A stretch of 64,000 nucleotides of DNA from NCBI RefSeq assembly GCF_019357415.1, contig NZ_CP048410.1, positions 372,001 to 436,000 of the forward strand, written 5' to 3'. The notes under the pieces were generated by a model. It saw nothing but the letters and a program-made list of their open reading frames with translations, was not told where the DNA came from and searched no databases. This DNA is from Gramella sp. MT6. GTDB taxonomy: Bacteria > Bacteroidota > Bacteroidia > Flavobacteriales > Flavobacteriaceae. Within the stretch, counting starts at the first letter, position 1. Each line of letters starts with the position of its first letter. The translations under genes and the position numbers were made by a program. Shown here piece by piece: positions 1-64,000 of the stretch.

Positions 1-1
1 A

Positions 2-628
2 ATGAATACCTTTATTTTTATCATTTCGGGGCTTATAAGTTTGGGGTGCACAATGGCGCTCATCACGTTTATTTACATTTCAAGCCCAGGCACAAGAGCT
101 GAGATAAGTCTGAAAAAACTGATCAGTCTTATCCTTTCTATCTACATAACGATCAATGTTTTTTACTATTTCAATCTTATTCCACCAGTGCCACTTGCTA
201 TGGATACCGGCTTGGTGGCTCATGATGTGCGAAAAATAAATAACGAATACATCGTTACTTACGAGAATAATCCATGGTATATATTCTGGCGTAAACATGA
301 CACCAATTTTCATCATCAGGCAGGTGAAAGAGTTTATGTGTTCACTTCTGTTTTTGCACCTACAGATCTAAAAAAGTCCATTTTTCATAGGTGGAAATGG
401 TATAATCCTGAAACCAGGAAATGGGAAGTTACTGATGACATTGATTTTGAAGTTGCCGGTGGGCGTGATCGTGGTTTCCGTGGATATACCTATAAAAATA
501 ACCTTAAGGAAGGCCAATGGAAAGTTGAAGTAGTTACAGAAGAGGAACTAATACTTGGTATTGTGGATTTTGAGATCAAAAACACTGCTGAAGCTCATAG
601 AGGAGGAATGGTAAAGAAATCGTTTTAA
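2..628 (+). CDS. DUF2914 domain membrane protein, probably 5'-truncated by window edge
   Basis: The C-terminal half (about residues 70-195) matches the DUF2914 pattern: a Trp-rich beta domain with WKWYNPETRKWE, the GGRDRGFRGYT motif and a G-W-K-V-E-V-V-T strand near the end. Two hydrophobic helices (about residues 5-27 and 38-60) precede it, so the domain is probably extracytoplasmic. DUF2914 proteins I know usually carry more N-terminal helices. The ORF is open to the first bases of the window, so the ATG at 2 may be internal and the real start outside. Function of the family is unknown. It lies just outside the AT-rich restriction island and is convergent with it. Confidence 0.7.
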   Translation: MNTFIFIISGLISLGCTMALITFIYISSPGTRAEISLKKLISLILSIYITINVFYYFNLIPPVPLAMDTGLVAHDVRKINNEYIVTYENNPWYIFWRKHDTNFHHQAGERVYVFTSVFAPTDLKKSIFHRWKWYNPETRKWEVTDDIDFEVAGGRDRGFRGYTYKNNLKEGQWKVEVVTEEELILGIVDFEIKNTAEAHRGGMVKKSF

Positions 629-915
629 AACTAAACTGTTTTCTCAATACTATTTTTATTCCCAACTGCAGCGGTATACTTCCCGCTGTATTTCACCAGT
701 TCTTTGCCAATATTAATGTCCCCGCATCCCGTGTCACAGAGGAGCCTATAGCGGAGTGAAATGCAGATTCCTTAGCACAAGTGTATCTGTAGGCAGACCG
801 GGACAATAGGAATGAAGTAGCTTTTCATTCTTATATTAAAATTGCGGATTTTATTTTTTTTGAAGCTAAAAGTTGATTTAAACAAAATCAAGAGCGAATC
901 AAATACTGAAAATCT
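629..915. other. Intergenic spacer between convergent genes with weak hairpins
   Basis: No gene is visible between the convergent DUF2914 gene and the endonuclease gene. Two small inverted repeats can be seen: CAGCGG/CCGCTG at 669-688 and GAATGAA/TTCATTC at 810-830. The second could end transcription from either side but has no clear T-run. The more GC-rich stretch 690-810 resembles flavobacterial intergenic repeat material; I cannot assign it. Confidence 0.35.
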
Positions 916-2370
916 TTAATATTTCTGATTTTCCTCGGAAAGGATTTGTTCTTTAATGTAACTAGAATTTATCCAATAAGCTTTTTTCTTTTCGTAAGTA
1001 CCTTGAGGTGTAGGCATTAAATCTGAAGAATTTGCTGCTTTTGGTCGCACATGGAATATTTGATTATCGGAGATCTTCCAAAAATCATTATAATTACCGA
1101 TTTTAACCTTATGTTTAATATCCTTCCAAAATCTTTTTCCTATTTGGATATCACCATAAGGCATATTCCAAAATTGAGTTTTATATAAACGTGACTTACC
1201 ATTCTCATCCTTCTTAAAAATCACAAAAAAGAATTTTTTTGATAAAGTCTCTTGCAAATAAGAGTTCTCCCATTCCTCTTCTATGATTTCATTATATTTT
1301 ATTTGCGCAAATGACATACTCTCCTTTAGCACAAAATTATTTTCAAATTTTACGGTTTTAATTTGAATATCTGATTTCTCAAATTCTTCAATCTTATCTT
1401 TTTTAACGCCCAATATCGACCTGGCAAAAACGTAGCTCTTATTTTTAGCTTTTATATTAATATTCAATTTGAAATAATTGATTATCTCCGTTTCGGAGAA
1501 GCCATAAAACTTTGAAAATTTTTCTACAATAAATTCCTCAAAGGTTTGTCCTTCCTTATATTGGCTAAGATCTTTTACTGCCGATTCCTGATCTTCAAAA
1601 AGTCCTCCATACTTAAGAGTTGGTTCTGCAGCTTCATTTCTAAAATCTTCCTCTAAGAAGCTTAAATAATCATCTGTGATTTTTGGTAGTTCCCTATCCC
1701 CCTTCAAACTTCGTTGGATTATAAAGTTAAGGTACTTCGATTTTAAAGAAAATGCTCTTTGTGGTGCTCGTTTTTCTGAGAATGGTTGGTCTCTTTTAGA
1801 AGTTTTTGCAGTGGACCCTTTTGTACATGCACCTAAATATAAGGTATCTCCTTCAGATATCTCGTGAGCTTTACCTTCTTTTATCTTCCTAACTATCTTA
1901 TTCCAATCATCCTTAATTATTTTCAGATCTGTTAACGGGAACCGCCATAATCGGACAATTTTAAATAAATAATCTATAGAAATCTTATCATTATCATGGA
2001 GATAGAACATGAGAAGAAGCAATTGATTTTTCTTCCAGAAACTACTCTCTCTAAAAGTGAATTTATATTCTTGGTTATAATCTATAATATTAAAGACCAG
2101 TCTCTCCTTTGAAACTAGACCTTTAGAATTCTTTTTAATTGGAGCAGTTTTCAATTCAACTCCGGCCTCTTTAAAATCAGGTTCTGCTTTACTATTAGGT
2201 TTATAACCAAACAAGGAGTCCTCAACTAATTGACCAAGCTTTCCTTTGCCGGAATACGAATTAGCAAGTTCGTCTCCTAATAATTCTTTTAAGCTTTTTC
2301 CCTCTATTCTTCTAGCAAACTTCTCAATTGAAAAGGGATCGGTGATATCATAAAGGCGATTCCTTCTCAA
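916..2370 (-). CDS. Sau3AI-like type II restriction endonuclease (MutH/Sau3AI fold)
   Basis: 484 residues, close to Sau3AI (about 490). The N-terminal domain carries the MutH/Sau3AI signature: GKGKLGQLVE (41-50), then EPDFKEAGVELKT with catalytic D65, E72 and K74 of the D-Xn-ExK site, then the conserved SKERLVFNIIDY. A second, diverged copy of this core lies near residues 330-355 (SDIQIKT, then LKES), where the catalytic Glu is Gln (Q336). This fits the known Sau3AI plan of an active N-domain plus an inactive DNA-binding effector C-domain. Sau3AI-family enzymes cut GATC, so that is the predicted site (inference). Its start overlaps the methyltransferase end by 23 nt, giving Vsr-M-R order and translation of the nuclease after its protector. 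Confidence 0.9.
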   Translation of the reverse strand: MRRNRLYDITDPFSIEKFARRIEGKSLKELLGDELANSYSGKGKLGQLVEDSLFGYKPNSKAEPDFKEAGVELKTAPIKKNSKGLVSKERLVFNIIDYNQEYKFTFRESSFWKKNQLLLLMFYLHDNDKISIDYLFKIVRLWRFPLTDLKIIKDDWNKIVRKIKEGKAHEISEGDTLYLGACTKGSTAKTSKRDQPFSEKRAPQRAFSLKSKYLNFIIQRSLKGDRELPKITDDYLSFLEEDFRNEAAEPTLKYGGLFEDQESAVKDLSQYKEGQTFEEFIVEKFSKFYGFSETEIINYFKLNINIKAKNKSYVFARSILGVKKDKIEEFEKSDIQIKTVKFENNFVLKESMSFAQIKYNEIIEEEWENSYLQETLSKKFFFVIFKKDENGKSRLYKTQFWNMPYGDIQIGKRFWKDIKHKVKIGNYNDFWKISDNQIFHVRPKAANSSDLMPTPQGTYEKKKAYWINSSYIKEQILSEENQKY

Positions 2371-3652
2371 GAGCTTTTTGGTCTTTTAATTCATTAATAT
2401 TATTGATCAGTTCTTTTCCTAGTTTTTCTACAATGCCTACAACTAGAGCATTTCCCATAAAGAAAGCTCTTTTAGTATCACTGATTCCATCTAATTTTGT
2501 ATGATTATCAGGGAACATATTCAGTCTTTCTAACTCTATTGGAGTTAACCTTCGTAATTGTCCATTTTGATCTATTACGTGTTTGAATCTTGAAGGAGAT
2601 TTGCCTCCCTCGCCAGTAATAATCGTTCGAGATGGTCTATCTAGAGCATCAGGAAAAACCATACTCCCTTCAGTATATTTGTAATGAAAATCTTTGGCTT
2701 TATTATATCTATCCTCATTCTTCGACCCTTTCAAATATTTCCAACCTTTCGCTTTATTAATATCTTCCTCTTCAATTAGAAATTCATTTGGAACTTCTGA
2801 AATATTCACGAGTTGTTCTCCTAAAGTTTGATATTCGCCACTATAATTTGGAAATGTTTTTGAGGTAACAAACTTACCATTTATCATTACACCTGAATTC
2901 TGGAATGGACTCACCTTCTTTCCCTTATTAAAATTATCAGATAACTTTACTAGGTCAGAACCTAGTTTCTCTGTAATAATTGGTTCAGAGATTTCCTTGA
3001 CAGGAAATGCTTTTGCGATAACCCCTTCTTCATCTATCCAGGTTTCTTTATTTTCTAACCTGTCTAACTTTTGGTAAATGTCAGAGTCCTTATGATAAGC
3101 TAAGAAGAACACACGTCTCCTTCTTTGTGGCATTCCATATTCAGCCGCATTTATTACCCTCCATTCCACAGCATAACCTAGTTTATCTAAAGATGAAAGC
3201 ATAATTGCAAAATCACGCCCTCTTTGTGTTGAAGGAGATTTTAGCAATCTATCTACATTCTCTAACATTAGATATTTAGGCTTATTTTTTTTCTTCCTTA
3301 ATATCGCTTCGATACTCCACCATAGAACTCCTTTTCTTCCTCGTAATCCTTTAGAATTTTTTAGGGTCGTCGCCACAGAATAATCTTGGCAAGGAAATCC
3401 CCCAACCAGCATATCGTGATCTGGGATGATATCAAATTTATTCTCAACAACTTCTTCAATATTCTCACCACAATGATCTGCTTCTGGCCACCTATTTTGA
3501 TACACCAAATTTGCATGTTGAGCTTTTGTACTTGGTTCCCATTGATTACTCCATACAACCTCAAAATCAGAAGAATCCCTTTTTGGATATCCTTCTAGAC
3601 CAACTCTAAATCCCCCAACACCAGCAAATAATTCAATTACTTTTATTGCCAT
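2348..3652 (-). CDS. DNA (cytosine-5-)-methyltransferase of the Sau3AI-like system
   Basis: 434 residues with the ordered C5-methyltransferase motifs: I (LFAGVGGF, 8-15; AdoMet binding), IV (GGFPCQDYS with catalytic C88), VI (ENV, 131-133), VIII (QRRRRVFF), IX (RRLTPIELERLNMFP) and X (FFMGNALVVGIV). The stretch between motifs VIII and IX is the target recognition region. It should modify the cytosine of the site cut by the adjacent endonuclease, predicted GATC, protecting host DNA. The ATG at 3652 lies inside the end of the vsr gene (20-nt overlap), so the three genes are translationally coupled. Confident about the family; the exact target is inferred from the partner nuclease. Confidence 0.94.
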   Translation of the reverse strand: MAIKVIELFAGVGGFRVGLEGYPKRDSSDFEVVWSNQWEPSTKAQHANLVYQNRWPEADHCGENIEEVVENKFDIIPDHDMLVGGFPCQDYSVATTLKNSKGLRGRKGVLWWSIEAILRKKKNKPKYLMLENVDRLLKSPSTQRGRDFAIMLSSLDKLGYAVEWRVINAAEYGMPQRRRRVFFLAYHKDSDIYQKLDRLENKETWIDEEGVIAKAFPVKEISEPIITEKLGSDLVKLSDNFNKGKKVSPFQNSGVMINGKFVTSKTFPNYSGEYQTLGEQLVNISEVPNEFLIEEEDINKAKGWKYLKGSKNEDRYNKAKDFHYKYTEGSMVFPDALDRPSRTIITGEGGKSPSRFKHVIDQNGQLRRLTPIELERLNMFPDNHTKLDGISDTKRAFFMGNALVVGIVEKLGKELINNINELKDQKALEKESPL

Positions 3653-4115
3653 ATTTCTCCCATTCCTTTTTAACGATATATACGACGTCTAAAATATCCT
3701 TTTTTATCTTGCATTCCCAAATCACGATAACATTCCATCCATTTTTTTTCAACAATTCTACCTTTTCCTTGTCACGTTGCACATTCCTTTCAAATTTCAT
3801 TTTCCAAAATTCCGTATTGCTTTTTGGCAATTTAAGGTCACAATATGGACAACGATGCCAATAACAACCATTTACGAATATTGCTAACTTTCTTTTTGGG
3901 AATGATATGTCTGGACGACCAGGTGCTTTTTTCCAATGCAGACGATATCCTCTTAAACCTTCTGACCACATTGCCTTTCGTAATAGAAGTTCAGGCTTCG
4001 TGTTCTTACCCTTATTGGCACTCATAACCCTCGATGTTGATTCCTTACTAGGGATTGGCGATCTACCGTCTCTTAAATATCTTTTATTTTGCATTTTTTT
4101 TGAATTTTCAGGCAT
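3633..4115 (-). CDS. vsr: Very short patch repair (Vsr) mismatch endonuclease
   Basis: 160 residues with the Vsr signature: MSANKGKNTKPELLLRKAM, then the catalytic PGRPDISF (D69), and FVNGCYWHRCPYC with the zinc/active-site His and Cys residues. Vsr nicks 5' of the T in T:G mismatches that arise when 5-methylcytosine deaminates, so it guards the sites methylated by the adjacent enzyme against C-to-T mutation. It is the first gene of the Vsr-M-R operon and overlaps the methyltransferase start by 20 nt. Known Vsr proteins usually travel with C5-methyltransferases, which fits. Its mismatch context here is presumably the cognate target rather than the E. coli Dcm site. Confidence 0.93.
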   Translation of the reverse strand: MPENSKKMQNKRYLRDGRSPIPSKESTSRVMSANKGKNTKPELLLRKAMWSEGLRGYRLHWKKAPGRPDISFPKRKLAIFVNGCYWHRCPYCDLKLPKSNTEFWKMKFERNVQRDKEKVELLKKNGWNVIVIWECKIKKDILDVVYIVKKEWEKYGNKSN

Positions 4116-4379
4116 TACTTACAATAATAAAATTCAGAGATTAAAACAATTAAACAATATCTTCTTTAGGTCAAACAGTTATGTTTGTTTTTTCAATGAA
4201 ATTAATAGGTTAGGAATATACAAATATTGAATCCTCGCCTTCTAATCTTAAGTTTTGAAGAATATTATTACCTTCACTTTCTTAAAAAAGTAATAGTTTA
4301 TGTATCTAGGTTAACTAAGTACCTAGAGATTAAAAAATTTTACTAATTAATTTTCGAAAATTTAAAAATCCATAAATTA
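4116..4379. promoter_or_regulatory. Divergent control region with two palindromes
   Basis: This AT-rich spacer separates the minus-strand Vsr-M-R operon from the plus-strand DUF262 gene and must hold both promoters. Directly visible are an interrupted palindrome TCTAGGT-9 nt-ACCTAGA (4305-4327) and a perfect 14-bp palindrome AATTTTCGAAAATT (4349-4362) ending 17 nt before the DUF262 ATG. Such dyads are plausible operators, but no controller-protein gene is seen nearby. I found no convincing complete promoter. Confidence 0.45.
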
Positions 4380-6242
4380 ATGGCAAAAAAAGTAAATAGT
4401 GAAACTGTATCTCTTTGGGAAATTTTAGGCGCTCCCAGACCTTATTCAATACCCTATAACCAAAGACCATATATATGGGATCAAAAAAATTGGGAAACAC
4501 TTTGGAATTCTTTTTTTTCCGAAAATGACAAGAGTACCTTTTTAGGCTCTTTTATTCTCTTAGAAGATGATGACCCCACAAAAGATGTTCAAATATTTGA
4601 TGGCCAACAAAGAATAACTACCTTAACTATATTATGCAAAGCATTTATTGATGTACTTCATGAAAATGGTAGTATTGCAAATGCCCAAGATATCAAAGCA
4701 TACCTATTAACTGACCATAGGTCTAATCCCAGGTTAATGGTCAGCAAAACTTTAAGTAAATATTTTTGTGAAAATATTCAAACTGAAATCCATATCAAAC
4801 CTCAGCAAGGATCCACCGATACAGAAAAAAAAATTTTTAAGGCATACCAATATTTTTACGAACAGGTAGAAGAACTGTTAAATATAAATAGCAAACAAGG
4901 TATTGACATATACGAGCTTTTTAAGAAGAGATTATCTTCTCTAGAAGTAGTAAAGCTCACCATTTCTGATATAATACTCGGGATTGAAATATTCGAATCC
5001 GTTAATGCAACTGGGAAAAAACTTGAAGCCGATGAATTAGCTAAAAATATCCTTATAAAACATGCTAATTTAATGGATTATGACGTCGAAAAATTTGATC
5101 TAGAATGGACGGAAATAAAAGATAGGTTAAAAGTTGCAGGTTTTTCCTTTGTTGATTTTATGCATTATTTCTGGATATCTAAATACCCATACGTAGGAAA
5201 AAATCAGCTATTTAGATCAATGAAAGATAAATTTCAAGGCGATTCTGATAAGTGGCTTACTTTCTTCTCTTCTCTAAAATCCTCTTCTATCACAGTAGAA
5301 AATATTTTCTCTTTATATTCTTTCGAGAATTTTAAATTACATTATCCTAAAGCTAATTCAAATCCAAAATATTCTTCAAAATATTTAAGATATCTTCAAT
5401 GCTTACGATTTATAAAAAATAAATCTTGGATAATTCCAATCTTCACAATTTTAGATTATGAGGCTAAACTGAACCAAAAAAATGAAACTTTTATTGGAAA
5501 AAATAAGTTTCATGAGATAATTAAAAAACATTTTGTCTTTTCGTTTTTACATTTTAATATATTTTCTCTGCCAACTAGAGATTTTACACCAGCTATGTAT
5601 AAACTAGCTAAAAATATTAATAAAGCCTATTTCGATCACCCACAAGATGTAATAAAATCAAATAAAGAAGTTAATAAATATTTGCAGCTTCACTTTTGTG
5701 GGAAGGATGGATATGTTAATAAAGCTGTAAAACAGTTTGAATTAATGGAAGATGAATTTATAGAAGGAATTCACAAATTAAAACATAAGGATGATAATAA
5801 ATTTCTTATTCATACGCTTTACGGGGAAATAGAAGAAGCTATTTTTGGCGGATCTTTTCACAATATTTCCTCACACTCAATAGAACATTATATGCCACAA
5901 GAATCCATGGAGTCATGGGGAATTCCAAAAAGTTTAAGTAAACATCACGAAAATCGGTTGGGCAATATACTTATTATAAATGCTGATCTCAATGGAAAAC
6001 TTCAAAACAAATCACATAAGGATAAAATGGAAATATTAAGCGGCCATCCATCTAATAGTAATTTTGTTAATGAATTTATTGAATATAATGAATCGGAAAC
6101 CGGACCCTATAACTTCGGTAAAATCACAGAGGATAATTTAAAATCTTCTCACCCAATAGAAAATCCATCCGAGATTGATAAGCGAACAGAAAGAATTGGT
6201 AGTTACATTAAAAAAATGTACATCGAGGAAATGAAATATTGA
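4380..6242 (+). CDS. DUF262-DUF1524 (GmrSD-like) nuclease, probable defence protein
   Basis: 620 residues. The N-terminal DUF262 (ParB/Srx-like nucleotide-binding) domain shows IPYNQRPYIWD (24-34), FLGSFIL (54-60) and FDGQQRITTLT (73-83). The C-terminal DUF1524 HNH-type domain shows SIEHYMPQE near residue 502, then ENRLGNILIINADLN, LQNKSH and a final K. This layout matches the two halves of GmrSD type IV restriction enzymes fused in one chain; those use NTPs and cut modified DNA. Catalytic-type His and Asn residues are present, so nuclease activity is plausible. The gene is very AT-rich and divergent from the restriction operon. It ends in a 4-nt overlap with the next gene. Substrate is unknown. 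Confidence 0.82.
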   Translation: MAKKVNSETVSLWEILGAPRPYSIPYNQRPYIWDQKNWETLWNSFFSENDKSTFLGSFILLEDDDPTKDVQIFDGQQRITTLTILCKAFIDVLHENGSIANAQDIKAYLLTDHRSNPRLMVSKTLSKYFCENIQTEIHIKPQQGSTDTEKKIFKAYQYFYEQVEELLNINSKQGIDIYELFKKRLSSLEVVKLTISDIILGIEIFESVNATGKKLEADELAKNILIKHANLMDYDVEKFDLEWTEIKDRLKVAGFSFVDFMHYFWISKYPYVGKNQLFRSMKDKFQGDSDKWLTFFSSLKSSSITVENIFSLYSFENFKLHYPKANSNPKYSSKYLRYLQCLRFIKNKSWIIPIFTILDYEAKLNQKNETFIGKNKFHEIIKKHFVFSFLHFNIFSLPTRDFTPAMYKLAKNINKAYFDHPQDVIKSNKEVNKYLQLHFCGKDGYVNKAVKQFELMEDEFIEGIHKLKHKDDNKFLIHTLYGEIEEAIFGGSFHNISSHSIEHYMPQESMESWGIPKSLSKHHENRLGNILIINADLNGKLQNKSHKDKMEILSGHPSNSNFVNEFIEYNESETGPYNFGKITEDNLKSSHPIENPSEIDKRTERIGSYIKKMYIEEMKY

Positions 6243-6988
6243 AAATTTATATTATTACTATTAAAAGCATGATTAATAAAGTTTCTTATGTAGTTGCTAA
6301 TTGGGAATTAACCATTTCAAATAAAGGAGAAAAACCACATAAAAATCCTAATAAACTTGATTGGAATCAAAATTCGAGAAGGTGCTTCATTAATGGATGT
6401 TCCAATAAAGTTTATAAAACAAAAATGTCAGGACTTTGTAAAGACCATGAATACCATCAATTTGATTTACTTCTCTCCTTATTAGATCCAAGTGGGGTAA
6501 ATCATTCAATTCCTGCCCATCATGATATGATTAATTGTTTAATGGATTGGTCTTCAACTAGAAATTTCCCTCTATCTCCTTTTTTTGAAAAATTGTCATT
6601 TGCTATCCTAGGAAACGTCCCTGATATCAGTAGCCTAAGTGGAGAAGTAACCTATGAAAAATATAAAGTAAAAGAGCTTAATGAAATTTTTGAGAGCTCT
6701 AAAAAAGTTGTTGAGCAATTTTTTCCCGAAAGTAATAATTCTTCTTTTCAGCCTCTTTCTACTAAAAAAGGTGATATTCCAGTCATTGTGTTAGCTCACG
6801 TTCTGATGAGCCTAATTGTATGTGAAGAAGCTAATCGTGGTGATCGGTGGCATTGTAGGACAATTAGGAAAGATGAATCTAAAACAACGCAACTTGGAGG
6901 TGCTATGCCTATAGTATATTTTGCAGCTCGCTCTTTCAATTGGGGTGTAGAAATGAAAAATGTTGCTAGAAATTTTACTCCTAATTAA
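6239..6988 (+). CDS. Unrecognised protein with N-terminal Cys/His cluster, coupled to DUF262 gene
   Basis: I do not recognise this 249-residue protein. A putative zinc site C49-X4-C54-X12-C67-X2-H70 (CFINGC, then GLCKDH) resembles small treble-clef or HNH-associated knuckles. The C-terminal part has a hydrophobic helix (IPVIVLAHVLMSLIVC) followed by EEANRGDRWHC. No signal peptide. The TTG at 6239 overlaps the stop of the DUF262 gene in TTGA and lies 8 nt after GAGGAA, suggesting translational coupling; the ATG at 6269 is the alternative start. Close coupling suggests it works with the DUF262-DUF1524 nuclease as partner, specificity factor or immunity protein (inference). Base composition is as AT-rich as its neighbour. 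Confidence 0.6.
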   Translation: MKIYIITIKSMINKVSYVVANWELTISNKGEKPHKNPNKLDWNQNSRRCFINGCSNKVYKTKMSGLCKDHEYHQFDLLLSLLDPSGVNHSIPAHHDMINCLMDWSSTRNFPLSPFFEKLSFAILGNVPDISSLSGEVTYEKYKVKELNEIFESSKKVVEQFFPESNNSSFQPLSTKKGDIPVIVLAHVLMSLIVCEEANRGDRWHCRTIRKDESKTTQLGGAMPIVYFAARSFNWGVEMKNVARNFTPN

Positions 6989-7271
6989 TTGTCCTTTTTA
7001 AAAAATGCCGGACAAACAACAATATGAAACAATTGATTTTGGACCCGGCTTTGAAATAATAGATATAGGAAGGTAGTTGCGCTAGAAATAATGATTCAAT
7101 CTGATCTCCTATAAATGAACCTCAATAAGCCTTATCTCAATTTTTCTCATTTTGATTTAGTTTCAATACAAGATTACGAGATTTCAGCGATAGTATTTGT
7201 CGCTATTATATGCGTAAAAAAGTAAAATTCTAAATGCCGAAAAGTAGTTGGGACACAAAAGTATTCAAAAC
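6989..7271. other. AT-rich spacer at the island end
   Basis: No gene is supported here. A hairpin TTGTCC/GGACAA (6989-7015) starts right after the stop of the preceding gene and may attenuate or end its transcription, though no T-run follows. A small dyad AGCGA/TCGCT sits near 7182-7200. The spacer lies between the accessory genes and the 3' ends of two tRNA genes, which is a typical position for an old integration boundary. Confidence 0.4.
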
Positions 7272-7300
7272 AAAAAAGCCCCTGCGATTGCAGAGGCTTT
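7272..7300 (-). terminator. Rho-independent terminator of the tRNA operon
   Basis: On the minus strand the sequence reads GCCTCTGC-AATC-GCAGGGGC followed by six T, a strong stem with a T-run. It lies 3 nt beyond the tRNA-Leu 3' end. Confidence 0.88.
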
Positions 7301-7303
7301 CAG

Positions 7304-7388
7304 TACTCGGGACGGGACTTGAACCCGTACGACCATAATGGTCATTGGATTTTAAGTCCAACGTGTCTACCAATTCCACCACCCGAGC
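7304..7388 (-). tRNA. tRNA-Leu (anticodon UAA)
   Basis: 85-nt class II tRNA. Acceptor arm GCTCGGG pairs with CCCGAGT (G-U at the top), discriminator A, no encoded CCA. The anticodon arm is TTGGA-CTTAAAA-TCCAA, giving anticodon TAA. A long variable arm (GACCATTATGGTC) and T-arm ACGGG-TTCAAGT-CCCGT are present. Second gene of the Gly-Leu tRNA unit; its 3' end faces the accessory island. Confidence 0.96.
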
Positions 7389-7402
7389 GTGGTATTTTAT
7401 AT

Positions 7403-7442
7403 GAGCGAAAAACGGTCCCGAAGCATCGGGAGAACCCGCGAC
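7403..7442 (-). repeat. Broken tRNA-Gly 3'-end copy interrupted by a 16-bp inverted repeat
   Basis: On the forward strand, 7403-7415 repeats the 13 bases at 7469-7481 and 7432-7442 repeats the 11 bases at 7487-7497, which form the T-arm and acceptor 3' end of tRNA-Gly. The 5 bases between them in the real tRNA are replaced by 16 bases that form a perfect hairpin, TCCCGA-AGCA-TCGGGA (7416-7431). Flanking GGTATT also recurs on the left of both copies. It looks like a tandem duplication or attachment-site relic, later hit by a small palindrome. Confidence 0.75.
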
Positions 7443-7469
7443 TTCATTGTTTTTCCTTTTGGTATTCTG

Positions 7470-7542
7470 AGCGAAAAACGGGATTCGAACCCGCGACCTC
7501 CACCTTGGCAAGGTGGCGCTCTACCAACTGAGCTATTTTCGC
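7470..7542 (-). tRNA. tRNA-Gly (anticodon GCC)
   Basis: 73-nt tRNA. Acceptor GCGAAAA/TTTTCGC, D-arm GCTCAGTTGGTAGAGC, anticodon arm CCACC-TTGCCAA-GGTGG giving GCC, T-arm with TTCGAAT, discriminator T as usual for bacterial tRNA-Gly. No encoded CCA. First gene of the unit that continues with tRNA-Leu. Confidence 0.96.
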
Positions 7543-7588
7543 GATTTTTAAGAACATTGCAATACCGGCGATGCCTTTATTGCGGAGG

Positions 7589-7618
7589 CAAATTTAAGAC
7601 AAATCTTATAATGGCAAA
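7589..7618 (-). promoter_or_regulatory. Probable Bacteroidota-type promoter of the tRNA-Gly/Leu unit
   Basis: On the minus strand TTTG (7615-7618) is followed after 18 nt by TAAATTTG (7589-7596), which fits the -33 TTTG / -7 TAnnTTTG consensus of Bacteroidota primary sigma factors. It lies about 47 nt upstream of the mature tRNA-Gly 5' end. Confidence 0.6.
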
Positions 7619-7791
7619 GAATTTTTTAAGAAAAAAACACGGCTAAAACTATATACTCTCAGCCTTAAGGTTTTAGTATTATACCTTTCGAGTGGTAATA
7701 TCTTGTTATGGGTTCAGGCTTAAAGAAATATGAAGGAGAAAGTTGGAATTAACGAGAGATTCTTCACTACGTTCAGAATGAAAACAAACCA

Positions 7792-7831
7792 CAATTAACA
7801 ATAAACAATAATCATTGTTTATTGTTAATTG
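7792..7831 (-). terminator. 18-bp perfect inverted repeat overlapping the mutS stop
   Basis: Arms 7792-7809 and 7814-7831 are perfectly complementary around a 4-nt loop. The promoter-proximal arm encodes the last mutS codons and the loop contains most of the stop codon. On the minus strand the stem is followed by TGGTTTGTTTTC, only a loose T-run, so termination or 3'-end protection are both possible. Confidence 0.55.
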
Positions 7832-10427
7832 CCAACATGCGTTTGATCTCGTTTAGCTTCATCAAAGCTTCTACCGGAGTCAGTGTGTCTATATCTATGC
7901 CCAGTAATTCCTGTTTCAGATCTTCCAGCAATGGATCATCCAAATTAAAGAAACTAAGCTGCATCTCGTCTTCAGCAGATCGTTTTAATACCGCCCCGGA
8001 ATCTTCCATAGAGTGCGACGCCTCCAGTTTGGCTAGTATCTTGTTGGCCCTATGCAGCACCATTTGAGGCATTCCGGCCATCTTGGCTACGTGGATACCA
8101 AAACTATGCTCACTCCCGCCAGGTACAAGCTTACGCAGGAACAAGACATTATCCTTCAATTCCTTTACCGAAACATTGAAATTCTTGATCCGGTCAAAGG
8201 TTTCGCACATCTCATTTAGTTCGTGGTAATGCGTGGCGAACAGGGTCTTAGGTTTTGAAGGATGTTCGTGCAAATATTCACTAATTGCCCAGGCGATGGA
8301 GATCCCATCATAGGTACTGGTTCCTCGACCAATTTCATCCAGCAGAACCAGGCTACGGTCTGAAATATTATTCAGGATGCTGGCGGTTTCATTCATCTCT
8401 ACCATAAAAGTAGATTCGCCCATAGAAATATTATCGCTGGCCCCTACCCTGGTAAAGATCTTATCTACCAGGCCGATCTCGGCAGATCTCGCCGGTACAA
8501 AACTTCCCATTTGCGCCATAAGCACGATGAGCGCAGTCTGTCTTAAAATAGCCGACTTACCACTCATATTAGGCCCCGTGATCATAATGATCTGCTGCTC
8601 TTCCCTGTCCACGTGCAGGTTATTGGTCACATAAACTTCTCCCGGGGGCAATTGCTTCTCGATTACCGGGTGACGGCCTTCTTCAATATCCAATCCGTAA
8701 GAATCTCTGATCTCCGGCTTGGAATAATTCTCTGCCTGCGCCTGTTGGGCAAATGAACATAAACAGTCCAGCCTGGCGATCAATCTCGCATTCTGCTGCA
8801 CTGGATCTATATATTCAGCCATCCAGGAAACCAGCTTCCCGAATAATTGCTGCTCTAACTGCAGGATCTTTTCTTCGGCACCTAAAATTTTCGATTCGTA
8901 TTCCTTGAGCTCCTCGGTAATATACCTTTCAGCATTCACCAAAGTTTGCTTGCGTATCCAGGTTTCGGGAACCTTATCTTTATGAGTATTTCTAACTTCT
9001 ATATAATATCCGTAAACATTATTGCTCCCGATCTTTAGAGAAGAAATACCCGTGGCTTCGGTTTCCCTCTGGATCATATTATCCAGATAATCCTTTCCGG
9101 AAAATGCAATATCTCTAAGCTCATCCAGCTCTTTGGTAAAACCTCTGGCGATCACATTTCCTTTCTGAACATTTACCGGTGCCTCCTCGCTTATGCTTTC
9201 CGTGATCTTTTCCCGAAGCAGGTCGCAGGAATGTAAATTATCCCCAATGATCTTCAGGGCTTCGTTATTGCATTTCAAGGCCAGTTCCTTTACCGGAATG
9301 ATCGCATTAAGGGAATTCTTAAGCTGATTCACTTCCCGCGGACTAATTCTTTGCGTTGCCACTTTGGAGATCAAACGTTCCAGGTCGCTTATCTCTCGGA
9401 TTTGATCCTGGACATCTCCCAGGGTTTCCGGATTTTTGATAAGAAAATCAACCACCTGCAGCCTCTTTTCGATCATTTCAGCATCCTTAAGAGGCAGGGC
9501 CAACCAGCGCTTTAATAGTCGGCCACCCATAGGCGAGATCGTCTTATCTATAACATCCAAAAGGGTAACCGCATTAGCCGCGGTAGAATGATATAATTCC
9601 AGGTTACGGATAGTGAACCTGTCCATCCAGACATACTGCTCTTCGGCGATGCGGTTTATAGAACTTATATGCTGAAGCCGGTGATGCCTGGTTTCTGCCA
9701 GGTAATACAACACGGCTCCGGAAGCTATGATGCCTTCCTCCAGATGATCTATCCCAAATCCTTTTAAGGACTTGGTCTGAAAATGTCCATTCAGGGTTTC
9801 TTCAGCATAATCAGTTTTAAAGATCCAGTCGTCCAGGTAAAAACAATGCATGTCTTTCCCGAAACTCTCGTTGAATTCTTTTTTGAATTTCTTCTGAACC
9901 AGGACCTCACTAGGCCCGAAGTTCTGAAGTAATTTATCTATATACTCCCTGTTTCCCTGGGCGCATAAAAATTCCCCGGTAGAAACATCTAAAAATGAAA
10001 CTCCCAGGTTCTTTTTTCCGAAGTGAACGGCACAAAGAAAGTTATTGGATTTACTGCTAAGAATATCATCATTCATCGCTACACCGGGCGTCACCAATTC
10101 AGTCACCCCACGTTTTACGATGGTCTTGGTCATTTTAGGATCTTCCAGCTGGTCACAAATAGCAACCCTCTGCCCTGCTTTAACAAGTTTAGGTAGATAG
10201 GTGTTCAATGAATGATGCGGAAAGCCGGCAAGCTCGGTTCGCTCTCCTCCATTATTTCGGTTTGTAAGAACGATATTCAGGATACGGGCAGCCTTTACGG
10301 CGTCTTCTCCAAAGGTTTCATAAAAATCCCCGACTCTAAACAGTAACATGGCATCAGGATACTTTAGCTTGATGCTATTATACTGCTGCATTAACGGGGT
10401 TACCTTCTGAGATTTCTTTGCTGCCAA
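7812..10427 (-). CDS. mutS: DNA mismatch repair protein MutS
   Basis: 871 residues, the usual MutS length. The N-terminal mismatch-recognition domain has the wedge motif FYE (F35 and E37 in [10 protein letters not shown]). The connector, lever and clamp domains follow, and the C-terminal ABC-type ATPase has Walker [15 protein letters not shown], Walker [17 protein letters not shown] and the ATHYHEL switch. It binds mismatches and small loops and licenses MutL in post-replicative repair in the cytoplasm. It starts with ATG 46 nt after the stop of a small membrane-protein gene, so shared transcription is possible. No sign of truncation. Confidence 0.98.
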
Positions 10428-10473
10428 TTTTCCGGGATTTTAGGATTGCTAAAGTAAAGATTAGGCGGTTTGC

Positions 10474-10899
10474 TTAAAAATTATAATCCGAAATTTTAAG
10501 GATAAGACTCCCTAAAAATAAAATCGACCAGAAGAAGGTGCGCCACCAGTTCTTTTTAACCAGGCTGGTGGTGATCTCCTCGCAGGATTCGTCAGGCTTG
10601 ATGGAATTGTGCAAGGGAACGAAGATCAAAAAAGTAAGTATCCAGGTTATAAGAACAATGATAATGCTCCCCCAGGTGTATAAATTCTGTACCTGCATTA
10701 ATTGCATTATCGTCACTACAAGCTGCGCGATCATCAACGGGCCGACGATCACGCCAATACGCTGGGTATAGATCTTATGCCATTTCCCCAGGTCTTCAAT
10801 CTTATAATAGCATAGCCCGGGATAGATGACTAGTTGAACGATCCAGATCAAAACCATCAATCCAAAATCAACCAAAAGCCTTATTAATTGAAGATCCAC
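10474..10899 (-). CDS. Small membrane protein with four predicted helices, unknown function
   Basis: 141 residues with four hydrophobic helices at about 8-28, 48-68, 74-96 and 118-135. The first helix is followed by WIVQLVIYPGLCYY; a short charged loop (SIKPDESCEE) precedes the last helix. The pattern resembles small uncharacterised four-helix membrane proteins (DUF1772-like in general look), but I cannot name the family. It lies 33 nt after the ABC transporter gene and 46 nt before mutS on the same strand, so it may be co-transcribed with the transporter. Confidence 0.65.
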   Translation of the reverse strand: MDLQLIRLLVDFGLMVLIWIVQLVIYPGLCYYKIEDLGKWHKIYTQRIGVIVGPLMIAQLVVTIMQLMQVQNLYTWGSIIIVLITWILTFLIFVPLHNSIKPDESCEEITTSLVKKNWWRTFFWSILFLGSLILKISDYNF

Positions 10900-10932
10900 A
10901 CTTTAAAATTTGGTGTAAAAATAAAGATCCAT

Positions 10933-12765
10933 TTATTGATAACCAGCTGCCTGCAGGTTAAAAAGTTCGGCGTAGAGCTTATCGTTTGCCATTAACTCCA
11001 GATGGGTTCCTATTTCCAGCACAGCTCCATCCTTTAGAACCATGATCCTATCTGCAATTCTCACCGTGCTGAACCTGTGCGAGATGATCACCGCGGTCTT
11101 TCCTTCGGTTAGCTTTATAAACCTCTGAAAGGCTTCCGTTTCAGCACGGGCGTCCAAAGCAGAAGTTGGTTCATCCAGGATCAATACTTCAGAATCTTTC
11201 ATATAAGCTCTGGCGATGGCGATCTTTTGCCACTGCCCTCCGGAAAGGTCTTTACCATGCTTAAACCTTTTACCAAGAGGTTGATCATAACCTAAAGGAA
11301 GATCTTTCACCACTTCCCGGGCGAGACTTTTTTCAGCTGCGCCATCTATACGCGACTGATTAGAAATTTCACCGATCTCTCCCATAGCGATATTTTCCCT
11401 CAGGGTTAATTCAAATTTCACAAAATCCTGGAAGATCACTCCAAAATACTGCTGGTAGGCCGCCTGATCATATTTTTTAATAGGAATACCATCCAGAAGA
11501 ATCTGGCCTTCGGTTGGTTCATAGAACTGAAGCAAAAGTTTAATCAACGTGGTTTTCCCGGCTCCATTTTCGCCAACAAAGGCAAGTTTTTCTCCAGCCT
11601 TCAGTTCAAAATTAATATTTCGAACCACCCATTTTTCAGATTTGGGATATTTAAAGCCAACATTGATAAATTCAAATCCTTTCTCGATCTTTTCGGGCAG
11701 GTCGAGTTTCCCATCGGTAGAGCTTTCGGCATAGGTAAGATCCAGAAATTCGAAGTAATCCTGCAGATATAACGCGCTTTCGGTAATTGCCGTAAACCTG
11801 GTAAAAAACCCCTGCAGTTTAGACCTTAACCTGTTGAAGGATCCAGAAAGAAAAGTAAGGTCACCCAGGCTGAAAATTCCGGCAACGGTCCTGAAGATTA
11901 TAAAAATATAAGCGCCGTAATAAGCGGCAGTTCCAATCACATTAAAAACAGAACCCCAGCCCGCACGCTGTTTTGCCAGTCTCTTACTTTGTAAATAATA
12001 TTTATCTGAAAGTCCCTTGAAACGATCTGCCAGGTAATTCGATAGTCCGAATAATTTCACCTCTTTTGCGGTAACATCACTGGCCCCGGCATATCTTAGA
12101 TAATCCAGTTCACGCCGTTCTTGGGTCCAGCTACGAGCCAGTGAATAGCTGGTTCCGCTGAATTTGATCTCATTGATGATAGTCGGGATAATAGAAACCA
12201 CCAGAAGAATGATAAGCCAGGGTTCAAAAGCCACCACCCCGGCAAGCAGGGATATGATAACGATCACATCTTCTCCCTGGGTTAAAATATTAGACATTAA
12301 ACCTACTCGGCCTGTAGTTTGCTGGCGTGCCCTTTCCAGTTTATCATAGAATTCTGAATCTTCCAACTGGTCCAGGTTCAATTCTGAAGTCTTTTTAATG
12401 ATCTTCACGGAAGTGTCTATGGAATATTGATCGCCTAAAAGAGCATCGCTAAGGCTTATTCCCCGGCTAAGCAGATCTGAAATGATGGCAAGCCCAAATT
12501 CTGCCGCAACCAGGATCCAGAGCCTGTCGAGATCTTTAGTTTCAGCGGCGATCTGCACCACCACCTCATCGATGATCAGTTTTCCTACCCACAGCATGAC
12601 CACGGGAAGGATCGCATTCAATATTCTTCCACTGATATTAGTGTAAAAAAGAAGCGGATTCACCCGTTTGATCTCCTTAAAAAAGCGGGGTACAAATTTT
12701 AGGGAAGCAAAGCTTTCCCGGAAATTGATATTATTGGTTTCGAATGATTTTTTAGGCCTGGGCAA
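10933..12765 (-). CDS. ABC exporter, fused permease-ATPase half transporter (MsbA/MDR-like)
   Basis: 610 residues. The N-terminal part (about 40-330) holds hydrophobic helices of a type IV exporter transmembrane domain. The C-terminal nucleotide-binding domain has Walker A GENGAGKTTL, the Q-loop FGVIFQDFVKF, signature LSGGQWQKIAIARAY, Walker B VLILDEPTSALD and the H-loop SHRFSTVR. It should work as a homodimer exporting a lipid, peptide or drug-like substrate across the inner membrane; the substrate cannot be told from sequence. It lies 96 nt after the signalling operon on the same strand with no strong terminator between, so read-through is possible. Confidence 0.9.
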   Translation of the reverse strand: MPRPKKSFETNNINFRESFASLKFVPRFFKEIKRVNPLLFYTNISGRILNAILPVVMLWVGKLIIDEVVVQIAAETKDLDRLWILVAAEFGLAIISDLLSRGISLSDALLGDQYSIDTSVKIIKKTSELNLDQLEDSEFYDKLERARQQTTGRVGLMSNILTQGEDVIVIISLLAGVVAFEPWLIILLVVSIIPTIINEIKFSGTSYSLARSWTQERRELDYLRYAGASDVTAKEVKLFGLSNYLADRFKGLSDKYYLQSKRLAKQRAGWGSVFNVIGTAAYYGAYIFIIFRTVAGIFSLGDLTFLSGSFNRLRSKLQGFFTRFTAITESALYLQDYFEFLDLTYAESSTDGKLDLPEKIEKGFEFINVGFKYPKSEKWVVRNINFELKAGEKLAFVGENGAGKTTLIKLLLQFYEPTEGQILLDGIPIKKYDQAAYQQYFGVIFQDFVKFELTLRENIAMGEIGEISNQSRIDGAAEKSLAREVVKDLPLGYDQPLGKRFKHGKDLSGGQWQKIAIARAYMKDSEVLILDEPTSALDARAETEAFQRFIKLTEGKTAVIISHRFSTVRIADRIMVLKDGAVLEIGTHLELMANDKLYAELFNLQAAGYQ

Positions 12766-12861
12766 ATTTTTCCATTTAAATATTAGTGCAATTTAAGGCT
12801 AAACCTAAAATTCTCCTTCGCCTGAGTCGGGAATTAAGCCATTAAATTTCAAAACTTACGG

Positions 12862-13902
12862 TTATTCCAAAACTTCAAAAATAGTTACCGGTTCGACCTT
12901 ATTCTTCAAATTAAATTTCCCTAATTCCCGGCACTTGAAATATTCCTTTATTTTCTCATAGCAGGACTCCCCAATAATGATCTGGTTCTCTTTTGCGATA
13001 TCCTGAAACCGGGCAGCTGTATTCACCGTATCACCGATCACCGTGTAATCCAGTCGCTTTAAACTTTCAGAACCTATATTTCCGGAAGTCATCTCCCCGC
13101 TTTTGATCCCTATGGAAACCTTGGGTTTAAAATCTGAATTCTCATCTGGAGGATCCAGTTCACTTATCTTATTTCTTACGGCCAGTGCCGCATCTACAGC
13201 CCGATCTAAATGATAATCTCCACGAAAAACAGCCATTATAGCATCGCCTATGAATTTATCTATGAACCCCTTTTGGGCTATGATCTCCTTCGCCATAACA
13301 TCAAAATAGGTATTTATCATTTTCACCACGGTATTGGGAGGCGCAGTTTCGCTTATCCTGGTAAAACCAACCATGTCGATAAAAACCACGCTGCCTTCTA
13401 TGGTTTCATTTTCCATTAAGGAAGACTCATATTCCCTACTGTTCATGAATTTAAGAACATTTTCATCCACGTACATTTTGAGAATATCATTCTCCTTTAT
13501 GGCGATCAGAGTATCTTTTAATTGCCTCGCATGCTGGATCGTTTTTTCAACGGTGATAGAAAGGTCTTCAAAGTTTATTGGTTTGGTTATAAAGTCGAAT
13601 GCACCGCGATTCATGGCCGTACGAATATTTTCCATGTCTCCATAGGCTGAAACGATCACCGCCTTGATGAGGGGATTCTTCTCATTCAACTTAGTCAGTA
13701 AAGTGAGGCCGTCCATTTCTGGCATATTGATATCGCTCAAAACAATATCTGTATCGGGTTCTTCCGAAATTTTCTCGAGGGCATCACGGCCGTTCAGGGC
13801 AAACCGGAAATCATATTCGTTATCCCGGATCTTCTTCCTGAACTTCTGCTTGATTAAAATCTCAAGATCTGCTTCGTCATCGACTACCAGTATTTTGACC
13901 AT
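12862..13902 (-). CDS. Response regulator with class III adenylate cyclase output
   Basis: 346 residues. The receiver (1-125) has VVDDE, phospho-acceptor D57 in LSDINMP, and FITKP. A short helical linker leads to a class III cyclase domain (about 165-346). All catalytic residues are visible: metal ligands D176 (FIDMVGFT) and D220 (KFIGDAIMAVF), adenine-binding K216, and transition-state N294 and R298 in VNTAARF. T287 (DYTVIGD) stands where class IIIa enzymes have Asp, which places it in class IIIb, predicted to make cAMP. It is the only output-domain gene and the last of the seven-gene kinase operon, 22 nt after the previous gene, so phosphorelay from the four kinases into cAMP is the natural reading (inference). 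Confidence 0.93.
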   Translation of the reverse strand: MVKILVVDDEADLEILIKQKFRKKIRDNEYDFRFALNGRDALEKISEEPDTDIVLSDINMPEMDGLTLLTKLNEKNPLIKAVIVSAYGDMENIRTAMNRGAFDFITKPINFEDLSITVEKTIQHARQLKDTLIAIKENDILKMYVDENVLKFMNSREYESSLMENETIEGSVVFIDMVGFTRISETAPPNTVVKMINTYFDVMAKEIIAQKGFIDKFIGDAIMAVFRGDYHLDRAVDAALAVRNKISELDPPDENSDFKPKVSIGIKSGEMTSGNIGSESLKRLDYTVIGDTVNTAARFQDIAKENQIIIGESCYEKIKEYFKCRELGKFNLKNKVEPVTIFEVLE

Positions 13903-13924
13903 GTTTAGAGATTTAATTATTTAT

Positions 13925-14305
13925 TTAGTTTAAACCACCAGGTATTCTTAACTCATTCCTCAGAGATTCAAAATTGATTGGTTTGGTAAAAAATTCCTTG
14001 GCTCCAGAATTTATAGCCTTATTGTAATTCTCAGAATCACCATAAGCAGAGATCATGCTTACCGGGATTTTAGGAAATCGTTTTTTTATTTTTTCAAGCA
14101 GCTCCAGGCCTGTCATTCCCGGCATATTAATATCAGAAAAAACATAAACCACATCGGGCGGATCCTTCCTTTCAAGGATCTTCAAGGCCTCTTTACCTGA
14201 AAATGCAAAATCTATTTCGAGGTCATTATTCCTTATTTCTTTTCTGAACTTCTGCCGGAAAAGGTCTTCTATATCTTTTTCATCATCTACTACCATTATT
14301 TTCAT
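13925..14305 (-). CDS. Single-domain response regulator (CheY-like), copy 1
   Basis: 126 residues, receiver only: VVDDEK, phospho-acceptor D58 in FSDINMP, SAYGDSE and the conserved FTKP lysine. It has no output domain, so it should pass phosphate on or bind a partner. The first 118 residues differ from the receiver at 18070-18447 at only nine positions. The end differs: this copy finishes with LRIPGGLN instead of the amphipathic last helix (IYDLIKK), so its alpha-5 helix is lost or altered. It lies 21 nt after the propeller kinase and 22 nt before the receiver-cyclase. Confidence 0.93.
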   Translation of the reverse strand: MKIMVVDDEKDIEDLFRQKFRKEIRNNDLEIDFAFSGKEALKILERKDPPDVVYVFSDINMPGMTGLELLEKIKKRFPKIPVSMISAYGDSENYNKAINSGAKEFFTKPINFESLRNELRIPGGLN

Positions 14306-14326
14306 ATTCCTTCAGATTTATTTTGA

Positions 14327-17300
14327 TCAATGCTTCTTTTTAAGATTTGCTGGCAACTGTATGGTAAAGGTGGTGCCCTCCTCGATGATTTCCTCACCAT
14401 ACCCGTTAGAGGTAACAGGAACGCCACTCTGTGTTTTTAGTTTTAAAATACCGCCATGAGTTTTTATGATATCATATGAAAGGGAAAGCCCCAAACCAGT
14501 CCCCTGTCCGCTAGGTTTCGTGGTGAAAAAAGGTTGAAAGATCTTTTCCTGAACTTCTGAAGGAATCCCTCTTCCATTATCAATAATATTGATATTAATG
14601 AACTTCCCGGCTTTCTCTGTACTTACAATTACCATGGGCTGATAATTTTCATCACTGGTTGTTCTCTTCCTTTCTGAAACCGCATAGAACGCATTATTGA
14701 TCAGGTTTAAAAATACACGGCCAATATCCTGCGGAGCGACATAGATCTTCGGAAGCGACTCATCGAAGTCTGTCTTCATCCCGGCGTTAAAAGTTTTATC
14801 CTTGGCCCTCAAACCATGATAGGATAACCTTAAATATTCATCGGCCAGTTTATTAATGTCGGTAAGTTCTTTTTCTGTACTGCTGTTACGGCTGTGCTGG
14901 AGCATACCCTTCACAATTGCATCTGCCCTTTGCCCGTGATGCCTTATCTTTTTTTCATTTTCAGCAATATCAAACAACAATTCATCTTCAAGTTCCAGGT
15001 CACGCTCCTGTTTATCCTTAAGTCTTTCCTGGCGCAACTCATCAATCAATTCAGAATTTACTTCGGAAAAATTATTCACGAAATTCAGCGGATTCTGGAT
15101 CTCATGCGCAATTCCTGCAGTTAGTTCACCCAGACTGGCCATTTTTTCAGACTGAATTAACTGAGCCTGGGTATTTTCCAGATCATGAATACTCTTTTGT
15201 AATTGTGCGGTCCTTTCAGAAACCCGTTCTTCCAGGATGCGATTTTCCTTTTTAAGCCATTGCGAGCGATATTGTATAATGCTGTATAAGATCAAAATTG
15301 CTAGTAATCCATACAAAAGGTAAGCCCACCAGGTTTTCCACCATGGAGGAACTATACTGAAACTGAATTGAGCAGGTTCGCTCCAGATATTATTATAGCC
15401 TTTAGAACGAACCATGAAAGTATAGTATCCCGGGGGCAAATCCCGGTAGTTTTCACTAGTTGTTTCCTTTGATATCGGGCTCCAGGTTTTATCGATGCCT
15501 TCAAGGAAATACCTGTAAACAACACTGCCAGGATTATCATAATTCAAACTTGTATAGCTAAAACTAAGATAGTTCTCATCATGCGGTAAGTTCAGTTCTT
15601 CAGGAAGATAATAAGGGCCTGCAAGATCTTTCCATTCAATATCGCTTTGCTCCTCAGGGTTATCCTGATTCCCAATAATGATAAAATTATCCCGGTTAGA
15701 ATTCCATATCGTATCAAACCCCTGCCGCTTATCTTTTAAGTAACTACCGGCATGAAACTCCTTATTTTCATCGGTAAGATTTAAACCCGTAATATAGGTG
15801 TGGGAAGCTGTGGTGTCCTGTTCAATTTCGTCTATGACGGTAAGGATCTGGTTTTCCACCCCTGCCCACAACCTGTCATTATTATCAAAAGAAATACTAC
15901 CCTGGGACACATCAAGATAATTTAGCCCCTGGTTAACATCTATGGTCTTAACGTCCCATAGAAGCTCATCTGTTGCCTGCGATTTTCTTTCATCTATAAC
16001 ATTAAATCCTTTGGAAGAACCCGTATAAACCTTGCCCTTGTGGAGAGCAACATCATAAACATCATTAGCTGCCAAACCCTGGTCTGTTGAGAAGTTATAT
16101 ATGCTATCCCTGTCTGCCTTTAAAAACTGCAGGCCTTTTTCGCCAGCCAACCAGGCTGAGTTATTTTCGTCAAATTCCATGGCAAATATGTTGCCTGCTA
16201 GAATTCCATTTTCTGCAGTAAGCAGGTAACTTAGATTTTTTTCCAGATCTACCTTCTGTACTCCCAAATCCCTCCAGCCTACCCAAATATCCCCTTCCAA
16301 ATCTATTTCCAAAAAATCATTGAAAGAGATCGAATCATTCCTGAAATCGAAAAACTCAGATCTTGAATTATCAAGATCTACAGCCATCAATTCTCCCCCG
16401 GTTCCTGCCAACCACATTTTGCCATTTTCACCCTGGGTAATACGCCTGATACTATCGGTTTTAATACCTTCAGTTCTGGTTAAAAATTGTATAGTTTCTT
16501 GCTCGGGATCTATAATAGTGGCTCCTGCAACATTTCCACAGGTCCAGATCCTGCCCTGTGCATCCTCAGTTAAACCGGTATGCCTCGCAGCTCTTAAACC
16601 AGCTTCCCTACCAAAATGTGTTATCTGCTTTTTTACTGGATCATAAACATCAATCCCATTGTAAGTACCAATCCAGGTCTTCCCATCTTTTGCCTGTAGG
16701 GTAGCCCAAACCTGATTTGCCCCCAGGCCATCTTCAACGCTAAAATTTCCTGGACGCCCGTTCTTATTATTTATCTTGAAAAGACCTCCGTTCATCGCCT
16801 TGGTCAACCAGATCTGGCCTTCTTCATCTTCAAGCATTGGAAAATAAACTTCCTTTGCCTCGGAATCATTTAAAATAAATTCTTCAGAACTGCTAAGATC
16901 TGGCAAGAATCTTTTTACGATTCCTTTTTCTAAAACCGTCCAGATGTTACCCTGCGTATCTTCTAGAACAAAATCTGCAATGTTTAGTGTATCTTTTGAA
17001 ATAGTTAGGTGAACCATTTGATGATCCTTTTTATCGATTCCGGTCACCTGGGTTCCATTAGTAATCCAAATCCTGTTTGAGGGGCCCTGGCTTACATGGT
17101 AGATTGGTTCTTTCAGGAATTCTCCCTGAATTAAATAGGTTCTCTTTTTTTCAAGATCGATCACCCTTAGTCTTTTTCGAGAAGTCAACCACATTAACCC
17201 ATCTTCATCTTGCATAGGTGTCACAAATGGATCCAGGCCTTGCTCACTATCATTAAAATATCTGGCAGATCTTCCGTCAAAATCGATAATACTATATCCT

Positions 17301-18064
17301 GTAGCCGCGTCTGAAGCCCATATTCTTCCTTCATTATCTTCCTCGAGGCCAAAAACAGGAGTTTTGCCAGGTAGGTTCTCCAATTCCAGTATTAGTTTAC
17401 GGTCTAAATCCAATATCATTAACCTCTCATTGCTGGCCAACCATATCCTTCCTTTCGAATCTACCAGAAGGGCAGTTGTTACAGGAACATTGATACCCTG
17501 ATTAGCACCGTACATTTCAATATTTTCTGAGTCGTAACGAGCTATACCATAGTTAGTGGCAATCCAAAGCATCCCTTCATTATCCTTTACTATATTGAAA
17601 GGATTTCCGGAAAGCCCAAAATTGAAGTTAGAACTCAAAACTCCCCTACTAGTGCCTGGCTGCTTCACCAATGAACCGGCTTTTCGTATTTCGGGATCAC
17701 CAAGCTCCACAACCTTAACTTTTATTTTATTTTCAGGTAATTTTTCAAGATCAAAAGGACTGGAAGGCAGACTGTCCAGGTAAAATGCTTCAGAAACGAT
17801 CTCCTTTTCAACTGGTTCTAACTCTCCTATTTCAAAAGATTTCGAGGGCAATTTATCCCAGTCGAACTTTAATTGTGGAAGTGCTTTTAATTGTACTTCC
17901 TCCCGGGTAATGGTATCGGGTGCTGGCATTCGGAAAGGTTTAGCCACCGGTTGCTCATATCCCAGATCCTTTTTAGGAAATTCGGGGGTTTCGGGAGCAT
18001 CCTGACAGGAAAGGAATGCACATGCACCTATCAGGAAAAAATATTTGAAAATAGCTTCTTTCAT
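14327..18064 (-). CDS. Lipoprotein-type beta-propeller sensor histidine kinase
   Basis: 1245 residues. The N-terminal signal ends in a lipobox (AFLSC, Cys20). About residues 130-780 are two-component-regulator propeller blades with recurring G-x-I/M-W-x-A/G units, then a Y_Y_Y domain (about 800-900). One transmembrane helix lies near 910-932 (WAYLLYGLLAILILYSI), followed by a coiled coil, a HisKA core with AGIAHEIQNPLNFVNNF and an HATPase domain (NNAFYAV, DNGRGIP, GTGLGLSLSYDI). It resembles the sensor half of flavobacterial hybrid two-component systems for glycans but has no receiver or AraC-type output of its own. It is flanked by two near-identical receiver genes, the likely partners. Ligand unknown. 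Confidence 0.92.
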   Translation of the reverse strand: MKEAIFKYFFLIGACAFLSCQDAPETPEFPKKDLGYEQPVAKPFRMPAPDTITREEVQLKALPQLKFDWDKLPSKSFEIGELEPVEKEIVSEAFYLDSLPSSPFDLEKLPENKIKVKVVELGDPEIRKAGSLVKQPGTSRGVLSSNFNFGLSGNPFNIVKDNEGMLWIATNYGIARYDSENIEMYGANQGINVPVTTALLVDSKGRIWLASNERLMILDLDRKLILELENLPGKTPVFGLEEDNEGRIWASDAATGYSIIDFDGRSARYFNDSEQGLDPFVTPMQDEDGLMWLTSRKRLRVIDLEKKRTYLIQGEFLKEPIYHVSQGPSNRIWITNGTQVTGIDKKDHQMVHLTISKDTLNIADFVLEDTQGNIWTVLEKGIVKRFLPDLSSSEEFILNDSEAKEVYFPMLEDEEGQIWLTKAMNGGLFKINNKNGRPGNFSVEDGLGANQVWATLQAKDGKTWIGTYNGIDVYDPVKKQITHFGREAGLRAARHTGLTEDAQGRIWTCGNVAGATIIDPEQETIQFLTRTEGIKTDSIRRITQGENGKMWLAGTGGELMAVDLDNSRSEFFDFRNDSISFNDFLEIDLEGDIWVGWRDLGVQKVDLEKNLSYLLTAENGILAGNIFAMEFDENNSAWLAGEKGLQFLKADRDSIYNFSTDQGLAANDVYDVALHKGKVYTGSSKGFNVIDERKSQATDELLWDVKTIDVNQGLNYLDVSQGSISFDNNDRLWAGVENQILTVIDEIEQDTTASHTYITGLNLTDENKEFHAGSYLKDKRQGFDTIWNSNRDNFIIIGNQDNPEEQSDIEWKDLAGPYYLPEELNLPHDENYLSFSYTSLNYDNPGSVVYRYFLEGIDKTWSPISKETTSENYRDLPPGYYTFMVRSKGYNNIWSEPAQFSFSIVPPWWKTWWAYLLYGLLAILILYSIIQYRSQWLKKENRILEERVSERTAQLQKSIHDLENTQAQLIQSEKMASLGELTAGIAHEIQNPLNFVNNFSEVNSELIDELRQERLKDKQERDLELEDELLFDIAENEKKIRHHGQRADAIVKGMLQHSRNSSTEKELTDINKLADEYLRLSYHGLRAKDKTFNAGMKTDFDESLPKIYVAPQDIGRVFLNLINNAFYAVSERKRTTSDENYQPMVIVSTEKAGKFININIIDNGRGIPSEVQEKIFQPFFTTKPSGQGTGLGLSLSYDIIKTHGGILKLKTQSGVPVTSNGYGEEIIEEGTTFTIQLPANLKKKH

Positions 18065-18069
18065 CTGTT

Positions 18070-18447
18070 TTACTTTTTGATGAGATCATATATTTCTTTT
18101 CTAAGAGATTCAAAATCGATTGGTTTGGTAAAAAATTCCTTGGCTCCAGAATTTATAGCCTTGTTATAATTCTCTGAATCGCCATAAGCAGAGATCATGC
18201 TTACCGGGATCTTAGGGAATTGCTTTTTTATTTTTTCAAGAAGCTCCAGGCCAGTCATTCCAGGCATATTTATATCAGAAAAAACATATACCACTTCGGG
18301 AGGATCTTTTCTTTCAAGGATCTTCAATGCTTCCTTACCTGAAAATGCAAATTCGATCTCTAAATCATTATTCCTTATTTCTTTTCTGAACTTTTGACGA
18401 AAAAGAGCCTCCACATCTTTTTCATCATCTACGATCAATATTTTCAT
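18070..18447 (-). CDS. Single-domain response regulator (CheY-like), copy 2
   Basis: 125 residues with VDDEKDVE, phospho-acceptor D58 in FSDINMP, and FTKP. Unlike copy 1 at 13925-14305 it keeps a normal last helix (LRKEIYDLIKK). The two copies are about 92% identical in protein and nearly as similar in DNA, which implies a recent duplication or gene conversion. It sits 5 nt after the SnoaL-like kinase gene and 5 nt before the propeller kinase gene, so it is tightly co-translated with both. With no output domain, it probably acts as a phosphate shuttle. Confidence 0.94.
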   Translation of the reverse strand: MKILIVDDEKDVEALFRQKFRKEIRNNDLEIEFAFSGKEALKILERKDPPEVVYVFSDINMPGMTGLELLEKIKKQFPKIPVSMISAYGDSENYNKAINSGAKEFFTKPIDFESLRKEIYDLIKK

Positions 18448-18452
18448 ATTCC

Positions 18453-19775
18453 TTATTTCTTTAATTTTACAATAAACCTGGTATATGTATTCTTATCTGT
18501 ATTAGACTCCATTTGTAATTCTCCACCATGTGCTTTGATGATATCATTAGTAATAGAAAGTCCTAGCCCTGTTCCCTCCGTTCCCTTTTTAGTTGTAAAA
18601 AAAGGTTGAAGGATCTTAGATTTATATTCATCAGATATACCCGGGCCATTATCTTCGATTTCAAGAATAATATTGTCGTCCTCACGATAAGTACGAATGC
18701 TAAGTTTTGGTGCGTATTCAAATTCAGGCTTAGACATCTTGAGCTTGTCATGCATAGCATCAAAGGAATTATTGCATAGATTTAAAATAACCCGGCTAAA
18801 GTCTTCATGAATAATAGAAACCTTGCCTATCTCTTCATCCAATTCATAATCTATACTCACATTCATTGGCTTTTTACCGGCTCTCATTCCATGAAAGGCC
18901 AGATTAACATACTCCTTTATGAGTCCATTAAAATCTACTTTTTCAGCCTTGCCATTGCCCCCACGACTATGTTGCAGCATAGACTTCACAATACTATCTG
19001 CCCTGGTTCCATGCTGTTTTATCTTCTCCAGATTTGACTTTACATCTTCAAGGATTTCCCTGGCCTCGCTCAGGGCAGCTGAGCTTTCTATTTTATTTAG
19101 TTCTTCAAAGGTCTCATCGATCAGTTCCACATTCAGGTCTGAAAAATTATTAACGAAATTGAGCGGATTTTTGATCTCATGAGCGATGCCGGCAGTTAAT
19201 TCCCCGAGGCTGGCCATTTTTTCTGAATGGATAAGCTGTTCCTGGGTAGCCCTTAAACGGTTTAAAGATTCTTCGAGCTGGGAAGTTCTTTTCTTTACTT
19301 CTTCCTTTAATTCTTCATTCTTCTTTTTAAGATGCTCAATTCCAAAAGTATCTATTTCACTATCCACAAATTCAGGTTTAGATCCATGAAAATGAACAAG
19401 CAACCATTTCCCTCCCGAGTACTCGTAGACACCCGTATACCTCATATACATTTCGATCTTCTCCCCATTGGCCGTGGGAGAGAAAAATTTTACATCATCG
19501 CAAAGAACCGCCACAGTATCGTTAGCCAGCATCCTGTATGAAAAGGGCTCTGAATTCCATTCCAAACGGTAATTTTCAAGTTGACTTAGAGTATTTCCAA
19601 GGATCCAGAGGTAATCTTCCTTCGAAAGGATCTTTTCATCCCAGGTTGTTCCAAAACCACTTATTTTGTCATCGATAAATTTTACGGCTTCCTTCTCAGA
19701 TAATTTACCGGTAAAGATTATCTCGAAAATTCGTTTATGAGTTTGATGAAGTATATTTTCTTTTGTATCCATCAT
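18453..19775 (-). CDS. Cytosolic histidine kinase with SnoaL/NTF2-like sensor domain
   Basis: 440 residues, no signal peptide or membrane helix. Residues about 8-135 look like an NTF2/SnoaL-like cone-shaped domain (DUF4440/SnoaL_3 type), ending in the typical GGKWLLVHFHGSKP strand. A coiled coil (145-185) leads to a HisKA core with H199 in AGIAHEIKNPLNFVNNF and an HATPase domain with NNSFDAM, EDNGPGIS and GTEGTGLGLSITNDI. NTF2-like folds often bind small hydrophobic ligands, so it may sense one in the cytoplasm (inference). It lies 12 nt after the TPR kinase and 5 nt before a receiver gene. Confidence 0.9.
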   Translation of the reverse strand: MMDTKENILHQTHKRIFEIIFTGKLSEKEAVKFIDDKISGFGTTWDEKILSKEDYLWILGNTLSQLENYRLEWNSEPFSYRMLANDTVAVLCDDVKFFSPTANGEKIEMYMRYTGVYEYSGGKWLLVHFHGSKPEFVDSEIDTFGIEHLKKKNEELKEEVKKRTSQLEESLNRLRATQEQLIHSEKMASLGELTAGIAHEIKNPLNFVNNFSDLNVELIDETFEELNKIESSAALSEAREILEDVKSNLEKIKQHGTRADSIVKSMLQHSRGGNGKAEKVDFNGLIKEYVNLAFHGMRAGKKPMNVSIDYELDEEIGKVSIIHEDFSRVILNLCNNSFDAMHDKLKMSKPEFEYAPKLSIRTYREDDNIILEIEDNGPGISDEYKSKILQPFFTTKKGTEGTGLGLSITNDIIKAHGGELQMESNTDKNTYTRFIVKLKK

Positions 19776-19787
19776 AAAATCAGAGTG

Positions 19788-22277
19788 TTAAACAGGTAAT
19801 AAGATAGTAAATATTGTTCCTTCTCCCTCTTTGGTATCTATTTTTAATTCCCCACCGTGTACCTGAATGATCTCATAACTAAGATAAAGTCCAAGTCCGG
19901 TGCCCTGCCCACTTGGCTTAGTTGTAAAAAATGGCTGAAATACCTTATCCAGGATATTCTGGGAAATTCCAATGCCATTATCCTTTACCTGTATACAAAC
20001 CTGATCAAGTTTTTTCCTGGTTAGAATTTCGACTTTTGGCATATACCCAGGATCCTTGGTATGGCATTTTTTCTGCTGTACAGCATAAAAGGCATTTGTG
20101 AGTAAGTTGAGGATCACCCTCCCTATCTCCTGCGCCATGACATTGATCTTCCCCAACCCCGGATCAAAATCCTTTTCCAGATCAGCATTGAATGATTTAT
20201 CCTTTGCGCGCAATCCATGATAAGCTAAGCGCAGATATTCATCACATAGAACATTTAGATCTGTAGGTTCTTTTTCAGAATTTTCTTTTCTGCTATGCTG
20301 CAGCATCCCTTTTACAATCGCATCTGCGCGCTTACCATGATGATTTATTTTATAAAGGTTATTCCTGATATCATTTAAAATGACTCTCACCTCATCATAG
20401 TTTCCTTTTTCAATTTCTTCAGCTAATTCATCGAGCAACTCATTATTTACTTCTGAAAAATTATTTACAAAATTTAATGGATTCTGGATCTCATGGGCAA
20501 TTCCGGCGGTAAGCTCTCCCAGACTTGCCATCTTTTCAGATTGGATTAGTTGGGATTGGGTAGCCTTGAGCTGATCTAAAGTCTGCTCTATTTTCTTCTT
20601 TTGTCTTTTTAATTGAGCATTGGCTTTTTGCTTGTTCTTATTGTTGCGGTATAAAATTATGGCCAGGACAACCACTGAAATCAAGACAATTAAAACACTT
20701 ATAATAAGCCAGCGCTGAAAAATACTTTCCTTTTCTTTTTTTAATTTTTCTCTTTCTAACAGATTTATGGTCTTTTCGCTTTCATCTAAAATAGAGCGTA
20801 TCTCGGCATCGGCTATCCTGTTTATTTCTTCAGATTTTTCTTTCTCTGACCTTAACAATTGATAGTCTTTTAAATACTGATAGGCCATTGCGGGATTATC
20901 AAGCTCCTCGTAAATCTGGGATAAAAGAAGAGTAGCCTTTTCAGTAGCCTGGGCGTTACTATCCAGATTTAAGGATTCGGTGGCATATTGTAAAGCCTGG
21001 TCATAATTTTCGATTTGAAAATGGCATTCCGCCAGGTATAAATTCATAAATGCGATAGCCCATTCAACTCCCTCTATTTTACTGAAACCCTGTTCAGCTT
21101 TCTGAAAATAGGGTATAGCTTCCTGGTATTTTCCCTGGCTTTTTAATATCTGGCCCTGAGCGTCGTTATATCTTGCAATGGCCCAGTCTTTACTTCTTAC
21201 GGTATCCTTGAGAGAAAGCTGCATATATTTTTTAGCCTCCTCATATTTTTCTATCGCAATGAGCGGAAATACAATGGTTCCATAGGCTATACGTAATCGT
21301 AAGGAATCCTTTTCCTTTTCTAATTCTTCAATTGCTATGCGATAGTTATCTGCCGCCCTGCTGTCCATACCATAATTCTCATAAGCTATGGCCAGGTTAT
21401 ACTGATCTATTATCCGCAATTCCCGATCTTCAACGGGATCTAATAGCTCCAGGGTTTTCAGGTAATATTCAATAGCCAGTGACCACCTGCCCTGCATTCT
21501 GTAACCATTTGCCATAGCACTATGGATAAGTGCCAGATTATTTTTATCCTGTTCTGCAGACATTAATTTGATCAATTCCAGCTCTATTTTTTTGGCCTCT
21601 TCTTCCTTTTCTAAATAGACCAGGGTTCCCATTTTAATGGTCGATAAATGAAATGCAGGATAGATCTCACCTATTTCTGAGAATAAGTTTATAGCTTCTG
21701 TTAGCTTCGTTAATGCTGTTTCCGGGCTCTCGAGGCGATAATAGGTTCCGGCGATAGCATATAAAAGATTCGCCTGTATCTCTTTGTTATCTGATAATTC
21801 ATCCCTTGCGAGTGTCTTATTAAATTGATCCTGAAACAGTTCTACATCTAAATTTGAATCAGACCTCAGTATATCTGTAAAATTGCTATTTTCATCACGC
21901 TCTTCCTCTAAGTAATTTGAGATCTGCTGAGCCTTTTTTCTATAATAAATACTTATGGGATTGTCTCGATCATAATAGAAAGAGGATAAGGTTAAATAGT
22001 ACATGGCTTTCCCTTCAGCATAATCCAATTTATCAGAAAGTGTTTTTGCTTCCTGTAGAGCCAGGAAACCATCTTCAAATTCAGGAATTAAAAAACACAA
22101 ACGCGCGAATTCATTCTTTAATTTTATAGTTCTTGTTCCGTCTCCTGAAGATTTATCTATAAGTTGTTTTATGCTATCCTTTTTAAATTTATAATCCTCT
22201 ATATCGCGGCTGGTCTGGCCTAAACTATTTAGACATACCGCTAAGAAAAGGATACATAATATGTGATTGATTTTCAT
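19788..22277 (-). CDS. TPR-repeat sensor histidine kinase
   Basis: 829 residues. A signal peptide (about 1-20) is followed by tetratricopeptide repeats across roughly residues 60-480, recognisable by repeats such as ALIHSAMANGYRMQGRWSLAIEYY. One transmembrane helix lies near 520-543 (WLIISVLIVLISVVVLAIIL), then a coiled coil, HisKA with AGIAHEIQNPLNFVNNF and HATPase with NAFYAVQQKK, DNGIGIS and GTGLGLYLSYEI. The TPR part is probably periplasmic and the kinase cytoplasmic. Its ATG overlaps the stop of the upstream giant kinase by 4 nt, so the two are translationally coupled. The kinase core is nearly the same as that of its neighbour. Confidence 0.92.
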   Translation of the reverse strand: MKINHILCILFLAVCLNSLGQTSRDIEDYKFKKDSIKQLIDKSSGDGTRTIKLKNEFARLCFLIPEFEDGFLALQEAKTLSDKLDYAEGKAMYYLTLSSFYYDRDNPISIYYRKKAQQISNYLEEERDENSNFTDILRSDSNLDVELFQDQFNKTLARDELSDNKEIQANLLYAIAGTYYRLESPETALTKLTEAINLFSEIGEIYPAFHLSTIKMGTLVYLEKEEEAKKIELELIKLMSAEQDKNNLALIHSAMANGYRMQGRWSLAIEYYLKTLELLDPVEDRELRIIDQYNLAIAYENYGMDSRAADNYRIAIEELEKEKDSLRLRIAYGTIVFPLIAIEKYEEAKKYMQLSLKDTVRSKDWAIARYNDAQGQILKSQGKYQEAIPYFQKAEQGFSKIEGVEWAIAFMNLYLAECHFQIENYDQALQYATESLNLDSNAQATEKATLLLSQIYEELDNPAMAYQYLKDYQLLRSEKEKSEEINRIADAEIRSILDESEKTINLLEREKLKKEKESIFQRWLIISVLIVLISVVVLAIILYRNNKNKQKANAQLKRQKKKIEQTLDQLKATQSQLIQSEKMASLGELTAGIAHEIQNPLNFVNNFSEVNNELLDELAEEIEKGNYDEVRVILNDIRNNLYKINHHGKRADAIVKGMLQHSRKENSEKEPTDLNVLCDEYLRLAYHGLRAKDKSFNADLEKDFDPGLGKINVMAQEIGRVILNLLTNAFYAVQQKKCHTKDPGYMPKVEILTRKKLDQVCIQVKDNGIGISQNILDKVFQPFFTTKPSGQGTGLGLYLSYEIIQVHGGELKIDTKEGEGTIFTILLPV

Positions 22278-25200
22278 CGGTTTGTTTTTATTGTGATTGT
22301 GAAGGTTGTTCCCGTGCCTTTTTGAGTTTCTACTTCTAGGACACCACCATGGGCCTTTACAATATCGTAGCTTAGACTAAGCCCCAAACCAGTTCCCTGC
22401 CCGGTTGGCTTCGTGGTGAAAAATGGCTGAAAGATCTTATCCAGGTTCTTTTTAGGAATCCCACAGCCGTTATCTTTAACACGAATAAACACCTGGCTCT
22501 CTTCTTTATGAGTTGAAATACTAACTTTTGGTTCATATAAAAGATCATTGGAGCTGTTTCTTTTCTGCAATACGGCATAAAAAGCATTGGTAAGCAAGTT
22601 GAGGATCACCCTTCCAATCTCCTGCGCCATCACAGCGACATTCCCAAGATCTGGATCAAAATCTGTTTCCAGATCAGCGTTAAAAGATTTATCCTTGGCT
22701 CTCAAACCATGATAGGCCAAACGCAGATATTCTTCACATAAAACATTAAGATCTGTTGGTTCTATTTCTGAATTACCTTTCCTGCTATGCTGCAGCATCC
22801 CTTTTACAATAGCATCTGCACGCTTGCCATGATGGTTAATTTTATTAAGGTTATTCCTGATATCCTTTAGAATTTCTTTTACCTCCTCCAGATCGCCCTT
22901 TTCTATTTCTTCGGCTATTTCATCTAGAAGTTCATTACTTACTTCAGAAAAATTATTCACGAAATTCAGCGGATTCTGGATCTCGTGGGCTATTCCTGCA
23001 GTTAGTTCTCCCAGGCTGGCCATCTTCTCAGATTGAATAAGTTGTTTCTGAGTTTGCTGAAGTTCTGTGAGTGCTTTTTCGGCATTTTCCCTGGCCGCCT
23101 TTATTTCTTTAAGATCCTGCTTAGCTTTTATGGCATTCGCTTCAGCAACTTTCAGATCTTTAAAACGGATGTAGGTAAGGTTAAATACTGCCGCAAAACG
23201 TTCCAGCAATTCAAGGGCATCTTCGTCCTGTTCCTCTCCGGAAGCCAAACCAATAAGTCCACCAGAAAAATAGGCCATGTACTGGATCCTCCTTTTTTGT
23301 TCCACACCACTCTGAAATGGGATCTTCAATTCCTCATTTAGATACTTGAAATAATTCTGCAATTCCCTGCCTTGCATATTTATTATCTGGGAAGTCTTTC
23401 CCTGCTTCCAGCCTTCTAACATCCGGGCAATCGAACTGTTTTTTGAAGCTTCTAACTTAAAGTGATTTGCTAGCCTGGTACCGTCTTCATTGGTTGCCCA
23501 GGCATCTATTGTGTCCAGGTCACTATCGATAAGGCCTATAAATAATCTATTTGGAGAAATCCCCAGTTCCAGTAGCTGCTCAAAAACGACCATAGAGGTT
23601 TCGGTAAATTCTTTGCTATATTCCATAGCCAGCGTACGGCTTCTCACTTTTTCCAGGGCTGTTTCCACCCTCGCTTCCCTTGCCCGCTCTTCAGCCTTTT
23701 GCAAATCGAGGAACCTGGTATAGGACTGTTCAAAGACCCTGGCAAACCTTTTAAAGATCTCGTAAGATTCCGGAACAGGTTCGTAGGTGATAAAAATGAG
23801 ATATCCATATTTAAAAAAAGCAACATGATCTATCTGGGAGGTTGGGAAAGAAATTCCCTGTGCTTTCATTTGCAGTAATTGATCACCGACTCCCGGCAGG
23901 GAGCATAAATATTCGTAATGTGCAGGACACTCGTCTTCATCTATTTCGTTGATCAGCAAGGATTGCCCTTGCTGGCCAGCATTATAATATTTAAGAAAAA
24001 TTCCTTCTCTTGGTGTTCTGTATTTAGGGAATACACCCTGGCCATTGCTACCCCATTCTACAGACCCTCTCTCATCCTCATCATAAATATTGAAGGCGCA
24101 AAACCAGGTGGACACACCAAGTTCCTGAACTTGTTTTACAAGTTCCAATGATAGATCTGCCAGATCTTCACTCTTCTGCATACCTATAGATCTGCTACGA
24201 ATCCTCTCTAAGGCAGCTTCGACCTGCGCTTCTCTGGCCTGGACTTCGGCCTTTTCCAGGTCACGAAAACGGGTATAAGTTTGCTGAAATACCTTACCGA
24301 ACCTTAAAAGGGTTTTATTTTCTTCTTCAGAAAAGGCCTCACCTTCAAAGTTCTCTATATAAAGCCCCACATCGTCCATTAAAACTGTGGATATGGCCAG
24401 CCCTTTACAGTTTTGATAATAGCTTATTACTTCTTCCGTTACACCAGGAATAATTTCAAACAACTCCTGATAAAACTTATTTTTCTCTTCAAATGTGTAC
24501 AGGTTGCTAAAAAAATTATCCCCTTTCTTTTTAGCCTTTAAAAAACTATGCCAGTGAGGAGTATCTATATAGGGAACAGTTACTTCAGCAGGAATACTAT
24601 TTTTATCGGTAAGCCAGATATGCATGTCATCGTTCTCCTTGTAGTCTATAATAAACCCGGCGTGTTCTATATTAAAATTCAGATGGACCAGCTGATCAAA
24701 TACGACCTTAATAACCTCCTCCAGTTCTGAACTTTTTTGCATTCCCATCGTTCTGCTACGCACTCTTTCCAGAGCAGCTTCGATCTGAGCTTCTCTGGCC
24801 TGGACTTCAGCTTTCTGAAGGTCCAGAAACCGGGTGTAAGCCTGCTCGAAAACCCTACCAAAACGCTCCAGTATTTCCAGGTCATTTTCAGAAATAGGTT
24901 CTTCACTTACTGTCTGGAGTCCGCTATATTCAAAAAAGGTAAAGCCAGCTACATATCTTTCAAGAGCCTTATTAGCTTCCTGAACATGCACAGGGAATCG
25001 CCTGAATTCAGTTTCTGAATAGAGATATTCATCATATATTTTTTTCTCTTCACCTTCAAGGGTATATATAAATCGCTTTTTCTGAGCCTTCCAGGCATCC
25101 CACATAGCGTGATGAAATGGATAATCTTCAAATTTCATATAGTAAGATTCGGCATCCCGTCCTGTTTCGGGATTTGCAGCCCAAACGGTATTGCTCTTAT

Positions 25201-27004
25201 CCTGTTCATCGATAAGATTGATAATACAGAAGGTAAGTGTGAATTCCAGATCTGTAAACTCCTGGAGAAGTTTATCTACCACAGATGACAACTCTGAGGA
25301 ATGGTGCATGGCCAGACTCCTGGACCTCACTCTTTCCAGAGCCGCCTCGATCTGAGCTTCCCTGGCCTGCGCTTCGGCTTTTTGGAGGTCCAGAAATCGG
25401 GTATAGGTTTGCTCAAATACTTTTCCGAAACGTTTAAAAATATCATGAGCTTCGGGAACTTCCTCATAGGTAATAAATAGTAAAAATCCCTTATTGAACC
25501 TCACCAGATGATTGAACTGTTTGGTAGGCAGATCTAATCCTGCCTCCTGGAATTGCTCAAAGGTGCTTTTAAGTTCCGGCAGAGATGTCATATAATCATA
25601 ATGGGCTACCAGGTCCTTACCGTCCTGCCCGTAAACAAAAAAATCAAGATTTTTAACTATCGCTTCATGCCAGGGAATCAAACTTTCATGTTCTGTTAAA
25701 GGCAATACGAATGGCTCTTGCAATTCCCCTTCGCTACTCATGATACAGGTACTGGATCTCTTATCTTCCGACAGAATATTATATCCTGCACTCCATGCGG
25801 GAATTCCTAATTTTCGAACTTCATTAAAAAGAACATTCGCTGCTTCTGGTAATTCATTAGAATGCTGCATGGCCATAGTACGGCTTCTAACCCGCTCCAG
25901 AGCTGCTTCGAACTGTGCCTCCCGGGCCTGGGCCTCTGCTTTTTTAAGATCCAGAAAACGGGTATATGCCTGTTCAAATACGCTTCCGAATCTCCTTAAA
26001 ACACTGTTCTCAAATTCTGTAAACACCCGGCCATGGTGATTGATTATAAATATCGAGGTGTTCCGGAATATGGCACATGACCGGGTATAACCTCCTTCAC
26101 GTGAGAAAACTTCATTTTTATGCGAATCATCTGCATTTAAATATGGAGGATGTTTGAAAAGGTGTTCAAAAAACTCAACTTTCTCTTTATTGCTAAATGC
26201 TTCGGTAAAAAAACCCGGGCCTTTTTTTATGCCTTTGATCAAGCCTTTATAAATAGGTTTATCTATAAAAGGAACATGAACTTTTTCTACATAATCTGCC
26301 GTACCTCCTGCCCCCCAGCACCAAAGTTCATCCTGTATATCTGAATTGATAATAATAAAGGCTCCTCCCGTAATTGGAAGCTCCAGTTTAAGCAGTTCCC
26401 GGCGAACCCTTTTAATTACATCCTGAAGCTCTGAGGTGTGCTGCATTTCCAGAGACTTCGCCCTGACTTTTTCCAATGCCATTTCTACCTGAAGTTCCCG
26501 GGACTTTTCTTCCAACTCTTTAGTCCTTCTATTAATAGCTTCCCGCAATTGTAAATTTTCAGCAGTGATCTGGTCGAAACCTATAGTCTCGCCTACATTT
26601 GCCTTGGCGTCTGGAATTGAAAAATGCTGATAAATGAATCGCCAACCTTCTTTTGTTTCGTGCAGAGCATTAGAAAACCTAAACCTTCCGTAAAAATTCC
26701 AATCTTCTTTATTCAAGAACCATGCGTCGAACAGGTGGGTAATAAATGCGATATTCCCGAACAACTCTACGGTTTTGATATTATTTCGCAGATCGGTTTT
26801 GCCCGAAAATTGATCGCTGGTTTTTCTAAAGAATTCGGTGGTGTCTTTTCGGTTTAGAAACTCTTCATTGTTTGTAGAACCAATGAAATGGTAATCATCA
26901 TCAAAATAGGAATCGTAGGTATCTATATCACCATTCAAATAACTATCAAGCCACTTTTGATAAATATTCAGAATCTCATTTTTATGTTTTTGAGTTATTC
27001 TCAT
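22274..27004 (-). CDS. Giant cytosolic histidine kinase: SnoaL-like domain plus six GAF-like modules
   Basis: 1576 residues from the ATG at 27004. An in-frame GTG at 27121 would add 39 residues that look non-coding, so I prefer the ATG. Domains in order: SnoaL/NTF2-like (about 1-125, ending GWRFIYQHFS); coiled coil; six modules of about 185-190 residues, each opening with a conserved coiled-coil connector such as REAQIEAALERVRSR and closing with F-x-x-VFEQ-x-YTRF; then HisKA (AGIAHEIQNPLNFVNNF) and HATPase (DNGCGIP, GTGLGLSLSYDI). The modules look GAF-like but diverge strongly inside, as if each binds something different. No membrane helix. It is the first gene of the signalling operon. Confidence 0.88.
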   Translation of the reverse strand: MRITQKHKNEILNIYQKWLDSYLNGDIDTYDSYFDDDYHFIGSTNNEEFLNRKDTTEFFRKTSDQFSGKTDLRNNIKTVELFGNIAFITHLFDAWFLNKEDWNFYGRFRFSNALHETKEGWRFIYQHFSIPDAKANVGETIGFDQITAENLQLREAINRRTKELEEKSRELQVEMALEKVRAKSLEMQHTSELQDVIKRVRRELLKLELPITGGAFIIINSDIQDELWCWGAGGTADYVEKVHVPFIDKPIYKGLIKGIKKGPGFFTEAFSNKEKVEFFEHLFKHPPYLNADDSHKNEVFSREGGYTRSCAIFRNTSIFIINHHGRVFTEFENSVLRRFGSVFEQAYTRFLDLKKAEAQAREAQFEAALERVRSRTMAMQHSNELPEAANVLFNEVRKLGIPAWSAGYNILSEDKRSSTCIMSSEGELQEPFVLPLTEHESLIPWHEAIVKNLDFFVYGQDGKDLVAHYDYMTSLPELKSTFEQFQEAGLDLPTKQFNHLVRFNKGFLLFITYEEVPEAHDIFKRFGKVFEQTYTRFLDLQKAEAQAREAQIEAALERVRSRSLAMHHSSELSSVVDKLLQEFTDLEFTLTFCIINLIDEQDKSNTVWAANPETGRDAESYYMKFEDYPFHHAMWDAWKAQKKRFIYTLEGEEKKIYDEYLYSETEFRRFPVHVQEANKALERYVAGFTFFEYSGLQTVSEEPISENDLEILERFGRVFEQAYTRFLDLQKAEVQAREAQIEAALERVRSRTMGMQKSSELEEVIKVVFDQLVHLNFNIEHAGFIIDYKENDDMHIWLTDKNSIPAEVTVPYIDTPHWHSFLKAKKKGDNFFSNLYTFEEKNKFYQELFEIIPGVTEEVISYYQNCKGLAISTVLMDDVGLYIENFEGEAFSEEENKTLLRFGKVFQQTYTRFRDLEKAEVQAREAQVEAALERIRSRSIGMQKSEDLADLSLELVKQVQELGVSTWFCAFNIYDEDERGSVEWGSNGQGVFPKYRTPREGIFLKYYNAGQQGQSLLINEIDEDECPAHYEYLCSLPGVGDQLLQMKAQGISFPTSQIDHVAFFKYGYLIFITYEPVPESYEIFKRFARVFEQSYTRFLDLQKAEERAREARVETALEKVRSRTLAMEYSKEFTETSMVVFEQLLELGISPNRLFIGLIDSDLDTIDAWATNEDGTRLANHFKLEASKNSSIARMLEGWKQGKTSQIINMQGRELQNYFKYLNEELKIPFQSGVEQKRRIQYMAYFSGGLIGLASGEEQDEDALELLERFAAVFNLTYIRFKDLKVAEANAIKAKQDLKEIKAARENAEKALTELQQTQKQLIQSEKMASLGELTAGIAHEIQNPLNFVNNFSEVSNELLDEIAEEIEKGDLEEVKEILKDIRNNLNKINHHGKRADAIVKGMLQHSRKGNSEIEPTDLNVLCEEYLRLAYHGLRAKDKSFNADLETDFDPDLGNVAVMAQEIGRVILNLLTNAFYAVLQKRNSSNDLLYEPKVSISTHKEESQVFIRVKDNGCGIPKKNLDKIFQPFFTTKPTGQGTGLGLSLSYDIVKAHGGVLEVETQKGTGTTFTITIKTNR

Positions 27005-27315
27005 ATTAAATAAGTTTCTGGAATTGAAGGGATGAACATTAGTTTCAGATAATAAATCTTTACCGCGATAAATAGGAAATAGAATTATAATTAAAACCAC
27101 CTGATATTCAGCGGAAATCACTTAGTTAATATACTCTATTTCAGTAAATTAAATCGAAAAATAGGATGAAAAGCCTGAAAAACTACATCAGTTGCAACAA
27201 ATCTTAAATGTTTTCGATTCAATAAAAGAAAGCAGGGAGTTCAGGAATGCAAGCCTTAACTAAAAATTATTGATCCACCCCAGGAAATGGCAATCTTCTT
27301 CGGTAGATTTCAGGC

Positions 27316-27343
27316 AAAAAAAATGACACCTGAAAGGTGCCAT
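27316..27343 (-). terminator. Rho-independent terminator after the 240-residue secreted protein gene
   Basis: Minus strand reads ATGGCACC-TTTC-AGGTGTCAT followed by a run of T. It lies about 32 nt past the stop of the gene at 27375 and isolates it from the kinase operon. Confidence 0.85.
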
Positions 27344-27374
27344 CTTCTTTTCAAATAATTAAACTAAACTATTG

Positions 27375-28097
27375 CTATTGATTACTAAGGTCTTCATTCA
27401 ACTTGTACATATACGCCCAGGAAGCGTCTAAAGCCTCTCTGAATTTGTCTCTCATTTCGGTCATTTTCTCTTTTCCATGTTTTTGCTCATAAACATCCCA
27501 TGGTCCATCCCACTCGGCATCAAGGCCGGCAAAATTCTTATAAGGCAGGCTTACCATATAATCTGGATCATCCTGGCCTCCACCGGCAAAGTCATACCAG
27601 TAACCCAATGGTTCTCCTTTAGCTTCTTTGTAAGTGGAAGAAACATCTTTGATCACCTCATTGAAAACTGTTGAATTATTGGTTCTGAAAAAGGTTACCC
27701 AAACCACTTTATTCCCAGAAGTTGGAGATTTACTGTAATCGGGCATGGTAGAAGCCATATTATGAGTCATGCTTTCTACGTAAGGAAATACACTGGAACG
27801 GAAAATTTCCTGGCAGGCGTTATCGGCTTCTTCAGGACCTTCGTCCATTTCAGCCCATTTATCCATAAAATAGGTCACGGCAACAACACCGCTTTCTCCC
27901 TGTACTCGATTCCAGACATTCCACGTATCTGTACCGCCATTTTCAAGATAACAATCTTTCCATTTTTTCATGCCCTCTTCGAATTTTTGCCTTTCATTCA
28001 TTTTAAGCTTCAATTCGAACATGTGTAGAATCCTGCTTTCCTCCTGAGCGATCCCTAAAAGGGGAAATAGCAAGAGGAATAAAATCACTTTTTTCAT
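27375..28097 (-). CDS. Secreted protein of unknown function
   Basis: 240 residues with a clear signal peptide (MKKVILFLLLFPLLGIAQ). The mature protein is soluble, rich in Trp and acidic residues, with two halves that each hold a hydrophobic strand followed by a helix with K/E repeats (residues 30-90 and 130-190). This could be a pair of ferredoxin-like (dimeric alpha-beta barrel type) domains, but I cannot name a family. It stands alone with its own terminator. A smaller secreted protein at 37792-38223 has a similar general design. Confidence 0.7.
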   Translation of the reverse strand: MKKVILFLLLFPLLGIAQEESRILHMFELKLKMNERQKFEEGMKKWKDCYLENGGTDTWNVWNRVQGESGVVAVTYFMDKWAEMDEGPEEADNACQEIFRSSVFPYVESMTHNMASTMPDYSKSPTSGNKVVWVTFFRTNNSTVFNEVIKDVSSTYKEAKGEPLGYWYDFAGGGQDDPDYMVSLPYKNFAGLDAEWDGPWDVYEQKHGKEKMTEMRDKFREALDASWAYMYKLNEDLSNQ

Positions 28098-28279
28098 AAT
28101 TGGTTGAATTTAGTAGTTAATAGTTATGTAATTTACTGAATTACAATAAATTAAATCCATTTTATAGTAAAAAAGTAACGAAATACCTCAATATTTAAAC
28201 ATCTACATATCAGAACATTAAAATTAATAAGCTGAACTACTTTTAAGGCTTCATGAACCTTTACCGAGAACTATTGTGA

Positions 28280-29617
28280 TCATCCAACAGGACTTTCAGG
28301 AATTACCGAAGGTTCTGCCCGCTGTCTTCTTAATAAATGATTCTTTTTATAGCTAAGATTTCTCCATACCCATTCCAGCGGACCAAAATAGAAATACCTC
28401 AGCCATATTGGGCTAACTATAAGCTGAAATACCCAGATGCCAAATACGATAAACAGTAGTTCGTATCTCTGAAATGAACCAAAAAGTCCGAAACCTACCC
28501 CAGTAAAAATGAACATACAGATCACCGAGTGCATCACGTAATTGGTAAGTGCCATTTTTCCCACCGCCGATAATGAATCCTGCAGCCACTTTAATACGGG
28601 CAGTTTACAAAAGATCATAATTAAACCTACATGACCCATAGCCATGAAAAGTCTCCCCAAATCATAGGTAATACCTGCTTTCGCCATAGACAGAAAAGAA
28701 AAATTCCCCGCCATGATCATTTTTACCTCGTAATAATTCACGCTTAATCCTATTGCATAACACACCAGTACCACAAGCCCGTAAAACTTGTAACTTTTTT
28801 TAGCGTTTAAAATGTTCCATTTAAAAAGGGCGATGCCCAGGAGCATCATTGAAAGTATATCCCACACGTCATATCTATAGAACCAGCTGGTATCTGTTTT
28901 CATATTCTTTGGCGCCAGGAATGCTACCACAGAAAAATAATCCTTCCGCATATTCTGGGTGGTTTCAGCAACTTTTTCCGGGGAACGACTTTTTTCAATT
29001 TCGGCCCAACTGGCGGTCGCTTCTTCCATATCAGAAGTAAGTGCCATCCCTGAGGCTTTGTATTCCTTAGCCAATTCTACCTGATCAAGCATTTTAATAT
29101 CCTGCCGGTATTCAAAATAATTCCAGACCGTACCTACCGAAAAAAGGAGGAGTGCGCTTATAAATAGTGTTTTAGCTTTTAAATTGCGGAAAGAATATAC
29201 CAGGAATCCCATTAACGCGTAATCATAAAGGATCTCCCCGGTCCATAAAAGTAAGTAACCGTGTATAAGACCAAAAACCAGTAACCATAAAAGTCTTCTG
29301 AAATAAATATCAGCGGCTTTAATCCCGGCACCCTTTTGCTCTAAACGGCTTAACAAAATGAACATGCCCACTCCGAAAAGGAGCGAAAACAAGGCTCGCA
29401 TGGTCCCCTCAAAAAACATGGTAGTACCAATCCAGGTATAGAGGTTCCATCCGGTAGCCCCGCCGGTAACTGTGGGATTAGCATAGGCTCCGGCCAGGCC
29501 AAAACCATTAATATTCATCAGTAAAATTCCGAATAAAACAATTCCCCGCATGATATCGAGAGAACTTATTCGTTGACTGGCATTGATGGGAGTGAGTGAA
29601 GTTGGCTTAGCTTCCAT
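28280..29617 (-). CDS. DUF418 (YeiB-like) polytopic membrane protein
   Basis: 445 residues with about ten hydrophobic helices. It opens with the family hallmark ISSLDIMRGIVLFGILLMNING, and the C-terminal DUF418 region shows SAVGKMALTNYVMHSVI and GPLEWVWR. YeiB-type proteins belong to the acyltransferase-3/HGSNAT-like membrane clan, so transfer of an acyl group to an envelope substrate is plausible but unproven. The next gene upstream (29847-31031) is from the same broad clan, with a 229-nt gap, so the two may have related roles. Confidence 0.88.
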   Translation of the reverse strand: MEAKPTSLTPINASQRISSLDIMRGIVLFGILLMNINGFGLAGAYANPTVTGGATGWNLYTWIGTTMFFEGTMRALFSLLFGVGMFILLSRLEQKGAGIKAADIYFRRLLWLLVFGLIHGYLLLWTGEILYDYALMGFLVYSFRNLKAKTLFISALLLFSVGTVWNYFEYRQDIKMLDQVELAKEYKASGMALTSDMEEATASWAEIEKSRSPEKVAETTQNMRKDYFSVVAFLAPKNMKTDTSWFYRYDVWDILSMMLLGIALFKWNILNAKKSYKFYGLVVLVCYAIGLSVNYYEVKMIMAGNFSFLSMAKAGITYDLGRLFMAMGHVGLIMIFCKLPVLKWLQDSLSAVGKMALTNYVMHSVICMFIFTGVGFGLFGSFQRYELLFIVFGIWVFQLIVSPIWLRYFYFGPLEWVWRNLSYKKNHLLRRQRAEPSVIPESPVG

Positions 29618-29846
29618 ATTTAATAGCTTTTTAGTTAAAAAAAAGAATATTATAAAGAGTCAGCTATGCCAGACCACAATAGAATATTACCTGTTATATA
29701 ATATTATTAGCCATTAAGGCCATAAGACCACAGATAATTAAAATCGAAGATCATTGTAAATAGGGACGAAAAATAAAAAGCCTAATTTACTCATTATTAA
29801 TAACTTAAAATCTATTATTCTGACAATAAATGAATTTCAGTTTATC

Positions 29847-31031
29847 CTATAAATAACTTAACCACCATTTATCCTTATTTCGAAGTTTAAATTCCATGTA
29901 CTTTTTACTAGGGAAATAAAGAAGGAAAACAATAATCACCCAGATAAGGTACACGACGATCAAAGGATAGCCGTAACCCTGAAGTTCTGTGTTGGTGAAA
30001 ATATTTTCAGTGAAGATCATTTTGGTCCAGTCGTCTCCAGAAACCAGCAGCACAAGAAGCGCGGCTAAATGGATCACGAAAACGTGGAGTACATAATAAA
30101 AGAAGGGCACCCTGCCAAAAACCAGGAAAAAAGAGGTGATGTTGTTCCTTATATTTTCGGTTAAGAAAAGGAATAACATGGCCGGGCCCAGGGTGATCAA
30201 CAAATAGGACAGCGAGGGCGGATATTTAGTCACATTCAAAACAGATAGAATCGTAAATATGGATGAATTCTGTTCCTGCCAGGGTGAAGGATCTCCATAT
30301 AAATTTGGCATTCGGAGTAGCAGGAACAATGCTATACTTACAAGGCCCAGGAGCAACAACCATTTTTTTCTTTTTACGCTGTCATAATCCCAGGCATATA
30401 GACTTCCGAAGATATAACCCAAAGCCATAACCCCAACCCACGGAATGATAGGGTACATAAAAAGAATAAGATGATCTGAGGTTCTTATCGCACCTCCCTG
30501 ATGCAGAATATACCAGATCACAGCTGCAGGATCCTGTCCCTGCAGGGTAAACCCGTCCAGCATATTATGCCCGAAAATCATTAGTAGAGCGATGCTCAGT
30601 ATTAATTTCCAGGGAAGGTAGATAAGCAGAGATAGTATTACCATGCTTATACCTATGGCCCAGATCACCTGTAAATTGATGAAACCATAGGTAGGATCGA
30701 ACCACCATACAAGGTTCATAATAACAATTTCAACAAAAATAAGCCACAGTCCACGGCTGAAAAGAAAATTGAAAAGCTGTTTCCTGGACTTTTTCTGACC
30801 ATATAAAAACGCGGAAGTACCTGCCAAAAACACAAAAGTAGGTGCGCAAAAATGAGTGATGAAGCGGGTAAAGAACAATTCTGGAGTAGTGGTATCGAGA
30901 TTGGTAGGATCGTTAGTTGTTATAGCATTAATATGAAAATAATCTCTTACATGGTCTAATGCCATGATCACCATAACCAAACCTCTGAGGAGATCTATAG
31001 ATTCTACGCGCTTAAAAGTCTTCTGTTCCAT
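29847..31031 (-). CDS. DUF1624/HGSNAT-like membrane acyltransferase-fold protein
   Basis: 394 residues with about ten membrane helices. The N-terminus has RVESIDLLRGLVMVIMALDHVRDYF, typical of DUF1624 (heparan-alpha-glucosaminide N-acetyltransferase catalytic domain-like) proteins, with the helix-1 Asp and the DH pair that are conserved in that family. FCAPTFVFLAGTSAF follows, and VFGRVPFFYYVLHVFVIH is in the C-terminal half. It probably moves acyl groups across or at the inner membrane; the substrate is unknown. Confidence 0.85.
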   Translation of the reverse strand: MEQKTFKRVESIDLLRGLVMVIMALDHVRDYFHINAITTNDPTNLDTTTPELFFTRFITHFCAPTFVFLAGTSAFLYGQKKSRKQLFNFLFSRGLWLIFVEIVIMNLVWWFDPTYGFINLQVIWAIGISMVILSLLIYLPWKLILSIALLMIFGHNMLDGFTLQGQDPAAVIWYILHQGGAIRTSDHLILFMYPIIPWVGVMALGYIFGSLYAWDYDSVKRKKWLLLLGLVSIALFLLLRMPNLYGDPSPWQEQNSSIFTILSVLNVTKYPPSLSYLLITLGPAMLFLFLTENIRNNITSFFLVFGRVPFFYYVLHVFVIHLAALLVLLVSGDDWTKMIFTENIFTNTELQGYGYPLIVVYLIWVIIVFLLYFPSKKYMEFKLRNKDKWWLSYL

Positions 31032-31116
31032 AAACCTCGATTAAAATTTGAATTATTAAGACTAAACGGTTGAAAACGGGGCTGGAAACTTCACATTTGA
31101 TGTTAAACCCTGATCA

Positions 31117-31677
31117 TCATAAAAACGTGGCTATGATATAATAGATCACGATCATCAACAGTAAAACGAATTGGATCGCCAGAAACTTCAGGGCGCGCTG
31201 CACGTTCCTGAATTTGAGGTTGGCGATCTTGGCATTAATGAATATTTGTTGCCCTAACTGATCGAATAACTTTTCCTCATCCAGGCTGATACTAAAAAAG
31301 GTACGGGAGAATTGCTTGATATCCCCAAACTTGGAGATCACATCCCCGAAGAAAAATATATTCTTGTCATATTTTGATTCGATACGCGGCATGAAACACC
31401 TAATGCTGTAATAAATAGAAACTACGGCACAGGAGAACCAAACTGCCAGTAGTATAAAAATGATAGTATCATCTTCAAAATGGTCGAGAACAATACTAAT
31501 ATTCTGATAAACAAAATTCAGCAGGATACCGTAGAAAGAAAGAATCAAACCAGCCTTTATCTCTGAAGCCTTAATTAAACTGGAAACATAACTTATACTA
31601 CCCCAATAATGGTCAATAAGATCATCTGTATGTTTATTCTTTAAGTGCGGAAAGGTTTTGTTTTCAGATTCTTCCAT
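31117..31677 (-). CDS. DUF5706-like membrane protein (Pycsar TM-effector family)
   Basis: 186 residues. Two N-terminal helices (about 42-62 and 68-92) follow an amphipathic segment with ASEIKAGLILSFYGILL. After them come FFFGDVISKFGD and a helical stretch DQLGQQIFINAKIANLKFRN, then a C-terminal membrane helix (about 164-184). This order (D/E-x-KA helix, FFGD motif, Q-I/x-A-K helix, final helix) matches DUF5706, the membrane effector fold of Pycsar anti-phage systems, which opens the membrane on binding cyclic pyrimidine nucleotides. No adjacent PycC-type cyclase is seen, so it may be an orphan or have a housekeeping role. Confidence 0.68.
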   Translation of the reverse strand: MEESENKTFPHLKNKHTDDLIDHYWGSISYVSSLIKASEIKAGLILSFYGILLNFVYQNISIVLDHFEDDTIIFILLAVWFSCAVVSIYYSIRCFMPRIESKYDKNIFFFGDVISKFGDIKQFSRTFFSISLDEEKLFDQLGQQIFINAKIANLKFRNVQRALKFLAIQFVLLLMIVIYYIIATFL

Positions 31678-31804
31678 AAATACTTCCGGAATTTGAGCGG
31701 TTTAATTAATAGATCACAGAAAATTAAAACTTTAAAAAAGGAGTCTTGCCGGCATAACCGTATTCCCGGTACCGACTAAAACAATATTGAACTATAGCTT
31801 TCTC

Positions 31805-32140
31805 TTAATAAAGTATATTATCCAGGATCTTATCCAGGGTATTTTCCATCATGCTGAACTTTTTATCAGAAAAGAAGATCTCAAACATCTCCTTTCTCAA
31901 TTTTGCAAGTTCCTTATGGGAATATTCATGCATCACCAGATTATCCTGAATCTTTTCAAGACTCTCCTCCTCTGTATCCCCGGAAAATTCCTGATATATT
32001 TTATCAAAGGTCTCTTTATCTGTTTTGGATTTAATTAAACTAAGCTCTTCCTCCGTCACCTTTGAGTCGGCATTTGCACATAGCATTAAGATATAGATCT
32101 GAAGTTCGGTCTTGGTCCAGTGTTGCTGTTGGTTATTCAT
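31805..32140 (-). CDS. Small TerB-like helical protein
   Basis: 111 residues, all helical and acidic, no signal peptide. LQIYILMLCANADSKVTEEELSLI is the typical start of TerB/TerB-like domains, where an acidic A-D-x-x-x-x-x-E-E motif follows the first helix. A second helical half (EIFFSDKKFSMMENTLDKIL) completes the fold. TerB-like proteins occur in tellurite resistance and envelope stress complexes, but many are free-standing with unknown roles. It lies about 127 nt before the DUF5706-like gene on the same strand. Confidence 0.6.
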   Translation of the reverse strand: MNNQQQHWTKTELQIYILMLCANADSKVTEEELSLIKSKTDKETFDKIYQEFSGDTEEESLEKIQDNLVMHEYSHKELAKLRKEMFEIFFSDKKFSMMENTLDKILDNILY

Positions 32141-32366
32141 GACTATATGCTTTTGATTGATTTTAAATGAATTTTCAGTTAAAAAATTAACTATCCTCTG
32201 CTTAGGAAACCATTTTTCACTTTTAACTGAATTATCACTTCTAATCTAGTAAATAATTAGATAACAAACACTTACAAGCTTAAAGATATTTTGAGTTGAT
32301 CGAAAAATTGACCTCTTCCTTGTTTTTATTGAACAGGAAGCATAAGCTATATTTTTTGTGAAGGAT

Positions 32367-35300
32367 CTAATTATTACCTCGAATAGGATAATCTGGCCTT
32401 TCCACTTTTTTAGGTGGATTTTCTTTCAACTGCTTCATCACAACTTCAATCGCCTTTTGCAATTGAGGATCATTTCCCTCTATCACTTCTTTAGGCAACT
32501 GCTCTACCTCGATATCTGGTGGAACTCCCTCATTTTCTACCCTGAAACCGTCTTCAGTATAAAAAGCGACATTGGGTGCGGTAACTATTCCACCATCTAT
32601 GAATTCAGGATAACCAAGTACGCCCACAAGTCCACCCCAGGTTCTTTTTCCTATGATCGTTCCTAAATTGAATTTCCTGAACATCCAGGGCAGATAATCT
32701 CCACCAGAACCAGCAGTTTCATCGATAAGCATCACCTTTGGCCCTTGTATGGAGGCACTCGGAGATTTTAGATCTTCTCCATATCTAAAATTCCAGTAGG
32801 CCTGTTGAGGCTTTTTCAGCATGTCTATATAATAATCTGCTAACTGACCGCCTCCGTTAAAACGTTCATCAATGATGACCGCTTTTTTATCGGCCTGTGG
32901 ATAGAAATACCTTTTGAAATATTCATGGCCGGCATCTGCCGTATTTGGCACATATACATAAGCCACCTGACCATTGGTCGCCTCATTCACTTTTTTGATA
33001 TTGCCCTCGATCCAGTCGCGATTTCTTAGATCCCATTCATTTTCTACCGGGATCACCTTTTCTTTTCGGGAATTCTTCATATCAGGACTTGAGCCCACGG
33101 TGAGCGTCACGATCTTATTGGCTGTATTTTCAAAATATTTGAAAAGGTTATCACTGGCAGTAACTTCCTCACCGTCAACAGCCAGTATATAATCCCCTTC
33201 ATTAACATTTACCCCAGGCTCGGTTAAAGGGGAACGCATGTTAGGGTTCCAGTTTAACCCACCATATATTTTGCTGATCCTGTAGCGGCCATTTGCTACT
33301 TCATAATCGGCACCCAGCAGTCCGCCTTTTATATTTTCTGAAGTTTCAAATTCATCACCCCTGCTGGAGAAACGATGGTGCCCTACGCCCAATTCACTGA
33401 ACATCCACTCCATAACCTCGTAGAGGTCACTTCGGGTGGTTATATGCGGTAAAAACTGACTGTATTTTTCTTTCATTTGATCCCAGTCGGCTCCATGCAT
33501 ATTAGGATCATAAAAATAATCACGGTTTACTCTCCAGGCCTCATTGAAAATATTCTTCCATTCTTCCCGGGGATCTATTTTAATCTGAACGCTACCCAGA
33601 TCCAGCATTGGTTTATCTGGTTTTTTTCCTAATTCGGCAATGCCTGTTTTTCCTTCTTTTCTATATAGAATCTTTTCCGCATTGGCCGAAATCTCATATT
33701 CTGAAGCAGACATGATAAGCGTATCCTTCTTTTCTTTCAGATCATATTTCCTTAATTCACCAGGTCCATCTTCATGCTGGGAGAACTTTAAATAATATAA
33801 CTCACCCTCCTTAGGAGCTTCAAGATGTTCATAAACTCCGGCAGGAACAGGAACATCTACGATCCTGTTTTCCAGGTTCTCAAAATCTATTTTCAAAGGA
33901 GGAGTATCAGGCTTCTTATTTTCCTCTTCAGCCTTTTTCTTCTTCTCTTCCTCCTCTTCCTTTTTCTGGATCACTTCCACATCATTATCTTTAAAAAATG
34001 GTGAAACCACATCCTTCTGAAGGGTAACAAGGTAGATGGAACTGCTCATCTCCATATCCTGGTTGGACTGATCGAACCAGTTTACTACAGGTCCAGCATC
34101 TGTTGAAGCCAGCATATAAAGGTATTTTCCGCTAGGATCGAATTCAGGAGACATCACATTGGAATAACCATCTGAAACCGGATAGGATTTATTTTCATCC
34201 AGGGAATAAACAAAGGCCTGTTCAAAATTGGTCCCCGTAATAATGGTATAAGTGATCCATTTTGAATCATGAGACCAGTCGCCGAACAATTCCCGGAAAA
34301 CACCTGGAGTATAAAGTACATCTGATGCGACCTTTTTTACAGAATTCTTATCCAAATCATACACGTACAGACTTCTACTGTTGTCTACGAAAGCTATCTT
34401 CTTGCTATCTGGAGACCAGTGCGGATACGCATAAAAACCTGCCCCATCCAGCTCTACCTTTTTTACCGGTGAATTTTCATTCTGATCATATAGGTGCAAG
34501 GCATACTCCCCAGACTCATCTGAAAAATAAGCTATGGTTTTGCCGTCTGGTGACCAGGAAGGATCCTGTTCATGAACCCCGGGAGTGGAAGTAATATTTT
34601 TGGGATCACCTTTTTCGGCAGGAAAGGTAACAATGTCACCTCTGTAGTCCATAACTACCCTTACCGCAGTTGGCGATACTCCTACGCCCCTAACATATTC
34701 ATCTCCCTTTACAAAACGAGGTCTTAATTCCAGCAGGTCTGTAGCAATACCCACTTTTATTTTGCTGGTATTGCCGGTATTTGGATCTAAGGTATGCAGG
34801 TAACCCGCCTGCTCAAAAATGATCTGACCTTTATTGGCATAAAGATCCAGTACCGGGAAATCTTCGAAACTCGTATGTTTTGTTACCTCTTTCACTCCGG
34901 GATCATAACTATAGATATTAAATTCCCCGTCCCGGTCACTTCTGAAAAACACTTTATTATTTAACCATTGTGGATTGGAATCATTACTTCCACCTTCAGG
35001 TTTTGGCACCTCAGAAACTTCAAAGGTTTTAGTATCATAGATCCATATCCTGGTTGCCGTCCCCCCGCGGTAATTTTTCCATTGGTCAAAACGGTCACTT
35101 ATTGGAGTATATGCTATAAAACTACCATCAGAATTATAAGTGGCCCAATTAGCATTCGGGATCTTTAAAGGTTCCACATTTCCCTGCTCTATATCTACTT
35201 TGAAAAGGCTTGCGTAGCGGTTTGTGAAAACACTACGTTGAGAAAGAAATAATACATTCTTACCATCTGGCGTAAAATCCCGAACGATATCTGCATAAGG

Positions 35301-35633
35301 ATGCCAGGTGAGTCTTTTTGGTATACCACCTTCTGTAGGCACTATAAACACATCGGTATTCCCATCGTATTCAGCGCTAAAGGCGATAGATTTTCCATCT
35401 GGTGAGAATATGGGGTTTCGCTCTACTCCTTCATCTACGGTAAGTCTTTTAGGATTTGATCCGTCTTTATTGGCTACCCAAAGATCTTCAGCGTAAATAA
35501 ATGCTATTTTCGAATCGCTTATGGCCGGTTGAGATAAAAGACGTGTGTCTTCCTTATTGATTCCCCCATCCTGAGCACTACAAATAATTCCAAAAAAAAT
35601 GCTTAATAATCCGGAGAGTGTTATTTGTTTCAT
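32367..35633 (-). CDS. Secreted tricorn-type S41 protease
   Basis: 1088 residues with a signal peptide (about 1-20, ending SAQ). Order: WD40-like (PD40) propellers with repeated SPDGKSIAF-type units over about residues 30-530, a very charged KKEEEEEKKKKAEEENKK linker near 560, a C1-like helical part, a PDZ domain (about 765-850) and the S41 catalytic domain. Tricorn active-site features are visible: ELGVGHHRF (His), DETAGSGGDYLPW (nucleophile Ser) and VENEGVPPD (Glu). It should trim peptides in the periplasm. It lies 61 nt after an S9 peptidase gene, which probably takes over its products. Confidence 0.93.
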   Translation of the reverse strand: MKQITLSGLLSIFFGIICSAQDGGINKEDTRLLSQPAISDSKIAFIYAEDLWVANKDGSNPKRLTVDEGVERNPIFSPDGKSIAFSAEYDGNTDVFIVPTEGGIPKRLTWHPYADIVRDFTPDGKNVLFLSQRSVFTNRYASLFKVDIEQGNVEPLKIPNANWATYNSDGSFIAYTPISDRFDQWKNYRGGTATRIWIYDTKTFEVSEVPKPEGGSNDSNPQWLNNKVFFRSDRDGEFNIYSYDPGVKEVTKHTSFEDFPVLDLYANKGQIIFEQAGYLHTLDPNTGNTSKIKVGIATDLLELRPRFVKGDEYVRGVGVSPTAVRVVMDYRGDIVTFPAEKGDPKNITSTPGVHEQDPSWSPDGKTIAYFSDESGEYALHLYDQNENSPVKKVELDGAGFYAYPHWSPDSKKIAFVDNSRSLYVYDLDKNSVKKVASDVLYTPGVFRELFGDWSHDSKWITYTIITGTNFEQAFVYSLDENKSYPVSDGYSNVMSPEFDPSGKYLYMLASTDAGPVVNWFDQSNQDMEMSSSIYLVTLQKDVVSPFFKDNDVEVIQKKEEEEEKKKKAEEENKKPDTPPLKIDFENLENRIVDVPVPAGVYEHLEAPKEGELYYLKFSQHEDGPGELRKYDLKEKKDTLIMSASEYEISANAEKILYRKEGKTGIAELGKKPDKPMLDLGSVQIKIDPREEWKNIFNEAWRVNRDYFYDPNMHGADWDQMKEKYSQFLPHITTRSDLYEVMEWMFSELGVGHHRFSSRGDEFETSENIKGGLLGADYEVANGRYRISKIYGGLNWNPNMRSPLTEPGVNVNEGDYILAVDGEEVTASDNLFKYFENTANKIVTLTVGSSPDMKNSRKEKVIPVENEWDLRNRDWIEGNIKKVNEATNGQVAYVYVPNTADAGHEYFKRYFYPQADKKAVIIDERFNGGGQLADYYIDMLKKPQQAYWNFRYGEDLKSPSASIQGPKVMLIDETAGSGGDYLPWMFRKFNLGTIIGKRTWGGLVGVLGYPEFIDGGIVTAPNVAFYTEDGFRVENEGVPPDIEVEQLPKEVIEGNDPQLQKAIEVVMKQLKENPPKKVERPDYPIRGNN

Positions 35634-35694
35634 TGCACTAATAATTTTTTTTAATGATTCTAGGTGTAAATCGGTATACTTTCAGCTTACTTGG

Positions 35695-37722
35695 TTAATC
35701 CTCTTCGCGGTATTTTTCGAACCAGGCCAGCACCGCCGATATTTTTGCGATTAGGTTACTGGGCTTATTGGCAATACCATGAGAAGCACCTGGAATTCTT
35801 ACCATGGCGGTTTCAACTCCCTCTAGTTTTAAAGCTGTATAAAATTGTTCAGATTCAGCGATAGGTGTTCGGTAATCTTCCTCTCCTGTTAGCAACATTG
35901 TTGGTGTAGTAACATTCCCAACGTAAGAAATAGGAGATCTTTTCAAATAAGGTTCGGGATCTTCCCAGGGTTTATTAGGAAACCAGTATTTACTGAAAAA
36001 TCCCGGCCCATCAGCATACAGGACAAAACTATACCAGTTGATCACAGGTTTGGCTACTACTGCTGCACGAAAACGATCTGTTTTTCCAACAATCCAGGCT
36101 GTAAGGACTCCGCCGCCACTACCTCCAGTCACGAACAAATTATCTTCATCTACAAAACCTTTGGCTACAGCTGCATCTACTCCAGACATCAGATCTTCAT
36201 AATCATGGTTGGGATAATCGTGATGAATTAAATTTCCAAATTCCTTTCCGTAACCACTGCTTCCTCTAGGGTTTGAATATAATACCACATAACCGGCGGC
36301 GGCATAAGCCTGAATCTCTGCTGAATATACACTACCATAACTGGCGAATGGTCCTCCATGGATCTCCAGAATAAAGGGATATTTTTTTGAAGGGTCAAAA
36401 TCTGGCGGAGTCACCAGCCATCCCTGTATCTCTCGCTCATCATAAGATGATTTCCAGGTCATCTCTTCCACATTGCCAAGCTTGCGGAAAGCGAAAAGGT
36501 CTTCATTGAGATTAGTTAGCCTTTTCATTTTCTTTCCGTCCAGAATAGCCAGGTCTGCAGGATTTTCAGTTGTACCATAGGTAAAAGCCAGATCTCCGTT
36601 GTCTGAAACCGAGAAAGCAGCGGAATTATAAGGCCGGCCAAGAGAAAGTCCACCAAGATCACTTGTTATTTCCCTGGTATTGCCTTTTAGATCTGCATAT
36701 CCTATTTTAGTTTTTCCGTGATCTGTATACTGGAAATAAAGACCTTTGCCCTTACCATCCCATTTTAAATCTTCAATATTCCGGTCAAAATCACCAGATA
36801 TGAGTTCAGACTCAGTTCCATTGGCATCTTTTATATAAATATCACTGATCTGGTATCCCAGGTATTCATCCACGAATCCTAAATAGGCAATGGTATTATC
36901 ATTTGGAGATACTACAGGATTTGAAGCAGGCCCCTGCTGGCTGGTTACTGCCTGTACATTCCCGCTTCCAATTTCAAGTTCATAGATCTCAGAATTCATA
37001 GGATCAAGATCCGCATTTTCGTGCATGTTTGCAGAGAAATATAATTTCCTGTCATCTGCAGACCAAACCGGGGTTCCATGGTCAAAATCAGAACTTGTTA
37101 ATTGTCTTGGGGTACCACCATTCGTAGAAATAATAAAGATCTGATCATTACCTTCCTTTAAGTAGCCCTGACCGTCGCCGCGATAATTAAGTTTATCGAT
37201 AAATTTTGGCGCATCATTCCATTTTGCTCCTTCGGGTTTTGAAGGTAATTCTATAAAAGTTTCAGATTTAGCGGGAACGAACATAGTAAAAGCCAGGTAT
37301 TTCCCATCATTGGACCAGGTAGCCTCACCGGGACTTTGTGTGGAATTTGTTAATGGAAAGTATTCCTTTGAATCTACCCACATTAAGAATAGCTTCATCT
37401 TATCGTCCTGCATATTAGACTGAAAAACCAGTCTTTTTCCATCACTGGACCAACGTGGATTCAGATCATTCTGGTTTCCGGTAGTAAGAGGCCGGTTTTG
37501 TGAACCATCTGAATTGATGATCCATAAATTTGACAGGTTCTTATCTGTCATAACATCTTTAAAATTCCTTACATAAACTATCTTTTCTCCATTGGGTGAG
37601 ATTTGCGGATCTGAGACAAATTCATAGTTGAAAATATCCAGGAGTTCTAATTCTGTTTTTTGCTGGGACAAAGCCGGGAAACAAGCTATCAAATACAGAC
37701 AGAGTAGTAAAAATTTTTTCAT
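35695..37722 (-). CDS. Secreted S9 family peptidase (acylaminoacyl/dipeptidyl peptidase type)
   Basis: 675 residues from the ATG at 37722, which starts the signal peptide MKKFLLLCLYLIACFPALSQ; an upstream in-frame start at 37764 would place the coding region inside a transcription terminator. An N-terminal PD40 beta-propeller (about 30-390) is followed by an alpha/beta-hydrolase domain with HGGPFASYGS, nucleophile Ser in GGSGGG, Asp in GEEDYRTP and His in PGASHGI. It cuts short peptides in the periplasm. Neighbouring tricorn-like protease suggests a joint peptide-degradation role. Confidence 0.93.
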   Translation of the reverse strand: MKKFLLLCLYLIACFPALSQQKTELELLDIFNYEFVSDPQISPNGEKIVYVRNFKDVMTDKNLSNLWIINSDGSQNRPLTTGNQNDLNPRWSSDGKRLVFQSNMQDDKMKLFLMWVDSKEYFPLTNSTQSPGEATWSNDGKYLAFTMFVPAKSETFIELPSKPEGAKWNDAPKFIDKLNYRGDGQGYLKEGNDQIFIISTNGGTPRQLTSSDFDHGTPVWSADDRKLYFSANMHENADLDPMNSEIYELEIGSGNVQAVTSQQGPASNPVVSPNDNTIAYLGFVDEYLGYQISDIYIKDANGTESELISGDFDRNIEDLKWDGKGKGLYFQYTDHGKTKIGYADLKGNTREITSDLGGLSLGRPYNSAAFSVSDNGDLAFTYGTTENPADLAILDGKKMKRLTNLNEDLFAFRKLGNVEEMTWKSSYDEREIQGWLVTPPDFDPSKKYPFILEIHGGPFASYGSVYSAEIQAYAAAGYVVLYSNPRGSSGYGKEFGNLIHHDYPNHDYEDLMSGVDAAVAKGFVDEDNLFVTGGSGGGVLTAWIVGKTDRFRAAVVAKPVINWYSFVLYADGPGFFSKYWFPNKPWEDPEPYLKRSPISYVGNVTTPTMLLTGEEDYRTPIAESEQFYTALKLEGVETAMVRIPGASHGIANKPSNLIAKISAVLAWFEKYREED

Positions 37723-37742
37723 AGAGTATGTTGTAAATAAAA

Positions 37743-37766
37743 AGATGGGATTTAAAAATCCCATCT
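37743..37766 (-). terminator. Rho-independent terminator between secreted-protein gene and S9 peptidase
   Basis: Perfect 11-bp stem AGATGGGATTT/AAATCCCATCT with a 2-nt loop, followed on the minus strand by TTTTATTT. It ends the gene at 37792-38223 and argues against an S9 start at 37764. Confidence 0.88.
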
Positions 37767-37791
37767 AAGTTATCAATTTTAAAATTATAGA

Positions 37792-38223
37792 TCATTCTTT
37801 CCTGGCGAGAGTATTGTCCCAGCTATCTACATAAGAAAAGAATTCGTCCATTTTTGCCATTGCCTTTTCCTCACTACCGGCAATTTTCGCCATTGATTTC
37901 ATCCACTTTGCATCATCTGGAGTCATCTTATAATTTAAGGTTTCTACGCCTTCAGACATTTCCCAAATAACAAGCATATCATAATCTCCAGTAACAAAAT
38001 GAAAAACCGTTGGTGCCTCTATCCCTGCATCCTGATCTGCCTTAACAAAATAATTTTCTATAATGCTCATGGCCGGATCCTTCTTCATAGGCTTGAATTT
38101 GATGTAGGACATGCTAACCCATTCAGGATTATCATATTTCTCTGCTTTCATTTCCTGGCTAAAGCCGAAGCTACTAACAAATAATAAGACCAGGATCGCG
38201 ATTGTTGTTTTGTAAATTTTCAT
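37792..38223 (-). CDS. Small secreted protein, unknown function
   Basis: 143 residues with a signal peptide (about 1-22, ending FGFSQ). The mature part has a strand-helix-strand look: WVSMSYIKFKP, a helix SIIENYFVKADQD, strands TVFHFVTG and DMLVIWEM, and a Lys-rich helix. This is reminiscent of dimeric alpha-beta barrel domains, though no motif fixes a family. It has its own terminator just downstream and stands alone. Confidence 0.68.
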   Translation of the reverse strand: MKIYKTTIAILVLLFVSSFGFSQEMKAEKYDNPEWVSMSYIKFKPMKKDPAMSIIENYFVKADQDAGIEAPTVFHFVTGDYDMLVIWEMSEGVETLNYKMTPDDAKWMKSMAKIAGSEEKAMAKMDEFFSYVDSWDNTLARKE

Positions 38224-38371
38224 GATTATTTAGTTTTAGTTAGAATTAAAACCATCACAAAAACAGGAAGTTCGGAAGAATTTGCAGGGATTAGATTTTA
38301 TTAAATTTAATAAAATTAAATAACTCTGATTAACAGTAAATTGAAAAATTAAATATCAAACTTCAAATTTC

Positions 38372-38379
38372 TATTTTTG
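38372..38379 (+). promoter_or_regulatory. TAnnTTTG -7 box directly before the TrmH-like gene
   Basis: TATTTTTG matches the Bacteroidota -7 consensus and ends 4 nt before the ATG at 38384, so a start of transcription at or next to the ATG (leaderless or very short leader) is predicted. No clear -33 TTTG is present. Confidence 0.45.
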
Positions 38380-38383
38380 CCGC

Positions 38384-38929
38384 ATGGAAAAGAGAAAACT
38401 TCGCAACAGCGAACTTGATCGAAAAAGTATCGATCAATTTAAGGAAGCTAAAAAGACGCCTATTATTGTAATTCTTGATAATGTAAGGAGCCTGAACAAT
38501 ATAGGATCCGTTTTTCGTACTGCCGATGCTTTCCTGATTCAAAAGATCTATCTCTGCGGAATTACCGCTCAACCGCCACATAAAGATATTCAGAAAACTG
38601 CCCTGGGAGCGACTGAAACCGTTTCCTGGGAATATGTTGAGGATAGCATTGAGCTAGTTGAAAAATTGAAAAAAGAGGGCATAAAAGTTTATTCTATAGA
38701 ACAGGCAGAAGGTTCGGTGATGCTTAATGATTTCAAACCAGCATCAGAAACTACTTGTGCTGTTGTATTTGGAAATGAAGTTAAAGGAGTTCAACAAAAA
38801 GTGGTCTCGGCCAGCGACGGAGTGATAGAAATACCTCAGCTTGGAAGCAAACATTCCCTGAATATTTCAGTAAGTACGGGGGTTGTCCTCTGGGATCTGT
38901 TTTCTAAACTACAACTGGCTCAGGATTAA
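38384..38929 (+). CDS. TrmH/SpoU family RNA methyltransferase
   Basis: 181 residues with the three SPOUT motifs: DNVRSLNNIGSVFRTADAF (motif 1), AVVFGNEVKGV (motif 2) and IEIPQLGSKHSLNISVSTGV (motif 3), the trefoil knot that binds AdoMet. It methylates a ribose 2'-O in tRNA or rRNA; the exact target is not decidable from sequence. It lacks the N-terminal extension seen in 23S-specific RlmB. It is convergent with folK-dNK and the two stop codons share the 4-base TTAA. Confidence 0.92.
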   Translation: MEKRKLRNSELDRKSIDQFKEAKKTPIIVILDNVRSLNNIGSVFRTADAFLIQKIYLCGITAQPPHKDIQKTALGATETVSWEYVEDSIELVEKLKKEGIKVYSIEQAEGSVMLNDFKPASETTCAVVFGNEVKGVQQKVVSASDGVIEIPQLGSKHSLNISVSTGVVLWDLFSKLQLAQD

Positions 38930-40062
38930 CGAACTGCTTTATCAATTTCAGAAAGCAACCATAGATAATCCTTACGGTTCGAAACAAAATCAAGTCCTGA
39001 AATATCTATCACCTGCACTTTCATATTGCTCTGGGATTTGATGAAGTTCAGGTAACTTTTATTGATATCTACAAGGTAATCTGGCTGAATGTTCTGCTCA
39101 TAATCGCGGCCGCGTTTTTTGATATTCTCAAGCAAACGCTCTGTATTCTGATATAAATAAATATAAAGTTCAGGCTTTACCAGCTCTTTATACATCAAAT
39201 GAAAAAGCTTGTGATAAAGGGAATATTCGTCTTCATGCAAAGTGATCTTCGCAAAGATTAGGGATTTAAAAACGTCATAATCTGAAATTACAAAATCCTT
39301 AAAAAGATCATACTGGGCCAGGTCATCAGATAGTTGCTGATAACGATCTGCCAGAAATGACATTTCCAGCGGAAAAGCATAACGCTCCTTATTCTCGTAA
39401 AACTTCGGCAAAAAGGGATTATCCTTAAAACGCTCCAGGATGAGTTTCGCATTAAAGTCTTCAGAAACCATAGTGGAAAAACTCGTTTTTCCAGCACCAA
39501 TATTACCTTCTACCGCGATATAATTACAACCGGGAAAATTATAATTTAAGGCAGGCTTCTTTAATTCTTCCTTAGAGATCGAAACCTCAGATCCATCTGT
39601 GGTATCTTTTAATAATTCACTTATCTTCTTCCCTGATACGGGATGTTTTTCAGCAGCAGCGATATCGGCTAAAGGCTTCAGAACAAATTTCCTTTCCGGG
39701 ATTCCCGGATGCGGAATTCTCAAGGTTTCATTTTCAATGATCTCTTCTTCAACGAGTAGAATATCCAGGTCTATCGTCCTGTTTTGATAATTACCGGCAT
39801 CATTGCGTTCCCTACCTAATTCATTCTCTATACCCAAAAGTTCTTCAAGTACCTGTTGGGCTTCGAGTCTTGTAGAAACAGAAATGCAGGCGTTTAAAAA
39901 AGAATTCCCGGTAAATCCCCAGGCTGGAGTTTCATAAATTCTAGAAACATCGATGACCCAACCAATGTTTTCATGGATCATTTGCAGGGCCTTTTGCATA
40001 AAACCGGAACGGTCACCAAGGTTACTTCCCAGTGCTAATATTACTGTTTTAGGGGATTTCAA
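38926..40062 (-). CDS. folK: FolK-deoxynucleoside kinase fusion
   Basis: 378 residues in two enzymes. Residues 5-155 are hydroxymethyldihydropterin pyrophosphokinase (folate pathway) with ALGSNLGDR, TPAWGF and the NRTIDLDILL signature. After a short linker, residues 180-378 form a deoxynucleoside kinase: P-loop GNIGAGKTS (186-194), the ERFKDNPFLPKFY motif, DRYQQ and the C-terminal NIKKRGRDYEQ lid. The fusion joins folate synthesis (needed for thymidylate) with salvage of deoxynucleosides. I know this fusion from other flavobacteria. Both domains keep their key residues. Confidence 0.93.
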   Translation of the reverse strand: MKSPKTVILALGSNLGDRSGFMQKALQMIHENIGWVIDVSRIYETPAWGFTGNSFLNACISVSTRLEAQQVLEELLGIENELGRERNDAGNYQNRTIDLDILLVEEEIIENETLRIPHPGIPERKFVLKPLADIAAAEKHPVSGKKISELLKDTTDGSEVSISKEELKKPALNYNFPGCNYIAVEGNIGAGKTSFSTMVSEDFNAKLILERFKDNPFLPKFYENKERYAFPLEMSFLADRYQQLSDDLAQYDLFKDFVISDYDVFKSLIFAKITLHEDEYSLYHKLFHLMYKELVKPELYIYLYQNTERLLENIKKRGRDYEQNIQPDYLVDINKSYLNFIKSQSNMKVQVIDISGLDFVSNRKDYLWLLSEIDKAVR

Positions 40063-40138
40063 AGCGAATTAATAAAATTTTAATAGGTAGCGCCAAATAA
40101 TTTCACAGCAAATTAAGCAAAACAAAAGCACATACTCT

Positions 40139-40146
40139 TAACTTTG
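40139..40146 (+). promoter_or_regulatory. TAnnTTTG -7 box upstream of the YhhQ gene
   Basis: TAACTTTG is a full match to the Bacteroidota -7 consensus. Predicted transcription start is near 40153, which leaves both the TTG at 40169 and the ATG at 40193 possible. No good -33 box is visible. Confidence 0.4.
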
Positions 40147-40192
40147 GGGAAAGACTTAATAAAAAAATTTGGCCAAACTCCACCTGAAAAAT

Positions 40193-40885
40193 ATGCTCAC
40201 GGCTCAACAAATTTATATGATCCTGAGTGCCTTGTTTATCGCCTCCCTGGTTGTATCGAATCTCATTTTTCAAAAGTTCTTTTACTGGGATTTTTTCGGG
40301 CTGTATACTTTTGAAATTTCGGTAGGGATATTACCTTATCCGGTCACCTTTTTAATTACCGATATCATAAGTGAGGTTTACGGAAAAAAGAAAGCGAACC
40401 TGGTAGTGACCACTGGAATTTTTGCTTCTTTCTTTTCGCTGTTGATAGTTTATGCATCAGACGCCGTACCGGCCACCACCTGGTCGCCAATAAATAACGC
40501 ATTGTTCGGTAAAGTTTTTGGTGCAACTGCAATTGCTGTTTTTGCTTCTATGATCGCTTATTTGCTAGCGCAGTATATAGATATACATATCTTTCATTTC
40601 TGGAAAAGGGTCACCAAAGGAAAGCATTTATGGTTACGAAATAACTTTTCCACCTTCCTATCCCAGTTTGTTGACACATTTTCGGTCTTATTTTTGCTTT
40701 GTAGCTTTGGCAAGATAGACTGGGAACTATTTGGAGGATTGTTGCTTAGCGGATTCTTATTCAAGGTTTTAATCGCAGCCCTGGATACGCCCTTCCTGTA
40801 TGCCGCAGTATATGGGCTTAGAGGCCTGTTCAATTTAAAACCGGCAGAAGAACTTAGGCTCGAGGAAGTCAGGAGTGAAGTTTAA
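40193..40885 (+). CDS. yhhQ: YhhQ-family queuosine precursor transporter
   Basis: 230 residues from the ATG at 40193 (TTG at 40169 would add eight). Six or so membrane helices, with the family hallmarks ASLVVSNLIFQKFF, LPYPVTFLITDIISEVYGKKKA and NNFSTFLSQFVDTFSVLF. These proteins import the 7-deazaguanine precursor (preQ0/preQ1-type) used for queuosine in tRNA. No other queuosine gene is near. Confident about family; substrate by family knowledge. Confidence 0.9.
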   Translation: MLTAQQIYMILSALFIASLVVSNLIFQKFFYWDFFGLYTFEISVGILPYPVTFLITDIISEVYGKKKANLVVTTGIFASFFSLLIVYASDAVPATTWSPINNALFGKVFGATAIAVFASMIAYLLAQYIDIHIFHFWKRVTKGKHLWLRNNFSTFLSQFVDTFSVLFLLCSFGKIDWELFGGLLLSGFLFKVLIAALDTPFLYAAVYGLRGLFNLKPAEELRLEEVRSEV

Positions 40886-40951
40886 ATAGCTTATATTAAC
40901 CTAAATGCCAATTCTTAATAAACACCAATAAATAACAAATTTCATTATCAC

Positions 40952-43654
40952 ATGAAAAAAGCTTTAAAAATTCTGGGTTTTATACTACTAACGATCATCA
41001 TTTTATTGATTGTCGCGCCATTTGTGTTTGAGTCTCAGCTTAAAGACGTGGTAAGGAAAACCATGAATAAGAATCTCAATGCACAGGTTGATTTCGAGGA
41101 TATAGATCTAAGCATGTTCAGAAGTTTTCCCGAGGCAACTCTTGTAATTGAAGATCTAAGCATCATTAATAACGAGCCGTTCAAAGGAGATACCCTGGCT
41201 TTGACCGAAGAGGTCACTTTGGAGATGTCTATTAAGGAACTTTTTAAGAGCAGCGATGAACCTAAGGTCATAGATCAATTAACATTGAATAACGCCTATA
41301 TAAACATTAAAGTTGACTCACTGGGAAAAGCGAATTATGATATTGCTATTGAGGATACTACAACTTCAGCATCAGAAGGGCAACCTTTTAAACTAGATCT
41401 TAAGCATTATGAAATAAATAATTCCAGGGTTAAATATGTTGATAAAACCACTAAGGTTTCTCTGGATGTTGAAAATCTGAATCATGAAGGAACCGGAGAT
41501 TTCTCGTTGGACCAATCTGAACTTGACACCTATTCTGAAGCCCTGGTTTCTTTAGATTACGACGGGGTAAATTACCTGAACCAGAATTTGATCAACCTGG
41601 ACGCGGTTTTCCAGATGGACCTGGATAAAATGAGGTATACCTTCCTGGAAAATGAGGCACATGTAAATCAGTTACCGCTAACCTTCGACGGATATGTGCA
41701 GGTGAATGAGGATAATACCGAAATGGACCTTAGCTTTAAGACACCATCTTCCGACTTCAAAAATTTCCTGGCGGTGATCCCAGAGATCTACGCGAAGAAT
41801 ATTGAAAATGTCGACACCAACGGAGATTTTATCGTTGACGGAAGAATTTTCGGGAAAGCAGATGATCTCTACATTCCTAAAATGGATATTAAAATCACAT
41901 CCAATAATGCCTCATTCAAATATCCAGACCTTCCAAAAAGTGTCCAGGATATTAATCTGGATATGGTGGTTCTAAACGATACCGGTCTTGCTGAAGAAAC
42001 TTATATCAACATTAATAATGCAACCTTTAGAATAGACCAGGATAGTTTTACTGCAAATGGGAATATTAGCAATATCACCGAAAATATGCTGGTAGATCTT
42101 GCGCTTAAAGGCACTATAAATCTTGCTAATTTAAGCCAGGCTTATCCACTAGAAATGGAACAGGATCTTAATGGAATTCTTACAGCCGATGTTAAGACCA
42201 GTTTTGATATGAATTCCATCGAAAATGAACAATATCAAAATGTAAAAAGTAGCGGAACGGCTTCGATAAAGAATTTCAGCTATCTGTCGCCTGAAATTCC
42301 AAGCGAGGTTAAGATCGCCAACGCCAATATGAGCTTCAACCAGGGGAACGTTAGTATCCCTAATTTGAATCTTACCACTGGCCAGACCGATCTTACCGCA
42401 GCGGGAACGCTTCAAAATCTTATAGGATTTCTTTTTACAGATCAGGCCCTGAAAGGTAATTTTCAGGTTCAGTCAAATAAATTTTCAGTTAACGATTTTA
42501 TGGTTGCAGAAACTGAAGATATAACTACTACCGATGAAAATGGCAGGGAAAAGACCGTTGCGAAAACCACCGGTGAGGAAGCGGTAAAGATTCCATCATT
42601 TTTGGATATGGAATTGAAGTTCAATGCCAACACGGTCATCTACGACAATCTTGAATTAAAGAATGCCACTGGAGTCCTTGTAATAAGAGATGAAACTGCG
42701 AGGTTGCAAGACATATCGACAAATATATTTAATGGAAGTATAGGTGTGAATGGGATGGTTTCCACAAAAAATCCTACGCCGGTTTTTGAGATGGATCTTA
42801 ACCTGAATTCACTCGATATTGCCTCGTCTTTTAACGGCCTCGAACTATTGCAGAACCTGGCCCCGCTTGCCAGCGCGCTGGAAGGAAAATTACAGTCGAA
42901 TCTGAATCTTAAAGGTAATTTGAATGAGGATTTAACACCTCAACTCGCTACCATCGCGGGGAATGCTTTGGCAGAAATACTTACTGCAGAAATTAATCCT
43001 GAAAAAGCAGCCCTGTTAGCAAAACTGGATTCTGAACTTAATTTTATAAATTTTGAGGATCTGGATCTTAGTAATTTAAAAACAAAGCTCACCTTCAATG
43101 ACGGGATGGTTCAAATAGCTCCATTCGATTTTAATATTAAGGATATTAACTTCCAGGTTTCGGGAAGCCACGGATTCGATATGACCATGGATTATGATCT
43201 AAAACTGGATGTACCGGCAAAATATCTGGGATCTGAAGTTGGTGGAGCACTTGGTAAGTTAAGCGGTGAAAGCATCGCCAATATGAGCGTGGAGTTACCC
43301 ATAGGAATTACCGGGAACTTTAATAGTCCTCAGGTCAAACTGAATATGCAACAGGCGGTGAATAATCTTACTCAGAAGATCGTAGCTAAGCAAAGTAAAA
43401 ACCTTGAAGACAAGGCAGTCGACGCAATTAACGATATTCTACAGGGAAAGAGAGATCCTAATAAGCCTTTCAACAAGAATGATACTACTGCTGTAAATTC
43501 TCAAAAGACAGATTCTACAACTGCCCCGGTTTCGACCAGAAAAGATTCTATTAATCAGTCTCAAAAAAAACAGGTTGAAGATGCAGCTAAGAATATTCTG
43601 GGAGGTATCTTAAATAGTGCAAAGAAGAAAACTGATACAACGAAAAAGAATTAA
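40952..43654 (+). CDS. AsmA-like envelope protein
   Basis: 900 residues with one N-terminal membrane helix (about 7-27), followed by LKDVVRKTMNKNLNAQVDFEDIDLSMFRSFPEATLVIEDL-type AsmA sequence (quoted here only as its start, residues about 35-70, with FRSFP). A very long beta-rich region follows, then the AsmA C-terminal part with DLKLDVPAKYLGSE and GNFNSPQVKLNM (about 755-800), and a low-complexity Lys/Thr/Ser tail. AsmA/TamB-like proteins form bridge-like grooves that carry phospholipids across the periplasm; this is the likely general role. It is probably co-oriented with but separate from yhhQ (66-nt gap). Confidence 0.87.
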   Translation: MKKALKILGFILLTIIILLIVAPFVFESQLKDVVRKTMNKNLNAQVDFEDIDLSMFRSFPEATLVIEDLSIINNEPFKGDTLALTEEVTLEMSIKELFKSSDEPKVIDQLTLNNAYINIKVDSLGKANYDIAIEDTTTSASEGQPFKLDLKHYEINNSRVKYVDKTTKVSLDVENLNHEGTGDFSLDQSELDTYSEALVSLDYDGVNYLNQNLINLDAVFQMDLDKMRYTFLENEAHVNQLPLTFDGYVQVNEDNTEMDLSFKTPSSDFKNFLAVIPEIYAKNIENVDTNGDFIVDGRIFGKADDLYIPKMDIKITSNNASFKYPDLPKSVQDINLDMVVLNDTGLAEETYININNATFRIDQDSFTANGNISNITENMLVDLALKGTINLANLSQAYPLEMEQDLNGILTADVKTSFDMNSIENEQYQNVKSSGTASIKNFSYLSPEIPSEVKIANANMSFNQGNVSIPNLNLTTGQTDLTAAGTLQNLIGFLFTDQALKGNFQVQSNKFSVNDFMVAETEDITTTDENGREKTVAKTTGEEAVKIPSFLDMELKFNANTVIYDNLELKNATGVLVIRDETARLQDISTNIFNGSIGVNGMVSTKNPTPVFEMDLNLNSLDIASSFNGLELLQNLAPLASALEGKLQSNLNLKGNLNEDLTPQLATIAGNALAEILTAEINPEKAALLAKLDSELNFINFEDLDLSNLKTKLTFNDGMVQIAPFDFNIKDINFQVSGSHGFDMTMDYDLKLDVPAKYLGSEVGGALGKLSGESIANMSVELPIGITGNFNSPQVKLNMQQAVNNLTQKIVAKQSKNLEDKAVDAINDILQGKRDPNKPFNKNDTTAVNSQKTDSTTAPVSTRKDSINQSQKKQVEDAAKNILGGILNSAKKKTDTTKKN

Positions 43655-43701
43655 AGCTGCTGAACAGACCTTATTTCGGAACATATCGATATGTAAAACT
43701 T

Positions 43702-43850
43702 CAAGTTTTTCACAATTAAATACACTCTGACAGGCTCAGTGCGTCAACGAACCTTGAATTAAGGCTAGTTCTATGATCTCAAAAAATGTCAACATGCGGC
43801 ACCCTGTCCCTTTGCTTCAGGAGTTTCAGGGTTTAGACAGATGCTGAAAT
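43702..43850 (+). repeat. Dispersed intergenic repeats A and B, left copies
   Basis: Repeat A at 43702-43745 (AGTTTTTCACAA, then GACAGGCTCAGTGC) and repeat B at 43800-43850 (CACCCTG, then TTTCAGGGTTTAGACAGATG and CTGAAAT). Diverged copies in the same orientation lie at 45370-45412 (A) and 45231-45270 (B), and a B-like copy at 49854-49910. Confidence 0.6.
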
Positions 43851-43861
43851 ATTTATAGATA

Positions 43862-45052
43862 TCAAACCAGAATCTCGTCTAGAGCTTCCGTGAATAATTG
43901 CATTTCTTCCATTGTGCCCATGCTTACCCTGCACCAGTCCTTACCCCAGAACTGGAAAGCACGAACCGCCATATTCCTGTCGTAAACCTGTTGAAGGAAT
44001 TCGTCCCCGGCCATTTCCAGAGAAAAAATGATAAAATTGGTTTGGGATGGCATATGACTAATTCCTCTTTTAGCCAGGTAATTCTTAAAAAAGGTTCTTG
44101 TATCAAAAAACTTCTCCCTGCAATCTGAAAGGAATTCCTCATTATCCAGGTTCGCCGTAGCAGCTGCTATACTTGGCCCGGTGATTCCCATTCCAGTACC
44201 TATAACATCATTTATCTGGTTCAGGATTTCTTTCTGACCTAAAAGGTATCCTATTCTGAGACCTGCCATTCCGTGGATCTTTGAAAATGTTCTGGAGACC
44301 AGGATATTTTTTCCTTCAGCAACCAGTGGCGCCATAGAATCTGCCATTCCATTTTCACTTAATTCCATATAAGCTTCATCAATAAAAACCGGCAGATTTT
44401 TAGAAACATGCTTACAGAAACTCCGCAATTTATCGGCATTAGTAATTGTCGCAGTGGGATTGTTAGGATTGGTTATATATACAAGTTTGGTTGACTCATC
44501 AATGGCTGCTTCCATCGCATCCAGGTCATGTTCATAAGTAGAGGTTAGTTTTATACTTTTCCAGTTCCCGCCGGCTGCCTTTGCCACAGAAATAAGCGCC
44601 ATATAACTAGGATCTGCGCTAACCACATTACCGCCATTCTGAAAAAGAACCACGGCAGTTTTTTCCAACAGGTCTGAAGATCCCGGCCCTAGCAAAACCT
44701 GGTCTTTTGAAACTCCCTCTTTCCTGGCGATCTTTTCTGTTAACTGGTCCAGGCTGTTCGATGGATAGTGATTTCCTTTCCAAACACTTTCGGTAAATGC
44801 CTGCGCAGCTTCTTTTGAAGGTCCGTATGGATTCTCATTCCACATTAGCCTCGCTTTCAGGTTGTCCAGGTCTGGAAACTTTGGAGGGGTGAATTCATTA
44901 AACCCGGACGTATTGAATAGAAATCTGTTTTTCGAACTAATGGCCTCATTTACGCGGTTAGCCCAGAGAATTTGAGGGGTAACAGCTAGAGCGCCTACAG
45001 AAAGCAGACCTTTTTTGATCCATTCGCGGCGGGGAAGAGCATTTGATTTCAT
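43862..45052 (-). CDS. Tat-exported HisC-like PLP aminotransferase
   Basis: 396 residues. The N-terminus is a twin-arginine signal, PRREWIKKG (7-15) followed by LLSVGALAVTPQILWA, so the enzyme is predicted to be folded and exported to the periplasm. The rest is a class I/II aminotransferase of the histidinol-phosphate type: WNENPYGPS, ITNPNNPT (N197), FIDEAYME (D225, Y228) and the PLP lysine K258 in SRTFSKIHGMAGLRIGYLLG. A periplasmic location argues against a role in histidine synthesis; the substrate is unknown. No his genes are nearby. Short repeats flank the gene on both sides. Confidence 0.88.
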   Translation of the reverse strand: MKSNALPRREWIKKGLLSVGALAVTPQILWANRVNEAISSKNRFLFNTSGFNEFTPPKFPDLDNLKARLMWNENPYGPSKEAAQAFTESVWKGNHYPSNSLDQLTEKIARKEGVSKDQVLLGPGSSDLLEKTAVVLFQNGGNVVSADPSYMALISVAKAAGGNWKSIKLTSTYEHDLDAMEAAIDESTKLVYITNPNNPTATITNADKLRSFCKHVSKNLPVFIDEAYMELSENGMADSMAPLVAEGKNILVSRTFSKIHGMAGLRIGYLLGQKEILNQINDVIGTGMGITGPSIAAATANLDNEEFLSDCREKFFDTRTFFKNYLAKRGISHMPSQTNFIIFSLEMAGDEFLQQVYDRNMAVRAFQFWGKDWCRVSMGTMEEMQLFTEALDEILV

Positions 45053-45444
45053 CTGTCTATTTTTAAAGCGAGCTATAAAAATAAGCAGAACAAAGACTGA
45101 AACCTAAATTAAAAAACTGAAAATGAGACAATTAATATAAAACACTTATTTAACTACGTTACCTTGTTTAGAAACTCAGGCAGCTTTATTATGATCAAAA
45201 AATGGAAAATCATTGTATTCCTCGAGGTCGTCACCCTGAACTTGTTTCAGAGTCTAAACAAATGCTGAAACTCCCGAACCTTCAGGACAGCATGACGAAA
45301 AAAGGTATATCATCTCGACCTTAGGGAGAAATCTCATTCAGGTTCGATTTGCTATAGATTTCTCCCTTGAGTTTTTCACAAGTTTAGAAAGCACTTCGAC
45401 AGGCTAAGTGCCACAACTATTTTAGAAGTATAATCTCAAAAAAT
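45053..45444. other. Long intergenic region with dispersed repeats and a 12-bp dyad
   Basis: No gene seen. It holds repeat B (45231-45270: CACCCTGAACTTGTTTCAG, then CTAAACAAATGCTGAAA), a perfect 12-bp inverted repeat AGGGAGAAATCT/AGATTTCTCCCT with arms 45323-45334 and 45356-45367, and repeat A (45370-45412). These look like the non-coding repeat clutter common between flavobacterial genes. Confidence 0.6.
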
Positions 45445-46242
45445 TTAAACCAGTACTTTCAGTTCTACCACCAATCCTTCATTACTTCTCACATTGAAGA
45501 CCGTTCCGTCTTCAAAGATCAGGTACTGCCCCTTGATCCCTTTTAAAACTCCTTCGAAGTAAGGGTTTTTAATCAGGTTTAGAGATTTCACCTTTTCCGG
45601 AAACTGCTTTACCGGAAATTTGATCTCTGTTTCCTTATTACTCGCCAGGTAATACTCCATGGCTTCTTCCGGAATAAATTCTTTTAGTTTTTCTCGCTCT
45701 TCAGCCAGATTAAGATCTATTATATCATTGGTAAGCATCTTTCTCCAGTTGGTCTTATCTGAAACATGATCCTTTAATGCCACCTCGGTGATACCCGCAA
45801 GGTACCGGTTTGGGACCTCTACGATCTCGATCGCTTCATGTGCTCCCTGGTCTATCCATCTTGTAGGGATCTGGCTTTTCCTGGTCACACCAACTTTAAC
45901 GTCACTAGAGTTGGCCAGGTAAACAACGTGAGGTTGAAGCTGAGCACGTTTTTCAAAATCCAGGTCACGATCTTCTTCATCTAAGTGGGCTTTACTAAGT
46001 TCAGGTTTAATAACCCAGTCGCCGGCTTGAGGAATGGAAGTGAAACAGTCAAAACAAAAACCCTGTCTATAGATCTTCTTTTCCAGACCACAATTAAGAC
46101 ATTGATATCTAAGGAAATTCAGGCTGATCTTTTTATCAAGTAGTTGGTTCATATTGATAAAATCATTTTCCCAAACCAGGTAATATTGAACCACATCGGT
46201 AATTTCGGTTCTCATTTTAGTTAGAACTCCCTCGTATCTCAT
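45445..46242 (-). CDS. DUF2797 protein with zinc-ribbon and GIY-YIG-like core
   Basis: 265 residues. A Cys cluster YQCLNCGLEKKIYRQGFCFDC (residues about 46-66; two CxxC pairs) suggests bound zinc. It is followed by HVVYLANSSDVKVGVTRKSQIPTRWIDQGA, the DUF2797 core, which resembles GIY-YIG nuclease-like domains (VYLA, VGVT, WIDQGA). Function is unknown; nucleic-acid binding is plausible. The gene is divergent from the GH3-like gene with a 113-nt spacer. Confidence 0.82.
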   Translation of the reverse strand: MRYEGVLTKMRTEITDVVQYYLVWENDFINMNQLLDKKISLNFLRYQCLNCGLEKKIYRQGFCFDCFTSIPQAGDWVIKPELSKAHLDEEDRDLDFEKRAQLQPHVVYLANSSDVKVGVTRKSQIPTRWIDQGAHEAIEIVEVPNRYLAGITEVALKDHVSDKTNWRKMLTNDIIDLNLAEEREKLKEFIPEEAMEYYLASNKETEIKFPVKQFPEKVKSLNLIKNPYFEGVLKGIKGQYLIFEDGTVFNVRSNEGLVVELKVLV

Positions 46243-46355
46243 TTAAATTTTTAATTTAAGACTGATTGAATTTTTTGCAGGCTTCAAAGTTTCGTTTATT
46301 TTTAACCAAATAACCGAACGCCCTTTAATAATAAGCGTTAAAGATAAGAAGAATA

Positions 46356-47867
46356 ATGCCAATTCCATTAGTCAACTCCATAGCTTCATGGTTTCTCAAA
46401 AAGAGAATCCACCAGATGGAATTGTTCATAAAATACCCTAACGAGGTTCAGAATGAATTGCTTAAAAACCTGATCTCGAAGGCCAGAAATACGGAATTTG
46501 GCAACAAATATCATTTCCATGAGATCGATTCTTATGAAAAGTTCAGAGAACGTGTTCCTATCCAGAATTATGAAGGTTATGAATCGGTCATAGAACGAAG
46601 CCGACTTGGCGAATCTAATATTTTATGGCCTACTCCTATAAAATGGTTCGCAAAATCAAGTGGAACTACAAATGCAAAAAGTAAATTTATTCCGGTAAGC
46701 CAGGACTCTCTCGAAGACTGTCATTATGCTGCGGGGAAAGACCTGCTTTGCATTTACCTGAACAACAACCCGCAATCACAACTGTTTACCGGTAAGAGCC
46801 TGAGACTTGGTGGAAGTAAGGAATTATACCAGGAAAATGGAACTTCTTACGGAGACCTTTCAGCGATACTTATAGACAATATGCCTTTCTGGGCAGAATT
46901 TAGCAGTACACCTAGCAACGAAGTTTCCCTGATGCACGACTGGGAGTATAAAATGCAGGCTATTGTAGATGAAACCATCAAGGAAAAAGTTTCCAGCCTG
47001 GCCGGAGTGCCCAGTTGGATGCTGGTTTTACTGAACAATGTCCTAGAAACAACCGGAAAGCAAAATCTATTTGAAGTGTGGCCACACCTGGAGGTCTATT
47101 TCCATGGGGGAGTAAGCTTTGAGCCTTATGCTTCGCAATACCAGAAGATCCTTCCAAAGGAAGATTTCAGGTTCTATGAGATCTATAATGCTTCTGAAGG
47201 TTTCTTTGCCTGCCAGGACCATAACGACACTAAAGACCTGCTTTTAATGCTCGACTACGGGATATTCTACGAATTCATCCCGATGGAAGACTACGGAACC
47301 TCAGAGGAAAAAGCGATTCCTCTTTCTGAAGTTGAGATCGGTAAAAATTACGCGGTTGTGATCACCACCAATGCCGGACTTTGGAGGTATAAAATTGGGG
47401 ACACGGTAAGGTTTACAGATATAGATCCATACCGGATCAAAGTTTCTGGAAGGACCAAACATCATATAAATGTTTTTGGTGAAGAACTCATCATTGAAAA
47501 TGCCGAAACAGCCCTTAAGAAAGTTTGCCTGGTGACAAACTGCGAGATCATCGATTATACCGTTGCTCCTATCTTCATGGAAGGTAAGGAAAAAGGCGCG
47601 CACGAATGGATAATTGAATTCAAAACACCTCCAAGGGATTTTGATAATTTCCAGCGGCAACTGGACCTCGCCCTTCAGGAAGTGAATAGCGATTATGAGG
47701 CTAAGCGTTATAACAATATGACCCTTAATATGCCGAAGATCCACCAGGCCAGGAAAAACCTTTTTTATGACTGGCTGAAGAAGAACAATAAAGTTGGAGG
47801 GCAGCATAAAGTCCCAAGGCTTTCGAATTCCCGTACTTATATCGAGGAATTACTGGAATTGTCATAA
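46356..47867 (+). CDS. GH3 family (plant auxin-conjugating enzyme-like) adenylating enzyme
   Basis: 503 residues, full length for bacterial GH3. Motifs: the ATP/AMP-binding AKSSGTTNAKSKFIP, YNASEGFFA, and YKIGDTVRFTDIDPYRIKVSGR, followed by a C-terminal domain with EWIIEF. GH3 enzymes adenylate an acyl acid and couple it to an amino acid. In bacteria their substrates are largely unknown. It lies 18 nt before an acetyltransferase gene on the same strand, so the two form a likely operon. Confidence 0.88.
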   Translation: MPIPLVNSIASWFLKKRIHQMELFIKYPNEVQNELLKNLISKARNTEFGNKYHFHEIDSYEKFRERVPIQNYEGYESVIERSRLGESNILWPTPIKWFAKSSGTTNAKSKFIPVSQDSLEDCHYAAGKDLLCIYLNNNPQSQLFTGKSLRLGGSKELYQENGTSYGDLSAILIDNMPFWAEFSSTPSNEVSLMHDWEYKMQAIVDETIKEKVSSLAGVPSWMLVLLNNVLETTGKQNLFEVWPHLEVYFHGGVSFEPYASQYQKILPKEDFRFYEIYNASEGFFACQDHNDTKDLLLMLDYGIFYEFIPMEDYGTSEEKAIPLSEVEIGKNYAVVITTNAGLWRYKIGDTVRFTDIDPYRIKVSGRTKHHINVFGEELIIENAETALKKVCLVTNCEIIDYTVAPIFMEGKEKGAHEWIIEFKTPPRDFDNFQRQLDLALQEVNSDYEAKRYNNMTLNMPKIHQARKNLFYDWLKKNNKVGGQHKVPRLSNSRTYIEELLELS

Positions 47868-47885
47868 CTCTCAATATTTTTAAAT

Positions 47886-48482
47886 ATGGCTAGTGAAAAA
47901 GAAAAAATGCTTTCCCAAAAGCCATATATCGCATCAGATCCTGAACTTTCAAAAGAACGGATTCGCGCCCAGAAAGCCTGTTTCCAGATCAATTCTTTAA
48001 CTCCAGATTTAGTTGAGGAAAGAAATACCATTCTTAAAGATCTTCTAGGATCTTTCAAAGAAAACTTCTACTTCGAACCACCTTTTCATTGTGATTATGG
48101 CTACAATATTTCTATTGGCGAAAATTTTTATTCCAATTATAATTGCGTCATCCTGGATTGTGCTGAAGTTAAGATCGGCGACAATGTGATGCTGGCTCCT
48201 AATGTGAGTATTTTTACTGCGGGACATCCTATAGATGCTGAAAAAAGAAATCAGGGTTGGGAATATGCCATTCCCGTAGCTATTGGAAATAATGTCTGGA
48301 TAGGTGGAAATGTGGTAATTAATCCAGGTATCAAGATTGGCGATAATTGCGTTATTGGATCCGGAAGCGTGCTCACCAAAGATATCCCATCAAATGTTTT
48401 GGCCGCCGGTAATCCCTGCAAGGTGATCAGGGAGATCACCGAAGAAGACAAAAAGTATTATTTCAAAAATAGAAAGTTCTAA
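47886..48482 (+). CDS. Maltose/galactoside O-acetyltransferase-like enzyme (hexapeptide repeat)
   Basis: 198 residues. An N-terminal Maa domain (MLSQKPYIASDPELSKERIR) is followed by a left-handed beta-helix of hexapeptide repeats with active-site His in FTAGHPID and the C-terminal VWIGGNVVINPGIKIGDNC, VIGSGSVLTKDIP, and AAGNPCKVIREI. It transfers acetyl from acetyl-CoA to a sugar or similar hydroxyl group. Paired with the GH3-like gene, so its acceptor may be linked to that enzyme's product (inference). Confidence 0.93.
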   Translation: MASEKEKMLSQKPYIASDPELSKERIRAQKACFQINSLTPDLVEERNTILKDLLGSFKENFYFEPPFHCDYGYNISIGENFYSNYNCVILDCAEVKIGDNVMLAPNVSIFTAGHPIDAEKRNQGWEYAIPVAIGNNVWIGGNVVINPGIKIGDNCVIGSGSVLTKDIPSNVLAAGNPCKVIREITEEDKKYYFKNRKF

Positions 48483-48491
48483 AAAAGAAAA

Positions 48492-48517
48492 ATCCGGAAA
48501 ACTGAAGTCTTCCGGAT
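48492..48517 (-). terminator. Rho-independent terminator of hemL
   Basis: Stem ATCCGGAA/TTCCGGAT with a 10-nt loop; the minus strand continues TTTTCTTTTTT. It lies 24 nt past the hemL stop and may also serve the convergent acetyltransferase gene. Confidence 0.8.
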
Positions 48518-48540
48518 CTATTATATTTCAGCAATATTAC

Positions 48541-49830
48541 TTAGAAGTTTTTGGTAACCTTATCTACCGCTTCGATTGTTTTATCAAGATCTTCATAAGA
48601 GAGCGCGTCACTTATAAACCAGGTTTCAAAGGCACTCGGTGCAATGTAAATTCCATTCTCCAGCATTCCGTGGAAGAATTTATTGAAAAGGCCAAGATTA
48701 GCTGACTTCGCCGCCGAATCGAAATCGGTTACCGGTTCTTTTCCAAAATGAACCGAGATCATAGATCCTTCCCTGTTGATGGTATAATCAACATTATTTT
48801 GACTCAGGACCTTGTCCATACCTTTATGAAGGTATTCGGTCTTTTTATCGATACTTTCAAAGATCTCTCTTTTGCTGTCTAATTCGGTAAGCATTGCTAA
48901 TCCCGCAGCCATAGCCAATGGATTCCCGCTAAGCGTTCCTGCCTGGTAAACCGGTCCAACCGGAGCCAGATAATCCATGATCTCATTACGAGCGGCAAAG
49001 GCACCTACCGGTAAGCCGCCACCAATCACTTTTCCAAAGCAAAGAATATCTGCCTTCACTCCCGCTCTTTCCTGAACTCCTCCCGGAGCCAGTCTAAATC
49101 CGGTCATGACCTCATCAAAAACCAGAAGTATTCCAGTTTCATCACAGATCTCGCGAAGTCCTTCTAAAAATCCTTCTGCAGGAGGGATACATCCCATATT
49201 ACCAGCAACAGGTTCAATAATGATACAGGCGATCTCGTCTTTATTCGCCTCTACCAGTTCCTTTACATTTTCAAGATCGTTATACTTTGCCAGCAAGGTA
49301 TCCTTGGCTGTTCCCTGGGTTACTCCTGGGCTATTTGGCGTTCCAAAAGTTACCGCTCCACTACCGGCCTGGATAAGGAAAGAATCACTATGACCATGAT
49401 AACAACCGGCAAATTTGATAATCTTTTCCTTTCCGGTAAATCCGCGGGCTAGACGAACCGCACTCATACAGGCTTCAGTCCCGGAATTCACCATTCTTAT
49501 CTTATCGATATTCGGAACCATTTTTACCGCCAGCTCGGCGATCTTGGTTTCGATCTCTGTGGGTGTTCCAAAAGAAGTTCCTTTTTTAGCCTTTTCTATA
49601 ACCGCATCAAGAACTGGCTTATGAGCGTGACCTAGAATAAGTGGCCCCCACGAATTGATGTAGTCTATCAATTTATTTCCATCTTCATCATACAGATAGG
49701 CACCTTCAGCTCTTTCAATAAAGACTGGCTCACCACCAACCGCTTTAAAAGCCCTCACGGGAGAATTCACCCCGCCTGGGATTACTTTTTGTGCCTCTGC
49801 AAATAATTCGCTACTTCTCTTATAAATCAT
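48541..49830 (-). CDS. hemL: Glutamate-1-semialdehyde 2,1-aminomutase
   Basis: 429 residues, standard length. Clear family motifs: [54 protein letters not shown], and the PLP lysine in [15 protein letters not shown]. It converts glutamate-1-semialdehyde to 5-aminolevulinate in the C5 route to heme, in the cytoplasm. Other heme genes are not adjacent. It has its own terminator and stands as a single unit. Confidence 0.97.
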
Positions 49831-49853
49831 AAATTACTTTTTCACTTTTTCTT

Positions 49854-49921
49854 ACCCTTTCCAGAAGCTTCCGGAGTTTCAGGGTAATTAATATTCTTAG
49901 ATTCTGAAATATTTTCAGAAT
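49854..49921. repeat. Repeat B-like copy with terminal 9-bp hairpin
   Basis: ACCCT...GGAGTTTCAGGGT at 49854-49885 resembles 43801-43832, with inverted ends ACCCT/AGGGT. It is followed by a perfect hairpin ATTCTGAAA-TAT-TTTCAGAAT (49901-49921), which lies 12 nt past the glucosaminidase stop and may end that transcript. Confidence 0.55.
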
Positions 49922-49933
49922 GACAAAACATTT

Positions 49934-50743
49934 TTATTTCACACTTAAGATCTGGCCAATAGAAATTGTATTTCCGTTAAGGCCATTCATTCTTCTAATT
50001 TCCTCTACCGAGGTATTGTATCTTTTTGAAATAGAATACAGCGTATCACCTTTTTTCACCACATGAGTTTCTGAACTTTCCTGTGGCTTAACAGTAAATG
50101 CCGGCGAAGGACGTTTGGTGATATCTGAATCAAATTTGTACAATTCATATCTTTCAATAAGATCTATCAGTTTATCGGGATATCTGCGATCTGTGGCATA
50201 CCCAGCCTTTCTAAGTCCTTTCGCCCAGCCTTTATAATCATCGACATCCAGCTCAAACAGCTCTGCATATCTTCCACGGCCAGAAAGAAACAAGGAATGG
50301 TCTCTATAGGAATATTTTGCGTGTTTATATTTTCTGAAACATTCGCCACGGCGGTCATCATCATGATATACTTTTTCACCATCCCAATCATGGCATTTTA
50401 TCCCGAAATGATTGTTCGCTCTCCTGGTAAGTTCTCCATTTCCCGCTCCAGATTCCAGAATTCCCTGCGCCAGCGTTATACTTGCAGGAATTTTATAAAG
50501 TCTCATTTCTTCCTGAGCAATAGGAGCATAATCCCTGATATAATCCTCTACCCGGTAATGGTAGGAATTACGTGGCATCTCTTCTTTTACATCATCTACT
50601 ACTTCCGCGGGAGTTTCACGATTCTCTTCTCCCCGATTATTTATTTCTACGTCATCTTTTCTGGTTACTACCTTCTTTTTACTTCCACAGGAAGCAGCAA
50701 AAACGATGAGCATTAAAAATGATACAAAACGAACGATCTTCAT
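49934..50743 (-). CDS. Lipoprotein glucosaminidase (GH73) with C-terminal LysM
   Basis: 269 residues from the ATG at 50743. The signal ends in a lipobox (FAASC), so the protein is membrane anchored. Residues about 70-205 form a mannosyl-glycoprotein endo-beta-N-acetylglucosaminidase-type domain with SITLAQGILESGAGNGEL (catalytic Glu) and NNHFGIKCHDWDGEKVY. The C-terminal LysM is HVVKKGDTLYSISKRYN. It cuts peptidoglycan glycan strands and binds the wall with LysM. It begins immediately after the stop of the ACC deaminase-like gene (one base between), so the two are co-transcribed. Confidence 0.92.
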   Translation of the reverse strand: MKIVRFVSFLMLIVFAASCGSKKKVVTRKDDVEINNRGEENRETPAEVVDDVKEEMPRNSYHYRVEDYIRDYAPIAQEEMRLYKIPASITLAQGILESGAGNGELTRRANNHFGIKCHDWDGEKVYHDDDRRGECFRKYKHAKYSYRDHSLFLSGRGRYAELFELDVDDYKGWAKGLRKAGYATDRRYPDKLIDLIERYELYKFDSDITKRPSPAFTVKPQESSETHVVKKGDTLYSISKRYNTSVEEIRRMNGLNGNTISIGQILSVK

Positions 50744-50744
50744 A

Positions 50745-51677
50745 TTATCTCGCAATTTGGGGCAGTCCTTTTTTCTTTAACAACCGGTTCATTCCTTCTA
50801 TTCCCTGCAAGCCTCCGGTATGGATTGCCAGGATCTTCGAATTATCAGGAAAATATCCCTGTTTTACGAGGTCAAAAATACCAAAAACTAATTTTCCTGT
50901 ATAGACAGGGTCCAGAATGATTTTATATTTTTCACTGAAATCATTCATAAAATCTATGAGCTCCCTGTTTACCTTAGCATAACCACCAAAATGATAGTTT
51001 AGTATCATTTCCCAGTTTTGCTTATTTACCAGTTCCGAAACTTCCGTTATTAAATAATCTGACTTTAAAGCTGAAAAGCCCAAAACCTTTTGATCTGGCC
51101 TGGAAGAATTGATGAGCCCGGCCAGGGTGCCTCCGGTTCCCACCGAAGAACATATAAAATTGAAATCGCTCTCCTTGTCTGTGAGTATCTCTTCACAGCC
51201 TTTGATGGCAAATTCATTGGTTCCGCCCTCGGGAACCAGGTAAAAATCACCAAACTGCCCTTTTAATTTTTGAATAAATTCAGGATCTTCATTTTCCCGG
51301 TAGGCCTCCCTGCTTACAAAATGAAACTTCATTCCGCAGTCGTCAGCATATCTTAAAGTTGGACTAAGTTTATCTTTTGAAAGATCTGCAAGTTCATCTC
51401 CCCGGATTACGCCTATTGTTTCAAAACCGAAAATTTTACCGGCAGCAGCAGTAGCTGCAATATGATTAGAAAAGGCACCTCCAAAGGTTAATAGCCTTGA
51501 ATGCTTAAATTCCCTCGCCTTTGCAATATTGTATTTTAATTTCCTGAATTTGTTTCCACAGACCTCTTCATGCAAAAGATCTTCTCTTTTGATCCAAAAC
51601 TGAATCCCACCCGGGAATTCGGTAATAAATTCATTTGGAATTGTTCGAGCAAGCTCGCTTTCAAAAAAGTCCTGCAT
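50745..51677 (-). CDS. ACC deaminase / D-cysteine desulfhydrase-like PLP enzyme
   Basis: 310 residues of the fold type II PLP family. Motifs: KREDLLHEEVCGNKFRKLKY with PLP lysine K43, LTFGGAFSNHIAATAAAG, VPEGGTNEFAIKG and SSVGTGGTLAGL. The family includes 1-aminocyclopropane-1-carboxylate deaminase and D-cysteine desulfhydrase; which substrate applies here cannot be told from sequence. Upstream neighbour in the transcript of the glucosaminidase gene. Confidence 0.88.
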   Translation of the reverse strand: MQDFFESELARTIPNEFITEFPGGIQFWIKREDLLHEEVCGNKFRKLKYNIAKAREFKHSRLLTFGGAFSNHIAATAAAGKIFGFETIGVIRGDELADLSKDKLSPTLRYADDCGMKFHFVSREAYRENEDPEFIQKLKGQFGDFYLVPEGGTNEFAIKGCEEILTDKESDFNFICSSVGTGGTLAGLINSSRPDQKVLGFSALKSDYLITEVSELVNKQNWEMILNYHFGGYAKVNRELIDFMNDFSEKYKIILDPVYTGKLVFGIFDLVKQGYFPDNSKILAIHTGGLQGIEGMNRLLKKKGLPQIAR

Positions 51678-51772
51678 ACTGCAAAAATACCTCTTGGGAT
51701 TCAGAATACAATCACTAACTAAAATAATATGGGAGTCAGGCTGAACTTGCTGCAGCTTTTAAAAAGATCATC

Positions 51773-52099
51773 TTAGAGAAAATTCCGGAACGCCCAGAAT
51801 GAGCGGTTCTTCAAATAATTGAGATCGTTCTCCCGGCGGTAAGCTTCCCGTTCAAAACTTATATTTCTGTAGGCAAGCATTCCGTCTTTACAATCCAGGT
51901 ATCTCACAAAGAATTCAATCGCGTACCAAACATAAAAAAAGAGAATGAGCATTTCCAGTTGCTGCCGTAAATGTATCTTTTCATGATTTATAAAGAACAC
52001 ATCCTGTTTCAAATGCCTGTTCTGCAGGATCACAAAAGGCCAGAGACTTATACCCTTAAACCTCCCGCTAAGCAGCCATTTGTTGACGATCAAAATCAT
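51773..52099 (-). CDS. Small membrane-associated protein with HExxH motif
   Basis: 108 residues. INHEKIHLRQQLEM contains HExxH, the zinc-metalloprotease motif, followed by a hydrophobic helix (LILFFYVWYAIEFFV) and AYRNISFEREAYRREND, whose Glu could be the third ligand. The arrangement is like a minimal M56/M48-type peptidase, but the protein is very small, so catalysis is uncertain. It is divergent from the DUF5522 gene with only a 32-nt spacer. Confidence 0.62.
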   Translation of the reverse strand: MILIVNKWLLSGRFKGISLWPFVILQNRHLKQDVFFINHEKIHLRQQLEMLILFFYVWYAIEFFVRYLDCKDGMLAYRNISFEREAYRRENDLNYLKNRSFWAFRNFL

Positions 52100-52131
52100 G
52101 CTTTCAAGATAAGAAATTGTATTTTAGCCCC

Positions 52132-52302
52132 ATGAATTTTCAGAAAAAAAGAATCCCGTTAGAGGATGGAGACTATTACCTGACTCCTGAAGGCTACCGT
52201 TGTTTTACTGAACAATATCATCTTAAAAGAGGTTATTGCTGTGAAAGCGGCTGCAGACATTGCCCCTACGGATACAACAAGAAAACCAACTCTCAAGAAT
52301 AA
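52132..52302 (+). CDS. DUF5522 small Cys-rich protein
   Basis: 56 residues from the ATG at 52132. YYLTPEGYRCFTEQYHLKRG is followed by CCESGCRHCPYGY, the conserved DUF5522 Cys cluster that probably binds zinc or iron. Function unknown. A TATTTTAG box (52120-52127) ends 4 nt before the ATG, suggesting a very short leader. It is 6 nt ahead of hutU and likely co-transcribed. Confidence 0.85.
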   Translation: MNFQKKRIPLEDGDYYLTPEGYRCFTEQYHLKRGYCCESGCRHCPYGYNKKTNSQE

Positions 52303-52308
52303 AGACTA

Positions 52309-54297
52309 ATGAATTTTAAGGATCAGATACTTGAAGGAATCCCAGATGAGCTACCGGCTAAAAAACCTTATGATGAATCTTTAAATCACGCTCCAAAGCG
52401 CAAAGATATTCTGGACAGGGAAGAAAAGAAACTCGCCCTGGAGAATGCTTTGAGATATTTCGACAAAAAACATCACAAAACCCTGCTTCCGGAATTTAAG
52501 GAAGAACTGGAAAAATATGGCAGGATCTATATGTACCGCTTAAAGCCGGATTATGATTTTTATGCCAGGCCTATTGACGAATATCCAGGGAAAAGCGTTC
52601 AGGCGAATGGAATCATGTTAATGATCCAGAATAACCTGGATCCTGAAGTGGCCCAGCACCCTGAAGAATTGATCACTTATGGCGGTAACGGAGCCGTTTT
52701 TCAAAACTGGGCACAGTATAGATTGTGCATGCAATACCTGGCAGAGATGGATGATAACCAGACCCTTGTGATGTATTCTGGACATCCCATGGGACTTTTC
52801 CCGTCGCATCCAAATGCGCCAAGAGTTGTGGTAACCAATGGTATGATGATCCCTAATTATTCAAAGCCAGATGACTGGGAGAAATTCAACGCGCTTGGAG
52901 TAACCCAGTATGGCCAGATGACCGCCGGCAGCTATATGTATATAGGTCCGCAAGGAATTGTTCATGGAACCACGATCACGGTTTTGAATGCCGGTAGAAA
53001 GATCGCCAAGGACGGTGAAGACCTGGCAGGGAAGCTATTCGTGACCTCAGGGCTTGGTGGCATGAGTGGTGCTCAGCCTAAAGCAGGAAATATTGCCGGG
53101 TGTATCACGATCTGCGCAGAAGTGAATCCCAAGGCTACCCAAACCAGGCATAAACAAGGCTGGGTAGATGAGGTTATCGATAATGTGGAAGCTCTTGCCA
53201 AGAGAGTCAAGAAAGCAAAAGCAGGTAAGGAAGTTGTCTCTATTGCCTTCCAGGGTAATGTGGTCGAAGTATGGGAATACTTCGCTGAAAATGATATCTA
53301 CATAGACCTGGGAAGCGACCAGACTTCGCTTCATAACCCATGGGCCGGAGGTTATTACCCGGTTGAACTGAGTTTTGAAGAAGCAAATGAAATGATGGCT
53401 TCCAATCCTGAAAAGTTCAGGGAGAAAGTACAGGAAAGTTTAAGAAGACAGGCGAGCGCAATAAATAAGCATACGGCTAAAGGAACTTATTTCTTTGATT
53501 ACGGAAATGCCTTTTTACTGGAGGCTTCCCGGGCAGGTGCAGATATTATGAGCGAAGATGGCAAGGGCTTCAGATATCCTAGCTATGTTCAGGATATCAT
53601 GGGACCAATGTGTTTTGATTATGGATTCGGCCCCTTTAGATGGGTTTGTGCATCAGGCAAAGACGAAGATCTCCAGAAAACCGATGAGATCGCGACAAAG
53701 GTTCTCTATGAACTAAAGAAAAATTCACCGGCTGAGATTCAGCAGCAAATGCAGGATAATATTCAGTGGATCAAAGGTGCCCGGGAGAATAAACTGGTTG
53801 TTGGCTCCAAAGCGAGGATTTTATATGCCGATGCTGAAGGAAGGATCGCTATTGCCAAAGCATTTAACGACGCCATTGGTCGCAGGGAGATCGGTCCGGT
53901 GGTGCTGGGGCGTGATCATCACGATGTTTCGGGAACCGATTCACCTTACCGTGAAACCTCTAATATTTATGACGGATCCAGGTTCACGGCAGATATGGCT
54001 ATCCAGAACGTTATAGGCGATAGTTTTCGCGGAGCGACCTGGGTAAGTATCCATAATGGCGGTGGCGTTGGCTGGGGAGAGGTTATTAACGGCGGATTCG
54101 GCATGATTCTTGAAGGTGATAAAGCATCAGAAGACCGTTTAAAATCTATGTTGTTCTGGGATGTAAATAACGGAATAGCTCGTAGATCCTGGGCAAGGAA
54201 TAAGGAAGCCATATTCGCTGCGAAGCGCGCGATGGATATGAATCCACAATTAAAAGTGACGATTCCTAATCTGGTAGACCCGGGTCTTTTGGATTAA
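52309..54297 (+). CDS. hutU: Urocanate hydratase
   Basis: 662 residues, the longer form of the enzyme. Signs of the family: ITYGGNGAVFQNWAQYRL, MYSGHPMGLFPS, the NAD-binding GGMSGAQPKA, DQTSLHNPWAGGYYP and the active-site Cys in FGPFRWVCASGKDEDL. It adds water to urocanate to give imidazolone propionate in histidine degradation. The other hut genes are not in this window. Preceded by the DUF5522 gene by 6 nt, an odd but close pairing. Confidence 0.96.
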   Translation: MNFKDQILEGIPDELPAKKPYDESLNHAPKRKDILDREEKKLALENALRYFDKKHHKTLLPEFKEELEKYGRIYMYRLKPDYDFYARPIDEYPGKSVQANGIMLMIQNNLDPEVAQHPEELITYGGNGAVFQNWAQYRLCMQYLAEMDDNQTLVMYSGHPMGLFPSHPNAPRVVVTNGMMIPNYSKPDDWEKFNALGVTQYGQMTAGSYMYIGPQGIVHGTTITVLNAGRKIAKDGEDLAGKLFVTSGLGGMSGAQPKAGNIAGCITICAEVNPKATQTRHKQGWVDEVIDNVEALAKRVKKAKAGKEVVSIAFQGNVVEVWEYFAENDIYIDLGSDQTSLHNPWAGGYYPVELSFEEANEMMASNPEKFREKVQESLRRQASAINKHTAKGTYFFDYGNAFLLEASRAGADIMSEDGKGFRYPSYVQDIMGPMCFDYGFGPFRWVCASGKDEDLQKTDEIATKVLYELKKNSPAEIQQQMQDNIQWIKGARENKLVVGSKARILYADAEGRIAIAKAFNDAIGRREIGPVVLGRDHHDVSGTDSPYRETSNIYDGSRFTADMAIQNVIGDSFRGATWVSIHNGGGVGWGEVINGGFGMILEGDKASEDRLKSMLFWDVNNGIARRSWARNKEAIFAAKRAMDMNPQLKVTIPNLVDPGLLD

Positions 54298-54324
54298 AAT
54301 TTATATAAATTTAAAATCTAACCT

Positions 54325-54867
54325 ATGAAATTTCTAAGATTTACTCCTGTTCTACTGTTATTCGCGGTAGTATTAACTTCATGTAGCAGTGTAAAGGTTG
54401 CTTCAGATTATGATCGTGAAGCTAATTTCTCGAATTATGGAACATACGCTTTCTTTAAGCCGGGTATTGATAAAGCTGAAATCTCTGATCTTGATAAGAA
54501 AAGAATTTTAAGAGCTATTGAAACTGAAATGGAGAAAAAAGGATTTACTAAATCTGAAGATCCTGATCTTCTCGTAAGTATTTTCACAAAGACCAATGAG
54601 AACATAAACATATATAATAATACTTACCCTTACTGGGGTTATGGCTGGGGATGGAACCCATGGTACTGGGGAAGCGGATTTAATACAGTGAGCAGTACCA
54701 GTGAAGGAACCCTTTATATAGACCTTATAGATTCTGAAGGTAAAGAACTTGTTTGGCAGGGAATGGGAACTGCTGCTCTTGCCCGCGAGGTCAATAAAAA
54801 ACAGGAGCGTATCAATGAGATCGTAAGCAAGATCATGGAAAAATATCCTCCGGGAATGGAAAAATAA
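54325..54867 (+). CDS. DUF4136 lipoprotein
   Basis: 180 residues. Signal with lipobox (VVLTSC). DUF4136 pattern: SDYDREANFSNYGTYAFF, KKRILRAIETEMEKKGF, DLLVSIFTKTNEN, a Trp/Tyr/Gly-rich segment (YWGYGWGWNPWYWG) and a final GTLYIDLIDSEGKELVWQG. Envelope-located, function unknown. It ends with its own strong terminator. Confidence 0.92.
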   Translation: MKFLRFTPVLLLFAVVLTSCSSVKVASDYDREANFSNYGTYAFFKPGIDKAEISDLDKKRILRAIETEMEKKGFTKSEDPDLLVSIFTKTNENINIYNNTYPYWGYGWGWNPWYWGSGFNTVSSTSEGTLYIDLIDSEGKELVWQGMGTAALAREVNKKQERINEIVSKIMEKYPPGMEK

Positions 54868-54877
54868 AAATTAAAAG

Positions 54878-54904
54878 AAAGCCCCTGAATCAGGGGCTTT
54901 TTTA
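54878..54904 (+). terminator. Rho-independent terminator after the DUF4136 gene
   Basis: Stem AGCCCCTGA/TCAGGGGCT followed by TTTTTT on the plus strand, about 12 nt after the stop. Confidence 0.9.
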
Positions 54905-54985
54905 TACCAGGTCGTTAACTAATATCCTTCTGTTTCTCTGCCAAATTTTGTACTTTTAACGCAAACGTTTTAGTTAAAACAAACC

Positions 54986-56743
54986 ATGTTAGATAAAATT
55001 CAATCCAACGAGATTCTGGACAGGTTACCTGCCCATTTACAGCAATATATAAAGCCTCAAAATTATGAAGATTATACTCCTATTAATCAGGCAGTTTGGC
55101 GATATGTAATGCGTAAAAATGTGGATTACCTGAGCAAGGTAGCGCACGAATCTTACCTGGACGGATTGAAGAAAACCGGGATTTCGATAGACAGCATTCC
55201 CAACATGTATGGAATGAATCGTATCCTGGAAGAAATTGGCTGGGCTGCGGTTGCCGTAGATGGCTTTATTCCTCCAGCTGCATTTATGGAATTCCAGGCT
55301 TACAATGTTTTGGTAATCGCGAGCGATATAAGACAGTTAGAACATATAGAATATACTCCGGCTCCTGATATCATTCACGAAGGCGCCGGCCACGCCCCTA
55401 TTATCGCAAATCCTGAATATGCCGAATATCTAAGGCGCTTTGGAGAAATAGGCTGTAAGGCGATATCGAGTTCTCATGACTATGAGGTTTATGAGGCGAT
55501 TCGTGAACTTTCAATTTTAAAAGAGGCTGAAGACACCCCAAAGGAAAAGATCGAAGAGGTCGAAAAAAGAGTAGATGAGCTTCAGAATGCAGATGTTAAA
55601 CCAAGTGAAATGTCTCAGATAAGAAACCTGCACTGGTGGACTGTAGAATATGGACTAATTGGCACTGTAGAAGATCCAAAAATATATGGCGCCGGGCTTC
55701 TTTCTTCAATTGGAGAAAGCAAATCCTGTATGACCGATGTTGTAAAGAAATTTCCGTACACAATAGAAGCAGCCAAGAAAGAATTTGATATCACCAAACC
55801 TCAACCTCAGCTTTATGTAACCCCAGACTTTGCTCATTTAAGTCTCGTTCTGGAAGAGTTTGCTAATAAAATGGCATTAAGAAAAGGAGGACTGGAAGGA
55901 ATTCAAAAACTTATAGACTCCAAGAATCTGGGTACTATTGAATTTAGTACCGGAATTCAGGTTTCGGGTAATTTTTCCAATGTGATTGAACATGAAGGAA
56001 AACCTGTATATATCCAAACCAAAGGCGAGACTGCCCTTTCCTATCGCGAAAAGGAACTCGTGGGACATGGCGTTTCAACGCATCCTGAAGGCTTTGGCTC
56101 ACCTATTGGTTTATTAAAGGGTATCAACCTGGCTATAGAAGATATGAGTCCCAGGGATCTTAGAGCTTATGCGATATATGAGGGTGAAAAGGTAAGCCTG
56201 GAATTTGAAGGAGGTGTAAAAGTTGAAGGTGAGATCATCACCGGAACAAGGAATTTACAGGGTAAAATTATTATTATCAGCTTTAAGGATTGTACGGTTA
56301 CCTATAATGATGAAGTTCTATTTAAGCCTGAATGGGGTCGTTATGATATGGCAGTGGGTAAAGAGATAATTTCAGCTTTCGCAGGACCTGCAGATCATGA
56401 ATCTTTTGATCTTATTACTCATACTCCTTCTACAACTACCATTAAGAGCAAAAAAACACCTGATAGGGAAGAATTAGAATCGCTTTATAAGGCTATAAGA
56501 AATATCCGGAATGGAGAGAATACTAAATTCTCATTGAATGCAGCTTTTGACATCGTAAAAAAGCACCACCCAAAAGACTGGTTACTTTCCGTAGAGATCT
56601 ACGAACTGGCCTCCGAAAATGATCTAAAACTGGCCGAAGAGGTTAAAACAAGATTACAGGAGATCAAAAAGCAAAGACCGGAGGTAGCTCATTTAATTGA
56701 TGATGGTATAGAAATGACCGAATCGAGTATGGTTACTCCTTAG
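54986..56743 (+). CDS. Biopterin-type aromatic amino acid hydroxylase, long form
   Basis: 585 residues, against about 260-300 for typical bacterial phenylalanine hydroxylases. The N-terminal catalytic half has the iron-binding IIHEGAGHAPI (two His) and the third ligand Glu in HWWTVEYGLIG, plus LRRFGEIGC. The C-terminal half (about 330-585) is an extension of unknown role found in this Bacteroidota form. Predicted to hydroxylate phenylalanine (or another aromatic residue) with a tetrahydropterin. A TACTTTTA box lies at 54951-54958. Its stop overlaps the convergent DUF4230 gene by 4 nt. Confidence 0.9.
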   Translation: MLDKIQSNEILDRLPAHLQQYIKPQNYEDYTPINQAVWRYVMRKNVDYLSKVAHESYLDGLKKTGISIDSIPNMYGMNRILEEIGWAAVAVDGFIPPAAFMEFQAYNVLVIASDIRQLEHIEYTPAPDIIHEGAGHAPIIANPEYAEYLRRFGEIGCKAISSSHDYEVYEAIRELSILKEAEDTPKEKIEEVEKRVDELQNADVKPSEMSQIRNLHWWTVEYGLIGTVEDPKIYGAGLLSSIGESKSCMTDVVKKFPYTIEAAKKEFDITKPQPQLYVTPDFAHLSLVLEEFANKMALRKGGLEGIQKLIDSKNLGTIEFSTGIQVSGNFSNVIEHEGKPVYIQTKGETALSYREKELVGHGVSTHPEGFGSPIGLLKGINLAIEDMSPRDLRAYAIYEGEKVSLEFEGGVKVEGEIITGTRNLQGKIIIISFKDCTVTYNDEVLFKPEWGRYDMAVGKEIISAFAGPADHESFDLITHTPSTTTIKSKKTPDREELESLYKAIRNIRNGENTKFSLNAAFDIVKKHHPKDWLLSVEIYELASENDLKLAEEVKTRLQEIKKQRPEVAHLIDDGIEMTESSMVTP

Positions 56744-57354
56744 ATCTTGATACGCTCCAGGCTTTCTTCATTTTCAATGGCTTGATCTTGATATTCTAAA
56801 GTCCAGCCCATAGAACTTGTAAGGATGTATATTTTTTGAAGTTCGCTTACCAGCCTGTTCTTAGCATTAGACTTCAGGCTTGAATTTTCGATTTTAGTTT
56901 TTAAGCCCTTTTCTATTTTTGCTTTGATCTTATTGTAGTCTTCCGCTTCAAATTGATTCAGGTAATCCTGAGTCACATCGTAATATTTGATATTCGGATT
57001 AATACTTATTTCCTCTTCTGGAATATCTTTTATGATCACCCTTTTGCCTTCCTCATCGATCTCAATATCCAGTTTACTAAGGTCGTAAGCAATACTAACC
57101 TCTGCATTTACCACGATTAGTGCCTTCTTGCGGGCAGAAAATATATCTAAATAGAAGCTCTTAGAGTTTTTATAGGTAAAAACCTGGGAGAAAGTTCCTT
57201 CGGTCACCACGAGTTTCCCAACGTTCCTGATCTGTTCCTGAATAAGGGCGGTATTTTCCTCCAGGCTTTCTTTCTCATCGTTCTTCTGGTCCCAGTACAT
57301 AAATCCAAGAATTATGACTGCCACCATCAGGATGGATAATAGAATATTCTTCAT
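56740..57354 (-). CDS. DUF4230 membrane-anchored protein
   Basis: 204 residues. One N-terminal membrane anchor (about 4-20: ILLSILMVAVIILGFMYW), then the DUF4230 pattern: IRNVGKLVVTEGTFSQVFTY, ALIVVNAEVSIAYDLSKLDIEI, VIIKDIP and YDVTQDYLNQF. Function unknown, probably extracytoplasmic. It is convergent with the hydroxylase gene. Confidence 0.88.
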   Translation of the reverse strand: MKNILLSILMVAVIILGFMYWDQKNDEKESLEENTALIQEQIRNVGKLVVTEGTFSQVFTYKNSKSFYLDIFSARKKALIVVNAEVSIAYDLSKLDIEIDEEGKRVIIKDIPEEEISINPNIKYYDVTQDYLNQFEAEDYNKIKAKIEKGLKTKIENSSLKSNAKNRLVSELQKIYILTSSMGWTLEYQDQAIENEESLERIKI

Positions 57355-57430
57355 GAGTTGAAATTAGAAAAAAAAGAGGAGAGAGATAATAACTAAAAGC
57401 CAAAGAGAGTTAAATAATTCTTATAAAAAA

Positions 57431-57460
57431 ACTAAGGGGCGGCCCCACCCGTCCCTTAGT
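57431..57460 (-). terminator. Terminator hairpin with GC-rich loop
   Basis: Minus strand: ACTAAGGG, 14-nt GC-rich loop, CCCTTAGT, then seven T. The loop contains GGGG-CCG-CCCC, which could form an alternative stem. It lies nearly 200 nt past the GSCFA gene stop. Confidence 0.78.
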
Positions 57461-57465
57461 ATATT

Positions 57466-57540
57466 CTAAAATCTACCCCAACAAATTTTAGAAAACAAAT
57501 TATCCATAATTAATTGATTATTTGAGATGTACATCATCAT
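57466..57540 (-). CDS. Possible 24-residue small ORF
   Basis: On the minus strand, three ATG codons in a row open a 24-codon frame (MMMYISNNQLIM..., ending CWGRF) that stops 5 nt before the terminator hairpin. No recognised family or clear promoter; TATTTTTA lies about 30 nt upstream. It could be a leader peptide, a small protein or chance sequence in a small RNA. Confidence 0.2.
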   Translation of the reverse strand: MMMYISNNQLIMDNLFSKICWGRF

Positions 57541-57656
57541 AACCAACAAGTATTTATTTCAAATCTGCTTTGTAAAAATACAAATAATTTGACATAAAGT
57601 ATAAAATTAACGTTTCGAGATTATTAAAAATTTAACAAACTCAATAATGACAAGGG

Positions 57657-58607
57657 TTAAGAAAAGTTAATTTCAGGGTATTTTTTTTGAATTTCCTCGA
57701 TTTTTCGTTGCAAATTTGTAAGAAATTTCCTATGAGCATCTGAATTTTCTGCGCGCGGAGAGTGTGAAAGTGCTTTCTGAATTTTGTCAATTTCCACATT
57801 TAAAGAAATCGATTTTCCTGAGATCCAGTTCTCTGAAAATAACTCCCAGATATAATTTACAGCCACCTTATTTGGATGAAGCATATCTTCTGAATAAAAT
57901 CTATAATCCCTAAGCTCATCCATCATGATCTCATAAGAGGGAAAATAGACCGATCGATCACTTTCAACAAGGAATTGATGTAAAGCTGTAATCAAATGCG
58001 ACTTACTTTGCTGATTCTCGGTAAACCCATCCCTTAAATGCCTCACCGGGGAGACAGTATATATAACCTTAGCTTTTTTGTTCATTTGAGAAACAGAATG
58101 ATCTATCACTTCCAGATCGTTCATAATCTCGGTAACCGAAGACAATTCTTTGGTAAACCTCTTTTGAGGAATCTTATGGCAGTTTGCCGCGATAGATTCC
58201 TTCCCTTCATAAATATAGCCCCAGGCCGTTCCCAGGCTAATAACTACGTGAGAAGCCTTTTGAATGAAATCACGACTTTGCTGAAGGGCAGCATTAAGAT
58301 CCTGCAGACATTCTTCTTTGGTATCCCGTCGCATATCTGAATGCGCTTCCAGGGATTGCCAACCTCCATTGAATTCCATCACATCTTTTTCCTGATACTC
58401 TTCATTATTAGAGAGACGTTGAAAGAACTTACGAATTGGAGAAGGATGAAAAATAATCCCGGTAGGATTCTGAAGATTTTTAAATCTGAACCATTCCAGT
58501 TTATCACCTATATTCTCCACAAAGCAAGAGCCAATAAGAAATACCCCTGATGAATGATCAATCTTGGGAGCACCTTCTTTAACGGGAACTTTGGTTCTGA
58601 AATCCAT
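57657..58607 (-). CDS. GSCFA domain protein
   Basis: 316 residues. The family name motif is visible as LIGSCFVENIG (25-35), followed by NPTGIIFHPSPI, HVVISLGTAWGY, YTVSPVRHLRDG and HPNKVAVNYIWE, which correspond to SGNH-hydrolase-like blocks. Probably a cytoplasmic or envelope esterase-fold protein; substrate unknown. It lies downstream of alaS on the same strand but separated by a strong terminator. Confidence 0.92.
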   Translation of the reverse strand: MDFRTKVPVKEGAPKIDHSSGVFLIGSCFVENIGDKLEWFRFKNLQNPTGIIFHPSPIRKFFQRLSNNEEYQEKDVMEFNGGWQSLEAHSDMRRDTKEECLQDLNAALQQSRDFIQKASHVVISLGTAWGYIYEGKESIAANCHKIPQKRFTKELSSVTEIMNDLEVIDHSVSQMNKKAKVIYTVSPVRHLRDGFTENQQSKSHLITALHQFLVESDRSVYFPSYEIMMDELRDYRFYSEDMLHPNKVAVNYIWELFSENWISGKSISLNVEIDKIQKALSHSPRAENSDAHRKFLTNLQRKIEEIQKKYPEINFS

Positions 58608-58618
58608 ATACTTAAATT

Positions 58619-58648
58619 AAAAAATCCCGGTTAAAAAACCGGGATTTT
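58619..58648 (-). terminator. Rho-independent terminator of alaS
   Basis: Stem AAAATCCCGGTT/AACCGGGATTTT with a 4-nt A loop, starting 5 nt past the alaS stop. It has a T-run on the minus strand. Confidence 0.88.
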
Positions 58649-58652
58649 CGTA

Positions 58653-61268
58653 TTATTTTATAAAACTTTCTGCTTTTTGAAGCGCTTCATTGAGACCTTC
58701 AGGTTTCTTACCACCTGCGGTAGCGAAGAATGGCTGGCCTCCGCCTCCACCCTGTATATACTTACCGAGTTCTCTAACAATCTGCCCAGCGTTAAGATCT
58801 TTATCTTTAACCAGGTTTTTAGAAATATAACATGAAAGCAAAGCTTTTCCATTTTGCTCTGTCCCGAAAAGCAGGAAAAGATCATCCATCTCTTCACCTA
58901 ACTGGAAAGCCAGGTCCTTGATACCGGCAGCATCAAGATCAACTCTTTTAGCAAGGAAATTAACTCCATCTACCGGTTTAACTTCCTGTTTAAGCTCAGA
59001 TTTCAGGTTTTTAGCCTTATCCCTTAATAAGCTTTCCACCTGCTTCTTTAAAGCCGTATTTTCTTCCTGAAGCGTATTTATAGCCTTAACCGGATCGTTC
59101 GCATTCTTCAATCCGCTTTTGATCTCTTCCAGGATATGAGTTTGTTTTTCAAAATATTTCCTTGCAGCTTCACCGGTAATCGCCTCTATTCTTCTAATTC
59201 CTGAAGCAACCGCAGATTCTCCGGTAATTTTAAAATACCATATATCTGAAGTATTCTGAACGTGTGTTCCCCCGCATAATTCCATAGATTCACCAAAACG
59301 TATCGCTCTAACCGAATCTCCGTATTTCTCACCAAATAATGCGATCGCTCCCTGGTCTAAAGCTTCCTGGTAAGAAATGTTTCTCTGTTCATCCAGGTTT
59401 ATTTGTTCGTGAATTCTAGCATTTACAAAATCCTCTACTTTCTCCAATTCTTCAGCATTTACTTTACCGAAATGAGAAAAATCGAATCTTAAATAGTCAC
59501 TCTGCACCATAGACCCTTTTTGCTCTACGTGCGTCCCTAGAATACTTCTTAGCGCCTGGTGCAATAAATGCGTGGCGGTATGATTGGAAGCAGTCTTAGA
59601 TCTATCAGTTTTATTCACGATAGCTTCAAAACTTGCCTCTGTATTACCTGGTAATTTCTTGGTGAAATGTACAATAAGGTTATTCTCCTTTTTAGTGTCC
59701 ATAACTTCGATCACTTCACCATCTGAAGACATAATGATACCCTTATCACCAACCTGGCCTCCACCTTCAGGATAGAACGGCGTTTTATTTAAAACCACCT
59801 GGTACATCTCCCCTTTTTTCTTGGATTCTACCTTTCGGTATTTGGCGATTTTCACTTCAGCTTCCAGCTGATCGTAACCTATAAAAGACTCGTCTTCTAC
59901 TTCATTCAATTCCATCCAATCACCAGCGCTTACGGCAGTGGCTTCACGAGAACGATCTTTCTGCTTTTTCAATTCAGCTTCGAACCCCTTTTCATCAAGA
60001 TCATAAGAATTTTCTCTTAATATTAAAGCAGTAAGATCTATCGGAAAACCAAAAGTATCATACAGCTCGAATGCCTTTTCCCCTGAAATCGTCTTATCCT
60101 TTGATTCTTTCATCAAATTCTCCAGCAGTACCAATCCCTGGTCCAGTGTTCTCAGGAATGAGGCTTCCTCTTCTCTGATCACATTTTCCATAAGGCTTTG
60201 CTGAGACTTAAGTTCTGGGAAAGTACCTCCCATTTGCTCAGTAAGTATAGGAACCAGTTTATAGATAAAAGGTTCTTTGGTATTTAAGAAGGTGAAACCA
60301 TATCTAATGGCTCTCCTTAATATTCGTCTTATTACATATCCCGCTCCTGTATTACTCGGCAACTGGCCATCTGCTATAGAAAAGGCCACCGCGCGAACGT
60401 GGTCTGCGATCACTCTCATCGCAATATTAGCCTCTTCAGAATTACCATACTTTGTCCCGGTGATCTTTTCGATCTCCCCGATTAGCGGGGTAAATACATC
60501 TGTATCGTAGTTGGATTTTTTGTTCTGAAGCACCATGCACAGGCGTTCAAATCCCATTCCCGTATCTATATGCTTTGCTGGCAATTCTTCAAGATCTCCA
60601 TTAGCCTTGCGGTTATATTGCATAAAAACCAGGTTCCAGATCTCTACCACCTGTGGGTGATCCATATTTACCAGGTCTCTACCCGGAGTCTTAGCTTTCT
60701 CTTCTTCTGAACGAATATCTATGTGAATCTCTGAACAAGGTCCGCATGGCCCCTGATCTCCCATTTCCCAGAAATTATCCTTCTTATTCCCGTAAATGAT
60801 CCTTTCTTCCGGAACAATCTTTTTCCAAAGCTCTAAAGCTTCGGTATCCAGACCCAGATCATCTTTATCATCACTACCTTCAAATACTGAAACATATAGA
60901 TTATCAGGATTGATCTTATAAACTTCGGTTAAAAGCTCCCACGCCCAATTAATGGCTTCTTCTTTGAAATAATCTCCAAAACTCCAGTTACCCAACATTT
61001 CGAACATGGTATGATGATAGGTATCATGCCCTACCTCTTCCAGGTCATTATGCTTTCCGCTTACGCGAAGACATTTTTGAGTATCGGTTACCCTGTTATT
61101 CTTCGGAACTGAATTTCCAAGGAAAAACTCCTTGAACTGGTTCATTCCCGCATTGGTAAACATAAGCGTGGGATCATCTTTTATGACCATAGGCGCAGAT
61201 GGCACAATGCTATGTGATTTCGATTTGAAAAATTCGAGAAACTGTTTGCGGATATCCTGTGACTTCAT
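58653..61268 (-). CDS. alaS: Alanyl-tRNA synthetase
   Basis: 871 residues, standard length. Class II catalytic domain with [15 protein letters not shown] and [14 protein letters not shown], then the editing domain with [12 protein letters not shown] and [11 protein letters not shown] (zinc/editing Cys and His), and the C-terminal DHHA1 domain with [15 protein letters not shown]. Charges tRNA-Ala and removes mischarged Ser/Gly. Divergent from the M23 peptidase gene with a 131-nt spacer. Confidence 0.98.
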
Positions 61269-61399
61269 TCAGTTATTTTCTTGCAAAATTCATTAAATTA
61301 TGAAGACGGCAAAACAATTCATATATTTGTTCGTTTACCGTATTTAATTACACGGTATTTGAGCCGTTTCTGGACGCAAAAATAGCATAAATTTAACTC

Positions 61400-62377
61400 A
61401 TGTCGAAGGTTAAATATTATTACGATAGCGAGACCCTTTCTTACAAAAAGATCGAGCAAAAGAAAGGCAGGCGCATAGGTATTGTCCTGCTTAGTATTAC
61501 CGGTTCATTTTTGGCCGGTTTTATACTTCTTATAATCTATTTGAACATTCCTCAAATAGAAACACCTAAAGAAAAAGCGCTGAAGCGTGAATTACAGAAC
61601 ATGAAACTTCAATACGGTCTTCTTAACAGGAAGATGGACCAGATACAGGATGTGATGGCTAATATTGAAGACAGGGATAATAATATTTACAGGCTTTATT
61701 TTGAGGCCAACCCTATTCCCGAGGAGCAAAGAAAGGCAGGTTTTGGAGGTGTGAACCGTTATCAACAACTGGAAGGATTTGACAATAGTAAACTTATTAC
61801 CGAAACCACCAAACGGATGGATGTCCTTACCAAGCGTCTGGTAGTCCAATCTAAATCTCTTGATGAGATTGCCGAACTTGCCAGGGAAAAAGGCGAATTG
61901 CTATCTGCCATCCCGGCGATACAACCGGTAAACAATGAAGATCTTAGCAGGATCGCTTCTGGTTACGGCTGGAGAACAGACCCGTTTACTAAAGTAAGGA
62001 AGTTTCATTATGGCATGGATTTCACCGCCCCAAGAGGAACCCCTGTTTACGCTACCGGAGATGGTCGTGTGGTGAGAGCAGACAGCAGATCTACGGGTTA
62101 CGGAAATCATATCAGAATAGATCATGGCTATGGCTACACTAGTTTATATGCACATTTATATAAATACAATGTTCGTCGTGGTCAGAGAGTAAAAAGAGGT
62201 GATGTGATTGGATTTGTAGGCAGTACCGGAAGATCTGAAGCTCCTCATTTACATTATGAAATATTCAAGGACGACAATAGGATAAATCCTATTAATTTCT
62301 ACTACGGAAACCTTTCTCCGGAGGAGTTTGGAGAGGTCCTGGAAAAAGCACAACGTGAAAATCAATCGCTTGATTAA
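61400..62377 (+). CDS. M23 family metallopeptidase (LytM-type)
   Basis: 325 residues. One N-terminal membrane helix (about 26-47), a coiled coil (about 60-110) and a C-terminal LytM domain with zinc ligands in HYGMDFTAP (His, Asp), YTSLYAHLYKY and APHLHYEIF (HxH). It cuts peptidoglycan cross-links or activates amidases at the periplasmic side. Its stop overlaps the MerR start by one base (TAATG), opening a five-gene operon. Confidence 0.95.
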   Translation: MSKVKYYYDSETLSYKKIEQKKGRRIGIVLLSITGSFLAGFILLIIYLNIPQIETPKEKALKRELQNMKLQYGLLNRKMDQIQDVMANIEDRDNNIYRLYFEANPIPEEQRKAGFGGVNRYQQLEGFDNSKLITETTKRMDVLTKRLVVQSKSLDEIAELAREKGELLSAIPAIQPVNNEDLSRIASGYGWRTDPFTKVRKFHYGMDFTAPRGTPVYATGDGRVVRADSRSTGYGNHIRIDHGYGYTSLYAHLYKYNVRRGQRVKRGDVIGFVGSTGRSEAPHLHYEIFKDDNRINPINFYYGNLSPEEFGEVLEKAQRENQSLD

Positions 62378-62706
62378 TGCACATAGATCTTCCTGAAAAA
62401 CGCTATTACAGCATTGGCGAAGTTGCCGAAGCATTTAAAGTGAATACTTCCCTGATTAGATTCTGGGAAAAGGAATTTGATGCGATCAAACCAAAGAAAA
62501 ATGCAAAAGGCAACAGGAAATTCACGCCTGAAGATATTAAGAACCTTGAATTGATCTATCACCTGGTCAAAGAAAGAGGCTTCACCCTGGAGGGAGCTAA
62601 AATTCATTTAAAAGAAGAAAAACATAAAACGCTTAGCAACTTTGATATTATTCGAAAACTGGAAAGCGTAAAAGCAGAACTAATCAACCTTAAAAATCAA
62701 TTGTAA
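62377..62706 (+). CDS. MerR-family transcriptional regulator
   Basis: 109 residues. A winged-helix MerR DNA-binding domain, YYSIGEVAEAFKVNTSLIRFWEKEFD (quoted in part: YSIGEVAEAF, then IRFWEKEF), NRKFTPEDI and a C-terminal helix for dimerisation. It has no metal-binding Cys set, so a different signal is likely. Starts within the stop of the M23 gene and is followed 1 nt later by lemA. Confidence 0.93.
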   Translation: MHIDLPEKRYYSIGEVAEAFKVNTSLIRFWEKEFDAIKPKKNAKGNRKFTPEDIKNLELIYHLVKERGFTLEGAKIHLKEEKHKTLSNFDIIRKLESVKAELINLKNQL

Positions 62707-62707
62707 T

Positions 62708-63292
62708 ATGAAAAAGTGGCTAATCCCGGCGGGAATCATTATAGTCCTGATAATTTTAATCGCATCTCCATATAACTCCCTCGTGGATAAAGAAGAGAAT
62801 GCTGAAAAGGCATGGAATGATGTAGAAAGTTCTTACCAAAGAAGAAATGACCTTATAGGCAACCTGGTTAAAACTGTTGAAGGTGCTGCAGATTTTGAAA
62901 GAGGAACACTTACAGATGTAATTGAAGCGCGATCAAAAGCAACTTCAGTAAATGTTGACGCAAGTAATTTGAGTGCAGCTCAAATTCAGCAATATCAGGA
63001 AGCTCAACAAGGGGTTACTTCTGCCCTCTCCCGATTATTAGTGACTGTTGAAAGATATCCTGAATTAAAGGCGAACCAAAACTTCCTGCAATTGCAATCT
63101 CAGCTGGAAGGAACAGAGAACAGGATCAATGTTGCCAGAGACAGGTTCAATGAAGCTGTGGCAAGTTATGAAAAAACACGCCGGAAATTCCCGAGCAATA
63201 TCACCGCGGCACTTTTTGGCTTTGATGACATGGAAGGTTTCCAGTCTGATGCCGGAGCTGAAGATGCACCAGATGTAGAATTCGATTTTTAA
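62708..63292 (+). CDS. LemA family protein
   Basis: 194 residues. An N-terminal membrane anchor (about 4-22) and the LemA helical bundle: YNSLVDKEENAEKAWNDVES, YQRRNDLIGNLVKTVEG, LSRLLVTVERYPELKANQNF and the tail FDDMEGFQSDAG. Function of the family is unclear; it usually sits beside TPM-domain proteins, as here. Confidence 0.95.
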   Translation: MKKWLIPAGIIIVLIILIASPYNSLVDKEENAEKAWNDVESSYQRRNDLIGNLVKTVEGAADFERGTLTDVIEARSKATSVNVDASNLSAAQIQQYQEAQQGVTSALSRLLVTVERYPELKANQNFLQLQSQLEGTENRINVARDRFNEAVASYEKTRRKFPSNITAALFGFDDMEGFQSDAGAEDAPDVEFDF

Positions 63293-63295
63293 AAA

Positions 63296-63739
63296 ATGAG
63301 TATAAAAAGCGAGGCCTTTTTAAGCAAAAAGGAAGAAGAGGAAGTTGTTGAAGCCATAAGACAGGCAGAAAGAAAGACAAGCGGTGAAATAAGAGTTCAC
63401 CTTGAGCCAAGTACGGGCGACGAAGATATCTTTGAACGAGCCATGGAAGTTTTTCATGCTCTTAAAATGGATAATACGAAAGATGCAAATGGCGTACTCA
63501 TATATGTAGCTGTAGAAGACAGGAATTTTGTGATCTATGGAGACAAGGGAATTAATGAAGTGGTGGCAGATGATTTCTGGGAAAGCACTAAAGAACTTAT
63601 CGTTTCACACTTTAAAAAAGGTCATTTCAAGGATGGTCTTGTAGAAGGCGTTTTGAAAGCTGGAGAACAGCTGCAAAAACATTTCCCCTGGGATGAGAAC
63701 AATACCAACGAGTTATCAGATCAAATTTCAAAAGCATAA
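63296..63739 (+). CDS. TPM domain protein (cytoplasmic type)
   Basis: 147 residues, no signal peptide. TPM (YgcG-like) pattern: IRQAERKTSGEIRVHLEP, AMEVFHALKMDNTKDANGVLIYVAVEDRNFVIYGDKGINEV (in part: NGVLIYVAVEDR, VIYGDKG) and DFWESTKELIVSHFKKG. It lies 3 nt after lemA and just overlaps the next TPM gene. Confidence 0.92.
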   Translation: MSIKSEAFLSKKEEEEVVEAIRQAERKTSGEIRVHLEPSTGDEDIFERAMEVFHALKMDNTKDANGVLIYVAVEDRNFVIYGDKGINEVVADDFWESTKELIVSHFKKGHFKDGLVEGVLKAGEQLQKHFPWDENNTNELSDQISKA

Positions 63740-64000
63740 GCATATCAAACGATTTATACTATTACTGATATTTTTAACGGGATTCACCGCAGTAGCGCAA
63801 CGTGATATCCCTCAAAAACCGTCAGAACAGACCAGCGTATACGATGAAGCAGATATGCTCTCGGCTCCAGATGAGCAAAGGCTCGAGCAAAAGCTAATTA
63901 ATTATGCCGACACCACTTCCACTCAGATCGTAGTGGTCACTATAGAATCGCTTGAAGGCGAATACGAGGGCACCTACGCAGCACACTGGGCGCATGAGTG
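63693..64000 (+). CDS. TPM domain protein (exported), truncated by window end
   Basis: At least 102 residues, running off the right edge. The ATG at 63693 lies inside the preceding TPM gene (47-nt overlap); no later ATG precedes the signal peptide (ILLLLIFLTGFTAVAQ). The mature part opens VYDEADMLSAPDEQRLEQKL and STQIVVVTIESLEG, the classic start of an exported TPM/YgcG domain. It is the fifth gene of the M23-MerR-LemA-TPM-TPM operon. Confidence 0.82.
   Translation, partial: MRTIPTSYQIKFQKHKHIKRFILLLIFLTGFTAVAQRDIPQKPSEQTSVYDEADMLSAPDEQRLEQKLINYADTTSTQIVVVTIESLEGEYEGTYAAHWAHE

Follow-up and report, generated by a model that had tools for sequence, protein, structure and literature searches.

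The window analysed here, a 64,000-nt stretch of the Gramella sp. MT6 chromosome, contains at 12862-27004 seven open reading frames that form a putative operon. All are on the minus strand, with intergenic gaps of 22, 21, 5, 5 and 12 nt plus one 4-nt overlap. RECcyc (12862-13902) encodes a 346-aa protein combining a receiver and a class III cyclase (Pfam Response_reg, 5e-24; Guanylate_cyc, 2e-22), and is adjoined on its upstream side by RECb (13925-14305), a single-domain receiver (Response_reg, 8e-25). Further upstream are HKprop (14327-18064), with a periplasmic Reg_prop propeller, Y_Y_Y, one transmembrane (TM) segment and a HisKA-HATPase core; RECa (18070-18447), a second single-domain receiver (Pfam REC); HKsnoa (18453-19775), a cytosolic SnoaL-like (SnoaL_3) HisKA-HATPase kinase; HKtpr (19788-22277), with a periplasmic TPR sensor, one TM segment and HisKA-HATPase; and HKgaf (22274-27004), with a cytosolic SnoaL-like domain (SnoaL_3), six GAF-like repeats and HisKA-HATPase. 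The HKgaf start was placed at the ATG at 27004; a GTG at 27121 is also open (ORF 22274-27121). A hairpin resembling a terminator, with a T-run, was read by eye on the minus strand at about 27315-27343, separating the operon from the gene that precedes it; a consensus scan returned the stem at 27315-27343 on the plus strand only. A preliminary description of this DNA had listed seven same-strand genes with gaps of no more than 22 nt and one 4-nt overlap, encoding four HisKA-HATPase kinases, two receivers and one receiver-cyclase, and both the ORF coordinates and the Pfam domains agree with it.

HATPase_c and HisKA were found by Pfam in all four kinases, the HisKA of HKprop and HKtpr scoring below the curated cut-off. 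The kinases do carry different sensors, as had been described (SnoaL plus GAF-like, TPR, SnoaL and propeller), and their division into two cytosolic and two membrane-bound proteins is borne out by hydropathy: no TM segment in HKsnoa and HKgaf, one plus a signal peptide in HKtpr and one in HKprop, whose N-terminus resembles a lipoprotein signal as judged by eye. The six HKgaf repeats, of 185-202 aa each, are not called GAF by Pfam. One of them was folded from an alignment of 36 repeats (pLDDT 90.8), and its top PDB matches were PDE2A GAF domains (E 4e-4 to 7e-4, TM-score about 0.5). Since these were the best matches, the earlier GAF-like label is supported for the modelled repeat; by alignment, the remaining ones are likely to be GAF-like as well.

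The kinase cores had been called almost the same, which is overstated, as identities range from 77% between HKtpr and HKgaf to 65% between HKprop and either of these and 49-53% between HKsnoa and the other three. The segment following the phosphoacceptor His, HEIxNPLNFVNNFS, is near-identical in all four, and the His/Glu/Asn residues are kept in 252 of the family's 253 distinct cores (266 with identical ones merged, overlapping fetches of the same genomes included), the last one having a gap. Against the HKtpr core, the operon cores scored 252-568 bits and the next kinase in the genome 63 bits; the operon kinases are thus a genome-unique family, closest to each other by a wide margin. The HKprop core is 86% identical to that of the same-position kinase in a relative of the same genus (L007). 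Taking the fetched region as the locus label, the nearest neighbour of a core lay in the same region for 75 of 201 cores (shuffled labels: mean 0.7%, maximum 3.5%), and such neighbours often bear another sensor. These observations point to local duplication together with sensor exchange.

A similar relationship was found among the receivers. Those of RECcyc, RECa and RECb are mutually 50-92% identical, compared with 34% for the next receiver (30 of the 41 receiver matches in the genome were fetched for BLAST), and the three are each other's closest kin in the genome by a wide margin. RECa, 89% identical to RECb, is probably a local duplicate of it. A pair of single receivers was seen in none of the 45 loci read in the family sample described below, and was found in G303 (same genus), L018, L193 and L194. 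The Asp pocket is complete in all single receivers aligned (96/96 rows, 93 distinct).

RECa and RECb have no output domain, leaving RECcyc as the only enzymatic output encoded in the operon. Residue conservation was assessed on 99 distinct close relatives of RECcyc, a set from which the divergent relatives L196-L198 are left out. In its receiver, D57, S85 and K107 are invariant (99/99) and the acidic pair D8/D9 is present in 98, the remaining sequence being truncated. In its cyclase domain, D176, D220, K216, T287, N294 and R298 are likewise invariant (99/99); we take these to be the metal Asp pair, the substrate Lys with Thr/Asp, and the transition-state Asn and Arg. K216 and T287 match the aligned chains of CyaB and of photoactivated adenylyl cyclase, so that by alignment the residues are of the class III adenylate-cyclase type with a K/T pair. 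The preliminary description had named an adenylate cyclase as the output; its place as sole output domain and its residue type are upheld, and cAMP would be the expected product. RECcyc is not the only cyclase of the genome, which has six class III matches, RECcyc and five others, as well as six cNMP-binding-domain matches, two of which apparently share an open frame with a receiver. Hence cAMP would not be exclusive to the operon.

We examined how far this arrangement recurs in 395 genomes of the same family and in 296 genomes of the phylum, both drawn evenly. RECcyc is present in 49 of the 395, and at least one family kinase and one single receiver were found upstream of it at all 45 loci read. 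Family kinases number 1-5 per locus, with two or more, carrying exchanged sensors, in 35 of the 45; the other four RECcyc genomes (G000, G310, G107 and G118) were seen separately and have family kinases too. Across the phylum sample, the kinase family occurs in 24/24 RECcyc genomes vs 57/296 overall, and the operon genes are co-conserved at 19 of 21 strong non-own loci, the loci without adjacent family kinases being L184 and L187; Pfam scanning covered 41 of the 42 family kinases at these loci, leaving out L198. In a further set, the best 80 of 571 loci and therefore biased to close relatives, co-conservation was observed in 70; several of its genomes are shared with the samples (three identical pairs). 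Adjacent family kinases were missing at L026, L029, L044, L062 and L081 and at five loci that run into a contig start. The kinase array with RECcyc is therefore a recurrent Bacteroidota module of variable kinase number, rather than a singular design (RECcyc in 49/395 family and 24/296 phylum genomes), and the Flavobacteriaceae neighbourhood search proposed with the preliminary description gave co-conservation at 45/45 loci.

The kinases themselves are less restricted. They also occur apart from RECcyc in the same genomes, some standing alone; of 37 genomes outside the class that have these kinases, 32 are without RECcyc; and two loci in other classes (L225 and L226) have the same family beside receiver-SpoIIE proteins. 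The family is thus not tied to a cyclase, and strict cyclase specificity is ruled out.

Downstream of RECcyc, the commonest next gene in the family encodes PycTM, the membrane effector family of anti-phage Pycsar. This frequent association is new here. PycTM is present in 51 genomes of the family sample and together with RECcyc in 35, where about 6.3 would be expected (Fisher p 1.7e-26, uncorrected for phylogeny because the sampled genomes are related). In 29 of these 35, spanning 20 genera by hand count, it follows RECcyc downstream on the same strand at a distance of 31-791 nt. It is the next same-strand ORF in 27 of the 29 and in G107, and G382 has one 202-aa ORF in between. At the threshold used, 14 of 49 RECcyc genomes are without PycTM and 16 of 51 PycTM genomes without RECcyc; within the genus of the window, RECcyc is missing from 9 of 15 PycTM genomes. 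In the phylum sample, the 21 strong non-own loci include just 2 with PycTM directly downstream. In many other loci the slot is occupied by an HD/YitT gene (identified in L029 by Pfam, in L079 by NCBIfam and, by BLAST clustering with these two, in 17 more of the 80 loci). HD domains that follow RECcyc at some loci are homologous to ones fused to PycTM at others. PycTM also lies beside other class III cyclases, or close to them, in G301, G297 and G118.

The window has its own PycTM-family gene, encoding a 186-aa protein with two TM segments on the minus strand (31117-31677; PF18967, 1.4e-14; PADLOC PycTM, 1.5e-28). It is the ortholog of the gene following RECcyc in many relatives, displaced here to 4 kb upstream of the operon. 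Measured as a Pycsar locus, the window holds an effector match at a distance of 17 kb from the cyclase instead of adjacent to it. Absent from the preliminary description, PycTM is likely the output partner of RECcyc. A PDB search with its model returned no fold match at E <= 0.001; the single PDB sequence match (a glutathione transferase, E 0.005) was taken as chance. Other neighbours are less informative. An HGSNAT-like acyltransferase follows PycTM (29847-31031, minus strand), an order also seen in L015, and its membership of the system is uncertain. Between PycTM and the operon, a DUF418 gene was set aside, its three matches at related RECcyc loci all being on the opposite strand, and a 240-aa gene had no match at such loci. 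The ABC transporter downstream of RECcyc (10933-12765) was rejected as a coupled gene: only four weak phmmer matches (41-92 bits) were obtained at related RECcyc loci, and in operon-free members of the genus the transporter adjoins or lies near PycTM.

From the gene content, conserved active residues, co-conservation and genome-unique kinase and receiver families, we infer a many-to-one two-component hub producing cAMP and often acting on a membrane effector, a reading that we regard as reasonably probable. Two kinases would read inside signals (SnoaL; SnoaL plus GAF) and two would read periplasmic ones (TPR; propeller). Their four similar transmitters would phosphorylate, and probably also dephosphorylate, one receiver family made of the RECcyc receiver, RECa and RECb. 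Phosphorylation of the RECcyc receiver would align the class III homodimer and raise cAMP, while RECa and RECb may compete for phosphate, as sink or kinase feedback, and so set threshold and time course. Evolution would swap the sensors and keep transmitter, receiver and cyclase fixed. In Flavobacteriaceae-like relatives, a PycTM-family membrane protein is proposed as a main messenger receiver. The integrator of the preliminary description thus stands as a design, with phosphotransfer integration and cAMP output as its presumed activity.

One could instead suppose four insulated systems at one locus, each kinase acting mainly on its own target and clustered by tandem duplication only. Plain duplication does predict the common within-locus nearest neighbours, and some family kinases stand alone elsewhere; there are, however, four kinases and only three receivers, all of one family, the kinases have nearly the same recognition segment, and no operon receiver besides RECcyc has an output, which makes this quite improbable. 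A more serious but still unlikely alternative is that RECcyc cAMP serves CRP/FNR-type or receiver-cNMP-binding transcription factors elsewhere, PycTM being a neighbour of separate function. The six cNMP-binding-domain matches, with two apparently in frame with a receiver, and the frequent presence of PycTM without RECcyc would fit this. The proximity of PycTM to RECcyc over 20 genera, its position beside other class III cyclases and the HD homology described above argue for a functional connection instead.

Conversely, the locus could be a two-component-controlled relative of Pycsar, in which RECcyc makes cUMP or cCMP, PycTM kills or arrests the cell under phage attack and the kinases sense infection damage. 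PycTM is a clear family member co-located with RECcyc, and RECcyc scores 87.5 bits on the PADLOC PycC model PDLC02367, while the genome's other class III cyclases, of which four out of five were scanned (all but L004), reach 28-49; the RECcyc score is no proof of a pyrimidine cyclase, as those cyclases match the same models at lower values. The K216/T287 pair fits the adenylate type, and the best PDB matches of RECcyc are adenylyl cyclases (87.7 bits), with BcPycC (7r65) at 26 bits. In clade E EaPycC, R142 and Q144 precede the metal Asp D146, and clade D AnPycC has a lysine, K104 (PMC11224242). RECcyc has a lysine at the R142 spacing, which is not decisive because AnPycC also uses one. Finally, many varied sensors and a chromosomal position fixed within the genus do not point to a defence island, despite a GmrSD gene 6.6 kb away. 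We consider a Pycsar relative of this kind improbable.

The cAMP hub resembles several known systems in part. CyaC-type cyclases contain kinase and receiver domains inside the cyclase protein, whereas here the kinase and RECcyc cyclase domains lie in separate genes. The likeness is in the switch, two-component phosphorylation having been proposed to control class III activity in the cyanobacterial enzymes, for which one phytochrome-like kinase, AphC, is named as activator (PMC4284465); here each locus read has 1-5 kinases as separate proteins, their sensors exchanged, and the receiver is separate too. In the alphaproteobacterial MrrA hub, a bow-tie, one single-domain receiver collects the input of at least six histidine kinases (PMC5964349). 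The convergence of many kinases is shared, but the MrrA output is the general stress response via PhyK-PhyR and not a cyclase. Pycsar (PycC with PycTM or PycTIR; PMC11224242) likewise links a class III cyclase to a PycTM-family 2TM protein; RECcyc differs in being receiver-fused, in its adenylate-type residues and in being accompanied by kinase arrays, with a defence role only hypothetical. The loci L225 and L226 share the same kinase family, a single receiver and then a receiver-output protein, with a SpoIIE phosphatase domain in place of the cyclase. Among the matches listed in the open-licence literature, no title or abstract start mentioned Bacteroidota kinase arrays with a receiver-cyclase, or PycTM outside defence; absence is unproven on this basis.

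Taken together, these results would mean that two-component systems control cyclic-nucleotide signalling in a phylum of which the first four members to be sequenced were reported to be without adenylate cyclases (PMC1183210). The module may serve as a small natural model of many-to-one signalling through swappable kinases and, since sensor number and kind vary by species while the output is constant, makes the rules of signal integration directly testable. It also connects a family of anti-phage effectors with a cyclase that is regulated, beyond any demonstrated defence role. More tentatively, and with rather more doubt than confidence, we propose that throughout the phylum a single receiver-cyclase is the meeting point of interchangeable kinase arrays and that a membrane protein of the PycTM family is gated by its messenger, anti-phage use in Pycsar being one branch. 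If true, the Pycsar membrane effector would belong to a wider family with an ordinary regulatory duty under two-component control.

The seven genes of the preliminary description were all found as described, all on the minus strand (12862-27004), and transcribed in the order HKgaf, HKtpr, HKsnoa, RECa, HKprop, RECb and RECcyc. The four HK genes encode HisKA-HATPase kinases named by sensor (SnoaL-like plus six GAF-like repeats, TPR, SnoaL-like and propeller, respectively), RECa and RECb are single-domain receivers and RECcyc carries a receiver and a class III cyclase. A terminator-like hairpin after a 240-aa gene borders the operon on one side, and an ABC transporter lies 96 nt beyond its other end. 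The kinase cores are 49–77% identical. The near-identity stressed earlier therefore holds for HKtpr and HKgaf (77%), less so for HKprop (65%), and fits HKsnoa poorly. RECa and RECb share 89% identity, and the RECcyc receiver is about 50% identical to each. Hydropathy supported the proposed division into two cytosolic and two membrane-anchored kinases, and one of the six HKgaf repeats gave a confident predicted fold, with GAF domains as best matches. A defence gene also lies near the region, a GmrSD-type restriction endonuclease (GmrSD_N and GmrSD_C; 4380-6242).

When the whole genome was searched with the HKtpr core, 27 matches were returned: the operon kinases scored 568, 424, 323 and 252 bits and the fifth match only 63 bits. 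Similarly, a profile built from the four operon kinases gave these at least 474 bits and all remaining matches at most 100 bits. The three operon receivers show 50–92% mutual identity against at most 34% for any other receiver blasted, a comparison covering loci fetched for 30 of the 41 receiver matches in the genome. Judged by these similarities, the operon kinases and receivers form a closed set within their own genome. The catalytic positions checked in the operon proteins were intact, and by its residues the operon is a two-component system. RECcyc is, on the same basis, a class III enzyme of the adenylate-cyclase type: the K/T pair typical of adenylate cyclases was present in 99/99 distinct close relatives aligned, and the best PDB relatives are adenylyl cyclases. 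Elsewhere in the genome, a receiver and a cNMP-binding domain apparently share one open frame at two places (loci L119/L146 and L123/L144; 360 and 352 aa); two-component and cyclic-nucleotide signalling might intersect there.

Close relatives of RECcyc (at least 60% identity) occur across Bacteroidota. Among 296 genomes sampled from the phylum, 24 carry a relative: 21 of them (22 loci, counting the window's own) score at least 459 bits and the other three about 220–230 bits. Kinases related to the four operon cores (family kinases) occur in 57 of the 296, including all 24. Inside the class the RECcyc and kinase genome sets nearly coincide (19 versus 20 genomes); outside the class, the kinase family occurs without RECcyc in 32 further genomes. 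Co-occurrence in relatives was borne out by neighbourhood search, with a family kinase contiguous upstream at 19 of the 21 strong non-own loci and a single receiver at 19/21; one of the three weak loci (L198) has both. In the best 80 of 571 loci, a family kinase lies upstream of RECcyc in 70 and a single receiver in 71, and 5 of the 10 kinase-less loci run into the contig start. Within the same family RECcyc was found in 49/395 genomes. The 45 of these loci that were read, over up to ~17 kb upstream, all contain family kinases (one at 10 loci, two at 14, three at 12, four at seven and five at two, some arrays being cut by the stretch end) and exactly one single receiver. In genomes of other classes, members of this receiver or kinase family have receiver-SpoIIE proteins in their vicinity (L225:6756-7952, L226:13120-14295, L187:3455-4615); the output domain is exchanged at these loci.

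Longer arrays were also observed. Genome G118 has eight family kinases in one same-strand run with three other genes inserted, and in G111 other genes stand between a group of eight and a further two. The G111 array (L203, L202, L201, L189) places ten within ~60 kb, and a second protein with a cyclase domain (446 aa) is encoded there on the other strand. Pfam assigned sensors to some of 41 family kinases from the phylum-sample loci (including propeller 7, SnoaL 6, TPR 5, GAF 1, HAMP 1), many having no named sensor. The nearest neighbour of a kinase core lay in the same fetched region in 75/201 cases, versus 0.7% in shuffles, and sensor type tracks core relatedness only partly (for example 16/39 propeller kinases versus a 15% background). 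The transmitter is thus duplicated locally and combined with new sensors. Genes of 379–397 aa often accompany the arrays, all but one assigned by size and position; the one tested (L226:6149-7291), beside short family kinases, carries a FIST domain. Such FIST-domain genes may encode soluble sensor partners.

The membrane effector family of the anti-phage system Pycsar, the 2TM protein PycTM, is also present in the window (31117-31677; the operon starts ~4.1 kb further downstream). Cyclase-effector adjacency fails there, and in the base pocket K216/T287 match adenylyl cyclases and differ from R142 of EaPycC, though AnPycC likewise uses a lysine; a defence role would be hypothetical, and the operon was not classified as Pycsar. 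In three sister genomes of the genus PycTM is found on this side too, about as far away, and in two more distant members it lies directly downstream of RECcyc. It is the next gene after RECcyc in 16 of the best 80 of 571 loci, and directly follows it in only 2/21 strong non-own phylum-sample loci. In the same-family sample, PycTM occurs in 51 genomes, RECcyc in 49 and both in 35 (~6.3 expected); in 29 of the 35, PycTM starts 31–791 nt downstream of RECcyc on the same strand, with an intervening ORF in one. PycTM and RECcyc identities are correlated (Spearman 0.50, permutation p 0.002, 17 loci). Against exclusive pairing, PycTM is missing from 14 RECcyc genomes of this sample and RECcyc from 16 PycTM genomes. 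In the window's genus RECcyc is absent from nine of 15 PycTM genomes, and in two of the RECcyc-less genomes PycTM adjoins another class III cyclase (608–614 aa; 28–33% to RECcyc over the cyclase part). Five genus members (G306, G318, G312, G300, G316) lack the operon, the ABC transporter adjoining PycTM or being separated from it by one to three other genes; the kinase-cyclase operon is thus a present-or-absent block. A 111-aa protein (31805-32140, minus strand) lies near PycTM, on either side, in 12 of 13 genus genomes compared and was not seen in G297.

The gene after RECcyc encodes an HD and/or YitT protein in 19 of the best 80 of 571 loci (L029, L079 and 17 others) and in two phylum-sample loci. 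Among the 19, this direct downstream neighbour is either an HD-YitT fusion or has just one of the two domains; at L029 the HD domain is joined to a YitT-DUF2179 membrane protein. The RECcyc-downstream HD domains tested are homologous (30–36% identity) to one that the window's own genome carries in fusion with PycTM, and in G118 PycTM stands beside an HD protein, followed by a 648-aa cyclase. From these neighbourhoods and fusions we infer that cyclase, HD and PycTM form a loosely connected set, which would suit a synthase, a possible hydrolase and a receptor.

No description of this kinase-array/receiver-cyclase module was found in the open-licence literature among the matches listed, and the operon is not a CyaC-type fusion. 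Many kinases acting on one single-domain receiver have a precedent in MrrA (PMC5964349). The most economical reading is that several kinases would converge on one receiver-cyclase, while the single receivers would compete for phosphate or feed back on the kinases. Pfam found no phosphotransfer domain in the operon, so that any relay of phosphate between a single receiver and the cyclase would have to go by way of a kinase or of a protein encoded elsewhere. The family kinases keep an E-x-x-N motif behind the His; in kinases of this class the motif accompanies phosphatase activity, and signals could therefore both raise and lower the output.
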